Below, in pieces: positions 1-43,006 of a stretch of DNA of 43,006 nucleotides. The stretch comes from a virus: positions 1-43,006 of the IMG/VR virus record IMGVR_UViG_3300029286_000093. The stretch is one strand, 5' to 3'. The notes beneath the pieces are model-generated. The model did no database searches. It saw only the letters and a list, made by a program, of their open reading frames with translations, and was not told the origin of the DNA. Position numbers and translations under genes: made by a program. Every line of letters starts with the position of its first letter. Position 1 is the stretch's first letter.

Positions 1-145
1 AAATTAGCACGAACATCAACGAACATTCGTGCTGGTGATATACAGACTATACAGACTATACAAATTGTACACTTTGTATAAGTTTACTGTAACTTACTGT
101 ATCACTGTGATACAATAAAAAAAGCAGGGAAATATCCCTGCTTTT
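1..145. repeat. Long direct repeat, left copy (R1)
   Basis: This is the left-end copy of a repeat also found at 42630-42795 and 42851-43005. Positions 21-145 are identical to 42881-43005 (125 bp). In order it holds an imperfect palindrome of CACGAACAT/ATTCGTG type, three stepped TATACA direct repeats (about 44-65), the element TTGTACACTTTGTATA, the 15-bp palindrome GTATCACTGTGATAC, and a hairpin (121-144). The architecture resembles an iteron-type origin or a resolution/attachment locus; its role is inferred only from structure. Confidence 0.85.
121..144. terminator. Bidirectional hairpin terminator (left copy)
   Basis: A perfect 10-bp stem, AAAGCAGGGA/TCCCTGCTTT, with a 4-nt loop. It is flanked by an A-run on one side and a T-run on the other, so it can terminate transcription from both sides. 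It lies downstream of the last minus-strand genes; related copies occur at 42551-42574, 42772-42795 and 42981-43004. Confidence 0.75.
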
Positions 146-164
146 TAATGAATGTAGTTTCAAT

Positions 165-305
165 TTAATCTTTTACATACAAAATGTAAAATTTGTTCGT
201 TTTTGGTTTGATATTAAACAACTCTTCCCAAAATGACCGATTTGCAGGTAATGTTTTTGACACAACTTTATATTGTGTCTTTTTTCTACCCAATCTTTTG
301 GCCAT
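165..305 (-). CDS. Small basic protein, 46 aa, unknown
   Basis: An ATG-initiated reading frame of 46 residues, beginning MAKRLGRKKTQYKVV and ending FYILYVKD. The N-terminus is strongly basic and the middle aromatic, with no recognisable family. It is the last minus-strand frame before the repeat region and its hairpin terminator, so it would end the long minus-strand transcript. A small nucleic-acid-binding or virion core peptide is possible, but composition is the only hint. Confidence 0.45.
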   Translation of the reverse strand: MAKRLGRKKTQYKVVSKTLPANRSFWEELFNIKPKTNKFYILYVKD

Positions 306-314
306 TTTTTCAGC

Positions 315-395
315 CTATGCTTTTGTTTGGTGTTTTGACATATAATGAAAACCACCTGATGTTAAAGGTACATTTTTTAATTTGAATGTTGACAT
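315..395 (-). CDS. Possible 26-aa peptide
   Basis: A short ATG frame (MSTFKLKNVPLTSGGFHYMS...) that stops ten bases before the start of the 46-aa frame, on the same strand. It fills the gap left by the ATPase gene. No family is recognised. It could be a real micro-protein or chance; only position and start codon support it. Confidence 0.25.
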   Translation of the reverse strand: MSTFKLKNVPLTSGGFHYMSKHQTKA

Positions 396-442
396 ATTAA
401 TGAATTTATTGTGTTACAAATGTAAAATTACTTGATATTTTT

Positions 443-1117
443 TCATATTTCTTTGCGTCCTTTAGTTGGAGTGGTAATAACAAGATTATATTCTTTTGCC
501 ACATTAAACGTGCAGGGAGGGGCATAGCGGCCTTTAATTTTGGCAATACCATGTTCATCAATGTAGCACACAATGCCCACTTCATGTTCAATGTCTTGTG
601 TGCCTCTGAACTGGCCACCTTTGGTACTCTGGAACACAAACACAAAACCTTTTCCTGGATATTTATCAATGAATTTCACTATGCTTGCATAATCCAACCT
701 TGCAGCATTGGCACTGTCATAAAACACAAAATCGTACTTGGCCGGAATGGTGGCCGGAATGGTTCCGGTAAATTCAAGCCTTGGGGCATCAACACCCAGC
801 CGGTTTATTTTTTCCTGCAAGGTTTTACGAATCGTTTCTTCAATGGCAATATACAGCACATTGCCAAAATACGTGGCAAGGTAGTTCGCAAAGTCAATCA
901 TAATAGTGCTTTTGCCCATTTTTGGCTTTGCATACACCATCATTGAAAAATTAGGATCCGGATTGCCAAACAATTCTTCCCACATACCATCAAACTGAAG
1001 GCTCCTGAAACTCATTTGCCTAATTTGCATAGGTGTATAGTATTTATCGTTGGCCGGGTTTGCAGATGCGGACTGTGGCCGCACCTGCTTTTTTGTTACT
1101 TTATGCTTTACCGGCAT
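443..1117 (-). CDS. RecA/RadA-superfamily ATPase
   Basis: A 224-residue P-loop ATPase. Walker A is KPKMGKST at residues 64-71, a catalytic Glu pair sits in IAIEE near 93-94, Walker B is FVFYDS (Asp 134), and QSTKGGQFRG (about 163-172) followed by a DIEHEV segment resembles the RadA/DnaB core. A RadA-like protein would drive strand exchange or help a replicative helicase. Length and genome position would also fit a packaging motor, but HerA/FtsK hallmarks are not evident. I chose the MPVKHKV start because an upstream in-frame Met would overlap the 71-aa gene much further; with this start the overlap is 17 bp. Confidence 0.75.
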   Translation of the reverse strand: MPVKHKVTKKQVRPQSASANPANDKYYTPMQIRQMSFRSLQFDGMWEELFGNPDPNFSMMVYAKPKMGKSTIMIDFANYLATYFGNVLYIAIEETIRKTLQEKINRLGVDAPRLEFTGTIPATIPAKYDFVFYDSANAARLDYASIVKFIDKYPGKGFVFVFQSTKGGQFRGTQDIEHEVGIVCYIDEHGIAKIKGRYAPPCTFNVAKEYNLVITTPTKGRKEI

Positions 1118-1316
1118 TTTTTTTGGCTTTGCTTTCAAGTTTTTCAAGTTTATTACGAAGTTTATAAAAACGGATATAGGCTGAATTGCATGGTTTTTCA
1201 GCATTTGCAAGATAACTGTTAAGTTCAGATAACCCTACCTTGCAATCGCTTACATCGGTACAATTGGCAGCAATTGTATAGGCTGACAATGTGCGGAAGT
1301 TTATCTTTTTGGCCAT
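1101..1316 (-). CDS. Small lysine-rich protein, 71 aa
   Basis: Unrecognised. It starts MAKKINFRTLSAYTI, contains three Cys residues and ends in a helical Lys-rich stretch (KLEKLESKAKKNAGKA). It starts 2 bp after the stop of the 292-aa gene and overlaps the ATPase gene by 17 bp, so the three are probably translated as one unit. It may be a partner of the ATPase, by context only. Confidence 0.6.
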   Translation of the reverse strand: MAKKINFRTLSAYTIAANCTDVSDCKVGLSELNSYLANAEKPCNSAYIRFYKLRNKLEKLESKAKKNAGKA

Positions 1317-1318
1317 AC

Positions 1319-2197
1319 TTATTCAGTTGAATCCAAACAATCAATTTCAGTACCTGGAACATCACCAACAGTGCCCAATCCTTTCAGTTCGGCCTGTGTG
1401 TGTGAAAGTTCACCACCGTCAATGTACGATTTCAGCACACGTTTAATTGTGTCGATATACTTCCGGTTTTTGTCGCTGGCTTTGATCTTCCCGGTTTTTT
1501 CATGGTCGGCAATTTTCTTCAGCATGTTTTCTGCCTTTGTGGTATCTGGTTTACCAAGCAGGGCAAGGTATGCTTTTACAATTTGCACAGAGTATTCAAC
1601 CACGGTGCTACTTACCAGGTATTTGAAGTTTTTAAGCAGGGTTTCATCATTTTTATCGAGCAGGAACGTGAACGAATTGCCTGTTTTTTTGTCGTTGTAC
1701 AACTTGTTCAGTTCAGCATGAATGTGCTTTACTTCGCTGCCATATTTGCCTTTTACGGTAAAGGCACCTTCGGTATTTTGCTTTTCGATGGACCGGATAA
1801 AATTCAGTATATCGTGTTTTGTAACCACTTTGTTATCCATCCGGAGGTATCTTTTTACAAATGCCAGTTCAGCCGGAAGTTTTTTAACCATTGTAAACTT
1901 TTTACGGTCAAATTTTGGAGCTTTGGCTGTGCGTGGGCGTTTGGCCTTGGCCTTGGTAGCTTTTTTGGCTTTTGGGGCTTTGGGTTCCTTCGGGGGCTTT
2001 GGAGTGGGTTCATTGTTTCTGCTTTCAAAATAGGTTCTTATTTCATCGGCTACCTGTTCATCAAGCATTTTTACATTGCCTGAGTAAAGGAATGATTTAA
2101 AACCTTTTGAAATCTCTTTCAGGCGGTTGTACCTGCTTTGTAAATTTTCGGGTAATGCTGCATATTGTTCGTAATATGCTTCTGATTTATAAGCCAT
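1319..2197 (-). CDS. 292-aa protein with Lys/Pro/Ala linker, unknown
   Basis: A helical N-terminal part (residues 1-60) is joined by a very basic linker rich in K, P and A (about 63-92) to a mostly helical C-terminal part, suggesting nucleic-acid contact. The C-terminus holds the stretch LKGLGTVGDV, which echoes SGLGTAGDV in the transglycosylase. Its start carries the recurrent leader CCCCAAAAACCACAACA immediately before ATG. It follows the polyvalent trio and may be co-delivered or co-expressed with it. I do not recognise a named family. Confidence 0.7.
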   Translation of the reverse strand: MAYKSEAYYEQYAALPENLQSRYNRLKEISKGFKSFLYSGNVKMLDEQVADEIRTYFESRNNEPTPKPPKEPKAPKAKKATKAKAKRPRTAKAPKFDRKKFTMVKKLPAELAFVKRYLRMDNKVVTKHDILNFIRSIEKQNTEGAFTVKGKYGSEVKHIHAELNKLYNDKKTGNSFTFLLDKNDETLLKNFKYLVSSTVVEYSVQIVKAYLALLGKPDTTKAENMLKKIADHEKTGKIKASDKNRKYIDTIKRVLKSYIDGGELSHTQAELKGLGTVGDVPGTEIDCLDSTE

Positions 2198-2224
2198 TGT
2201 TGTGGTTTTTGGGGTTTATATAAA

Positions 2225-4330
2225 TTATTTCATTTCAAGTTCGGCCTGGGCTTCGGCTTCGGCCTGAAGCATTTCGAGTAACATGCCAGCCAGTTCTTGT
2301 ACTGCCTGTGCTTCGGAGTATGAGGCATCACCATCATTGATAGCTTTCCAGCGGTCAACGGTAATTCCTTTTTCAGTTAACAGGTTGGTAATGTCAATTT
2401 TGATGGGGCTAATTTTGGCAGCATCAGTAAAATTGGCGGTTTGGTTTTGCACTTCCTGTGCAAGTACGCTCATAATCATTAATGCTTCATTGTCAGCATT
2501 GATGGGCATGGCGGTTTGGATAATTTCAAGAGCTTCGGTAATTTGCATTTTTAGGGTATTAAAGTTATTTGTAATTTTATTATCAATTGACAATGAAATA
2601 ATTTCAGAACTTTCGGTTTCAAAAATTACTCCATCTTCGGTTGTGCTTTCAGTATCGGTATCGCTTAAAACAATGTACTCATTTGCACGGCTATCAGATA
2701 CAGGGCTGAATGAGTTAAGGTCATTAGCAATTTTGATTTCACTAAAAATTTTATCAAACATAGTGTTGAACAATTTACGTTCATCACCTTGCGGCCACAA
2801 ACCTGTTGGGTGATCAAAAAAAGCACCTGAAACAAGATAATTATTTTCCATCCCTTTTTCGGCAAGTTTATCAAACACATAACATTCAAAGGCTCTGGCA
2901 AACATTTCGCTTGGTTGTCTCCAGTAATCGCTTTTCATTTTCAGGCAAGCCATAAAATATTGACTTTTTCCTATTACTTGTATGGGTACTGATATTGTTT
3001 TATTAAGTCTTTTTGCAATAAAACCCCATACATTTTTAAATGATTTTACTTGTTCATTAGGTTTTTTTCGTAAATATTGCGGGTATTTTGAATCAATGTA
3101 TGTTATGTATCCATTTACACGCTTTATAAATGCAAGCGGTACAGTATCATCTGCTTTTAGTTCAGATTTTCTTTTTACCACAATGGTCTTTTTATCAGCC
3201 CAACTCCAGTCAGGTGTCCATGAAATATAAGGCTTTTGCGTAATATCAACGCCTCTTTGCTCAAGTGTTAAATTCAACTTTAGTTCAATTTTAGCAATTG
3301 TTTCAGCGTAAGTTTCTAAATGTGTTTTACGATAATTAGCTATGTTTTCAGGGCTTATTTCAGTGCTTTCTTGATACGCTTTTCTGAATTTGTTATAATA
3401 CTTAATATCTGACAATAGTTTATCGTAAATTTGTTTGTCAGTATATTTTTGCATTAATTCATACTCATCCTTTAACCCTTGAATAAGGTTTAAATCATAC
3501 AATTTAAGTTCATTGAGTTTTTTTTCTCTTTGTTTTTGTGCCTGTTCTTCAGTGCCACCATCAAAATTCCGGGCTTCGGTTGCATTAAAATTTCTAATGA
3601 AATTGAAAACACGAATCCCAAAACGATCTTTTATTTCTCTGTGGTGATAATCGAAATGTCTGTACCAGTATTTTACAATTGCATTGTAGAGAACATCATC
3701 AGTATCAGCATCAGTATTATTTGCTGATTCAAGATAATTTTTGACAAACTCAACCGTAAAACCGCTATTTTGTGCAATTCTTTTAATTGTATAATCATCA
3801 TGTATAAATGCACCATCTTCATCTACATAAGCCATTTTAGTGATAAAACACCCAAAATCAGCACTTTTAATCAGATTTGTAATTTCATCTAAAGAATAGC
3901 ATTCATCAATCAGTTTTAAAATAACGTTAACGGTTTCAAGATAGTTTTTCCGGGCAAAGGGTGTATTTGCAAATGGTTTGGGTGCAAATGATTTGCGCAG
4001 TTCGTTTTTTACAAAAGCACAGCCTGAACTTGCACCATCGGCAATAAGTTTATCAATATCAAGCCTTGGCCAAACCATGTCTTTAACAACCATTTCATTT
4101 GCTGCTACGGCATCTTGCTCAATGGTATGAATGTCAGATAACTTGATTAGAACACTGAATGCTGCACGTGCTTTTTTGCTGCTTGGAACATAGCGGCCCT
4201 GGTCTTTAAATTCACGTTTCTCCTGATCTTTTATCAGTTTTTCACGCACGGTATCAATTGTAACGCCTGACAGTACATTCTGAATGTACTGCCTTGGCGT
4301 TGCTGCTGTTTTAATTATTCGTACAGGCAT
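2225..4330 (-). CDS. LPD1-like large polyvalent-associated protein
   Basis: A 701-residue protein. Residues about 450-535 contain the pattern SDYWRQPSEMFARAFECYVF...NNYLVS...PQGDERK, which fits my knowledge of LPD1, a domain of 'large polyvalent proteins' from phages and conjugative elements. The remainder is charged and largely helical without motifs I can name. Its ATG shares one base with the stop of the helicase gene (TAATG), so the two are translationally coupled. Polyvalent proteins are proposed to enter the new host with the DNA and act against its defences; that role is inferred here. Confidence 0.65.
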   Translation of the reverse strand: MPVRIIKTAATPRQYIQNVLSGVTIDTVREKLIKDQEKREFKDQGRYVPSSKKARAAFSVLIKLSDIHTIEQDAVAANEMVVKDMVWPRLDIDKLIADGASSGCAFVKNELRKSFAPKPFANTPFARKNYLETVNVILKLIDECYSLDEITNLIKSADFGCFITKMAYVDEDGAFIHDDYTIKRIAQNSGFTVEFVKNYLESANNTDADTDDVLYNAIVKYWYRHFDYHHREIKDRFGIRVFNFIRNFNATEARNFDGGTEEQAQKQREKKLNELKLYDLNLIQGLKDEYELMQKYTDKQIYDKLLSDIKYYNKFRKAYQESTEISPENIANYRKTHLETYAETIAKIELKLNLTLEQRGVDITQKPYISWTPDWSWADKKTIVVKRKSELKADDTVPLAFIKRVNGYITYIDSKYPQYLRKKPNEQVKSFKNVWGFIAKRLNKTISVPIQVIGKSQYFMACLKMKSDYWRQPSEMFARAFECYVFDKLAEKGMENNYLVSGAFFDHPTGLWPQGDERKLFNTMFDKIFSEIKIANDLNSFSPVSDSRANEYIVLSDTDTESTTEDGVIFETESSEIISLSIDNKITNNFNTLKMQITEALEIIQTAMPINADNEALMIMSVLAQEVQNQTANFTDAAKISPIKIDITNLLTEKGITVDRWKAINDGDASYSEAQAVQELAGMLLEMLQAEAEAQAELEMK

Positions 4331-7300
4331 TATTGCATCATTATTTTAAGTTCAATACCAAGTTTGTGTATTTTTGATAATTTATCAATTTTAGCAGCCT
4401 TGTCTTTTAAAAACATTTCAACTGCCTGTGCAGTAATTTCGTCAGTTTCGTTCATGTTTTTTTGAGGGACAAGACTTTTGTATTTGTCGAATACAGCACG
4501 GCTGACATTAATGTTCATGCCGTGATTTTGGCCAAGTACTTGTAAGGCTGGTACCAGATTGGTATTTGAAACAGAGGCTTTCCATTTGTTGCCGGTTTTA
4601 TAAAACCCATCTTTAGTATTGCGCAAATACTGAATCAGTTCTTTGTCTTTTAAGATTTTACCAAACCTTTGAACTGATACACCATTGGTTATAAGTTCAA
4701 AATTTCCCCATTCACGGCTTATGGTTAAGCCCTGATCTGTTTCAATAATTGAATTATAACTCATGTTTTCAATAATCTTTATAGCAACTTCAAGTTTTAT
4801 GGGCAATAACACCTGTGTTGAACCTTTTCCGGTTTGTGTAGGGTCGTATCCATCGGGCATTAAAATCCCTTTTTTCGTGTTGCCGTCAACTGTGGTATAT
4901 GAAATAAGTTTACCGGCAGCGGCACCATAACCTTGCAACAGGTTTCCGGTAACTATGTATTTAACAATGTGGTCATTGCTGCTTTCGCTTACAATTGTGT
5001 CCCAGTTTTCATATACCTGTGCGGCTTCATACCTGTACACTTCGCCATTGGCAATAATTGAATTGAGTGTACTGCGTGGATCTCCGGTACATGATAGTAC
5101 AATTGATTTTATACCATTTGCCACGGCAAACCTTAATTTTACGGCTGAAGGGGCATAAGGATTGGCTGCACTCTTATCAAGCGCATAACCAAGACAAATG
5201 CCTTTTACCGTGTTATCGCCTATCAGTGGGTATTGTATTACCATACCGGGTTTAAAATGTTTGAAGATTGGAAACAGGTAATTTACCCTGCGTTTCCAAG
5301 CCTCGTTTTCACGTTCAAGTGCTGTTCCTCTTGAATTTGCAATTTCATAGGTGCGCATATTTTTATACTCAATGCGCATAGCATCTTCAGTAAGTTTCAG
5401 GTATTTGGCTTCAGTTTCAATGTTATCCTGCTGAATGTCAAATTTATTGTTTACAATTTCCTGATCTTTCAGGTATCTTGCATTTTCGTGTTCAAGAAAA
5501 TTAGTAATGATTTCTTTTTGAAGTTCATCTGCTGTTTTATCGCCCAGCATACTAACAAGAATTTGCCTGATTTCTTCTTTTTTGTATGGCTTTTTCAGGT
5601 TGTTTACAATACATTTTTCAATGTATGTATCGGTAGCAAAAACAGATAAACCACCTTTACCTGCTACCAGCACATCACGTTCAATGGTATCGGCCTGCAA
5701 GTCCACAATTTCAACTTCAAGGTTGTATTCGCCAGTGTCCTTTAAAAACGTTACATGATCGGCATAAAGTTTTGATACTTCGTTGTAAAATTTTGTTTGT
5801 TCTTCAGTGCTTAAAATTGCCACACGGCCAGTAACCCTGTGCGCTGCATTGGTAATATCCGGTACTTCGTTGCTGTCATTAATTTTAAGCGGGTCACCAA
5901 TTTGGTCATTCAGCATTACATTTTCAAGCAAGTATTGGTACACAATTTTATCGCCATACTTGTTCAGAAAATCTTCAAATGAAAACACTTTTTCAGAGTT
6001 TTTCTGATTGCTGGTTGTGTTGGCATCCAAACTTTTGAGTTTTTTCTGCAACAACATCATTAATCGTTTTTCGGCTGGTATGGCTGAAGTTACATAATCG
6101 TAACCCGGAAGCATGATCTGACCTGTGCGGTTAATACGGCCTCGCTTCTGAACTTCGGTATTGATATTTAGTTCGGCCTGTAACATAATCATCCACCGCT
6201 GCTTTACCTTATCGGCAGTTATCTTTTTGGTTGGAAGAGCTTGTGCTGATGCACCAGTGCTTCCGCTTTGGTTAATCAGCAATACATCAACCTCATTGTT
6301 GTTGAATAGCCTAAATGCTTCATTGGTGGTAATTTGTTCACGGTTTTTTACAATCCCGGTTATGTTTCTGTTAGAATTACCTTGTGTACGGCCAAGGCCG
6401 TTTAATGAATTATTTAAAAAATTAACCAGTATTTTACGGCCTGTTACCTCTTTAACTGAATATCCGGCACCTTCAAGTTTACTGATTATTACATCAATGG
6501 GGCTTATTGTTATACCTGAAGATATCTGTGTTATTTTGTTGTTGATTCTGAAATACTCTTCCTGACCTTGTACTGATAAATCGTGGACTGTAAAATAATG
6601 AACTTCAGGTTCAGAATTTGGTCTTTTAACCGTGTAGCGCATTACTCCATCCAAACCTTTTTTCAGAACAGTGGTAAAATCAACATTTACCACATCGTTT
6701 GCCTTTACTTTATCGCCATCTTCGTTTTCAATGTTCTCGAGAAAGGCACCCATCGTATTACTGAATGCCACAATTACTTTTTTGCCCTGCCTGAGCCTGA
6801 TTAATGCCTGATCGGCCACATCGGCTGCTTTAATTGAAAAAAGTAACTGATTCACAACATTAAACACTTTGCTGAAATACGGTGTGCTATCTATACCCAT
6901 ATCTTTTGTGCCTTTGGTTAATTCGGCATCGGCATAATCATCAATAAGTTCATCTTCCATGTCTTTTATCCTGGGTTTAATGAACTTTTTCTGAAAACTG
7001 ATAATGTCACGCATTATGCTGGTAACATTGTCGCTTATTGCTGAATGCTCCACGGCCTTATCGTCAAGGGTAAGGTAGTTTACTTCAATTCCTTCAAAAG
7101 ATCGCTCACGCCTCAGCATTTGGCCTTCAGAAACAAGCTGGCTGCTTATTACCTCCTGCAATGCTACGCCACCTTTGTCAATTGCTTTAATCAGTGCTTC
7201 TTTGGTCATGTTTGCATCACGCAAACTTGTTTTGGTTGCATAAATGGGCATATTATCCGGCCTCTTGGCAAATGTGGCTGAAAGGAATAATACACCTTTG

Positions 7301-8226
7301 CAATTTTCAAGCACATCGGTCATGAACAGACCTGTTTTTGAATTTCCTGATGCATTGTGGCTTTCATCCATCACAATGATGCTTCCACGTGCCTGACTGA
7401 GAATGAAATTCCGCTTGTCAGCGTATTTTGGGTTGTTGAATTGAGAATAGGTTGTAATAATTGCCTTGTATTTTGACGGCAATTTAGTTGATTGCAAAAT
7501 GCTCATGGTTTCTTTTGCAGGTAAACCTTCGTAAATTACACTTCCATCTTCATCACGGATATCGGTTTTACTGCCTTTGCCGTTTACGATAAACGGCCAT
7601 ATCCGGTTTTTGCCTGAATTTTCGTAATTGGGGTTTGTTTTGTACGAAACAATTTCTTCCATCGGGTTTTCAAGTTGGTATTGCTCATAATCGTCAATTG
7701 AGCCGTACTCATCTTGTTCATCTTCTGAAAGTTTTTCCCATGCCTTATAATTTATTTGTTTGTACTTTTTTTCTCCGGCAATTTTCAGTTTTACGTTATC
7801 ATCGGCACCAATGCTATTCAAATCACGGTAAATATCGCTGAACAGGTTTGGCTTTTCAGTAAAGAAAATGGGAGTAATGCCTTTGTGTACAGCATATTTT
7901 ATTAGAGCTGCAGCAATACGGCCTTTACCTATACCGGTCTGGTCGCCTACAATAACACCCTGCTGCTTTTCTTCGATGTTATAAATAGCCATTGCCACGG
8001 CTTCAATTTGCTCTGCACCTAACGATTGACATAACTGGCTGCTATCCCAGCCAAGTTTTTTCATCACGTATTGGTTAAGGCTACCTACCTGTAACTTTAT
8101 TTTGCGCATGGCTACATGGGTTTCAAAATCCATGCTGTCTGGCACAATGGTATCCAATGATTTACATGAAATTTCGGTTGGGATATACGGACCTTGCAGC
8201 CCAGTTTTTTTTGTTCGTTTTTTCAT
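4330..8226 (-). CDS. Strawberry-notch-type SF2 helicase (polyvalent)
   Basis: A 1298-residue helicase. Motif I is GDQTGIGKGR (94-103), the hallmark variant of the strawberry notch (Sno) group; motif II is DESH (near 285), motif III is FLSATF and motif VI is QKRGRINRTGQ (near 690). The rest matches the long C-terminal half typical of Sno-like proteins. Phage relatives (for example the helicase half of P1 DarB) pair with adenine methylases and protect incoming DNA. Its start overlaps the methylase stop by 4 bp. Likely substrate is double-stranded DNA; function in protection is inferred. Confidence 0.85.
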   Translation of the reverse strand: MKKRTKKTGLQGPYIPTEISCKSLDTIVPDSMDFETHVAMRKIKLQVGSLNQYVMKKLGWDSSQLCQSLGAEQIEAVAMAIYNIEEKQQGVIVGDQTGIGKGRIAAALIKYAVHKGITPIFFTEKPNLFSDIYRDLNSIGADDNVKLKIAGEKKYKQINYKAWEKLSEDEQDEYGSIDDYEQYQLENPMEEIVSYKTNPNYENSGKNRIWPFIVNGKGSKTDIRDEDGSVIYEGLPAKETMSILQSTKLPSKYKAIITTYSQFNNPKYADKRNFILSQARGSIIVMDESHNASGNSKTGLFMTDVLENCKGVLFLSATFAKRPDNMPIYATKTSLRDANMTKEALIKAIDKGGVALQEVISSQLVSEGQMLRRERSFEGIEVNYLTLDDKAVEHSAISDNVTSIMRDIISFQKKFIKPRIKDMEDELIDDYADAELTKGTKDMGIDSTPYFSKVFNVVNQLLFSIKAADVADQALIRLRQGKKVIVAFSNTMGAFLENIENEDGDKVKANDVVNVDFTTVLKKGLDGVMRYTVKRPNSEPEVHYFTVHDLSVQGQEEYFRINNKITQISSGITISPIDVIISKLEGAGYSVKEVTGRKILVNFLNNSLNGLGRTQGNSNRNITGIVKNREQITTNEAFRLFNNNEVDVLLINQSGSTGASAQALPTKKITADKVKQRWMIMLQAELNINTEVQKRGRINRTGQIMLPGYDYVTSAIPAEKRLMMLLQKKLKSLDANTTSNQKNSEKVFSFEDFLNKYGDKIVYQYLLENVMLNDQIGDPLKINDSNEVPDITNAAHRVTGRVAILSTEEQTKFYNEVSKLYADHVTFLKDTGEYNLEVEIVDLQADTIERDVLVAGKGGLSVFATDTYIEKCIVNNLKKPYKKEEIRQILVSMLGDKTADELQKEIITNFLEHENARYLKDQEIVNNKFDIQQDNIETEAKYLKLTEDAMRIEYKNMRTYEIANSRGTALERENEAWKRRVNYLFPIFKHFKPGMVIQYPLIGDNTVKGICLGYALDKSAANPYAPSAVKLRFAVANGIKSIVLSCTGDPRSTLNSIIANGEVYRYEAAQVYENWDTIVSESSNDHIVKYIVTGNLLQGYGAAAGKLISYTTVDGNTKKGILMPDGYDPTQTGKGSTQVLLPIKLEVAIKIIENMSYNSIIETDQGLTISREWGNFELITNGVSVQRFGKILKDKELIQYLRNTKDGFYKTGNKWKASVSNTNLVPALQVLGQNHGMNINVSRAVFDKYKSLVPQKNMNETDEITAQAVEMFLKDKAAKIDKLSKIHKLGIELKIMMQ

Positions 8227-10517
8227 TGTATGTTTTTTAAATCAATTGCTAATTTTATAATTTTTGATGTAGGTTTTATGTTCAGAAATGACATAAGCGG
8301 GTCAATGATTTGTTCTGAATTTATTGCATTTTTTAAAGTTACGCCCTCATTTACCGGTATAAGGCTTTCAGGCACATCACGCAATTCAATTATGGTTCCT
8401 GAAGACCAGCCCACAGATGGGTATTTTGAACTACCTGTGCTATAAACACCACCTTTTTTTATTATTACACCACTTCCAAGTTTAACACTACTGGTTTTTG
8501 AATAGGTAAAAAACAGTTCACGGCCAGCAAAAAAAACTGATTTATTCTTTGAAACTTTTGCTTTGTCAAGATCAATAATAATATCTGCTAAAACTGGTTG
8601 AAATTCACCATCGGTACCATAAATTTTAATGAGTGCTTTTCTGATTTCAGGTTCATCCCTTACATCAAATTGCCAGTAACTGCCTGTCCATTTACCATTT
8701 AATTTGTGAGCAAAATCAACAAAATCACGCAGATATGGGCTTTTTGTGTAAAGTTTACCATCCTGTGTAAACACTTTAATATCTGATATTCCATCCAGAA
8801 TGGATCCACGGAGCATTTTCAAATCTATACCAAATTGGTGTATTTTGGTATAATTTGGTATTTGGTATTGAATAAGATCAGCAACAGCATCAAACAGTTT
8901 ATCAAAACTATCAATCACAACTTTACCATTTGCCTGAATGGGAGGGAAACCACCTTTTTGCGCCCTGCGGCCATTTACAAGTATGAGCCGCACATCAAAA
9001 CTGGTTCCCTGACGGCTGTACAGTTTATGCCCATCAAGATTTAACACTGCTTCAACGTAGTAATTGGCATAAAGCCATACAAAAAAATCACGGTTTTTGC
9101 CTGACTGAATTTTACCAACACGATCAAATTCAGTATGGCCACCAATGATAATTGCTGCACGGCCTTCATCCTTCATGCAGTTAAGTGCTTCGTAAGCCAT
9201 TTGGTGATCGAGAACCTTAAACTGGCCTTTTTCTGCCATTTCACCAAAGGGAGGATTGGTAATTACACCATCAAACAGGTAAGCATACCGGTAATTTGTT
9301 GAAACAGGTCCGCTGGCATCAAATTTTGTAACTATGCCATAATCCTGATGGCGAAGATTGGCATTGCGTACTTCGTCAATTTCATTTACAAATGTGTGTT
9401 TTTCGGGCAGAAATATGGTTAGTAAACCATTTCCGGCTGAGGGTTCAAAATACTGCGCTGTGGGGGGCTGATTGCTGGCAACGTACATTCCGGCCACAAA
9501 TGCGATGGGTGCAGGTGTACTGTACTGCTGAAGCATAATTGTGGTACTTGTGCGGAGTGATAGGTTTACCTGAAGATGATAAAGTTTTACAATGCTATCG
9601 AACCTTTGATACAGGCTTAATGCGGTATTGTGTGCAATTCTTCGGGCTATGCGAACAATGGCATATTCGGTTAATTCTTTTACCAAGCGCAAATCGCTGA
9701 TACCAAAACCTGCTGCTACTTTTTCAACCTGGGTTTTGTTCAGTTTTTCACCTGCATCAATTTGTTTTTCAATTTGATAGGTGAATGATTCAGCGGCTTC
9801 AGAAAGTGCTTTTTTGGCTGGCTTTGATTCAGTTAATAGTGCAATTTCATTTTTAACTTTATCAATTTTATCCTTTAAAGCATCCTCAGTTTTAGATGTA
9901 GAGTTTACCATTGATCTAAACTTTGCTCCTGCATGATTATTTTTTCTTAATTTTTCATTGTTGGCTATTTTTACATCAAACAGTTTGCTTTCTAAATCTG
10001 ATAATTTTTGTTTTAATTTATCACTTGACGATATTTTATCTAATGCCGGGTAATCAGCCAGCACTTCTGCCGGAACTGGTTTGCCTTCAGCGAGAGCTTG
10101 TTCTATCATTTTTTTATGCAGCCGTTCAATAACTGTTGTTGTATTTGGTTGCGACTTTGATTCAATTTCAAATGTTTTATTGGTATCGCCCCATTTTACG
10201 GTTGTTTTGAATGTATAAACTGGTTTTTTGTTTACAATTTTCACACTGCTTTTAAGTGGAATAATTTTTTCAGCATTTATACTTGAAGCCTCAACCATTG
10301 TCATTTGCCAGGGTTCCTTCACAGCGTTGTTGGCATGGATAGGGTTGTTTAATAATTTATTGACAAATTCTTCTCTTTGCGGCCTTCCGGTATCAATATG
10401 GTCAATTGAAAATTTATCAAAGTTATGCGGAGAACCGTGATAAGCGGTCATGCCTAAAATATTTTTGCCCCTGCTGTGAGGGGTCTGGGGGTTGTTATGC
10501 TCGGCTTGTTTCTTCAT
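8223..10517 (-). CDS. N6-adenine DNA methyltransferase with N-terminal ART-like scrap
   Basis: A 764-residue protein. The methylase core has YSTPAPIA (motif X type), FEPSAGNG (motif I, about 356-363, S-adenosylmethionine binding) and NPPFG (motif IV, about 420-424, catalytic). Residues 25-44, AYHGSPHNFDKFSIDHIDTG, match the opening strand of polyvalent ADP-ribosyltransferase domains, but the rest of that domain is absent. Residues 50-310 are helical and charged. The gene carries the AACCCCACAACCC leader before ATG and heads the trio with the helicase and LPD1 protein. No cognate nuclease is visible, so protective methylation is more likely than a restriction system. Confidence 0.82.
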   Translation of the reverse strand: MKKQAEHNNPQTPHSRGKNILGMTAYHGSPHNFDKFSIDHIDTGRPQREEFVNKLLNNPIHANNAVKEPWQMTMVEASSINAEKIIPLKSSVKIVNKKPVYTFKTTVKWGDTNKTFEIESKSQPNTTTVIERLHKKMIEQALAEGKPVPAEVLADYPALDKISSSDKLKQKLSDLESKLFDVKIANNEKLRKNNHAGAKFRSMVNSTSKTEDALKDKIDKVKNEIALLTESKPAKKALSEAAESFTYQIEKQIDAGEKLNKTQVEKVAAGFGISDLRLVKELTEYAIVRIARRIAHNTALSLYQRFDSIVKLYHLQVNLSLRTSTTIMLQQYSTPAPIAFVAGMYVASNQPPTAQYFEPSAGNGLLTIFLPEKHTFVNEIDEVRNANLRHQDYGIVTKFDASGPVSTNYRYAYLFDGVITNPPFGEMAEKGQFKVLDHQMAYEALNCMKDEGRAAIIIGGHTEFDRVGKIQSGKNRDFFVWLYANYYVEAVLNLDGHKLYSRQGTSFDVRLILVNGRRAQKGGFPPIQANGKVVIDSFDKLFDAVADLIQYQIPNYTKIHQFGIDLKMLRGSILDGISDIKVFTQDGKLYTKSPYLRDFVDFAHKLNGKWTGSYWQFDVRDEPEIRKALIKIYGTDGEFQPVLADIIIDLDKAKVSKNKSVFFAGRELFFTYSKTSSVKLGSGVIIKKGGVYSTGSSKYPSVGWSSGTIIELRDVPESLIPVNEGVTLKNAINSEQIIDPLMSFLNIKPTSKIIKLAIDLKNIQ

Positions 10518-10528
10518 GGGTTGTGGGG

Positions 10529-11335
10529 TTAAGTTATAAGCACATCCATTGCGCCATTGGTGCCTAAAAGTTTTAAAATATAGTTGGCGGTGGTGGTGGG
10601 CTGGCTGGCCAGCAATGCTGAGTAATTGCCTGAACCGGGTCGGTTAAAGTAGCCACGGTTGTAACGTATAACCACTTTATCCATTCGCAAATCGGTGCCG
10701 GAGGTTTCTTCGTCAATCAGAATGCCTAAATAAATTGCACCAAGCAGAATGTTCAGTTCAGGTTTTAAAAGATCGGTATTGTACAGGTTTGTTGCTCCAT
10801 CGCCCATAAACTTCATGCGGAGTATGGCATCGAGCCGTGAACCTATAATTTTACGGATTACGGCCTTTTCTGCTTCGCTCAGACGATTGTTTTTGTTTTC
10901 AAGGTAAATTACATCGTTCATGCTGGCAGGGTCAATCTGCATTAATCCTACTGCGTTTCCGCTTACGGCATATTCAATGCCATTGCTTTCGATAAAAATA
11001 AAAGATGCAATAACATCGGCTGGCACATTGGTAAGCCTTGCTGCCTGGTTAATGCTGGTTGAATAGGTTGTTTTGATCTGATTAATGCGGCTGGCTATCA
11101 TTGCTCTGTCGGCTGGCTGATAGTAACCCATTTCAATGATAGGAACCTTAAAATTAATTACATCACCTGCTGTACCAAGGCCACTGAGCAACATGCAGCC
11201 ATCGGGCTTGCACCCGGCTATCTGCCTGTTGGCTTTGGCTGCGGCTGTGGCTTTGTTTGTGAGCTTGCTGTACAATAAGTACCCTGCTGCTCCAAACAGG
11301 CCAATGCTGGCGGTGTATAGTATTAATTTATTCAT
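10529..11335 (-). CDS. Membrane-anchored lytic transglycosylase (SLT fold)
   Basis: A 268-residue protein with a signal-anchor helix (residues 5-23), a linker containing SGLGTAGDV (51-59) and a soluble lytic transglycosylase domain: FIFIESNG with the candidate catalytic Glu 117, then GNAVGLMQID (127-135) and YNRG near 230. It would cleave glycan strands of peptidoglycan without hydrolysis. The anchor and neighbours suggest a virion-associated entry enzyme rather than a soluble endolysin. Its start overlaps the 74-aa gene by 8 bp. Confidence 0.82.
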   Translation of the reverse strand: MNKLILYTASIGLFGAAGYLLYSKLTNKATAAAKANRQIAGCKPDGCMLLSGLGTAGDVINFKVPIIEMGYYQPADRAMIASRINQIKTTYSTSINQAARLTNVPADVIASFIFIESNGIEYAVSGNAVGLMQIDPASMNDVIYLENKNNRLSEAEKAVIRKIIGSRLDAILRMKFMGDGATNLYNTDLLKPELNILLGAIYLGILIDEETSGTDLRMDKVVIRYNRGYFNRPGSGNYSALLASQPTTTANYILKLLGTNGAMDVLIT

Positions 11336-11552
11336 CTTTGGGTATTAAGGCTTCAAGATCAGCAAAGGTATCATCGGGTATTTCAGTCAGGGTAACAGTT
11401 TGTTGTAAGCAAACACAGGTATTGTATTTTGTGATAAGTGCATCAAGGTGGCTTATGGTTGTTTCAACATCGGCTTTTTCTACCTTGTTTTGCAGGCAAT
11501 TACGCAAGTGCCTTACAAATGCAATATCAAACTTTACCTTGTTACAGTTCAT
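11328..11552 (-). CDS. Small helical protein, 74 aa, unknown
   Basis: Unrecognised. It is mostly helical with four Cys residues (positions 3, 19, 46, 48) and an acidic C-terminus. It overlaps both neighbours by a few bases, which indicates tight translational coupling in the lysis/entry block. No signal peptide is seen. Confidence 0.6.
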   Translation of the reverse strand: MNCNKVKFDIAFVRHLRNCLQNKVEKADVETTISHLDALITKYNTCVCLQQTVTLTEIPDDTFADLEALIPKDE

Positions 11553-11832
11553 GGGTTACAGTATTTGTCATTATCCATTCACGAATGAACTTGGTATCTT
11601 CCCTTATTAACTGCAATTGTGCATCCTGGTCTTGTTTAATTTGCAATACCATGTTCACGGTGGCACGTTGCGCAACTTCTGTTTCCAGTTTTTCAATGCG
11701 CTGTGTGTGGTTCTGAATGGTGTATGTGGTATTGAAGTAAAATGCTACAATAGCAATCAGCAATGTGCCTGAAATGCCAATCAGGTAGTTCCGGGCTTCA
11801 CGTTTAAAGGTTCTGAAATCAACTTCGCTCAT
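11542..11832 (-). CDS. Single-pass coiled-coil membrane protein, 96 aa
   Basis: A short cytoplasmic N-terminus (MSEVDFRTFKREARN) is followed by one membrane helix (about 16-33) and a coiled coil (about 40-85). The design is that of a small holin-associated or spanin-like protein, but nothing is diagnostic. It is the first gene after a gap with a TACATTTG promoter element and sits before the transglycosylase, suggesting a role in lysis or entry. Confidence 0.6.
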   Translation of the reverse strand: MSEVDFRTFKREARNYLIGISGTLLIAIVAFYFNTTYTIQNHTQRIEKLETEVAQRATVNMVLQIKQDQDAQLQLIREDTKFIREWIMTNTVTHEL

Positions 11833-11853
11833 AACTGGTGATTATTAAGGTTA

Positions 11854-11884
11854 CAAATGTATAATATTTTGTGTGCAAGTGTAC
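11854..11884 (-). promoter_or_regulatory. Candidate promoter / TGTGCAAGTGTACAT site
   Basis: The minus strand shows TACATTTG, matching the Bacteroidota -7 element TAnnTTTG. A TTG lies only 14 bp upstream, so the -33 box is poor. The plus-strand stretch GTGTGCAAGTGTACAT closely matches GTGTGCAAATGTACAT at 40384-40399, suggesting a shared regulator. Confidence 0.35.
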
Positions 11885-11885
11885 A

Positions 11886-12284
11886 TTATTTGTTAAAAAA
11901 AATGTCAATTGCAAGTGAACAACCTACGCTGTAAATAGAATGGAGTATAAAAAACGCAAATACTGCATCGGTAAGCGATAAACTTAACGTGCAGCACAGC
12001 GCACAGGCTGCAAATAGCAGCGTGTTTGAAATGAAGTTTAGTAAATGATACCCATCTGTAAGCCATACCAGTGCTGTGGTGCTGAACCAGAACCTTGCGC
12101 CTTGTGCCTCATCATGGTTTTTGTACTTGTTATTGTATGAAAGGGCAGGACACCAAAATTTATCATGCAGGAATGGCAATTTGCGCTTAACTACCTTGTA
12201 ACGGTATTTAAGTGCTTCTACACTGCCCTCAAAAAATCCTGAGAACAAAAGCATTGTGGCAATTATGGCTATTTGTGTAAGCAT
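11886..12284 (-). CDS. Multi-pass membrane protein, holin-like, 132 aa
   Basis: It has an N-terminal hydrophobic segment (3-18), a polar middle with many aromatic and basic residues, and two hydrophobic segments in the C-terminal half (about 75-100 and 105-127). It lies just downstream of a fibre gene and before the transglycosylase, a usual place for a lysis membrane protein. The assignment as a holin is contextual only. Confidence 0.55.
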   Translation of the reverse strand: MLTQIAIIATMLLFSGFFEGSVEALKYRYKVVKRKLPFLHDKFWCPALSYNNKYKNHDEAQGARFWFSTTALVWLTDGYHLLNFISNTLLFAACALCCTLSLSLTDAVFAFFILHSIYSVGCSLAIDIFFNK

Positions 12285-12290
12285 TATTTT

Positions 12291-13769
12291 TTATGGTTTA
12301 AATAATAAACGAAAGCCTATATCAGTAGAATTAGAGGAAGCAAGCATATGTGCAAATCCAATGCAAAGACCAATATCATACTGGTATGAAGCATGACCCG
12401 AAGTTAAATAACAACTCCATCCATCATCAAGATATGGCCCGTAATAATAATCACACCATCCGGTTGATGAATTTGCCCCTAATGTAAGGGGTAATAATAT
12501 ACCATCTTCACCAAATATATTGTTTAAAATGAATCCATAAGTGATAGGTAATTCGCCTAAAAGCGTATAATTTGTTACTGTATCATCAGCAAAACCAGTT
12601 ACACCTTTTTTGCCATAAACATAAGCTTTACCACCAGTTCTGTTTATATTGATACCATCTAAGCGTTTAAAAAAATGACCAAAAGGATTTTCAATACCAC
12701 GGTAACTATTACAAGTAAAAGTTCTGTTTACGCCAGCTTCTTTAAAATCAGTTTTAACAAAACAAACTTCGCCAGTTTGGTTGCCAAGTGAATTACTTGT
12801 TCCGCACTTACAAAAAGGATTTTTGTTATTGAAATAATTCCATTCTGCTAATACTGCATTAGAAATACCAATGCCTAAACCGCCTTCCCTGTATCCTTCA
12901 GCAGTAAGTGTAGCATTAACAGCTAACTGACTATTAGTTGTAGCATATTCAATAACAAACAACCATCGCCAATAGCCATAATATTCAAATGGTTCTTCAC
13001 ACCAGCCTGTACCTTTAGCATCGGCATAAGCCCTTTCTTTTTCATGTGAAAGATTTGTAACAGGGCATCCCAGCAATGTATTAACACCAGCATCATAAGT
13101 GGCATTGTTATTTCCGCCCCTGTATGTTTCAGTTATATTTGCAACAGAATAAGCTATTAAAGTATCTCTATTTAAACTGGCCTCATATGCTGAAATATAA
13201 TGCTTTTCAACTAATTTAAAACCAGGCAGGGCATATTCTGAAACTGCAACGCAATTGTACAGATTAGCCCCTGAAACTTCGGTGTAAAACCGGATATAAA
13301 AGGCCGGTATTTCTACCATAACATCGCCATCAGTGCCGTTTAATATTGCTTCACCGCTTGTTTCGCTAAGATTACTATTTGTTGCATGTAAATAGTAATT
13401 AACAACACCGTTTTTTACTAAACAGCGGCGCATTTTTGTGTGTATAGGCAATCCGCCGACAACCTTATGTAAATCGGTATTGCCAATGCGGGTAAGTGTT
13501 GGGCTTGTTTGCCCAACAAGCCTTTTTACACCATACCACATATTGTGATAATTAAATTGTGCTGTTATATCAATCCATTGATTTTCTGCATTATTTAATA
13601 TAAATATTTTGCCATCAAATTCAGCACAACTAACATACATACCAGCATATCTAAGTCCATTTTCAAGATAAGCCAGCATTGCCGCATTTGTTTCAAAGTG
13701 TACATCAGGATCTAATGCACCTGCGTATTGCCTTTTAAACTGATTAATAAACTGAATTTGTTCTGGCAT
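12291..13769 (-). CDS. C-type-lectin-like fibre, second (unmatched) DGR-type target
   Basis: A 492-residue paralogue of the 15598-17079 protein, highly similar over the whole body (shared QIQFINQFKRQYAGALDPD start, TSPTLTRIGNTDLHKV and EEPFEYYGYWRWLFVIEYAT). The C-terminal GWCDYYYG...IGFRLLFKP segment has the lectin-like fold seen in DGR targets. Its last 38 codons differ from the template repeat at many synonymous and non-adenine positions, so this copy is not a recent product of that template. It is probably a receptor-binding fibre. Its ATG abuts the stop of the 102-aa gene. Confidence 0.8.
   Translation of the reverse strand: MPEQIQFINQFKRQYAGALDPDVHFETNAAMLAYLENGLRYAGMYVSCAEFDGKIFILNNAENQWIDITAQFNYHNMWYGVKRLVGQTSPTLTRIGNTDLHKVVGGLPIHTKMRRCLVKNGVVNYYLHATNSNLSETSGEAILNGTDGDVMVEIPAFYIRFYTEVSGANLYNCVAVSEYALPGFKLVEKHYISAYEASLNRDTLIAYSVANITETYRGGNNNATYDAGVNTLLGCPVTNLSHEKERAYADAKGTGWCEEPFEYYGYWRWLFVIEYATTNSQLAVNATLTAEGYREGGLGIGISNAVLAEWNYFNNKNPFCKCGTSNSLGNQTGEVCFVKTDFKEAGVNRTFTCNSYRGIENPFGHFFKRLDGININRTGGKAYVYGKKGVTGFADDTVTNYTLLGELPITYGFILNNIFGEDGILLPLTLGANSSTGWCDYYYGPYLDDGWSCYLTSGHASYQYDIGLCIGFAHMLASSNSTDIGFRLLFKP
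12297..12410 (-). repeat. Diverged variable-region counterpart (VR2)
   Basis: The segment occupies the position of the variable repeat in the second target. It aligns with the template only as protein (SSxxA...GFRL pattern). At the DNA level it differs at third codon positions and at G, C and T positions, unlike adenine-specific mutagenesis. Confidence 0.5.
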
Positions 13770-14077
13770 TATACTATTTTTTTTACAATTTCCTTACATT
13801 CTTCAACATACGTGTTGTATGCTTCAAATTCGTTATCGGTATCAATACCGGCGGCAAGTTTGCGCTGGATAGCAATTTCATCGTTTATACTATATTTAAG
13901 CCGTACCATTGCTACAATAAAATCGTCTTTTGTTTCGACCTTGGCTTCTACATAATCGGCTGTGTGCATAGTTGTACCTTCACGTTCAACAGCACTATGG
14001 TTATAATACAGTCTGTAAGGCCCTGCCGGGGTTAGAAACTCTGTATTTGGATGCGGTGTTGTGCTTTCTGATTTCAT
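13769..14077 (-). CDS. Small protein between fibre and DGR genes, 102 aa
   Basis: Unrecognised with certainty. The N-terminal half has YRLYYNHSAVEREGTTMHTADYVEAKV (given here only as a description of residues 22-48), followed by a helical C-terminal half. It looks like the small fibre-adjacent proteins of phages that may help fibre assembly. Stop and start of neighbouring genes touch (TAATG type), so it is coupled to the second target gene. Confidence 0.55.
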   Translation of the reverse strand: MKSESTTPHPNTEFLTPAGPYRLYYNHSAVEREGTTMHTADYVEAKVETKDDFIVAMVRLKYSINDEIAIQRKLAAGIDTDNEFEAYNTYVEECKEIVKKIV

Positions 14078-14085
14078 GGTATAAT

Positions 14086-14379
14086 TTATTGAAATGAATA
14101 TCCAAGGTTTTCATTAACTATTTGCGTCAAAAATGGAAAAGAATCTGAGGGTACAGCTTCTAAAATTGCTGCCAACCTGCGTGAGCCACAAAAAATTACC
14201 CTGAAATCGTTATCAACTTTTATTTGAATTGTAAGCAAAATTGATTCGTTTTTTTTGCTTGGTTCTGTTTTAAAGTTATGGATTTCAATTTCACGGTTGA
14301 ATAGTTTAGCTATTTTAATTTTTTCGCCAACATAACCATGAGGGTTCAGGCTTATATTAAGGTCTGAAAATCGTTTCAT
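14086..14379 (-). CDS. Small beta-rich protein next to DGR reverse transcriptase, 97 aa
   Basis: A predicted beta-rich protein: KIKIAKLFNREIEIHNFKTE, then ILLTIQIKV, VIFCGSRRLAAILE and FPFLTQIV. I recall similar small proteins with a GS+xL signature in Bacteroidota phages, possibly binding nucleic acid. It is not the four-helix Avd protein usual in DGRs. Its start overlaps the end of the reverse transcriptase by 4 bp, so it is a candidate replacement accessory factor. This role is inference. Confidence 0.6.
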   Translation of the reverse strand: MKRFSDLNISLNPHGYVGEKIKIAKLFNREIEIHNFKTEPSKKNESILLTIQIKVDNDFRVIFCGSRRLAAILEAVPSDSFPFLTQIVNENLGYSFQ

Positions 14380-15434
14380 GCTGACAATTTTTTTAATAAA
14401 TTTATTGAATTACAGTGCTTTGCCCAACCATAATGACCGCAATGCAATTGAGCCAGTTTTATGGTTTTGTTTTTTGATACGGCTTTAGCAAAACGTGTTT
14501 TTATTGATTTCCGTAAAAGCGTATGCGTATGAAAAAACCTATACCCAACAAAATCAATCCCCCGTATAGAAACCGGAAATATTTGGTAATTGCTTTTAAT
14601 GGTAAGTTTGAGAGCATTAACAAGGTATTCTTGTATTTTTATAAATAACTGATGCAATTCAGTTTTTGTTGATGCAAGAATTACTATATCATCGGCATAT
14701 CTGAAGTAATGTTTTATATGCTGTGTTTCTTTAATCCAGTGGTCGAAACCAGTCAGGTAAAGATTTGCAAAATACTGGCTTAAATAATTTCCAATTGGAA
14801 CTCCGGGAGCCGAATCTATTATTTCATCAAGTAGTTGCAAAAGTTTGCCATCTTTTATTTTTTTGCGTAAAACTATTTTTAAAATATCATGGTCAATTGA
14901 AGGGTAATATTTCCGAATATCAAGTTTTAAACAATATGTTGTATCTTCCGGGAATCGGGTTAATGTTTCTTTTACATCCGTAGCTGCTGAATGAATACCA
15001 CGTTTTTTTATACAACTGTATGTGTTTTTTGTCATTGTACTTACCCAAACAGGTTCAAGCACATTCATTATTGCATGGTGTACAATACGATCAGGGTAAT
15101 ATGGTAGCCGATAAATATCCCTTACCTTGCCATTTGGTGTAGTTAACTGAAATACTTTGTATTGTGATGTTTTAAATTCGCCTGACAATAATAAACTATG
15201 TAATTTTTGCAGGTTGATTTCAGCATTTTTATCAAAAACTTTTACACCATATTTATTAGCTTTGCCATGCCTGGCTTTTTTTTCGGCCAGTTTAAGGTTT
15301 TCAATACTGCAAATATCACTAAACAAATTATTAATCCTTTTCATCTGCTTTAAATTACCATCTTTTTCGCTAATGCTACCAAAGCTGGTGTGAGTAGATT
15401 TATTTTTTACCAAGAGGTAAGGCTCTAAATTCAT
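14376..15434 (-). CDS. DGR reverse transcriptase
   Basis: A 352-residue reverse transcriptase of the diversity-generating retroelement clade. It begins with the typical ICSIENLKLAEKKARHGK segment, has the DGR-type motif IGNYLSQ (about 214-220) and the catalytic YADD at 246-249, with LDIRKYYPSIDH upstream carrying the first metal-binding Asp. It would copy template-repeat RNA into adenine-mutagenised cDNA that replaces the variable repeat of the target fibre. I chose MNLEPYLL as start; the frame stays open upstream through the template repeat to MKKQAAK at 15581 (401 aa), and MKRINN at 15344 (322 aa) is also possible. Confidence 0.93.
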   Translation of the reverse strand: MNLEPYLLVKNKSTHTSFGSISEKDGNLKQMKRINNLFSDICSIENLKLAEKKARHGKANKYGVKVFDKNAEINLQKLHSLLLSGEFKTSQYKVFQLTTPNGKVRDIYRLPYYPDRIVHHAIMNVLEPVWVSTMTKNTYSCIKKRGIHSAATDVKETLTRFPEDTTYCLKLDIRKYYPSIDHDILKIVLRKKIKDGKLLQLLDEIIDSAPGVPIGNYLSQYFANLYLTGFDHWIKETQHIKHYFRYADDIVILASTKTELHQLFIKIQEYLVNALKLTIKSNYQIFPVSIRGIDFVGYRFFHTHTLLRKSIKTRFAKAVSKNKTIKLAQLHCGHYGWAKHCNSINLLKKLSA

Positions 15435-15440
15435 ATTATA

Positions 15441-15555
15441 AAAGCGTAGCTGAAACCCGATATTCGCATTCGCATTCGCAGCTGAATTATTCGCATTAAC
15501 GTAGGTGATACCTGCATTACCGCCATTATTCGCATTCGCTGACGACAGAGGGGCT
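15441..15555 (-). repeat. DGR template repeat (TR)
   Basis: A 115-bp repeat between the target gene and the reverse transcriptase, colinear with 15607-15721. On the coding strand it is full of AAT codons. Compared with the variable repeat there are 23 differences; 21 fall at template adenines and two do not (15446 and 15498). The end nearest the reverse transcriptase (15441-15460) is nearly identical and corresponds to the IMH-like end. Confidence 0.93.
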
Positions 15556-15597
15556 TTGAATTTAGCAGCCTGTTTTTTCATTTTTTCGCTTTTCGTT

Positions 15598-17079
15598 TTA
15601 CGGTTTAAAGCAGAGCCGAAACCCGAAATGCGCATACGCAGCCGCAGCCGAAGTAGACGCATACACGTAGGCGAGACCCGCATAACCGCCAGTAAACGCA
15701 GTCGCCGACGACAGAGGGGCTGTCCAGCCATCAGCAGTAGGATAATAATAATAGTCGCACCAACCGGCAGATGAACTTGCCCCACCGCCAACTGTTAAAG
15801 GCAACATTATTCCATCTTCGCCAAACATCTGGTTTAAAATATAACCATCAGCAACAGGCAATTCACCTAATAGAGTGTAACCTGTTGCTGTACCATCAGC
15901 AAACCCCGATACACCTTTTTTGCCATAAGCATAAGCCTTGCCGCCTGTTTTGTTTATATTGATACCTTCTAAACGTTTATACAGATGCCCAAAAGGATTT
16001 TCAATACCACGGTAACTATTACATTTGAAAGTTCTATTTACGCCAGCTCCTCCAAAATCAGTTTTAACCAAACTAACTTCGCCGGTTTGGTTGCCAAGTG
16101 AATTACTTGTTCCGCACGGGCAAAATGGGTTATAAGTATTGAACGTGTTCCATTCAGCGGATACAGCATCGATAATACCATTGCCTAAACCGCCTTGCCT
16201 GTATCCTTCAGCAGTAAGTGTAGCATTAACAGCTAACTGACTATTAGTTGTAGCATATTCAATAACAAACAACCATCGCCAATAACCATAATATTCAAAA
16301 GGTTCTTCACACCAGCCTGTACCTTTGGCGGCGGCATAAGCCCTCTCATTTGCCCGTGTAAGAGTTGTAACCGGACTGCCAAGCAATGTATTAACACCAG
16401 CATCATAAGCGGCATTGTTATTTCCTCCCCTGTATGTTGCTGTATTGTTGGCAACAGAATAGGCTACCAGCGTACTGCGGTTTAAACTTGCTTCATAGGC
16501 TGAAATATAATGCTTTTCAACCAATTTAAAACCTATTAAAGGGTATTCTGAAACTGCAACACAGTTGTACAAATTAGACCCTGATACTTCGGTGTAAAAG
16601 CGAATATAAAAGGCCGGTATTTCTACCATAACATCACCATCAGTTCCGTTTAAAATTGCCGCACTGCCTGTATCACGCAGTGCGCTGTTCGTAGGGTGTA
16701 AATAGTAATTTACTACACCATTTTTAACAAGGCAACGACGCATTTTTGTATTTACAGGCAATCCGCCTGCAACTTTATGCAAATCGGTATTGCCAATTCG
16801 TGTAAGTGTAGGACTTGTTTGCCCAACAAGCATTTTTACACCATACCACATATTGTAATAATTATATCCACCAACAACATCTGTCCATACAGTTTTTGCA
16901 TTATTCAGTACAAATATTTTACCCTCTAATTCATTGCATGTTACAATCATTCCGGCATATCGCAAAGGATTAATAAGATAATCCTGCATTTCTGCTTTTG
17001 TTGCAAATATAATATCAGGGTCTAATGCTCCAGCGTACTGCCTTTTAAACTGATTGATGAACTGAATTTGCTGTGTCAT
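15598..17079 (-). CDS. C-type-lectin-like fibre, DGR target with matched variable repeat
   Basis: A 493-residue fibre-like protein. The N-terminal QIQFINQFKRQYAGALDPD segment is shared with its paralogue, the middle has EEPFEYYGYWRWLFVIEYAT, and the C-terminal domain has GWCDYYYYP...DGW and GFRLCFKP, typical of the lectin-like fold of DGR targets. Residues about 454-491 are encoded by the variable repeat, where template Asn codons have become T, F, Y, S, A or H. It probably binds the host surface, and the DGR would diversify its specificity. It starts 2 bp after the stop of the 317-aa gene. Confidence 0.92.
   Translation of the reverse strand: MTQQIQFINQFKRQYAGALDPDIIFATKAEMQDYLINPLRYAGMIVTCNELEGKIFVLNNAKTVWTDVVGGYNYYNMWYGVKMLVGQTSPTLTRIGNTDLHKVAGGLPVNTKMRRCLVKNGVVNYYLHPTNSALRDTGSAAILNGTDGDVMVEIPAFYIRFYTEVSGSNLYNCVAVSEYPLIGFKLVEKHYISAYEASLNRSTLVAYSVANNTATYRGGNNNAAYDAGVNTLLGSPVTTLTRANERAYAAAKGTGWCEEPFEYYGYWRWLFVIEYATTNSQLAVNATLTAEGYRQGGLGNGIIDAVSAEWNTFNTYNPFCPCGTSNSLGNQTGEVSLVKTDFGGAGVNRTFKCNSYRGIENPFGHLYKRLEGININKTGGKAYAYGKKGVSGFADGTATGYTLLGELPVADGYILNQMFGEDGIMLPLTVGGGASSSAGWCDYYYYPTADGWTAPLSSATAFTGGYAGLAYVYASTSAAAAYAHFGFRLCFKP
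15607..15721 (-). repeat. DGR variable repeat (VR1)
   Basis: A 115-bp copy of the template at the 3' end of the target gene, starting 6 bp upstream of its stop codon on the coding strand. The 21 adenine-derived differences include A to G, A to C and A to T changes, as expected for error-prone DGR reverse transcription. The IMH-like terminal part (15607-15626) contains CGGGTTTCGGCTCTGCTTT, against CGGGTTTCAGCTACGCTTT in the template. Confidence 0.93.
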
Positions 17080-17081
17080 AA

Positions 17082-18035
17082 TTATGCGTCTGCTATTGTT
17101 ACATTATAGGTGCGTGTGCCTGAATAAACCATATCGGGTATAAGTGAACAAACGTAGTAGGTTATTGCAGCGTAGCCATTTGCGCCCTCAACTTCTACCT
17201 CGGCCATTGTAAAACTATCGGCAATGTTTAAGCCCATGCCTTCTACATCAATTACAACAATGTATGAACCAATAGTTTTTGGATAAGCAAAGGTTACACG
17301 GCTATCGCCAGCCTCAATATTGATGGTAAATGTGGAACCACTTTGCGGATTGAGCAATGATGAATCTAAAGCTCTTACCATTGCGCTTGTAGATGCAGGT
17401 GCAGGGTTTGAATCAGCACCAAAAAATGCTGCCCTTACCCCTTCAATTGTTACATCGCTTTGTAGGCTTCCGGCTGCAAGTGGTGTGCTATAATTATCGC
17501 CAGCACTATTCGTAGGCTGTGCGCCAGCGTTATAATCTGCAAAAAACTCAAACAAATTTGCGCCTGTTGCTATTGCTACACCAGCTAAATCAAACCTTGT
17601 GGCTGTGCCTAAATCGGCTTCTGCGCCTGTAAGCCTGAATGTTTCGAGTGTGCCTGACCTGTAATCCTGAAAAGTGGCTGATTGCCATACGCCTGAAATA
17701 AGTTTACCTATAATACTGCCACGGCTAAAGCCAAACAGTACTTTAAAATCGAGTAGTGTACCAACTTCCTTCATAAGCGTTAACAATGTGTTATCGCCTC
17801 CTGGATTATAAGCCGTCGCAGTAAATAAAGGAACATACAGTGCCGGATTAAACACGTTACCGGCCAGTAATTGCTCAACAAATTGCTGCAATGTGGTTCC
17901 GGCTGGTACTGATTCACCCAAACTCATAGCAGCTACATTGTACTGTGATAGCACTTCATCGGTCATTACTGCTCCGTTAATTTCGTTAATGGTTACACCA
18001 CCTGAAATTATTCCCTTTTGGTTTCCGAAACTCAT
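17082..18035 (-). CDS. Structural/fibre-type protein, 317 aa
   Basis: Unrecognised. The sequence is poor in Lys and Cys, rich in Ala, Gly, Ser and Thr, and mostly predicted beta, as in phage fibre or spike proteins (for example STFTINIEAGDSRVTFAYP in the C-terminal third). It lies immediately upstream of the DGR target gene and overlaps the preceding gene by 4 bp. It is a plausible base or shaft for the lectin-tipped fibres. Confidence 0.6.
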   Translation of the reverse strand: MSFGNQKGIISGGVTINEINGAVMTDEVLSQYNVAAMSLGESVPAGTTLQQFVEQLLAGNVFNPALYVPLFTATAYNPGGDNTLLTLMKEVGTLLDFKVLFGFSRGSIIGKLISGVWQSATFQDYRSGTLETFRLTGAEADLGTATRFDLAGVAIATGANLFEFFADYNAGAQPTNSAGDNYSTPLAAGSLQSDVTIEGVRAAFFGADSNPAPASTSAMVRALDSSLLNPQSGSTFTINIEAGDSRVTFAYPKTIGSYIVVIDVEGMGLNIADSFTMAEVEVEGANGYAAITYYVCSLIPDMVYSGTRTYNVTIADA

Positions 18036-18322
18036 AATGCAGTTATTATTTCTTTTACAACTTTTACTTTTTTGGTCACCCCTCCAACGAAAATAATATT
18101 GTAGGTATCGGTAAGTATAATTGATGTGCTTTCACGGCCACCAAATTTGTATGAAGAACCTTGCGGCAAATTAATTGGATTTGCTTGTCCAACTACATAA
18201 ATATCAATTGCGGCAGTGCCTTCGTTAATGAACTCAACACAATTGCAGTTGCTTGTTATTGCAGCTACGGTATCGGCATTGTAAAACTCAATTACTGAGT
18301 TTGATTTGTGTGTTATTTTCAT
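18032..18322 (-). CDS. Small beta-rich protein, 96 aa, likely structural
   Basis: Starts MKITHKSNSVIEFYN; the start is fixed by an ATGA overlap with the preceding stop codon. The strand pattern (VEFINEGTAAIDIYVVG, YNIIFVGG) suggests a jelly-roll-like or immunoglobulin-like small domain. It may be a fibre connector. No family recognised. Confidence 0.6.
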   Translation of the reverse strand: MKITHKSNSVIEFYNADTVAAITSNCNCVEFINEGTAAIDIYVVGQANPINLPQGSSYKFGGRESTSIILTDTYNIIFVGGVTKKVKVVKEIITAL

Positions 18323-18915
18323 TTGATGTGCTTTAAATTTACGTTTGTAATTACGGTATTTGAATCGGAGGGTATTACACTTACAATTTCCGGCCTCTTT
18401 TGCCAAAAAAACAGTTTTTTTATCCCTTCACGTGGTTTTTTGCTGAGTGTAACGGTAAGATCAAGTTTGTGCAATAACTTTATGCTCCAGTAGTCGTTAA
18501 TTTCAATACCAGAACACTGTATTGTTGGGCTGGTGTAACTAAAAACTTTTACAGGAACGGTATCGTTAATTGTAGAATCGGTTTCGTGTACCAGAAATTT
18601 TTTTGTGGTTTCTGTATTTATGTTTGTTACTTGGTTCACGGCTTTCAAATTTAATGTTTTGCTCAGTTTTTCAAATTCACCGGCAAACAGGGTTTTAAAT
18701 TCATCCTTGGTAAAGGTTTGAGTTTGCTTCTGGTAAATGGCAATGTTGTTTTTATAGGTGCGTGTAACGCTATCCATTTCGGTTTTAAAATTGCCGGCAA
18801 TGCGTGAATTGTCGTTTTGTAACTCAATGTTTTTGCGATATACAAAAACAGTCATTGCTATTGATAACAACAACAACAACACGAGGGAACTTGATATTTT
18901 GAATTGTGAAATCAT
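18319..18915 (-). CDS. Spanin-like single-pass membrane protein, 198 aa
   Basis: An N-terminal signal anchor (about 10-26) is followed by a long helical stretch (30-90), a region rich in Thr and Val, and a KKPREGIKKLFFWQKRPE segment near 155-172. It resembles the DUF6549-type proteins I know from Bacteroidota phages, which are often considered inner-membrane spanins. It overlaps its neighbours by 4 bp on each side, between the CHAP-like enzyme and the fibre genes. Confidence 0.55.
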   Translation of the reverse strand: MISQFKISSSLVLLLLLSIAMTVFVYRKNIELQNDNSRIAGNFKTEMDSVTRTYKNNIAIYQKQTQTFTKDEFKTLFAGEFEKLSKTLNLKAVNQVTNINTETTKKFLVHETDSTINDTVPVKVFSYTSPTIQCSGIEINDYWSIKLLHKLDLTVTLSKKPREGIKKLFFWQKRPEIVSVIPSDSNTVITNVNLKHIK

Positions 18916-19445
18916 TTGGTAAATTTTGAAACGGTGTAAATTTGTGCTTTCAATCTTCTCTTACGGTACACACCATCACCTTCACGGCTTCCGGCTTCGT
19001 TTGTGTTGCCCTCAACTGTAAAGGTATATTTGCCATCCGGCCAACTTTCAATGAATCCTACATGCGCTATGCGCTTTTTGCTCAAAAAATAAATGCCAAA
19101 CACATCTGCGGTTTGTGGGGTCTGGCCTCTGCCTTGTTTCCAGATCACATTCGTTGTGAACCATGAGGATGACCATGCCGGGGCTTTCAATACAAAACTA
19201 CTATCACACTGTTTTATGCAAGTGTACACAAATGCGGCACACCAAGCATCACCTTTGCGAACTCCGGCCATGTGCTGAAAGTATTCAACCATCGTTCCAT
19301 CATTGCGGCCTGTGGCTTCACGTATGCCAACGTATTGCGTAAACTGTTCATGTACACAATTGCGTGTTAAACTGCCAGAAATGCCAGCAGAAACGCTAAG
19401 AAGTACAAGACAAACAGTGATAATGTAAGTTTTGATTTTTGCCAT
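18912..19445 (-). CDS. Secreted CHAP-like peptidoglycan endopeptidase/amidase
   Basis: A 177-residue protein with an N-terminal signal peptide or anchor (about 7-25). The catalytic pattern is KGDAWCAAF with nucleophile Cys 69, AHVGFIE with His 128, and VEGNTN with Glu 145/Asn 147, as in CHAP/NlpC-type cysteine peptidases. It would cut peptide bonds in peptidoglycan for entry or lysis. The first 79 bp of coding sequence overlap the preceding membrane protein gene in another frame. Confidence 0.82.
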   Translation of the reverse strand: MAKIKTYIITVCLVLLSVSAGISGSLTRNCVHEQFTQYVGIREATGRNDGTMVEYFQHMAGVRKGDAWCAAFVYTCIKQCDSSFVLKAPAWSSSWFTTNVIWKQGRGQTPQTADVFGIYFLSKKRIAHVGFIESWPDGKYTFTVEGNTNEAGSREGDGVYRKRRLKAQIYTVSKFTK

Positions 19446-19744
19446 AAATCCAAGGGTTTAACTCCATTTGAAGATGTGAAATGATTCAGGTTTTTTTCAA
19501 AAAAATCATCAAAATAATTGTACACCTGCGGAAAGTTTATCTTCAGCATAAACCACGCAAAACCATTGAACAGGAACACTGCAATTAATGCAATTACAAG
19601 TTTTTGCAGAATTCCGGCATCGTAGCTTGCGGCTGTGGGGTCAATAAGCCTGAGCAGGTAAGGGGAGAACCAGAATAGCAGAATTGCCAGCGGTACGCTG
19701 ATAAACTCATGCCATGTTAATAAGAATTTCCAGATTTTTGTCAT
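19367..19744 (-). CDS. Three-helix membrane protein, holin candidate, 125 aa
   Basis: Three hydrophobic segments are visible (about 15-32, 45-66 and 105-124), with a charged segment (about 72-100) between the second and third. Location directly before the CHAP-like enzyme, with a 79-bp overlap, is typical for a holin or virion membrane protein. The family is not recognised with certainty. Confidence 0.6.
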   Translation of the reverse strand: MTKIWKFLLTWHEFISVPLAILLFWFSPYLLRLIDPTAASYDAGILQKLVIALIAVFLFNGFAWFMLKINFPQVYNYFDDFFEKNLNHFTSSNGVKPLDLWQKSKLTLSLFVLYFLAFLLAFLAV

Positions 19745-20187
19745 AACGAAATACCTTGCAGTGGCACGTTAAATGAAGAACCTGTGACAACTGAATAATC
19801 GGCTGCATTAATGGTTGAATGGCCAAATACGGCTATTACAGCAGCCTGTGTTAATGTTCCGAACTTTCCGTCAACTGACAGTTTCGGATTAACCTTTGCG
19901 CTTTTATTGAGGTAGGTTTGCAGTTTTTTTACTGCATCGCTTTCGCAAGTGGTTCCGGTGTAACCTGAATACAGTTTCAGTGGCAGAAAGGCCGCTGTAC
20001 CTGTGCTGGCACAATTCCCACCAACAGGGGGTTCTGTGGTATCGGGAGGGGTTGTTGTGTTGGCACTGTTGCCTTTCAGAATATAATACAATCCTATGGC
20101 TATTGCACTTGCAGGTACACCGTACATGAGTGCTTTTTTCCAGAATGTTTTCTTTTTTTGGGCAGTTTTGCCGCTAATTTTTTTCAT
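19741..20187 (-). CDS. Membrane-anchored peptidoglycan-binding protein
   Basis: A 148-residue protein with a basic N-terminus and signal anchor (about 18-37), a Thr/Pro linker and a PG_binding_1-like domain (about 85-125) with VKKLQTYLN and LSVDGKFGTLTQAAV. It would hold the particle or a lytic enzyme to the cell wall. It overlaps both neighbours by a few bases, within the peptidoglycan-active gene cluster. Confidence 0.8.
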   Translation of the reverse strand: MKKISGKTAQKKKTFWKKALMYGVPASAIAIGLYYILKGNSANTTTPPDTTEPPVGGNCASTGTAAFLPLKLYSGYTGTTCESDAVKKLQTYLNKSAKVNPKLSVDGKFGTLTQAAVIAVFGHSTINAADYSVVTGSSFNVPLQGISL

Positions 20188-20566
20188 AAGGTATATTTAT
20201 TGCTATAAGGCTCAGTACACCGAGCAATGTAATAACATAAAATGGCCACATTTTGCGTGTTGTGGCTGGTGTTGTATTGTCAGGTTTTATTTCAACAATT
20301 GGTAAACTATACTCAGTTGGTTCAAGTGCAAAATTTACAATCACTGAGGGCAAATAGCTTTCAATAACGGTTTTTGTCAATGGTTTGTAACCCATCACCA
20401 TTGCAGTAACATAAAAACCGCCTCCGGCCTCAAGGTTGTAATTTCCATTTGCATCACTTTGCGTTCCCCAATTGGCCAGCGTAATTTTTCCATCCTTGCC
20501 TGAGTAAAAAATGTTGGCAAATGGCAGCGGTTGGCCAGTGGCTTTATCGGTTATTTTGCCTGTCAT
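20174..20566 (-). CDS. Carboxypeptidase-regulatory-like domain with C-terminal membrane anchor
   Basis: A 130-residue protein. Residues 2-85 form a CarboxypepD_reg-type beta-sandwich (GKITDKATGQPLPFANI, DANGNYNLEAGGGFYVTAMVMGY), common in Bacteroidota surface proteins. A short linker leads to a membrane helix (about 107-125). Such a domain on a viral membrane protein could be a surface or stalk module. It overlaps the lysozyme gene by 4 bp. Confidence 0.75.
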   Translation of the reverse strand: MTGKITDKATGQPLPFANIFYSGKDGKITLANWGTQSDANGNYNLEAGGGFYVTAMVMGYKPLTKTVIESYLPSVIVNFALEPTEYSLPIVEIKPDNTTPATTRKMWPFYVITLLGVLSLIAINIPYEKN

Positions 20567-21084
20567 ATAGCCTCCCTGTTTAAAAAGTAGAACAAAAAGC
20601 CTGCACCAATTGCCAAAATACCAATTCCCATAAACAGGGTGTTCTTAAATTCGGTATTGAAGTACATTTCAGCCTCCCTGAAGCGTCTGGCAGTTAAAAC
20701 AGGGCTTGGTATGCCCTGAGTTTTATTGTGCGCTAAAAACGCATCCCTGATAGCTGAATCGTTAGGATTAACCTTTGCAAGTTTTACAACATTGCTTTTT
20801 TTGAAATTTGGTTCGCCTAAATTGTAGCACAGGCTAACCAGTGCATCAAATTGATTTTGGCTAATATCCAAACCTTCATCATTTACTGCTTTCATTGCCC
20901 ATGCGGTGTCCTGAGTAAACAAGGCATCGCACTGGCTTTGAGTTTTTGTAGTTCCGGCAGTTACACCATAATGGCCATAACACACAGAAAACCCGGCACC
21001 GTCTTTATAAGCGGTTAAGCGCAAACCTTCTTCTTGTTTGAGAAAGGTTGTGCCATAAGCGGATAAACTGTATGTTGTAGCCAT
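20563..21084 (-). CDS. GH24 lysozyme with C-terminal membrane anchor
   Basis: A 173-residue protein. The N-terminal part matches T4-type lysozyme: EEGLRLTAYKDGAGFS carries Glu 19 and Asp 28 with the T4 spacing, followed by YGHYG; the usual Thr position is replaced by a Ser with a one-residue contraction. SLCYNLG (about 108-114) is the family's later motif. Unlike ordinary endolysins it ends in a membrane helix (about 150-168), so it is probably fixed in a membrane and used at entry. It would hydrolyse peptidoglycan glycan strands. Confidence 0.85.
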   Translation of the reverse strand: MATTYSLSAYGTTFLKQEEGLRLTAYKDGAGFSVCYGHYGVTAGTTKTQSQCDALFTQDTAWAMKAVNDEGLDISQNQFDALVSLCYNLGEPNFKKSNVVKLAKVNPNDSAIRDAFLAHNKTQGIPSPVLTARRFREAEMYFNTEFKNTLFMGIGILAIGAGFLFYFLNREAI

Positions 21085-21088
21085 TCTG

Positions 21089-21277
21089 TTAGGTATTTGA
21101 TGGTTTACCTTTAGTAATATTCCCTTTCATGTCAGTCCAAATAGATTTGTTAAAAACATCAAGATGAATTTTTTTCATCCTGTTTTTAACCCATGTTCTG
21201 TAAGAACCTCTTGACCGTGAATCAATGTAATCAGCACCATGTAAAATTTGTTGCTTGAACATTTTTTCCATGTCCAA
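21089..21277 (-). CDS. Small basic protein, 62 aa
   Basis: Unrecognised. It begins MDMEKMFKQQILHGADYID and is rich in Lys and Arg without a membrane helix. It starts after a 57-bp gap from the next small gene and precedes the lysozyme by 4 bp. It may be a virion or DNA-binding accessory peptide. Confidence 0.5.
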   Translation of the reverse strand: MDMEKMFKQQILHGADYIDSRSRGSYRTWVKNRMKKIHLDVFNKSIWTDMKGNITKGKPSNT

Positions 21278-21334
21278 TTTGAAAGATTGCTTAAGAGTTA
21301 AATCTTTTTTAGAAATTTCAGGTTTTTTAGGATA

Positions 21335-21460
21335 TTACTTCACTTCTTTCCAGCCTTCTTTCACGCAGGTAGTCCATTTTTTGCGTGGGTTGGCTTTGTA
21401 AATGCGCTTGGCGGCAGCCATCGCTTTTTTCATCTTCGGGTTTCCTTTTTTAGTAGCCAT
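21335..21460 (-). CDS. Very basic 41-aa protein
   Basis: An ATG frame (MATKKGNPKMKKAMAAAKRI...) that ends KEGWKEVK. Over a quarter of the residues are Lys or Arg, with Trp and Cys near the end. It lies in the gap between two recognised genes and fills it with normal spacing, which argues that it is real. It resembles small DNA-condensing core peptides in composition only. Confidence 0.6.
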   Translation of the reverse strand: MATKKGNPKMKKAMAAAKRIYKANPRKKWTTCVKEGWKEVK

Positions 21461-21489
21461 GATTGTAAATTTTATAAGGGTTTATAAAA

Positions 21490-21795
21490 TTAAATTGAAG
21501 TTCCTTGCAAACTATTGCACCGGCTGATACACCTGTTTGTATCGTTTTTGATTAACCCGGCTGGGTCAATCAGTACAGGGTCAATCAAATTTGGGTCAAC
21601 CTGTGTACCATAGGGAGGTAAAGTATTACCATAGGGAGGGTAAGCCACATAAGGCTTGGTAGGTGGTGTTACCACTGTTGGCTTTTCTTCAACAATTGGT
21701 GGCGTGGCAGCACTGGCCTTGTTACGGCCAAAAAACCACCAAACAATTGCTGCACCAATGCCAACTTTTATAAGTGTGTTTGTTGCGCTCATCAC
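21490..21795 (-). CDS. Small N-anchored membrane protein with Pro-rich tail, 101 aa
   Basis: It has an N-terminal membrane helix (about 6-22), then a Pro/Thr/Tyr-rich stretch (VTPPTKPYVAYPPYGNTLPP) and a short C-terminus with two Cys residues. It overlaps the next gene by 4 bp. It is one of a series of single-pass proteins in the late block and a plausible membrane virion protein. Confidence 0.65.
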   Translation of the reverse strand: MMSATNTLIKVGIGAAIVWWFFGRNKASAATPPIVEEKPTVVTPPTKPYVAYPPYGNTLPPYGTQVDPNLIDPVLIDPAGLIKNDTNRCISRCNSLQGTSI

Positions 21796-22091
21796 ATTGA
21801 TTTGTTAAGTAAACCATTTACCGCTGCTCCATTGCCTTGTGGGTCAATTTTAGCAACTGTATTAATAATTTTTTGAGAAAGCGTTACACGTTTGCAGGTG
21901 TAGCTTCCATCAGCATTTTTTATTGAAGTATAGCCTTTTGGGCATGTTACCTTAACAGGTGTGGGAGGGAGTTCTGGTACGGTTGCGGCTGTTGCGGCTG
22001 CTGGGTCTGCATTCTGGCTTCGGGAATATAAATACAATCCCCCAACTGCTGCAACTCCAATACCGATTAATAACAAGGTTCCTATTTTCAT
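21792..22091 (-). CDS. Small N-anchored membrane protein, 99 aa
   Basis: The N-terminal membrane helix (3-21) is followed by an Ala/Pro linker and a short domain with CPKGYTSIKNADGSYTCK, probably a disulphide-closed hairpin. It is coupled to the 101-aa gene by an ATGA overlap. It is a membrane virion protein candidate. Confidence 0.65.
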   Translation of the reverse strand: MKIGTLLLIGIGVAAVGGLYLYSRSQNADPAAATAATVPELPPTPVKVTCPKGYTSIKNADGSYTCKRVTLSQKIINTVAKIDPQGNGAAVNGLLNKSM

Positions 22092-22102
22092 TTTAGTATT
22101 TA

Positions 22103-22924
22103 TTAAATTGAGAATCTATTTTGGTTTATTCCGTTCAACGCACCGGCATCAAACACGTATGGATTGTATGAACCATTTTGGTTAACATACACCGTGGGCG
22201 AAACAAATTGTATGGCACCTTTCCAGGCATATACTATTTGTTTTGTGCCATCGCTGCTATGCACAAGCAATTCACTGAACCACACATTATCAGTAAGGAA
22301 CTGGTACCATGCGGCATCAAAGTAAAATTCAAGACCTGTGGCATTTCCAATTACTGTGTTGGCTGGCACTTCTTTTATTTGATTTGCAAAAAAATCAATT
22401 ACAGGTGAATTTAAAATAACAGGATTTTTGCGAATCATTACAGGTTTTGTGGCAATTGCCAGCATTCCGGCATTGGTTGTAGGGGTTGTTGAAACAATAG
22501 TATTTCCGGGTGTGGTGCCTTTGGTCTGAAGGAGATCCATAAAGGTCTTATAATCGTCTGTGCTTAACTTGGTCGTAAGCACAGAAGTCAGGTTATCGCC
22601 TGTAAGATCAGCATAAAAATCAGATACAGCATTGTAATCTTTGATGCGGCTGGCAATGTCAAACAATGCCTTCTGGTCAATTGCAATACCGAACCATCCG
22701 GAATGTAATGCGTTCTCAATACCTGCTGCAAACCTTGCATTCTCATTGGTTTGCATTTTATCGTTGAGTAAATTCTGTCTGTATTTCCGGTACAGGTATT
22801 TACCACCGATATACACACCAAGGCCAATGCCAGCATAAATTCCGGCCTTTTTCAAACCGTCTATGGCATCGGGTTTTGCCTGTGTTTGTGCTGGTGCAGC
22901 AATTATGTACTGAGGTTGGTTCAT
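22103..22924 (-). CDS. N-anchored membrane protein, 273 aa
   Basis: It has a short N-terminus, a Gly/Tyr-rich membrane helix (about 28-44; AGIYAGIGLGVYIGGKYLY), a helical region (50-130) and a beta-rich C-terminal half. The gene is coupled to the 58-aa gene (ATGA overlap). The family is unrecognised; topology and position suggest a virion membrane protein. Confidence 0.65.
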   Translation of the reverse strand: MNQPQYIIAAPAQTQAKPDAIDGLKKAGIYAGIGLGVYIGGKYLYRKYRQNLLNDKMQTNENARFAAGIENALHSGWFGIAIDQKALFDIASRIKDYNAVSDFYADLTGDNLTSVLTTKLSTDDYKTFMDLLQTKGTTPGNTIVSTTPTTNAGMLAIATKPVMIRKNPVILNSPVIDFFANQIKEVPANTVIGNATGLEFYFDAAWYQFLTDNVWFSELLVHSSDGTKQIVYAWKGAIQFVSPTVYVNQNGSYNPYVFDAGALNGINQNRFSI

Positions 22925-23100
22925 CAGATGTATCTTAATGCGGTTTTTACAATTCCGGGATTTGCTTTTACCTTTTTTGCAAGCGTAATCAAATCAGATG
23001 ATTGAATCTGGTTAAGCATCACATTTACGGCATCAACAATTTCACGTGCCTGAGCTTCGTCAACAGCCTTTATGTTTACTGAAATTTTGAATTCTCTCAT
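22924..23100 (-). CDS. Small helical protein, 58 aa
   Basis: The frame MREFKISVNIKAVDEAQARE...IVKTALRYI starts in an ATGA overlap with the stop of the coiled-coil gene and ends in an ATGA overlap with the 273-aa gene. This double coupling strongly supports it as a gene. A beta strand followed by two helices is likely; family unknown. Confidence 0.7.
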   Translation of the reverse strand: MREFKISVNIKAVDEAQAREIVDAVNVMLNQIQSSDLITLAKKVKANPGIVKTALRYI

Positions 23101-23966
23101 AATGAACGGCTGCTTTTTAGTTGATCGGCAACAAGTTTAATGAATCCTTTTTCATTGTTGAAAATGCTTATCAGAAGCATAAATTCAGATAATTCAGCAT
23201 CATTTAACCTGCTGATAAAATCTTTTATGGCCTGATATTGTGGTTCTCTTGCATCGCCTGTTTCAAGTACGGCCATGCCACCGTTTGCAGGCTGCTGGCC
23301 AGCATTGTTACCATTTAATAAATTACCAAGTCCGGTATTTTGAAAAAGCATACCTGCCAATGGGAGAATTTGTTTAAAAATTTCTCCAGGTGTTTGTTTT
23401 GCTTCTTCAATCTTTTTTTCAAGGGCTTCAATTTCGTTTTCAAGGGCTTCATTGCGGTCACGTTCATTTTCCAATTCACGTTCAAGTTTTGCCAAATCAT
23501 TGGTCAACTCTGAAATTTGTGATTTTTGCGCTAATTCTTCCCTGATTTTTGCTTCAATTTCGCCAAGGTTTTCAATACCTTTAAGGGTATTTGTTGCCAT
23601 TTTTGCTGCATGGGTTTCTGCTGCAACAAAATCATATCCCCTTTCAGGAATATTTTCTTCTTCAGCAAAAAGATTGATTTTATGTGAAACTGTGCGTTTA
23701 GCACTTGGTGTTAAACCATCCCATTCTTCATAATGAATGAATGTTGGAATTGGTTTCATGTCAAGTATTTTTGCAATACCTTTATCGTAATCATCAACTG
23801 TTGAACCTTTGTAAAGGGTATAAATCAATTTGTGATCTTCCGGATACTTGTATCCGATTTGAATTGAATATTTTTGATCGTTCGGTTTAAATCTTTTTCG
23901 GCCTCGTTGAAGTTCAATTACACGCTGCCTGAAGCTATCTATTTTTGCCTGTGCTTGTTCTAACAT
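23097..23966 (-). CDS. Coiled-coil protein, 289 aa
   Basis: The N-terminal region is mixed, with DDYDKGIAKILDM and HYEEWDGLTPSAKRTVSHK; a long coiled coil rich in Glu, Leu and Lys spans about residues 130-190; then comes a Gly/Asn-rich linker (about 205-225) and a helical C-terminus. It lies between the small beta proteins and the membrane proteins of the late block. A scaffolding or internal virion protein would fit, without direct evidence. Confidence 0.6.
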   Translation of the reverse strand: MLEQAQAKIDSFRQRVIELQRGRKRFKPNDQKYSIQIGYKYPEDHKLIYTLYKGSTVDDYDKGIAKILDMKPIPTFIHYEEWDGLTPSAKRTVSHKINLFAEEENIPERGYDFVAAETHAAKMATNTLKGIENLGEIEAKIREELAQKSQISELTNDLAKLERELENERDRNEALENEIEALEKKIEEAKQTPGEIFKQILPLAGMLFQNTGLGNLLNGNNAGQQPANGGMAVLETGDAREPQYQAIKDFISRLNDAELSEFMLLISIFNNEKGFIKLVADQLKSSRSL

Positions 23967-23977
23967 CTTACATACAT

Positions 23978-24325
23978 TTACTTACTGCAATGAATAGGTA
24001 CTATTTTTATAAACTCAACATAGAGTTTGTTTGCTGTGTCATTATTTCTCACGCTCACAATGCCTTTAAAAAGTTGATGTTTGTGAAAAACAGAGTTCTG
24101 TGTTGCTGCATTTAATACCAGTGCGGCATCAGTGCTTTTGATAAAGCCATTTGCCACGGAACTATCAGTATAATAATTTCCGATCAACAGAAAATCATTG
24201 GCTTCACCGGTTTTTTCGTTTGATGAGGCTGTAACTTCTAATACATAACTTTCAATATCGTATTTTTCAATACCATATTCTGTCATTTTCTGTTTTATGA
24301 AATCTAATAAATTAAGTACCAACAT
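23978..24325 (-). CDS. Small beta-rich virion protein candidate, 115 aa
   Basis: Unrecognised. After a short helix it shows alternating strands (YVLEVTASS, FLLIGNYYTD, VSVRNNDTANKLYVEFIKIV), suggesting a single jelly-roll-like domain. It is the third of three consecutive small beta-rich genes after the capsid candidate, consistent with minor capsid or vertex proteins. Confidence 0.55.
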   Translation of the reverse strand: MLVLNLLDFIKQKMTEYGIEKYDIESYVLEVTASSNEKTGEANDFLLIGNYYTDSSVANGFIKSTDAALVLNAATQNSVFHKHQLFKGIVSVRNNDTANKLYVEFIKIVPIHCSK

Positions 24326-24330
24326 AGTGT

Positions 24331-24684
24331 TTAGGTATTATCTGTTTCAAAATGAATATAAACTGTGTAGGGGTATGCTGAAGCATTGCCTAAATCCTGC
24401 ACATAGCCTGTGGCATAAAGTGGCATAACATCGCATTGCGGGTCAAATGCTTTTGGCATCCGGCTTTCTTTGCCGCCTTTGTTATATACCAATTTTGTAA
24501 ATGTGGCATCTTTGCCGTTGTTCAAGCCAAATCCTACCATTGCCAGAGCTTTTGTAGCATTTGTGGCACTGCACCCTACGGCCAATCCTGTGCATTTTAT
24601 TGCATCACCAGGCAGTTTGTGGCTTATTTGTACAATGCTTCCGCTTGCCGGTATTGTAATGCTTTTGGTTGAGTAGGTTCTCAT
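24331..24684 (-). CDS. Small beta-rich virion protein candidate, 117 aa
   Basis: Strand-rich throughout: KSITIPASGSIVQISHKLPG at the start and YPYTVYIHFETD at the end. The length and strand pattern fit a single beta-barrel. It is in the run 24325-25786 with the other capsid candidates and separated from them by short gaps. Confidence 0.55.
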   Translation of the reverse strand: MRTYSTKSITIPASGSIVQISHKLPGDAIKCTGLAVGCSATNATKALAMVGFGLNNGKDATFTKLVYNKGGKESRMPKAFDPQCDVMPLYATGYVQDLGNASAYPYTVYIHFETDNT

Positions 24685-24691
24685 GCTCAGG

Positions 24692-25051
24692 TTAATTAGA
24701 GGTGTCGCAAAGCAGGTAAATATTTACGTTTGAACCAACGGCACCAGTGGTCAGGGTTCCTGATACTTTTTTCTGGTTTACTTCAATGGGTTCTTCAAGA
24801 TACCAGAACCTTTTGTTCGGTTCAACGCCATTGCCACATGCCAATCGGCTAACTTCAAAACCTGATTGAAAAATTTCAACGCCATCAATCAAAAGATTGA
24901 GTGTTGCACCCGGAATAGCAGTTTCATCTTCAACTTCAAGGCCAATTGCCTTAATATTTTTATGCCTTACATCGGTATTCTGAGTAAAAGGATAGGCTGT
25001 GGCTGGTGTTGCGGCAGCAATTGTTATTATTTCGTGTTCAATCTTTTTCAT
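24692..25051 (-). CDS. Small beta-rich virion protein candidate, 119 aa
   Basis: Starts MKKIEHEIITIAAATP; I chose this start because it follows the capsid terminator with a short leader (CAAAAACACACA-ATG). Strands such as TLNLLIDGVEIFQSGFE and NVNIYLLCD support a single beta-barrel. It is probably a minor capsid or spike base protein by position. Confidence 0.55.
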   Translation of the reverse strand: MKKIEHEIITIAAATPATAYPFTQNTDVRHKNIKAIGLEVEDETAIPGATLNLLIDGVEIFQSGFEVSRLACGNGVEPNKRFWYLEEPIEVNQKKVSGTLTTGAVGSNVNIYLLCDTSN

Positions 25052-25080
25052 TGTGTGTTTTTGCATTAAAATTTTGGAAA

Positions 25081-25106
25081 AAAGCAAGCCGTTTCCGGCT
25101 TGCTTT
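25081..25106 (-). terminator. Strong terminator after the capsid candidate
   Basis: A perfect 11-bp stem, AAAGCAAGCCG/CGGCTTGCTTT, with a 4-nt loop, followed on the minus strand by a T-run. It sits 17 bp after the stop of the 220-aa gene. Such isolation of one gene by a strong terminator is common for highly expressed capsid genes. Confidence 0.85.
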
Positions 25107-25123
25107 AATTTTTGATGGACAGA

Positions 25124-25786
25124 TTACATGTTGTTCACATTCTCCACACCGTGAAGAATGATTTTGATATTGTCGTTAGATGCGGTAGTAACGCAAAAAT
25201 CGAGAACAACGCTGATCGACTGCTGAGGGAATAAGAACTTAGGTTTCGGCAATTCAAAAATACCGGCACCAGCCTGAACTTTGTTCATGGTATAAGTAAC
25301 TGCTGTTCCTGCGGCTGCATTGGTATCTCCGGTTGCTACTTCGCTGTACTGCTCAATGTTGTCAAACATACGGCACGAAGACTGCGGCACAATTGGGCGG
25401 TCATTCTGTTTCATCTCGAATGTTCCGTCCAGAATGGCATCAGATAAACGGCCAAATGCGGTTGCATTCAGAGTGGCATTGTTGCCAAAAAGCAACTGAA
25501 TATGCGTCAGACAGAAAACTTTATCGGCTTCCAGTTTAGCATTGGCCACGTTGGTCATTTTTGAAGTGCTGAGGGTAGCAATGGAATCATCGCTTTTGAA
25601 AAGATCGCGGAACGAAGTGGCTGCGCCAACTGCTTTGGTTGCAAAATATGAACGATACTGAAGCTGCTGGGCTTTTGAAGGTCCGTAAATTGATTCAACG
25701 ATTGAGGCATACTTACCGGCATCAACGGTACGCAGGTAATCCTGATTTGCGTCGAAATGGTCGACGCCTTTTTGATAATTTAACAT
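25124..25786 (-). CDS. Major capsid protein candidate, 220 aa
   Basis: The N-terminal third is helical with Tyr/Gln-rich segments (SKAQQLQYRSYFATKAVG); the C-terminal half is beta-rich, ending FLFPQQSISVVLDF and NIKIILHGVENV, which resembles the closing strands of jelly-roll capsid proteins. It has no membrane helix, is flanked by a strong terminator, carries the CCCCAAAAAACCACAACAC leader before ATG and lies beside small beta-rich genes. These points make it the best capsid candidate, but I cannot prove homology. At 220 residues it could hold a single jelly roll plus extensions rather than a standard double jelly roll. Confidence 0.5.
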   Translation of the reverse strand: MLNYQKGVDHFDANQDYLRTVDAGKYASIVESIYGPSKAQQLQYRSYFATKAVGAATSFRDLFKSDDSIATLSTSKMTNVANAKLEADKVFCLTHIQLLFGNNATLNATAFGRLSDAILDGTFEMKQNDRPIVPQSSCRMFDNIEQYSEVATGDTNAAAGTAVTYTMNKVQAGAGIFELPKPKFLFPQQSISVVLDFCVTTASNDNIKIILHGVENVNNM

Positions 25787-25856
25787 GTGTTGTGGTTTTT
25801 TGGGGATAAATAATTATTTATTTCTTCAAGGTGTTTTTCAGGTCTTTAAGGTGTGT

Positions 25857-26339
25857 TTAGATGGAATAATTTTGCATTGGATCGCCTAATCCTAACATGC
25901 TATTCATCGGGTATCGGGGTGTTGCGGGTGCAAGTAGCCCAAGATTGGCTCCTGACATGCCTGGTGCCAGTGCGCCAAGCACATTGAAGTTGAGTGCCTC
26001 TTTAGCTATTACTACGCCTCCATATGCTGCTATACCGTATCCAAGGTAGGTACCGAAGTCACCTTGCCAGAATTGCTTCAGAGCAAGGCCACCGGCCAGA
26101 ATAGCTGCTGGTTTAACGATTGAAACTGCTGTTGCACCGAGTCCTGATACCGGGACTACTGTTTGTGCTGTACCTTCAATGAGGTCATGCACGAATTTAC
26201 CAATGAAGATACCAACCAGCAAAAGCAGGGGTTTCAGTGCATCGGTCATCATAGTGTTCAAAGAAAAGCCGCTTCGTGTAGTTGTTGCCTTTCTCCTCTT
26301 TCCGCCAGTCTTACGTGCGGGTCTTTCAGTTGTTGCCAT
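25857..26339 (-). CDS. Basic N-terminus, multi-pass membrane protein, 160 aa
   Basis: The first 25 residues are very basic (RKTGGKRRKATTTR), then two to three hydrophobic segments follow (about 35-50, 60-85 and 95-120), rich in Gly and Ala. The segment VSGLGATAVS and the C-terminal MLGLGD repeat the GLG theme of neighbouring proteins. The basic N-terminus may contact packaged DNA while the helices sit in an internal membrane. It carries the CCCAAAAACCACAACAC leader before ATG. Confidence 0.6.
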   Translation of the reverse strand: MATTERPARKTGGKRRKATTTRSGFSLNTMMTDALKPLLLLVGIFIGKFVHDLIEGTAQTVVPVSGLGATAVSIVKPAAILAGGLALKQFWQGDFGTYLGYGIAAYGGVVIAKEALNFNVLGALAPGMSGANLGLLAPATPRYPMNSMLGLGDPMQNYSI

Positions 26340-26373
26340 GTGTTGTGGTTTTTGGGATTAAAAAAAATTGAGG

Positions 26374-27051
26374 TTATTTGAGGGTTTTGTGTTTCAGTTT
26401 TTGTGAAACTTTCTTTTGATCTGAATTAGGTTTGCCCGAAGGCCAGAAAATTACTACAAGTGCTGTTACGGCCATTCCACCTATAAGCACCCAGCCCAAT
26501 GTTCCCATTCCGGCTGTTGTGGTAGCTGCTGCGCCTGCGTTTGGGGCTGCTGTAATTACAGGGTTTTCATTTGGAAGGGGTGTTGGTGCTGGTGGTTTAT
26601 ACGAAGCATTTGCATCGTCTTCCCATTTTTTGATGATGGGATATTTTTTATAATACTCTAACCATTTTGCTTCTGCTGTTTGATTTGCATAAGTTATAAT
26701 TGTATTTGAAAACCATCCATCATTGTTTTTTTGATCCTTATTGAAATAGTTGGGTTTATGTTTGAGATTATAATACAATCCGACAGAACCATACACTGTG
26801 CGAGGGGTATTATTACCCTGATACCAAAACCATTCAGTTTTATCGGAAGCATTTGAGACTTTTCCCATAAATCCTCCTGCATACATTTTTACCCAAATAG
26901 CTTCTTTAAACTTTTCGATTGAAGCAATTGCAACAGGGTTAGCACCATTATAAACAAATCCGGGTGCGGGGTTTGTTGCCATAACTTCATTCAATGCAGT
27001 ATCAAATTTTAATTTGCGAAGGTCATGAGGGGCTGAAATAAAAGGGTTCAT
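26374..27051 (-). CDS. C-terminally anchored protein, 225 aa (anchor family member 1)
   Basis: A soluble N-terminal domain (about 1-150, many Trp and Tyr; FWYQGNNTPRTVYGSVGLYY) is followed by a Pro/Ala linker and the anchor GMGTLGWVLIGGMAVTA (about 185-205), then a basic tail. The same anchor occurs in the 267-aa protein, whereas the soluble parts differ except for shared Trp/Tyr-rich stretches. It is a likely membrane virion protein. Confidence 0.7.
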   Translation of the reverse strand: MNPFISAPHDLRKLKFDTALNEVMATNPAPGFVYNGANPVAIASIEKFKEAIWVKMYAGGFMGKVSNASDKTEWFWYQGNNTPRTVYGSVGLYYNLKHKPNYFNKDQKNNDGWFSNTIITYANQTAEAKWLEYYKKYPIIKKWEDDANASYKPPAPTPLPNENPVITAAPNAGAAATTTAGMGTLGWVLIGGMAVTALVVIFWPSGKPNSDQKKVSQKLKHKTLK

Positions 27052-27055
27052 ATAA

Positions 27056-27370
27056 TTATAATTTGTTATTGTTATAAGCCCAAATTGTATCTAATTTGGC
27101 CTGCATTTCGGGGGTGCGGCCAGCATCACTTGCCTTTTTTACATTTGCAGATGTGGTTAACACATACACAAAATTCCGGCTAAGTGCCGGTATAGCTTTA
27201 GCAAGATCATCAAAATTTGCAAGTGTTGCTGTGCCACGTGCAGGCAATAATGGTGTTTGTGAACCATCATTACTTTTATTAGTAAACATTAAATATCCTG
27301 CTACCAATACAGCAATGCCAATACCGCCAGACAGCAAATATTTAGTTTTAGATGATGTTTTATTATCCAT
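27056..27370 (-). CDS. N-anchored membrane protein, 104 aa
   Basis: It has a basic N-terminus, a membrane helix (about 12-30; LLSGGIGIAVLVAGYLMF) and a helical soluble part ending in WAYNNNKL. It overlaps the 267-aa gene by 8 bp and is 4 bp from the 225-aa gene, so the three are co-translated. It is a membrane virion protein candidate. Confidence 0.65.
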   Translation of the reverse strand: MDNKTSSKTKYLLSGGIGIAVLVAGYLMFTNKSNDGSQTPLLPARGTATLANFDDLAKAIPALSRNFVYVLTTSANVKKASDAGRTPEMQAKLDTIWAYNNNKL

Positions 27371-28166
27371 TGTTACGGTTTTTAAGTTTCCAAATTAATG
27401 TGCCAATTGCTGTTACGGCCATTCCTCCAATCAGTACCCATCCTAATGTTCCCATTCCGGCTGTGGTAGGATTATTGCCGCCAGTGGCTGATGAAGTACA
27501 TTTCCGGGCATTGCCTGCTGCATCTTTGCTGCGGTCATCCCATTTTATGTTGTAACTGTTTTCAAGGCTTTTACTCCATGTAGTATTTTGATACCACCAG
27601 TTAGTTGCAAATGTATCAGGGTCAGAGTTTTTAAAGTCATTGGCCAGTGCAGGTTTCATAATTTCACGCCATACCTGATGGGGTGAGGCTTCGCACGGGT
27701 AATTTCCGTTAAATGCTTCCCTAATTGCATCGTGCAAATATTTTTTCTTTTCTTCAGTACTCCATGAAAAAAATGCACCGTGAGTTTTCGGACCAATCAT
27801 TTTTAATACAATTGGTGCAACCATTGTCGCTATCGGAAGAATTGCTACTACCCATCCTAAATTCTGACAATCCTGACAGGCAGTAAGAAAACAGGCAGCG
27901 ATTATATCATCGGCAGTACCTTTGCCAGCCTGAAAACTGCGAATGGTTTGAAACAACTTAAATTTAGGGTAATTTGCGGCTTCAACTGAAGCTACATATG
28001 CAATTGATTCGGGCGAAGCATTGTTTTGTATCACATAATCGAGCATTTTAAGTGCATCAATTTTTGCAATGGGTTTTTTTATAACTTCTCCGGCCATGAT
28101 GCGGCTTTGCACCATTTTAAAGAAATTAAGCATACCTGTTTGTGAACAAAAATCTATTGCGCTCAT
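27363..28166 (-). CDS. C-terminally anchored protein, 267 aa (anchor family member 2)
   Basis: A helical N-terminal domain contains an internal hydrophobic segment (about 105-122) and Cys residues near 91-101, a second soluble part has WWYQNTTWSKSLENSYNIKW, and the C-terminus carries the anchor GMGTLGWVLIGGMAVTA followed by a basic tail. The anchor is identical over 17 residues to that of the 225-aa protein. It overlaps the protease-fold gene by 4 bp. Confidence 0.7.
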   Translation of the reverse strand: MSAIDFCSQTGMLNFFKMVQSRIMAGEVIKKPIAKIDALKMLDYVIQNNASPESIAYVASVEAANYPKFKLFQTIRSFQAGKGTADDIIAACFLTACQDCQNLGWVVAILPIATMVAPIVLKMIGPKTHGAFFSWSTEEKKKYLHDAIREAFNGNYPCEASPHQVWREIMKPALANDFKNSDPDTFATNWWYQNTTWSKSLENSYNIKWDDRSKDAAGNARKCTSSATGGNNPTTAGMGTLGWVLIGGMAVTAIGTLIWKLKNRNNG

Positions 28167-29506
28167 GCCTTTGCTTTTTTAGGTGAACTATTTGCGAAAT
28201 ACAAAATACCACCACCAACCAGCACAAGGCCACCAATAAGCAGCCATGTTGTTGTTCCGATTGATGAAGATGCAGGGGTGTTGTTCTGTTGTGTATTTGG
28301 TACAGGGGGTACAGTGGTTGTGGTAGGTGTAGTGGTGGCATTGCCGGGTGCGAACAAATTATAAAGTTGCTGTACGGTACTTATGTTTTGTGGGTCTTGC
28401 AGCCATGTCCAACCCTGATTAAACCAACTGGTTGAAGTGGTTGTGTTCTGCAATTCTTTTTCAAGAGTGGCCAGTTCTGTGGCCTGATCTTTAACCGTGT
28501 TCTGATACAGTTCTTCGGCCAAATCGTCTATCCAATCGCCTACTTGACCAACTCCCTTGCTCTGGCTTGCAATTTTACGTGCATATGCACGTAGAATATC
28601 GGTATCAGTCTGATACAGGGGAGGGTTTAATTTAAGCAAATGGGCCAGCCTTGTAAACAACCTGAATTTTGGGGTGCGAAGTTGTTCGACTTGGCTTAAC
28701 TGAAGCAAAATTTTATTGCGAAGCGTGGGATTGTTCCAGTTCGTTAGCACATTGTCAATATACTTGAGTGCTGTTTCAGACTGTATCAATCCTGATTCAT
28801 TTATCAGTGAACTTTTTGCTTTGATCGCTTCTTTCAGTTTTACCAAAAATTGATAAACTGCTTCGGGTGTAACATCAGCAGCACCAAGGCCGCCCAAATA
28901 TTGTATTTGCATACCTTCTGAATTGAATGTGTTTTGCACCTTAAACGGATGCTCATAGTTAAAATCAGAAATTACACCATCAAGGGTGTAGTAAGTTTTT
29001 GAATCTTCGGGGTTCAGTGTGTTGCCTGACTTGGGAACCACCAGATATACATGCTGAAAATCATCATTTTTGATTTTCACAATGCGAATAAAGTATGGAA
29101 TACCAAGATTATACAGTATTGAACCTGAAAATATGGCCATATCATCACAATCAACACCTACATTGTAGGTTTTTTTGTCATGCTCTTTATTCCCGACATG
29201 CCAGGTACGTGCTGGCCGTCTGAGTTTTTCACCTGCCTCGGTATCGTATTGCAGGTAATTGACCATGAACGAATGAATGTTTTGAAGCGTTTGCTCACGT
29301 GTGGGAGCTTTGAGTTCTTTGGCAATTTTAACCGTATCGCCAGCATCTTTTTTAATGATCTGACACATAAGTTTGACGGTATCATACACATCACCATTTT
29401 TTAAAACTCTGTCATTGGAATATACTTCTGATTCAGACGGAAACAAACCATCAAATCTGGCTCCGTTGAGAATCTTGCGTTTTCCGATTGATAGTCCTAA
29501 ACTCAT
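28163..29506 (-). CDS. Transglutaminase/papain-fold cysteine protein with C-terminal anchor
   Basis: A 447-residue protein. A transglutaminase-like core has GVDCDDMA with Cys near 119, FQHVYLVV with His near 152 and YTLDGV with Asp near 174. A segment YLGGLGAADVTPEAVY (about 200-215) follows, then a helical region, a Thr/Pro/Asn-rich linker and a membrane anchor (about 420-440; WLLIGGLVLVGGGILYF). It may process virion proteins or cut peptidoglycan peptides; substrate unknown. It overlaps both neighbours by 4 bp. Confidence 0.72.
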   Translation of the reverse strand: MSLGLSIGKRKILNGARFDGLFPSESEVYSNDRVLKNGDVYDTVKLMCQIIKKDAGDTVKIAKELKAPTREQTLQNIHSFMVNYLQYDTEAGEKLRRPARTWHVGNKEHDKKTYNVGVDCDDMAIFSGSILYNLGIPYFIRIVKIKNDDFQHVYLVVPKSGNTLNPEDSKTYYTLDGVISDFNYEHPFKVQNTFNSEGMQIQYLGGLGAADVTPEAVYQFLVKLKEAIKAKSSLINESGLIQSETALKYIDNVLTNWNNPTLRNKILLQLSQVEQLRTPKFRLFTRLAHLLKLNPPLYQTDTDILRAYARKIASQSKGVGQVGDWIDDLAEELYQNTVKDQATELATLEKELQNTTTSTSWFNQGWTWLQDPQNISTVQQLYNLFAPGNATTTPTTTTVPPVPNTQQNNTPASSSIGTTTWLLIGGLVLVGGGILYFANSSPKKAKA

Positions 29507-29982
29507 AGTGTTACGGTATCAGTGTATTGTGGCATTGGGATGCCATTTGCCTTGTAATCAACTTTTAGGTTTATATCTTTACCAAAAGCCAATCCAGCCA
29601 TAAGACGTGATATTCCTTCGGCTGATAATGAATTGATAATATCCTGAATGTTGATTAAAAACGTGAGGGGGATGGTGGTGTTTTGCTGTGACCGTATTAA
29701 AACATTGGGTGAATAGCTGCCTGAAACAATTGGCAATAATGTTACTTTGTCATACCCGGTCAATAAAATATCAGAAACAGTAATTTCGGTTTGCGTTGGG
29801 TTCGTAATAACTACCGGAAGTGTTAACTGAAGTTTTCCGAATACTCCACCAATAATTTTGTAGCTGGTAGGGTTTCCAATTGTCACATTTACCTTTTGGA
29901 TAAAATTGTAAAGCGACCTTACCCTGATTCCAACCAGGATTAAGGCCGCTACAATTCCACCTAAAACAATTTTATTCGACAT
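29503..29982 (-). CDS. N-anchored LEA14-like beta-sandwich protein, 159 aa
   Basis: The N-terminal membrane helix (about 4-22) is followed by a beta-sandwich with LPVVITNPTQTEITVSDI and PLTFLINIQDI, the pattern of LEA14/WHy-type domains. I chose the ATG at 29982 over a GTG three codons upstream. It is the first gene behind the strong promoter at 30005-30035 and opens the late membrane-protein operon. Confidence 0.65.
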   Translation of the reverse strand: MSNKIVLGGIVAALILVGIRVRSLYNFIQKVNVTIGNPTSYKIIGGVFGKLQLTLPVVITNPTQTEITVSDILLTGYDKVTLLPIVSGSYSPNVLIRSQQNTTIPLTFLINIQDIINSLSAEGISRLMAGLAFGKDINLKVDYKANGIPMPQYTDTVTL

Positions 29983-30004
29983 GAAAAACACCTTTATTGA
30001 ACTG

Positions 30005-30035
30005 CAAAGATATAGGCATATAATTTTTTAGTCAA
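30005..30035 (-). promoter_or_regulatory. Strong Bacteroidota-type promoter for the late operon
   Basis: On the minus strand TTG and TATCTTTG are separated by exactly 20 bp, an excellent match to TTG-N20-TAnnTTTG. It lies just upstream of the 159-aa gene (start 29982). Direct repeats TTCAAATTAG sit directly upstream. Confidence 0.85.
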
Positions 30036-30045
30036 TACATTGGAG

Positions 30046-30075
30046 TTCAAATTAGTTCAAATTAGCGCAAATGAG
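30046..30075. repeat. 10-bp direct repeats upstream of late promoter
   Basis: TTCAAATTAG occurs twice in tandem (30046-30055, 30056-30065), followed by the related CGCAAATGAG (30066-30075). The 10-bp period places each copy on the same face of the helix, immediately upstream of the -33 element, as expected for an activator site or an UP-like element. Confidence 0.6.
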
Positions 30076-30145
30076 CGTAAACAGGTAATTGCTTTATAAT
30101 TAAATAGTGACGTTTGTATCTTTTTTTAACTTAACTACACAAAAA

Positions 30146-30173
30146 AAGGCCATACAATTGCTTGTATGGCCTT
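30146..30173 (-). terminator. Hairpin terminator, end of replication block
   Basis: A perfect 12-bp stem, AAGGCCATACAA/TTGTATGGCCTT, with a 4-nt loop and a T-run on the minus strand. It lies between the J-domain gene and the late promoter and separates the two transcription units. Confidence 0.85.
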
Positions 30174-30190
30174 AAAAACTAAAATTGAAC

Positions 30191-30592
30191 TTAGATTTTT
30201 GTGTTTTTTATAAAATTTTCTAACATTCCTGATAGCATTTCAACATCACCATGCTTTTCTTTTGGAATTTTCTTCTTCACCGAGCCAGTTGCATTGTGTA
30301 AATGTTCAATTATGGCTGGCTTGGCAAAGTCTATGGCAAAATTGGCTGCAATCTTTACCAAAGGGTTATTTAAAAAGTTTGAAAGGGGTGGTGGTGGTGC
30401 CGGTGGATTTGTAATTAACTCTTTAAGGGTTTCATACTCTTGCATCATTTCCTGAAATCGAATTTTATATTTTTCGGCTTCATCGGGGTCAGGGTGTTTG
30501 TCAGGATGGCAAATTTTGGCCATTTCCTTGCGTTGTTTATCAAGATCATCAATTGTGATGCCCTGATACAGTATAAAAAATTTTGGAGGCAT
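30191..30592 (-). CDS. J-domain (DnaJ-like) protein, 133 aa
   Basis: Residues about 7-59 form a J-domain with the essential HPD at 29-31 (ICHPDKHPD), expected to stimulate a host DnaK ATPase. A Pro-rich linker (63-70) leads to a helical C-terminus. It is the last gene of the replication block, right after a small gene and the DnaC-like ATPase, so it may recruit host chaperone to the replication complex or to virion assembly. Confidence 0.8.
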   Translation of the reverse strand: MPPKFFILYQGITIDDLDKQRKEMAKICHPDKHPDPDEAEKYKIRFQEMMQEYETLKELITNPPAPPPPLSNFLNNPLVKIAANFAIDFAKPAIIEHLHNATGSVKKKIPKEKHGDVEMLSGMLENFIKNTKI

Positions 30593-30601
30593 ACAGTGCG
30601 T

Positions 30602-30826
30602 TTATTTGCGGTTTGTGGTAAAAGTTATTCCAAAGTATTTTTGCAGAATTATGAGTTCTTTATGATTCCAGGTTCTTCGGTTTGGTTCCCATGTTTGTGT
30701 GGCATAAAGTTCATTGAGAAGATCAGTATTTTGATAAATTTTTCTGTAAACTGAGTATGTTGTAGCAAATCCGCATAACTGCGCAAACTGTTTTTTACCC
30801 ATGGAGTTTGGAACAAATTCATTCAT
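30602..30826 (-). CDS. Small protein, HTH-like, 74 aa
   Basis: Starts MNEFVPNSMGKKQFAQLCG. The first half suggests a helix-turn-helix start (MGKKQFAQLCGFATTYSVYR), and the rest has NRRTWNHKELIILQKYFG. It resembles small DNA-binding phage proteins; the exact family is unclear. The start follows the stop of the ATPase gene almost directly. Confidence 0.55.
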   Translation of the reverse strand: MNEFVPNSMGKKQFAQLCGFATTYSVYRKIYQNTDLLNELYATQTWEPNRRTWNHKELIILQKYFGITFTTNRK

Positions 30827-30827
30827 G

Positions 30828-31766
30828 TTACCTCCGGCTTTTGCATGTTGGGTTGAAAGCGATAAAATTGAACATTTGTCGCATACGGTCAAAAGCTCTT
30901 TCACCGTAAAATGTGTTCATTTGTTCGGTATTAAGGTTTGATGTCATGTGCGTAAGGTTGCCTTTTAACTGGTTGTTATAGCGTTTTTTAATAATATCAG
31001 CCATAACATTGCTTGAGTTTGCATAGTTCTTACGCATTGTGTTGGTTTCCATTTCTGCGCCCAGATCATCAAACATGTATCCGTAAATGGTGTGGCCAAA
31101 ATAATTCTTTGATCGTTCATTCACGTGACTGTATTTTGCCAGAATTTCAGCACCGTCTTTTTCATACCGGTCTGCAATGTCTTCAATGCTCAACAGTGTG
31201 TAACTCTGCAATGGATTGTCTTTAAACAAACGGAACAGGTTTGTTTTTCCAACTCCAACAGGTCCCAACAGCATAATTCCTTTTGAAAGCGAGTATTTGG
31301 GGTTCAGGGTTTCAAATACAGGATCAGCATTGAAGTACATGGACAGTGTATTGAAAACACTAAAATTATCAGTATCAATCACTGTGTCATATCCCAGCAA
31401 TTGTTTGCTTCTTGCCAGAATAGCTGCTTTAAATTCATCGGTAGTAAACTTGCGCACAGGCTTATCAGAACGAATTTGGTCAAAGTAGTTGGCCGTGGCT
31501 ATATCTCCGGCCTTTTTCATCCGGCCTTTGCGCATGGCTTCTTTTTGTTCATCGGCTGAAAGGGTTATAAACTCAATCTTTGTGCCGTGTAAATCGTTTT
31601 CAAACCGTTTTCTGAGCTTGGCTTCATAAATGGCCAGTTCTATTTCTTCAGCACAAAGATCAATATCCAGATATTGTTCCGGCTGCAAATTTTTACTAAA
31701 GGTTTTCAAGTCCGTAGCCGTTTGCAGGAGCATGGCCGGTGATTGGAATTCTGGTTCTTTTTTCAT
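30828..31766 (-). CDS. DnaC/IstB-like AAA+ ATPase (helicase loader)
   Basis: A 312-residue ATPase with Walker A GPVGVGKT (about 167-174), Walker B YMFDDLG (about 228-234) and a sensor region HMTSNLN. It most likely loads the host replicative helicase at the origin. It directly follows the DUF4373 initiator, a usual initiator-loader pair. The start MKKEPEF is preferred because the leader CCTCAAAAACCACCACAA lies directly before it; it overlaps the initiator gene by 71 bp. Confidence 0.82.
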   Translation of the reverse strand: MKKEPEFQSPAMLLQTATDLKTFSKNLQPEQYLDIDLCAEEIELAIYEAKLRKRFENDLHGTKIEFITLSADEQKEAMRKGRMKKAGDIATANYFDQIRSDKPVRKFTTDEFKAAILARSKQLLGYDTVIDTDNFSVFNTLSMYFNADPVFETLNPKYSLSKGIMLLGPVGVGKTNLFRLFKDNPLQSYTLLSIEDIADRYEKDGAEILAKYSHVNERSKNYFGHTIYGYMFDDLGAEMETNTMRKNYANSSNVMADIIKKRYNNQLKGNLTHMTSNLNTEQMNTFYGERAFDRMRQMFNFIAFNPTCKSRR

Positions 31767-32724
31767 TTGTGGTGGTTTTTGAGGTATGGAATAATCTTGC
31801 CCAGCTACTAAAATGCTGAACTGTATCTTTGAATGTTCTGTTTGTGTTCTCTTCGTCTTCCATTTTTGCAAAGAAAAACTGAAGATATTGTTTGCCCAAC
31901 TCAACCGGGATTGATTCACGGCTTTGCAAATTTGTAAAAAGCGATTCTTTTTCGGTCATGGCTTTTTTTATCTGTTCCCATGTAATTTTATCAGATGGTG
32001 GTACCGGGGCATTGGGTTCAGGTAATAATTTTTGCGCAAAAATTTCACGCAATTTTTTTCGCAAAATTTTACATTCAGGAAATTGTAATTCAAACTCTGC
32101 AAGTTTTTCTTCGTAAAATTCTAAAACTGTAAAATCGTAAGGTGGCGTGGCGAGGGCTTTTTCAACCTGAGCGCAAAAATTTGAAATTTTTGCGTTTCTT
32201 TTCTTTTCTTCCTTTTCTTCCTTTTCTTCCTTTTCTTCCTTTTCTTTATGTACCGTTAAAAGGTCATTAATGTTACATTTATAATCATTTAGTTGTATTT
32301 CTGTATCATTATCATTAACAAAAATAACTTTTGAACCTAAATTACTCAGCGAAATAAGCCGATATTTTTCTTTTATCTCATTGCGATCACGCCTTTCTGT
32401 AATTTTAAAATACCTTTTCTGTATTCCATTGCTGGTTAATATGTTATGTTTTTCATACATTTCTTTATTTAAAAGATCAGTTTCAAACAGTGTAATTAAT
32501 ACCTGTTGAATTGTATATATGTCAACATGTATTTTATTAGCAAATCTTTTTTGTTGCATTAATGACCAATCAATATAATAACTGTTTGCATAAATTGACA
32601 TTAATAATTTAGTCCACACGTACCAGCCGGTAACAGGGTGTTCTGCTTCTAAAAATTCAATTTTGTCATCTTGACTGATTTCGATTGGTACATAGTCTAA
32701 GCCTTGTTTATAGTTGCGTCCCAT
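31696..32724 (-). CDS. DUF4373 (Lin1244-type) replication initiator
   Basis: A 342-residue protein. The N-terminal part (MGRNYKQGLDYVPIEISQDD, HPVTGWYVWTKLLMSIYANSYYIDW, LLNKEMYEKHNILTSNGIQKRY) is a clear DUF4373 winged-helix region, known from phage and plasmid initiators of Bacteroidota. A Lys/Glu tract encoded by 9-bp DNA repeats (about 160-178) links it to a DnaD-like C-terminal half. AT-rich palindromes inside the gene (32027-32044, 32172-32194) could be the origin. Confidence 0.8.
   Translation of the reverse strand: MGRNYKQGLDYVPIEISQDDKIEFLEAEHPVTGWYVWTKLLMSIYANSYYIDWSLMQQKRFANKIHVDIYTIQQVLITLFETDLLNKEMYEKHNILTSNGIQKRYFKITERRDRNEIKEKYRLISLSNLGSKVIFVNDNDTEIQLNDYKCNINDLLTVHKEKEEKEEKEEKEEKKRNAKISNFCAQVEKALATPPYDFTVLEFYEEKLAEFELQFPECKILRKKLREIFAQKLLPEPNAPVPPSDKITWEQIKKAMTEKESLFTNLQSRESIPVELGKQYLQFFFAKMEDEENTNRTFKDTVQHFSSWARLFHTSKTTTNEKRTRIPITGHAPANGYGLENL
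32027..32044. repeat. Palindrome in the initiator gene, possible origin element
   Basis: The perfect 18-bp palindrome AATTTTTGCGCAAAAATT is followed by the related segments CACGCAATTTTTTTCGCAAAA. The GCGCAAAAATTT core recurs at 32171-32182. Repeated AT-rich palindromes inside an initiator gene are typical of phage origins. Confidence 0.4.
32172..32194. repeat. 23-bp palindrome in the initiator gene
   Basis: The left half CGCAAAAATTT and its exact complement AAATTTTTGCG flank a single central G at 32183. It shares its arms with the 32027-32044 palindrome and lies beside the purine-rich 9-bp repeats (32195-32246). Confidence 0.5.
32195..32246. repeat. 9-bp tandem repeat encoding a Lys/Glu tract
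   Basis: About four and a half copies of TTCCTTTTC on the plus strand encode repeating KEE on the minus strand. Because the unit is a multiple of three, changes in copy number keep the frame and alter only linker length of the initiator. Confidence 0.7.
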
Positions 32725-32920
32725 AGTTGTATTGAGTTAAACGGTTGACAATCATTAATAACATCAGAAAAAATGCGGTTGAGCATTTTAGCTGATACCT
32801 TATATTTTGTTGCATGCACTGCATACAATGAGAAAGGCAACTTTTTGTGCTGCCGGGTTCAGGTTTGCGTGTTTTACGGCAAATGTTGCATACGATACGG
32901 AGGGCATTTTTATGGTTCAT
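32708..32920 (-). CDS. Cys-rich 70-aa protein, possible zinc-binding
   Basis: It starts two bases after the stop of the 163-aa gene. The N-terminal half has CNIC (11-14) and CLSHCMQC (29-36), possibly a zinc site. It overlaps the initiator gene by 17 bp. Its C-terminal part is encoded across one arm of the 33-bp inverted repeat (32769-32801), so that end may have been added secondarily. Confidence 0.4.
   Translation of the reverse strand: MNHKNALRIVCNICRKTRKPEPGSTKSCLSHCMQCMQQNIRYQLKCSTAFFLMLLMIVNRLTQYNYGTQL
32769..32801 (+). repeat. 33-bp inverted repeat, arm 1
   Basis: Exact reverse complement of 33498-33530 (core AATGCGGTTGAGCATTTTAG). The two arms enclose 32802-33497, which holds the complete 163-aa gene and the start of the 70-aa gene. 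Confidence 0.85.
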
Positions 32921-32922
32921 GG

Positions 32923-33414
32923 TTACAGGTTTTGTGCTGCTTCGGCAACTATTTTCTTTACTGGATGCTTGCGGTTCATGTGCATATTAATGCACCTGTT
33001 GGCCTCAAATCGTGTAACTGCATCTTGTACCTCATTCAGCCATTTATCGGTTATGTTGTAGCTTATATCGTTGGCATAGCGCAGCAATGTTACCGAACTA
33101 ACCAGATTAGGCCACAACTGATCACGTGGTATGTTCAGTTTGAACATGGCTGATAACTGATCGGCTGGCATAATGTAATAGCATGAAACAAGTATTGGTC
33201 CGCTTGACTTGCTTTGGTAAATTTCTTTACCGTATCTTACATTAATGCCTTTTTTGTGAATGAGGTCTAAAACCCTTCGGGGTAAAGAACTGTTGCCAAT
33301 TTCAAGGATTTTGGGAGATTCAGTTGTGTTAATGTGCTTACCGGCAAGCAGCCAGTGCATCAGTTTTCGGGTTTGGCCTACTTTATCTTCGGCCACTTCA
33401 GTTTGTGCATTCAT
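32923..33414 (-). CDS. 163-aa protein with HTH-like N-terminus
   Basis: The N-terminal part (LMHWLLAGKHINTTESPKIL...SLPRRVLDLIHKKGI) resembles the small winged HTH domain of phage proteins in which a Gly-Lys-x-Ile-Thr start is followed by a recognition helix. The remaining part is helical and ends in a basic segment. It carries the CACCCCAAAACTCACTACAC leader before ATG. It lies wholly inside the 33-bp inverted repeat pair. Function unknown; DNA binding likely. Confidence 0.6.
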   Translation of the reverse strand: MNAQTEVAEDKVGQTRKLMHWLLAGKHINTTESPKILEIGNSSLPRRVLDLIHKKGINVRYGKEIYQSKSSGPILVSCYYIMPADQLSAMFKLNIPRDQLWPNLVSSVTLLRYANDISYNITDKWLNEVQDAVTRFEANRCINMHMNRKHPVKKIVAEAAQNL

Positions 33415-33497
33415 GTGTAGTGAGTTTTGGGGTGATTAAAAGTTTAAATATTGTTCTTAAAAGGGTTAAGTAATTCAGCAACATCTTTTTTTATGTC

Positions 33498-33530
33498 AAG
33501 GTATCAGCTAAAATGCTCAACCGCATTTTT
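33498..33530 (-). repeat. 33-bp inverted repeat, arm 2
   Basis: Exact inverted copy of 32769-32801. This arm also forms the right side of an attC-like hairpin (33500-33553) after the YopX gene, so it is probably the source copy. Confidence 0.85.
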
Positions 33531-33553
33531 AGTGTATTTAGTTTAGCGATACC
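33500..33553 (-). other. attC-like hairpin after the YopX gene
   Basis: On the minus strand GGTATCGCTAAA pairs with TTTAGCTGATACC with one unpaired T, closing a loop of about 29 nt. It begins 13 bp after the YopX stop codon, next to GCCGATAAC. A bulged long hairpin directly after a cassette-like gene is the attC layout, but the canonical GTTRRRY box is not clear. Confidence 0.35.
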
Positions 33554-33566
33554 GTTATCGGCAACC

Positions 33567-33950
33567 TTAGTCCGCAACATTACCGACAATTTCAAAGTCA
33601 TTAATTTGGTCTTGAAAAAAGAAATTCCCATCACATCTATGGCATGATATATATTGTTCTTTTGTTTCGACTTCAATTCCAGCAAATTCAAATCCATTAC
33701 ACTCGTCACACCATGCAATGCAATTTCCATCAGCATCATAATCGCCTTCAAAAATCTTTTTACCGTTTTTATCCTTTTGGTTTATAAATTGGCTTAATGA
33801 ATTTGGAACAACGCCAATCCATTTATTTTCGTCAATTTCCATAAACACATCGTCTTTTTTGCGTTTAATCGTACCTTTTGCAATGGTCATGCTTTCGACC
33901 CATTCACCAGTATTAGCTGATTTCCCTTTAAATAATATTTCTCTTTTCAT
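33567..33950 (-). CDS. YopX-family protein, 127 aa
   Basis: The start MKREILFKGKSANTGEWVES and the motif INQKDKNGKKIFEGD (about 53-67) are diagnostic of the YopX family found in phages and prophages. The C-terminal part has WCDECNGFEF and CHRCDGNF, two CxxC pairs that may bind zinc. Function of the family is unknown. The gene stands apart from its neighbours, bounded by attC-like hairpins on both sides, as in a mobile cassette. Confidence 0.8.
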   Translation of the reverse strand: MKREILFKGKSANTGEWVESMTIAKGTIKRKKDDVFMEIDENKWIGVVPNSLSQFINQKDKNGKKIFEGDYDADGNCIAWCDECNGFEFAGIEVETKEQYISCHRCDGNFFFQDQINDFEIVGNVAD

Positions 33951-33987
33951 TTATTTGATATTTAATAATTTAATAATAAAAGGCAGC

Positions 33988-34085
33988 CGATAACACGCAA
34001 TATAAAAAATTGGCTATCAAACTGCTGTGGTAAACTGAAAGTGACTGCAAAGCCAACTTTTCATATTGCCAACGTTAGCAACAAG
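33988..34085 (-). other. attC-like imperfect hairpin upstream of the YopX gene
   Basis: Segments 33998-34015 and 34051-34068 are inverted with 16 of 18 matches (CAATATRAAAARTTGGCT). Outside them TAAC occurs on each side (CGATAACACG and the complement of CGTTAGC) with a small offset, and the loop is about 35 nt. This is the overall plan of an integron attC site. No integron integrase is visible here. Confidence 0.4.
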
Positions 34086-34293
34086 CACTACCGATTGGCA
34101 GCATTTTAGGCAAATTGTAAGGTTTTAATAAAAAGAATATGGTGTATTCAGTGGCTTGTACGGCTAACTGATCGAGTAAGATTTTTCTGTACAATTGTAC
34201 AGAGGTTGTTAAAACAACTTTATTCAGCATTACAGGTGTTGTATCTGATTGGTTGTTATTTATTAACAGGTAGTGAATTATGAGTGTGTACAT
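34075..34293 (-). CDS. Possible 72-aa protein
   Basis: An open frame that overlaps the truncated methylase and runs into the attC-like hairpin. It has no recognised domain and atypical composition. It may be only a by-product of the insertion that broke the methylase. It is the main candidate in the otherwise gene-poor stretch 33951-34277. Confidence 0.2.
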   Translation of the reverse strand: MYTLIIHYLLINNNQSDTTPVMLNKVVLTTSVQLYRKILLDQLAVQATEYTIFFLLKPYNLPKMLPIGSACC

Positions 34294-34433
34294 TTTTCGT
34301 AATCAATAATGGTAAGTGCTATTTGCTCAAAAATTTGCGGCACTATTTCGCATTGAAAAATAATTTTCCAATCAAAAAGTTCTGCGAAAATATCGGGACC
34401 ACCAATGCCTGTAAACAGGCTGGCATAGTTCAT
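34278..34433 (-). pseudogene. Truncated C5-cytosine DNA methyltransferase (N-terminus only)
   Basis: A 51-codon frame beginning MNYASLFTGIGGPDIFAELF and continuing DWKIIFQCEIVPQIFEQI. These are motifs I and II of Dcm-type cytosine methylases (S-adenosylmethionine binding). All later motifs, including the catalytic PC motif, are missing; the frame ends at TAA after unrelated residues. The ATG lies 2 bp after the stop of the 141-aa gene, the normal operon position, so a former full gene was cut by the cassette-like DNA downstream. Confidence 0.75.
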
Positions 34434-34435
34434 AA

Positions 34436-34861
34436 TTACACAATCAGAAATGTTTGTGCATTGTGAGCAAAACCAGCAGGTATCCAGCCAAAAACATCAA
34501 TTTTTAGTGATAGCAGGTATATAAATTGTTTGGGATTGCAACAATCAATTGTGAAGAAGCCAGCCCAAGTGCCAATGTTCTGAGTTTTGTACTTATACCG
34601 AAATCCGGTTGTACCAATGTATTCAATTAGTTCTACATTCCTGTTGGTAACAGGACTTGCTAACTGAATGAGTTTTTCAATTTCGGGTTTTAAAAGCTCA
34701 GTTATGGGGTTCAGTATTGGTACAATGGTGGCTTCACCAAGTTCCATAAGCCTGATGGCATTGAAAGTAATTGGATAAACTTTGCGGCCAGCCGTTTTGT
34801 GCGTTATCTCTGCCGGGCAATCAAGATAGCACGATAATGTTTTGTTATTTACCGGTACCAT
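34436..34861 (-). CDS. 141-aa protein, unknown
   Basis: Unrecognised. It begins MVPVNNKTLSCYLDCPAEIT, has a central helical part (LMELGEATIVPILNPITELL) and an aromatic C-terminal half (WAGFFTIDCC). It follows the clamp-like gene by 4 bp and was followed directly by the methylase now truncated. It probably belongs to DNA metabolism, by position. Confidence 0.6.
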   Translation of the reverse strand: MVPVNNKTLSCYLDCPAEITHKTAGRKVYPITFNAIRLMELGEATIVPILNPITELLKPEIEKLIQLASPVTNRNVELIEYIGTTGFRYKYKTQNIGTWAGFFTIDCCNPKQFIYLLSLKIDVFGWIPAGFAHNAQTFLIV

Positions 34862-34865
34862 TGCC

Positions 34866-35462
34866 TTATAGTTTTACAGGATAATTGTAAATCATTGAGG
34901 GCATAAGTATGGCTACCTGTTCGGTAATGGTATGTTCCATATCAGTAACTATTACTGCTTTTGTGCAACTACTGAAATTGAAAACCAAATGATTTGAATA
35001 CAGCATTACCTTTAATAAGGTTCTGATAAGTGCAGGTGCAATACCTATCTGATTATAATTATTAACTGACTGGTTGTTGAAATTGCTGATTGAACCTGTA
35101 ATTATTTCATCAATTTTGCTGAAGAGGCTAACCTGTGCGCCTGAAATTAAATCGCCTGTAATATCATCAACGGCATAAGGAAATTTTACTTTGCCAAAGG
35201 GTGTAAAGGCCAAGATGTGATCGGGTTCAAATATGCAATTGTATTTGAGCAATTGCACCATAATGCCACGATGGATAAATTTACCGTCAAGGCTTCCTTC
35301 ATCAAGGTTATGAATGCTTAATTTTTGCCGGATTAAAATTTTTGCATCGGTGGCATACAAGAATCCGTTTTTAAAGGCCACAAGTTCCATTGCTGGCCTT
35401 AATTCATCGGTACCACAGGCTAAATGTACCGGAGTTGTGAATGTGTTTAATTTTTGTTTCAT
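34866..35462 (-). CDS. Sliding-clamp-like protein, 198 aa
   Basis: The N-terminal part ELRPAMELVAFKNGFLYATDAKILIRQK resembles the opening of DNA polymerase III beta subunit domains (described as residues 20-47), and the C-terminal VIVTDMEHTITEQVAILMP resembles the end of the clamp, where an MP motif closes the chain. At 198 residues it is about half of a bacterial beta clamp. It may be a compact viral processivity factor or a beta-clamp decoy. It carries the CCCTAAAACTCACCAC leader before ATG. Confidence 0.5.
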   Translation of the reverse strand: MKQKLNTFTTPVHLACGTDELRPAMELVAFKNGFLYATDAKILIRQKLSIHNLDEGSLDGKFIHRGIMVQLLKYNCIFEPDHILAFTPFGKVKFPYAVDDITGDLISGAQVSLFSKIDEIITGSISNFNNQSVNNYNQIGIAPALIRTLLKVMLYSNHLVFNFSSCTKAVIVTDMEHTITEQVAILMPSMIYNYPVKL

Positions 35463-35489
35463 GTGGTGAGTTTTAGGGTAATTAGAGTT

Positions 35490-35570
35490 TTATTTTTTTG
35501 GTTTTCCCTGTTTTTTAGGTTTAGGGTATTTTTCAGGCTGGTACCTGTTATCTTTATACGTTTTTCCCAT
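35490..35570 (-). CDS. Very basic 26-aa peptide
   Basis: A frame MGKTYKDNRYQPEKYPKPKK... ending KPKK, nearly half Lys/Arg. It overlaps the end of the 110-aa gene by 17 bp and fills the gap before the clamp-like gene. Composition suggests nucleic-acid binding. Size makes it uncertain. Confidence 0.4.
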   Translation of the reverse strand: MGKTYKDNRYQPEKYPKPKKQGKPKK

Positions 35571-35886
35571 GATTTTGAAAAACTTTGCTCATTTTTTTAA
35601 CAAATTTTCGTTTAGCATTTTCTGCATTGAGGGCACTTTCATAATGAAAGTATGGTTTGATTAGAACCTTGCGTGTTGTGCTGATATTTTTGTTTTGTGC
35701 ATCAACAAAATTTACGGCCACCTTTTCAAACTCAGCCGGTGTACACTCAAGTGTTTTTACATTAATTTGAAACAGTGTATGCCCACGGTGAGGGCTAATT
35801 GTACCGATGTGAACCTGTTGCTTTTCAATTTGCTTATTGGCATGAACTTCGGTAGCATCAGCATCAATTTTCTGAATTTCTTTCAT
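35554..35886 (-). CDS. 110-aa phage-type protein (HRGHTLFQIN family)
   Basis: It contains VHIGTISPHRGHTLFQIN (about 26-43), a segment I associate with small conserved proteins of Bacteroidota phages, and a basic C-terminus with FHYESALNAENAKRKFVKKM. Function unknown. It is coupled to the 77-aa gene by a 4-bp overlap. Confidence 0.65.
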   Translation of the reverse strand: MKEIQKIDADATEVHANKQIEKQQVHIGTISPHRGHTLFQINVKTLECTPAEFEKVAVNFVDAQNKNISTTRKVLIKPYFHYESALNAENAKRKFVKKMSKVFQNHGKNV

Positions 35887-36116
35887 CGCATTAAGAAGTT
35901 AAGAAGTTTGCTGAAGAAGGATAATTTCTGCTTTCCGCACTCAGTTGTAATAACTGCATACTTTTGGTCTGGCTTAGGTAAGCGGGGCAGTTGCTTCCAT
36001 ACCCTGAACGGAATATTTTTGCACAGTCCGGCAAATACTACATCACGCTTGGTTTTGTACAACTCAATGTCATGTTGTGTTAGTGAGGTGTAATAAGATG
36101 GGATAAGTTGTTTCAT
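35883..36116 (-). CDS. 77-aa protein, unknown
   Basis: It starts MKQLIPSYYTSLTQHDIEL and is basic in the centre (KNIPFRVWKQLPRLPK). No domain is recognised. The ATG overlaps the stop of the upstream two-helix membrane gene, and its stop overlaps the start of the 110-aa gene. Confidence 0.6.
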   Translation of the reverse strand: MKQLIPSYYTSLTQHDIELYKTKRDVVFAGLCKNIPFRVWKQLPRLPKPDQKYAVITTECGKQKLSFFSKLLNFLMR

Positions 36117-36289
36117 TTTAAATGAATTTTAATGGCAAAAAAGCAAACAACCCCATATAATGCTATTAATAAAATGTCTAACAGCACTTTGTATATTTTT
36201 TTGGTATCAGATGTAATGTACCATAAATTAAATATAACTGCTACAAAACAACCAATTATAAGTATGGTTAAAAATATGAGTGGTGACAT
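36113..36289 (-). CDS. Two-helix membrane protein, 58 aa
   Basis: Frame MSPLIFLTILIIGCFVAVIF...HLK has two clear membrane helices (about 3-23 and 35-54) with a short charged loop. It is coupled to the 77-aa gene by an ATGA overlap. The gene begins just after a hairpin terminator at 36304-36329. Role unknown; similar small membrane proteins are common in phage early regions. Confidence 0.6.
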   Translation of the reverse strand: MSPLIFLTILIIGCFVAVIFNLWYITSDTKKIYKVLLDILLIALYGVVCFFAIKIHLK

Positions 36290-36303
36290 AATTAGGTATT
36301 TAA

Positions 36304-36329
36304 AAGCAAGGGGTGTTATCCCCTTGCTT
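36304..36329 (-). terminator. Hairpin terminator
   Basis: A perfect 10-bp stem, AAGCAAGGGG/CCCCTTGCTT, with a 6-nt loop and a T-rich minus-strand tail. It separates the 88-aa gene from the membrane gene. Confidence 0.8.
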
Positions 36330-36348
36330 GTGCCTGGTGAATGTGGAG

Positions 36349-36615
36349 TTACTTTTCGGGATTTTCTTCGGGAGTTTCAGCCGGAGCTTTCACTGGTTCT
36401 TCAGCGTGTTCCGGTTTGATGAATGAATTAATAAGTTCGATCAATGAATCAATTACGATTTCCGGCATTCGTAGTGCAACTCCATCGAAGTTCTTTCTTT
36501 CTTTCTTTTCGGTGTTTTCGCCCTGAAAAATTTTATCAAGGTTGATTTTTGATCGCAGGTTTGCAACCTTTTTTCCGTCTTTTGTTACAATAACGGCTTT
36601 AATTTTTAAATACAT
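36349..36615 (-). CDS. 88-aa protein with acidic tail
   Basis: A mixed N-terminal part (MYLKIKAVIVTKDGKKVANL) is followed by a helix (IVIDSLIELINSFI) and a Pro/Glu-rich C-terminus. It stands between two hairpin terminators and so forms its own short transcription unit. It carries the CCCTAAAACCACCACA leader before ATG. Function unknown. Confidence 0.6.
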   Translation of the reverse strand: MYLKIKAVIVTKDGKKVANLRSKINLDKIFQGENTEKKERKNFDGVALRMPEIVIDSLIELINSFIKPEHAEEPVKAPAETPEENPEK

Positions 36616-36652
36616 TGTGGTGGTTTTAGGGTAAATAATTAAGTTTTGAAAA

Positions 36653-36683
36653 AACAGGGTGTTACTGTGCTTCGCACCCTGTT
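36653..36683 (-). terminator. Hairpin terminator
   Basis: The 9-bp stem AACAGGGTG/CACCCTGTT has a smaller GTGC-GAA-GCAC hairpin inside and is followed by a T-run on the minus strand. It lies downstream of the 30-codon CSLAA frame and upstream of the 88-aa gene. Confidence 0.65.
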
Positions 36684-36691
36684 AGTCGGGT

Positions 36692-36784
36692 TTATGCAGC
36701 TAAGCTACACTCCCTGTTGAATTGAATTGATTTGCCATTTGGCTTGTAAGAATTAGGTTTTCCTGAAAAAATAACGTTCAGCAC
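36692..36784 (-). CDS. Possible 30-aa peptide ending CSLAA
   Basis: An open frame with GTG start (VLNVIFSGKPNSYKPNGKSI...), ending ECSLAA. The 270-bp gap it lies in has no other gene and is bounded by terminators, so this transcript might be a small mRNA or a structured RNA. The LAA ending resembles a protease tag, but no tRNA-like part is present. Low certainty. Confidence 0.25.
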   Translation of the reverse strand: MLNVIFSGKPNSYKPNGKSIQFNRECSLAA

Positions 36785-36847
36785 AACCTGTATCGGAACA
36801 ATTATAATCTATCTTTAATGCCCTGTGGGGCTTACTAATCTAAAAAA

Positions 36848-36875
36848 ACCAGACATGCCTCCCGGTTAGTCTGGT
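36848..36875 (-). terminator. Hairpin terminator after the 127-aa gene
   Basis: The 7-bp stem ACCAGAC/GTCTGGT has a 14-nt loop and is followed by a seven-T run on the minus strand. It is 10 bp past the stop of the 36886-37269 gene. Confidence 0.7.
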
Positions 36876-36885
36876 AAAACAATAA

Positions 36886-37269
36886 TTAAACAAAACTTGA
36901 ATCACTAATTTCACTTTCACTAACGATTTCTTCTATCATTTGCTGTGTTAGCAAAGATTGCTGGAGTTGAGCCTTAACGTTTTCAACGTGTGCCAGCAAC
37001 ACGTTTTTATTTATTTGGCAGTTGATTAGCCTTTGTTTTGCATCAAAGGTGATGCGGATAAGGCCATTGCGTGTATCGTTCTCAATGTAGCCAAATGAGG
37101 CAATCCATTGCGTTAATTGTGCCAGATCGGGGTAAGAAGATTCAGGCACATGAGCCGTGAATAGTTTCTCAAATTCAGTTGGTTTGTGCCACGTGGGCAA
37201 TGCTTTTGCGACAAGATCACAAATTTCTCGTAGTTCGGCATTCTGTTTTGTTAGTTCATGCTTCATCAT
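36886..37269 (-). CDS. 127-aa helical protein, unknown
   Basis: Starts MMKHELTKQNAELREI; the start is chosen because the leader CACCCCAAAAATTCACCACC lies directly before it. It is helical, with a central part (LAQLTQWIASFGYIENDTRN) like a winged-helix fragment and a Gln/Ser-rich end. Function unknown; it ends a short operon of regulators. Confidence 0.55.
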   Translation of the reverse strand: MMKHELTKQNAELREICDLVAKALPTWHKPTEFEKLFTAHVPESSYPDLAQLTQWIASFGYIENDTRNGLIRITFDAKQRLINCQINKNVLLAHVENVKAQLQQSLLTQQMIEEIVSESEISDSSFV

Positions 37270-37292
37270 AGGTGGTGAATTTTTGGGGTGTG

Positions 37293-37553
37293 TTACAAAA
37301 TATTTTTCTTGTGATTGCATTGAAGGCACAGACCTTTATCAGCCAAATACTGAATTTCACTTACGTGCTGGCCGCAAACTTCACATTCGTATAAGGTTTG
37401 AGCTTTGGACATTGCATTTAGCAGCCTATCGAATGACCAAATAACCAGCAGCCCTAAAGTTACGCCAATGGCCATTGCTGGTTCAGTAAAAATCCACACA
37501 CCTGCGATAATGAGTGTAGATATGATTCTTAGGATTTTTTGATGTTTTGACAT
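37293..37553 (-). CDS. Membrane protein with zinc-ribbon-like C-terminus, 86 aa
   Basis: Two hydrophobic segments (about 9-22 and 27-42) are followed by CEVCGQHVSEIQ...CLQC, a CxxC-x18-CxxC pattern typical of a small zinc ribbon. It overlaps the excisionase-like gene by 25 bp and carries a CCCCTTAAAACCACAAA leader before ATG. Role unknown. Confidence 0.65.
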   Translation of the reverse strand: MSKHQKILRIISTLIIAGVWIFTEPAMAIGVTLGLLVIWSFDRLLNAMSKAQTLYECEVCGQHVSEIQYLADKGLCLQCNHKKNIL

Positions 37554-37750
37554 TTTGTGGTTTTAAGGGGGTTTAAAATTGTTTTGGGGTGTGATTCGGC
37601 AAAGGTTATCAAATCTGAATGTTTGATAATTACTTCTTTGCCAGGTTTGTATGCCTTTAGGGTTCCTTTCTTTATGTTTCTATCAATGTGCCTCATACTC
37701 ACGTGAATAAGGTTAGCTGCTTCATGTTTTGTTAAGTATATTGTACTCAT
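37529..37750 (-). CDS. Excisionase-type HTH (MerR-like) protein, 73 aa
   Basis: The sequence TKHEAANLIHVSMRHIDRNIKKGTLKAYKPG matches the HTH_17/excisionase family (helix-turn-helix followed by a wing, residues about 7-37). It would bind DNA as a transcription or recombination factor. No integrase is present in the window, so a regulatory role is more likely than prophage excision. Confidence 0.78.
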   Translation of the reverse strand: MSTIYLTKHEAANLIHVSMRHIDRNIKKGTLKAYKPGKEVIIKHSDLITFAESHPKTILNPLKTTKCQNIKKS

Positions 37751-37786
37751 TGTATAGAAAAATGTATAAATAGTATCTTTTATTTG

Positions 37787-38107
37787 CTATTTAGGTATGT
37801 TTTTTGTATATTTGCCCGCTGAAATCCCTCCCTGTGGTGAATCCTTATAGGTTCGTTGTGGTGACATTCCTGGGGTAGATTCACGCAGGGGGGTTTCTTC
37901 AAGGAGGTCTGTTATGACAGTATCTATACCAATACTTTTCAAATACTCAACCACTATCCCTGCATTTCGCAGGGTTATATCGCTTGTCCCTTTTCGGTAT
38001 TTATCAAAGGTTCCTCTTGTAACATTCAACAGAGAAGGCAATGCCTTCATTGCTTTGCGGTACCTTGTTACATCAAGGTTATTTAATACATTATTAAGTT
38101 TTGCCAT
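37787..38107 (-). CDS. Cro-like DNA-binding regulator, 106 aa
   Basis: The first 70 residues (YRKAMKALPSLLNVTRGTFDKYRKGTSDITLRNAG in part) are helical and fit a small HTH regulator; the C-terminus is polar. It is transcribed divergently from the XRE repressor across a 108-bp gap with three TGTACACT sites, the usual cro/repressor arrangement. Confidence 0.6.
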   Translation of the reverse strand: MAKLNNVLNNLDVTRYRKAMKALPSLLNVTRGTFDKYRKGTSDITLRNAGIVVEYLKSIGIDTVITDLLEETPLRESTPGMSPQRTYKDSPQGGISAGKYTKNIPK

Positions 38108-38111
38108 GTGG

Positions 38112-38163
38112 TGTACACTAAAATATCAGCAAATGTACACTTAAAAACATTACTTTGTACACT
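38112..38163. promoter_or_regulatory. Three TGTACACT operators at 22-bp spacing
   Basis: TGTACACT occurs at 38112-38119, 38134-38141 and 38156-38163, all in the same direction and exactly 22 bp apart (about two helical turns). The minus-strand -7 element TACATTTG (38130-38137) overlaps the middle copy. This is the likely operator set for the divergent regulators. Confidence 0.75.
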
Positions 38164-38215
38164 TTATTATCTAATTTCTGTTAAAATTTGTTAAATTATA
38201 AAAAAATTTATTTAT

Positions 38216-38566
38216 ATGTCGATAAATCAACGAATTAAAAAAATGAGAGAAGAATTAGGTATGAGTCAAAATGAGTTTGGTGAAAAAATTGGAGTAACGA
38301 GGCAAATGGTAGGTCGGTATGAAACTGACTTTCACGAAATACCAGCCAAGGTTATTATTAAGATTATCAATAATTTTCCGCATATAAACAGCAATTGGAT
38401 AACCAATGGTATGGGGGAAATGATAATTAATAACAACAAAAAAGCCATTAACAAGGGTAATGGCTACATTATACAATCAGATGATTCGATGGTAAACGAA
38501 TCGCCACTGATTAAACTCGATTCAGCAAGAAAGGAGATAGAATTGCTGAACCGGAGTTATTTTTAA
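38216..38566 (+). CDS. XRE-family repressor, 116 aa
   Basis: The N-terminal helix-turn-helix (RIKKMREELGMSQNEFGEKI and GVTRQMVGRYET) is of the phage CI/Cro type; the WITNGMGEM segment near 61-69 is typical of Bacteroidota phage repressors. The C-terminal part is short, with no peptidase domain. It faces the Cro-like gene across the TGTACACT operators. Its last 45 bp overlap the end of the opposing 106-aa gene. Confidence 0.85.
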   Translation: MSINQRIKKMREELGMSQNEFGEKIGVTRQMVGRYETDFHEIPAKVIIKIINNFPHINSNWITNGMGEMIINNNKKAINKGNGYIIQSDDSMVNESPLIKLDSARKEIELLNRSYF

Positions 38567-38842
38567 TGTTCTGGATTGTTCAGTTTGATCGTACACATAG
38601 CCATAATGTGTGCAGATGCCGCTTTTTTTGTTCCGTGGCTGGTATGATGGGCATTGCTTGCCGCATGATTCACTTGCTTCGGCCACGGTATAAAATTCAC
38701 GGCACCAGAAATAACCTGACCCACGTTCAATTTTTGCCTCAAATACCGTTAGTTCGGTAAGGCCATTTTCACTCATGAATTCTTTATGCCAGGAAATTGG
38801 GTGGCAGTATTCGTGATTTAACTGAAAATAGAGTTTAGGCAT
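38522..38842 (-). CDS. Cys/aromatic-rich 106-aa protein
   Basis: Starts MPKLYFQLNHEYCHPISWHK. It has seven Cys residues, including SCGKQCPSY and GICTH, which could bind zinc. The family is unknown. It overlaps the upstream 81-aa gene by 8 bp and the 3' end of the repressor gene antisense, so both transcripts share complementary ends. Confidence 0.6.
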   Translation of the reverse strand: MPKLYFQLNHEYCHPISWHKEFMSENGLTELTVFEAKIERGSGYFWCREFYTVAEASESCGKQCPSYQPRNKKSGICTHYGYVYDQTEQSRTLKITPVQQFYLLSC

Positions 38843-39080
38843 TGGTTTTAAAATTATAACGTTCAAATCCTTTGGGTTCTACGTTGCATATTGCACCCTC
38901 TTTCTCAGTAAGGGGTTCATTAACTTCAAGATTTATGCAATCAGACAATGCACCAATTGTTTGTGGCCACCCGGCTGCACATACTCTATTGCTTTTTACA
39001 TCAATACCAAGTAAATACCAATCCTCGTTAGTGGGAACATGGTGTACAAAATAGCTGTAACCTGACTTAATTTCACTCAT
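38835..39080 (-). CDS. 81-aa protein, unknown
   Basis: It starts MSEIKSGYSYFVHHVPTNEDW and looks like a small alpha/beta domain. No family is recognised. The ATG overlaps the stop of the 52-aa frame (ATGA). It is part of the early minus-strand block after the 40388-40418 promoter. Confidence 0.6.
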   Translation of the reverse strand: MSEIKSGYSYFVHHVPTNEDWYLLGIDVKSNRVCAAGWPQTIGALSDCINLEVNEPLTEKEGAICNVEPKGFERYNFKTNA

Positions 39081-39235
39081 TTTTTAAACAGTATTTTGTA
39101 CCAGCGAATAAAGAACTTTTCAAGGTTTGTTTTTACACGGGTTATTTTTACTTCTTTCAGTAAAAAATCTCTTTCGTGGTACCGCTGGCCTCTGAAGGGG
39201 TGCATTTGTGGCAGGGTAAATTCATTTGGCGGCAT
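39077..39235 (-). CDS. Basic 52-aa protein
   Basis: Frame MPPNEFTLPQMHPFRGQRYH... ends KFFIRWYKILFKK. The C-terminal part is basic and amphipathic. The 4-bp coupling to the next gene supports it. It overlaps the 55-aa frame by 79 bp in a different frame, so one of the two may be shorter or unreal. Confidence 0.5.
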   Translation of the reverse strand: MPPNEFTLPQMHPFRGQRYHERDFLLKEVKITRVKTNLEKFFIRWYKILFKK

Positions 39236-39324
39236 TTTACATACTCCCTGTTGCCTATCTTAAATGTGTACAAATAGGTATAGGTAGTTTTTACGCCTTT
39301 CAATGGGGTTACTAAGTATTTCAT
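39157..39324 (-). CDS. 55-aa protein, unknown
   Basis: Frame MKYLVTPLKGVKTTYTYLYT... with CRQMNLPCHKC in the middle, a possible metal site. Its ATG overlaps the stop of the 77-aa gene (ATGA), which supports it. The last half overlaps the 52-aa frame. Confidence 0.5.
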   Translation of the reverse strand: MKYLVTPLKGVKTTYTYLYTFKIGNREYVKCRQMNLPCHKCTPSEASGTTKEIFY

Positions 39325-39554
39325 ATAAATTTAATTCTTGTGTGTAAAAAGAAAAAATCACATTGTGCCAATGTGTAATAGCCACGCATGGGCTTCAGAA
39401 CAACTATTTCACGCTGGCTTACTGCCGCTCGATAATCAGCATGTGCAATTTCAATTGCTACAACCCGGCCAAAGGCAATACCGTTAGTGTTATACACCTT
39501 AACGATATTGCCCGGTTTTGGAGTTTTTATAAATCTGATAACTTCTTCGTCCAT
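39321..39554 (-). CDS. 77-aa small beta-barrel-like protein
   Basis: KPGNIVKVYNTNGIAFGRVVAIEI suggests an SH3- or KOW-like barrel, and IVVLKPMRGYYTLAQCDFFF closes it. It is coupled to its neighbours by 1- and 4-bp overlaps. Function unknown. Confidence 0.6.
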   Translation of the reverse strand: MDEEVIRFIKTPKPGNIVKVYNTNGIAFGRVVAIEIAHADYRAAVSQREIVVLKPMRGYYTLAQCDFFFLHTRIKFI

Positions 39555-40126
39555 TAATTTACTTCTGAAGGTGCTGGTGGTGGTAACTCTGGTAAATTTT
39601 TCAGCAATTTAACGTACCAAACGTTTTCAATGTCAAAGTCCGTTATTTCGGTTAATTCGGACTGAGATTTTATGAAACCCCACCACGATTCGCAGCCGTA
39701 AATTACTTTGTTAAGATCAGGAACAAAAATGGCTGGATTGTAATGTGCCCAGGTACATTCAATTTTTTCATCGGTAATTTTAACCTGACTTGAAAGAGCC
39801 ACTTCACCGATCAAAAATCCAAAGAAAGTTTTGCCTTTATATTCATCGGCAACCGGACGAATTTTTACAAACATCTGGTTTCCGTAAAGTGAAGGTTTTA
39901 CTGCACTGTCTGATGGGTGGGCAATTTCTTTAATTGTAGCCAATTTCAGGTTGAAGTGTAACCGTTTAACCGTATTGTTTAATTCTGCCAGCGTTTTTTC
40001 AGCATCGTCTTCGCTCCATAAGTGCTTAAACGTACTGAACTCTTTTGTGGCTTCAAAGGCTTTATGCAAATCACGTAAGATTTGATCTTTAATTGACAAC
40101 TCATTGTAAGGGGTGTTTTCTGACAT
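39554..40126 (-). CDS. 190-aa protein, unknown
   Basis: An N-terminal helical part (about 10-70) leads into a beta-rich part with MFVKIRPVADEYKGKTFFGF and CTWAHYNPAIFVPDLN. It ends in a Pro-rich tail. No family is recognised. It is the second gene of the early minus-strand block; such genes often target host functions, but nothing here shows it. Confidence 0.6.
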   Translation of the reverse strand: MSENTPYNELSIKDQILRDLHKAFEATKEFSTFKHLWSEDDAEKTLAELNNTVKRLHFNLKLATIKEIAHPSDSAVKPSLYGNQMFVKIRPVADEYKGKTFFGFLIGEVALSSQVKITDEKIECTWAHYNPAIFVPDLNKVIYGCESWWGFIKSQSELTEITDFDIENVWYVKLLKNLPELPPPAPSEVN

Positions 40127-40128
40127 AT

Positions 40129-40368
40129 TTATAATGTATTAGGGTGAAATAACGTTTGAATTATGCTATTGTACAAGGCTTTGCGTATAGCATTTGGTGA
40201 TAATGCCATAATTATAAGCATTACCGGAACACTTATAAATGCTGCACTCCATGCACAGTAATGAGTAATACACTGTTTGGCAGTCATGTAATTTGTGTCG
40301 ATTGTAGTCCACACAATCAGGCAGAAACCTGTGGATATAAAGTAAATTGTTGATATAAAAGTGTGCAT
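40129..40368 (-). CDS. Two-helix membrane protein, 79 aa
   Basis: Two hydrophobic segments (about 4-24 and 39-58) with Cys residues in the first loop. It is the first gene after the promoter at 40388-40418. An alternative 74-aa frame overlaps most of it (40166-40390), but lacks a clear membrane pattern. Confidence 0.5.
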   Translation of the reverse strand: MHTFISTIYFISTGFCLIVWTTIDTNYMTAKQCITHYCAWSAAFISVPVMLIIMALSPNAIRKALYNSIIQTLFHPNTL

Positions 40369-40387
40369 TTAGTAACTTTAAAGTGTG

Positions 40388-40418
40388 CAAATGTACATTT
40401 TTAGATACTCATTTGCAA
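40388..40418 (-). promoter_or_regulatory. Early minus-strand promoter
   Basis: On the minus strand TTG and TACATTTG are exactly 20 bp apart, matching the Bacteroidota consensus. The -33 box overlaps the palindrome ATTTGCAAAT. The start of the 79-aa gene follows 20 bp downstream. Confidence 0.75.
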
Positions 40419-40452
40419 ATAATTTAACATATTTTAACATTTATTTGCAAAT
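40411..40452. promoter_or_regulatory. Paired ATTTGCAAAT palindromes
   Basis: The perfect 10-bp palindrome ATTTGCAAAT occurs at 40411-40420 and 40443-40452, with centres 32 bp apart (three helical turns) and A+T-rich DNA between. One copy covers the -33 region of the minus-strand promoter, so a regulator could bind both and loop or stack. Confidence 0.55.
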
Positions 40453-40529
40453 AAGAATTTTTTACAATTTGTTAAGATACTTTATTTCAGAACTTTAACC
40501 AATTCCAGCATTTTTATTTTCTACATGTG

Positions 40530-40560
40530 TTGCAATTACTTGCGTGGTATATTATCTTTG
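40530..40560 (+). promoter_or_regulatory. Promoter of the plus-strand operon
   Basis: TTG at 40530 and TATCTTTG at 40553-40560 are 20 bp apart, the same layout and -7 box as the late promoter. It precedes the 232-aa gene by about 60 bp, leaving a short 5' leader. Confidence 0.8.
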
Positions 40561-40621
40561 CTTCATAATTAACACGGTGAGCCGGATACCAAAACGAATC
40601 TCAAAGGCATGAGTAAACAGA

Positions 40622-41320
40622 ATGAAAATAAACTTTAGAATTGAAAACCAGGAGGTTACACCCTCTGGTAATTGGAACACAGCATCAATGTTTTTTCCTG
40701 AAGTAGATGTAAATCAGGAAACTGGCGAAGTAAAAATTGTATCGCTCTATTCAAGGGGCAGGCAGCAGAAGGCTTCCATTGATACATTAAACATTCAGGC
40801 AACTCTTTCAACCGATCAAACCCAGCTACTTATAACTGGCTGTGTTGATTGCCGTAACTGGAAGAATTACAAAACTTCTGGTTCTCAAAACTTTGTTTTT
40901 GCTGTATTTGTAGGTGATACAAATCACATATATGTACACAGGGCACCGGCAACAAAGGGCTGGATGAAGTGTAACCCTAACACTATACGCAAACGGCTTG
41001 TAAAACTCGGTATTGGAGCCATAACAGGGGTTTTGCAGCAGGGTGACTTCTTACTGAAACCAGCCAACGGCAGTTCGCTTCCGGTTGATACCTTTAAACA
41101 CGAATGGCAGAGTGCATCGCATCACAAGTTTGATCAGCCTGTTTTATCGCAGTATGTAAACGGTAAAGGGAGGTTTATTTACATACCTGACAATTGCACC
41201 ATTGAACTGCATCATTATGCCACCGATGGCATACAGCACCCGACCATTACCGTACCATCAGGCCAGTGGATAATTGGAAGTACAGCTAATCAGTTAGAAC
41301 ATAATAACAGGAGGGACTAA
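40622..41320 (+). CDS. 232-aa protein with QGD...H motif domain
   Basis: The N-terminal half (1-130) is unfamiliar. The C-terminal half has LQQGDFLLKP (about 138-147), SASHHKF and HHYATDGIQHPTITVPSGQW, which resembles a small beta-rich phage family where an initial QGD is followed by conserved His residues and a final 'P.G.y' strand. It could bind metal through its His residues. It is the first gene of the plus-strand operon; role unknown. Confidence 0.6.
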   Translation: MKINFRIENQEVTPSGNWNTASMFFPEVDVNQETGEVKIVSLYSRGRQQKASIDTLNIQATLSTDQTQLLITGCVDCRNWKNYKTSGSQNFVFAVFVGDTNHIYVHRAPATKGWMKCNPNTIRKRLVKLGIGAITGVLQQGDFLLKPANGSSLPVDTFKHEWQSASHHKFDQPVLSQYVNGKGRFIYIPDNCTIELHHYATDGIQHPTITVPSGQWIIGSTANQLEHNNRRD

Positions 41321-41322
41321 AA

Positions 41323-41577
41323 ATGAACCCATTAAAAGATTTAGTTGAAAACTTACAACAAAGAAATACTGTGTTTTTCTCAGAACATACGGTAAAAGTA
41401 TTTGCAAAAAAATATAATATGTATGAAAGTGATGTTAGAGTTGTGTTTCAAAAAAGATACAACAGACACATGAATAAGGATAATTCATGTGAAACAAAAA
41501 TCCATCAAAAAATTCAGAACAATTATTTGTATGGTTTTTTTGCAGGCAGGTTCCCTTCTATAACAAATAAAATCTAA
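41323..41577 (+). CDS. 84-aa basic protein
   Basis: It starts MNPLKDLVENLQQRNTVFFS after a clear AGGAGG Shine-Dalgarno sequence in the end of the upstream gene, unlike most genes here. The middle (VFAKKYNMYESDVRVVFQKRY) could be an HTH-type fold. Function unknown. Confidence 0.6.
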   Translation: MNPLKDLVENLQQRNTVFFSEHTVKVFAKKYNMYESDVRVVFQKRYNRHMNKDNSCETKIHQKIQNNYLYGFFAGRFPSITNKI

Positions 41578-41619
41578 ATAAACCCAAACAGCGCACCGGC
41601 AACGCTTAAACCGGTAATT

Positions 41620-42042
41620 ATGAACACCTATTTTAAAACACCTGAAGTATTTGAACATGCCATAAAAAAGGCACAGTTACACAATGCTGTAACTGAAAAA
41701 ATGGTTGTAACCTGCAATTGTGGCGAAAGCAATGGTTGCCTTGTTACAAAAAATGGAACCACAACAAAATTTATTTTGTGCGAATCGTGCTATACGCTTG
41801 CACAATACATTGAGCAATCAGAATTTGAAATGAGGTACAGCATAAGCATTGAACACCCTGAATGGACCCATTCCCACATGACTTCTTCTGAACTGGAAGA
41901 AGCCAATGCAGAAATGAACCGGATAGCTGAATGTGGCACTTTCTTTACAGATGATCTGCCGGAAACTGAACGTGTAAAATGCTCAGTACGCTTATACGAT
42001 AACATTACTGAAACAGATTTATCAACCTTACCAATTAAATAG
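41620..42042 (+). CDS. 140-aa protein with CxC and CxxC pair
   Basis: Residues about 28-63 contain CNCGESNGC and CESC, possibly a zinc site, while the rest is polar and acidic, with helices rich in Glu. The gene is 42 bp from the one before and 2 bp from the next. Function unknown. Confidence 0.6.
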   Translation: MNTYFKTPEVFEHAIKKAQLHNAVTEKMVVTCNCGESNGCLVTKNGTTTKFILCESCYTLAQYIEQSEFEMRYSISIEHPEWTHSHMTSSELEEANAEMNRIAECGTFFTDDLPETERVKCSVRLYDNITETDLSTLPIK

Positions 42043-42044
42043 TT

Positions 42045-42527
42045 ATGAATATTTTAGAACTCAGTGCGAAAGCACAAAAATTTTATGAAACAGGCCGCAG
42101 CCGTACACTGGTATCGGGCTATGAGCGCAATGTACTTGTACGCCCAGAATTTGAAAACGGATTGTTTGTTGATGTAAACTACCATCCCAAACCAGGTGAT
42201 TACATCTTCAGGTGCAGTACAATCAACCAGCAAACGGTTATCAGCCTTAAAACAGCTATACCAATGGCCGACAAAATTGAAATAATTGCCCTGAAAGGCA
42301 AATTTACACAGCAAGAGTGGCTGCATATGCTTGAACGCATGAATGGCATACTGTACACCCCTGAATTAGAACCAAGGAATTACATTGCTGGCGAAATGGA
42401 CGAGCCGGTTTTGGAAGAAAAAATAATGGCTATGACCATTACTAATGGCACAATTCTTTTACGTGAAATTCAACGATTTTGGCAAAACCACCTGAGTGTT
42501 GAGCCTTTTGTAAATCAATATTTGTAA
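42045..42527 (+). CDS. 160-aa protein, unknown
   Basis: It starts MNILELSAKAQKFYETGRSR. A predicted alpha/beta protein with strands VDVNYHPKPGDYIF and helices near 100-120. It ends the plus-strand operon 24 bp before the first hairpin terminator of the repeat array. No family is recognised. Confidence 0.6.
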   Translation: MNILELSAKAQKFYETGRSRTLVSGYERNVLVRPEFENGLFVDVNYHPKPGDYIFRCSTINQQTVISLKTAIPMADKIEIIALKGKFTQQEWLHMLERMNGILYTPELEPRNYIAGEMDEPVLEEKIMAMTITNGTILLREIQRFWQNHLSVEPFVNQYL

Positions 42528-42550
42528 AAGGCATATTACCGATGAAAGAA

Positions 42551-42574
42551 AAAGCAGGGCAATGACCCTGCTTT
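42551..42574. terminator. Bidirectional hairpin terminator at end of plus-strand operon
   Basis: A 9-bp stem, AAAGCAGGG/CCCTGCTTT, with a 6-nt loop, a T-run on the plus side and an A-run on the other. It is the first of the repeated terminators and ends the 40622-42527 operon. Confidence 0.8.
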
Positions 42575-42636
42575 TTTTATATGCCGTGCCAAACTGTGAT
42601 TTTTAGCCTGTATTTTATAAAAAAAGTGCAAATTAG

Positions 42637-42673
42637 CACGAACATCAACGAACATTCGTGCATGTTCGTGCTG
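42637..42673. repeat. Long imperfect palindrome in R2
   Basis: AGCACGAACAT at the left is answered by ATGTTCGTGCT at the right, with a further CGAACATTCGTG inside. In R3 the equivalent stretch (42866-42891) reads GCACGAACGTTCGCGAAC and on to ATTCGTGC, a near-perfect palindrome. Differences between copies keep the two-fold symmetry, suggesting selection for a dimeric binding or hairpin site. Confidence 0.6.
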
Positions 42674-42771
42674 GTGACCATATACAGACTATACAGACTA
42701 TACAAATTGTACACTTTGTACACTTTGTATAAGTTTACTGTAACTTACTGTATCACTGTGATACAATAAAA

Positions 42772-42795
42772 AAAGCAGGGCAATGACCCTGCTTT
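42772..42795. terminator. Hairpin terminator, second copy
   Basis: Same 9-bp stem as 42551-42574, within the tandem array between R2 and the next spacer. Confidence 0.75.
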
Positions 42796-42980
42796 TTTTA
42801 TATGCCGTGCCAAACTGTGATTTTTAACCTGAATTTTATAAAAAAAGTGCAAATTAGCACGAACATGCACGAACGTTCGCGAACATTCGTGCTGGTGATA
42901 TACAGACTATACAGACTATACAAATTGTACACTTTGTATAAGTTTACTGTAACTTACTGTATCACTGTGATACAATAAAA

Positions 42981-43004
42981 AAAGCAGGGAAATATCCCTG
43001 CTTT
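42981..43004. terminator. Hairpin terminator, last copy
   Basis: A 10-bp stem, AAAGCAGGGA/TCCCTGCTTT, identical to 121-144 rather than to its neighbour at 42772, which links the right end of the window to the left end. Confidence 0.75.
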
Positions 43005-43006
43005 TC

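Follow-up and report, generated by a model that had tools for sequence, protein, structure and literature searches.

The DNA analysed here (the window, a stretch of 43,006 nucleotides from IMG/VR virus record IMGVR_UViG_3300029286_000093) raises the question of whether it carries a working diversity-generating retroelement (DGR) and, if so, what kind of virus would use it and on which protein. The initial annotation had placed the DGR at 14376–17079, a range that includes the reverse transcriptase (RT) and its target and leaves out the accessory gene and a target paralogue. The locus comprises the following features, with TR and VR denoting the template and variable repeats:

12291..13769, minus strand: target paralogue, 492 aa, 76% amino acid identity to the target overall, not a current DGR target
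13769..14077, minus strand: 102-aa protein between the accessory gene and the target paralogue, with two weak homologues beside RT loci
14086..14379, minus strand: candidate DGR accessory protein, 97 aa, not Avd-like by sequence
14376..15434, minus strand: DGR reverse transcriptase, 352 aa
15441..15555, minus strand: TR, 115 nt, with AAT-rich codons as typical for a DGR template
15598..17079, minus strand: DGR target (variable) protein, 493 aa, the presumed virion spike or receptor-binding protein
15607..15721, minus strand: VR, 115 nt, identical to TR at 92 of 115 positions

The repeat pair was located mechanically (80% identity over 115 nt), which reproduced both the repeats and the adenine count reported initially. 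On the coding minus strand, TR and VR differ at 23 of 115 positions, and 21 of these differences fall on TR adenines, corresponding to changes at 21/30 template adenines versus 2/85 other template bases (Fisher p=5.7e-14; binomial p=8e-11). The replaced adenines became C, T or G in near-equal shares (8/7/6). The two remaining changes are a synonymous T-to-G substitution adjoining a changed adenine and a C-to-T substitution 6 bases from the 3' end of VR. The latter repeat forms the 3' end of the target gene and is in frame; a BPP-1-like hairpin was looked for after it, and none was convincing. The paralogue was considered as a second VR and rejected for want of adenine bias, with alike mismatch rates against TR at A, G and C (0.73/0.69/0.65) and only 33% amino acid identity in the VR-equivalent region.

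The RT, whose start ATG lies 7 nt past TR, matched the PHROG reverse transcriptase family (E=6e-116) and Pfam RVT_1. It carries the IGNYLSQ and YADD motifs noted initially, which are those of DGR-type enzymes ([LIV]GxxxSQ replacing QGxxxSP, plus YxDD). Together with the adenine-specific TR/VR differences, these motifs bear out the DGR hallmark, and the cassette is a complete, orthodox DGR. Eighty RT relatives were found at ~52–63% identity, none exceeding ~64%, and 68 of them possess an A-biased TR/VR pair by the same scan. The closest pair of relatives, L009 and L010, share identical RT and TR sequences and 400 identical bp upstream, yet their VRs differ at nine sites, each of them a template adenine, which indicates natural activity of this RT clade. 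This pattern, along with the near absence of non-A differences, indirectly supports the description of the window's own DGR as active-looking.

The accessory-gene place of the DGR is occupied by the conserved 97-aa gene, a homologue of which was detected near RT at 51/80 loci by tblastn and at 69/80 with a profile, mostly ≤20 nt from the RT stop. This protein gave no match in Pfam or NCBIfam and only chance matches in a PDB sequence search, and the neighbour genes had no fitting Pfam match to Avd/HRDC/MSL-type accessories. The bAvd HMM was silent for the window, but also for all controls, and was therefore not counted as proof that Avd is absent. The 97-aa gene, found beside most RTs of the clade, would be a candidate for a new kind of DGR cofactor.

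Retrohoming in this virus would be consistent with these data. The opposite reading, that the DGR is a recent fossil in which A-biased differences persist after retrohoming was lost, could draw on the two non-A differences and on the presence of a single VR. It appears unlikely, however, given the full-length RT with its intact motifs, the intact TR and accessory gene and the in-frame VR; moreover, decay would hit all bases, as in the paralogue, rather than concentrate on adenines.

The target protein belongs to PHROG 5302 (E=1e-100), a family labelled "tail protein" because its known members come from tailed phages, and is 36–41% identical to DGR targets of other phages. VR was correctly assigned to the 3' end of this gene, but the accompanying description as lectin-like was not confirmed, as a lectin fold was unrecognised by Pfam, NCBIfam and PDB-sequence searches (PDB matches were judged chance); that label derives from homology to the DGR targets of other phages and from the literature. 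The gene lies where the structural/lysis block gives way to the methyltransferase/helicase block, a position filled in relatives by other spike- or fibre-like proteins. It most likely encodes the host-recognition spike of the virion, and can be read as providing the receptor-binding tip proposed in the initial annotation.

The remaining features of the element, several of which were used to trace relatives, are:

443-1210, minus strand: RadA/KaiC-like ATPase, conserved in relatives
1319-2197, minus strand: N-terminal partner of the RadA/KaiC-like ATPase, conserved and fused to it in several relatives
4330-8226, minus strand: strawberry-notch helicase, paired with the methyltransferase across the family
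8223-10517, minus strand: methyltransferase-like protein, paired with the helicase across the family
10529..11335, minus strand: lytic transglycosylase (Pfam SLT, E=1e-8) with a hydrophobic N-terminus
18912-19445, minus strand: CHAP gene (lysis/cell wall), in the lysis block 18912..21084
19741-20187, minus strand: PG-binding gene (lysis/cell wall), in the same lysis block
20563-21084, minus strand: phage lysozyme with a C-terminal TM, in the same lysis block
21490..29991, minus strand: structural block with several single-TM proteins (hydropathy scan), colinear in L082, L104, L117 and L118
23978..25087, minus strand: three small proteins (131, 117 and 115 aa), beta-rich by inspection, adjoining the capsid candidate
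25124..25786, minus strand: candidate major capsid (jelly-roll) protein, 220 aa, a conserved family with low-confidence AF2 models
28163..29506, minus strand: transglutaminase-like protein with a C-terminal TM (Pfam DUF553), a conserved marker of the structural block

No relatives of the element were found among 50,697 phage records. Neither a near-identity search nor tblastn with the concatenated structural proteins gave a match against phages, and single-sequence scans of viral contigs for the capsid candidate, the transglutaminase-like protein and the helicase returned nothing. A single scan of genome contigs retrieved L082, through which a family of relatives came to light. The structural block, comprising the transglutaminase-like protein, the jelly-roll-like capsid candidate and membrane-anchored small proteins, recurs colinearly with the methyltransferase, strawberry-notch helicase and RadA-like ATPase in IMG/VR contigs and proviruses as well as on two Persicobacter plasmids. 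Members of the capsid-candidate family occur in L104, L117, L118, L137, L176 and plasmid pPP10, and sampling of 395 Bacteroidota genomes found the family in 38. Homologues of the transglutaminase-like protein were detected in relatives at E-values down to 1e-23 to 1e-32, and the three small proteins have syntenic counterparts in L104 and L082, the 131-aa protein also matching in pPP10 (E=5e-5). The data point to a common Bacteroidota provirus family that was not found in the phage reference records searched and whose genes carry hypothetical or plasmid annotations.

The two plasmids, pPP10 and pPP1 of Persicobacter psychrovividus, match the window in gene order across the RadA-like ATPase, strawberry-notch helicase, methyltransferase, transglutaminase-like protein and capsid candidate, the last having a 280-aa homologue there; unlike the window, they show no DGR of this type, and their genes are annotated as belonging to plasmids, for the most part with no assigned function. 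They are unrecognised relatives of the window's virus, and the culture-collection strain NBRC 101262 offers a means of checking virion morphology. L122, a fragment without the capsid gene, belongs to the same helicase/ATPase lineage and possesses a separate DGR, whose RT is distant, in a similar arrangement adjoining its methyltransferase/helicase genes, which suggests that DGRs were acquired repeatedly in this virus lineage.

The occurrence of relatives on annotated plasmids could also mean that the window belongs to a plasmid or integrative element with viral ancestry that has lost virion production, and that its DGR varies a cell-surface or transfer-related adhesin. The large polyvalent-type proteins (LPD1, methyltransferase and strawberry-notch helicase) are likewise found on plasmids and integrative elements, and G050 holds short cassette-like copies. 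This reading is nonetheless improbable in view of the lysozyme, CHAP, SLT and amidase genes in the conserved block, the conserved jelly-roll-like protein, the classification of the record as a virus by IMG/VR, and the scans made, which recognised no relaxase or conjugation genes.

As to the type of virion, PHROG and Pfam searches with the large window proteins recognised no terminase, portal, HK97 capsid or tape-measure protein and no tail match apart from the target itself, so that we concur with the initial view of the host element as the unusual part. The Caudoviricetes gene set (large terminase, portal, HK97 capsid and tail) was found neither in the window nor in the scanned family members. 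As a control, the same PHROG scan was applied to the tailed relative L032, where it recognised tail genes at E=5e-115 and 7e-92; it recognised no such genes in family members. The terminase HMMs phrog_2 and PF03237 were silent, but so they were for most tailed positive controls, which makes this test weak on its own. Almost all ORFs >300 aa were assigned to functions other than tail or packaging, and single-TM proteins, as predicted by hydropathy, are numerous among the structural and lysis proteins.

Two low-confidence models of the capsid candidate (pLDDT ~55, pTM 0.52–0.57) were submitted to Foldseek and matched mostly viral jelly-roll proteins, with most E-values >0.001 and all TM-scores to the query <0.5. 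The top PDB fold match of the window's own model was the FLiP penton, at a weak E=3.6e-3. PDB sequence matches to the candidate, including a complement receptor, were judged chance. The searches recognised no packaging ATPase of the FtsK/HerA type; the conserved ATPase weakly matched RadA/KaiC/DnaB-type families, and the element was therefore not filed as Varidnaviria. Taken with the shared structural block of the relatives and the membrane-anchored proteins, these data support but do not prove the tailless virus proposed initially, the virion of which may combine a jelly-roll capsid and a membrane.

An ordinary but highly divergent tailed phage, with unrecognisable structural genes and a DGR that targets the tail fibre as usual, would explain why the target, RT, accessory gene and CHAP/TM genes are closest to tailed-phage relatives, and it gains from the failure of the terminase HMMs on most tailed controls. 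We regard it as quite unlikely, since hardly any suitably sized ORF is left for a terminase, portal, tape measure or HK97 capsid, the relatives also lack these and tail genes, PHROGs does find tail genes in L032, and small, beta-rich or membrane-anchored proteins make up the structural set. A chimeric assembly joining a tailed-phage DGR segment to an unrelated element, to which the nearest RT and target relatives in tailed phages might point, is highly improbable given the divergent target paralogue beyond RT on the same contig, the lack of RT relatives above ~64% identity, and the similar arrangement beside methyltransferase/helicase genes in L122.

We therefore favour, as the likely explanation, a complete orthodox DGR acting on the spike of a probably tailless, membrane-containing Bacteroidota DNA virus. 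TR would be transcribed, and RT, aided by the 97-aa accessory protein, would reverse-transcribe this RNA, inserting random bases wherever the template has an adenine. The resulting cDNA would take the place of VR in the 493-aa gene, at its 3' end, so that mostly AAT-type codons would be randomised on the surface of the likely host-recognition spike. The cassette would have come from the DGR pool of tailed Bacteroidota phages, and would have replaced or joined the spike gene held by relatives between the structural/lysis and methyltransferase-helicase blocks. More tentatively, and with the odds slightly against it, DGRs may have been recruited at least twice independently by a widespread and undescribed family of temperate Bacteroidota viruses that lack tails and contain a membrane; they would diversify a spike at the vertex instead of a tail fibre, with the help of a non-Avd accessory. 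If so, host-recognition switching by DGRs does not depend on a tail, the same cassette also functions on a tailless virion, and DGRs entered tailless viruses more than once. As the virus seems to come from an overlooked, widespread tailless group, this host-recognition trick may extend beyond tailed phages.

Among known systems, the DGRs of Bacteroidota phages (crAss-like, hankyphage and Bacuni phages) share A-specific TR/VR mutagenesis and the placement of VR at the very 3' end of a tail or receptor-binding gene, and crAss-like "tail proteins" are ~30–40% identical to the window's target; they differ from the present element, which has no recognisable tail or packaging genes and a 97-aa accessory family that is not recognisable as Avd. 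The prototype DGR of the tailed Bordetella phage BPP-1 follows the same logic of adenine mutagenesis, templated by TR RNA, into the 3' VR of a receptor-binding protein, whereas no Avd was recognised in the window and the target family is another. FLiP and PhiCjT23 (Finnlakeviridae and relatives), tailless, lipid-containing ssDNA Flavobacterium phages, share Bacteroidota hosts and the weak FLiP penton fold match. However, the phage records gave no sequence match, and FLiP has a double jelly-roll capsid and a far smaller ssDNA genome (~9 kb), compared with 43 kb including helicase, methyltransferase and lysis genes. Finally, single-jelly-roll membrane viruses of the Helvetiavirae/Simuloviridae type differ in that the window has a larger genome, no recognised FtsK/HerA ATPase and no shown sequence similarity to them, but they resemble it in a small jelly-roll-like capsid candidate flanked by small beta proteins, in membrane proteins and in a temperate or episomal lifestyle.

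The retroelement of the window is a real, orthodox diversity-generating retroelement (DGR); both its reverse transcriptase (RT) and its pair of template repeat (TR) and variable repeat (VR) tested positive. A C-type lectin fold in the target protein, which sequence searches did not recognise, is suggested by homology to DGR targets of other phages. The coordinates given in the initial annotation were all correct, and a repeat finder returned TR and VR as a 115-nt pair of 80% identity. The features concerned are as follows:

15441–15555 and 15607–15721, coding strand (−): TR and VR, respectively
15598–17079: target gene (493 aa), with the VR ending nine bases before the gene end
14086–14379: 97-aa candidate accessory gene after the RT, with homologues beside members of the RT clade
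21490–29991: structural block encoding small proteins, several of which carry a single transmembrane segment
25124–25786: capsid candidate (220 aa)

On the coding (−) strand, TR and VR differed at 23 positions, 21 of them at template adenines, which reproduced the earlier count. Changes thus affected 21/30 template adenines vs 2/85 other bases (Fisher p = 5.7e-14), with C, T and G about equally frequent as replacements. AAT codons are abundant in the TR. The RT, which starts seven bases beyond the TR and spans 352 aa, contains the motifs IGNYLSQ and YADD and matched the PHROG reverse transcriptase profile (E = 6e-116), and the cassette is ordered target, TR, RT and 97-aa gene. A target paralogue (12291–13769) shares 76% protein identity with the target overall and just 33% in the VR-equivalent part. 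Its body is conserved, and its 3′ end has diverged without adenine bias. Its mismatches to the TR affect A, G and C to a similar extent, which ruled it out as a current DGR target; it would be either an orphaned former target or a fixed second spike.

RT relatives were collected from IMG/VR (80 loci, about 52–63% identity to the window RT), and the scan used for the window identified an A-biased TR/VR pair in 68 of them. The initial annotation had called the element active-looking, which comparison of the VR among related contigs indirectly supported. Two contigs, L009 and L010, are identical in RT, TR and 400 bp upstream, and their VRs (9575–9689) differ at nine sites, all nine opposite template adenines. 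The RT clade of the window thus diversifies its VR in nature; by extrapolation from the clade, the window's own virus would do the same.

Homologues of the 97-aa gene adjoin the RT in 51/80 loci by tblastn and in 69/80 by profile, mostly ≤20 nt from the RT stop, with the family consensus MKxFSDxNIK...KIKIxxILNxEIxV...FTGSxxL...FPFxTTI. A bAvd search was silent, as were its controls, and is hence uninformative. Since the accessory types known for DGRs are Avd, HRDC and MSL (PMC10053308) and Pfam and NCBIfam contained no family match for the 97-aa protein, it appears to represent an additional type, possibly an analogue of Avd.

The window comprises the entire IMG/VR record. Its ends (positions 1–145 and the last 400 bases) share a 139-bp direct repeat of 97% identity belonging to a tandem array, which at the right end holds the repeat twice in succession, accompanied by terminator-like hairpins and short ACGAACA-type repeats. 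This arrangement points to a molecule that is either circular or terminally redundant, and the region is a probable circular junction or replication origin. The large proteins comprise a strawberry-notch helicase, a methyltransferase-like protein, an LPD1 protein, a RadA/KaiC-like ATPase, a DnaC-like loader, one Lin1244-type and one transglutaminase-like protein, both target-type proteins, the RT and a 317-aa protein without assigned function. Terminase, portal, HK97 capsid and tape measure were not found among the large window proteins, and hardly any ORFs of fitting size remain for them. The structural block is followed by lysozyme, CHAP, PG-binding and SLT proteins, some membrane-anchored, a structural and lysis set similar to that of membrane-containing tailless phages.

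Phage records yielded no match to 1,948 aa of concatenated window structural proteins or to their homologues from the IMG/VR contig L118. The first family relative, and the gateway to the remaining members, was the Draconibacterium MAG contig L082, whose structural block follows the window's gene order, with clear pairwise significance for the transglutaminase-like protein only. Proviruses were then found among 395 genomes of its phylum, and the capsid-candidate profile matched 38 of 395 genomes drawn from a single class of this phylum. The closest provirus (L104/L105) has a helicase match of 906 bits, the methyltransferase, and the capsid candidate with its neighbours, and its ATPase is fused to a homologue of window protein 1319–2197. 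The gene plan recurs in IMG/VR contigs L117, L118, L137 and L176, whose capsid candidates matched at E = 2e-7 to 4e-13. Persicobacter psychrovividus NBRC 101262 carries the conserved family block on the circular 53-kb pPP10 (NZ_AP025302.1) and on pPP1 (NZ_AP025293.1). Both are annotated as plasmids, and the block products of pPP10 are mostly named hypothetical proteins. Contig C3 of the bacterial genome G050 has two similar structural/lysis cassettes about 105 kb apart amid ordinary genes; these may represent satellites, domesticated particles, or proviruses whose replication genes lie far away. A PHROGs scan called tail genes in a tailed DGR carrier (E = 5e-115 and 7e-92) and in 0/7 family proteins.

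AlphaFold models of the capsid candidates of L118 and the window were weak (pLDDT 55, pTM 0.52–0.57), both with an N-terminal helix and a beta-sandwich-like core. Foldseek listed many viral jelly-roll proteins for both, headed by the EhV-201 capsid for L118 (E = 5e-4) and the FLiP penton for the window (E = 3.6e-3), and jelly-roll decoration proteins of tailed phages likewise appeared. As low-confidence models may yield meaningless matches, these support, and do not prove, a putative jelly-roll fold.

Among family loci, an RT of this type together with a target gene was present in L122 only, a 19.5-kb fragment without a capsid gene, whose membership therefore rests on helicase, SLT and ATPase. 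It is ordered target, TR/VR, RT and accessory homologue (L122:5014–5322), then methyltransferase, helicase, SLT and ATPase, and its 16 TR/VR differences all fall at A. Its RT is 48% identical to that of the window and is not its neighbour in the tree, where the L122 branch is long and its placement unsure. The simplest reading is that the two DGRs would have been acquired independently from the DGR pool of tailed phages, and DGRs have probably appeared twice in this virus family. Other members have different proteins in the slot between lysis genes and methyltransferase, for which reason the target is read as a virion spike.

On the criteria tested, the window element falls outside the definition of a tailed phage; it belongs to an overlooked virus family of Bacteroidota that is probably tailless. 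It was not filed as Varidnaviria because no packaging ATPase was recognised in the window and the capsid fold is only putative. Searches of an open-access library, judged by title and abstract, yielded no report of a DGR in a non-tailed virus. The interest lies in the host element. The DGR works like those of crAss-like phages, Bacuni phages and the hankyphage (PMC7290462, PMC8143477, PMC6199706). Among inducible gut prophages, a survey has also described tail-targeting DGRs in Bacteroidota phages (PMC12629997).
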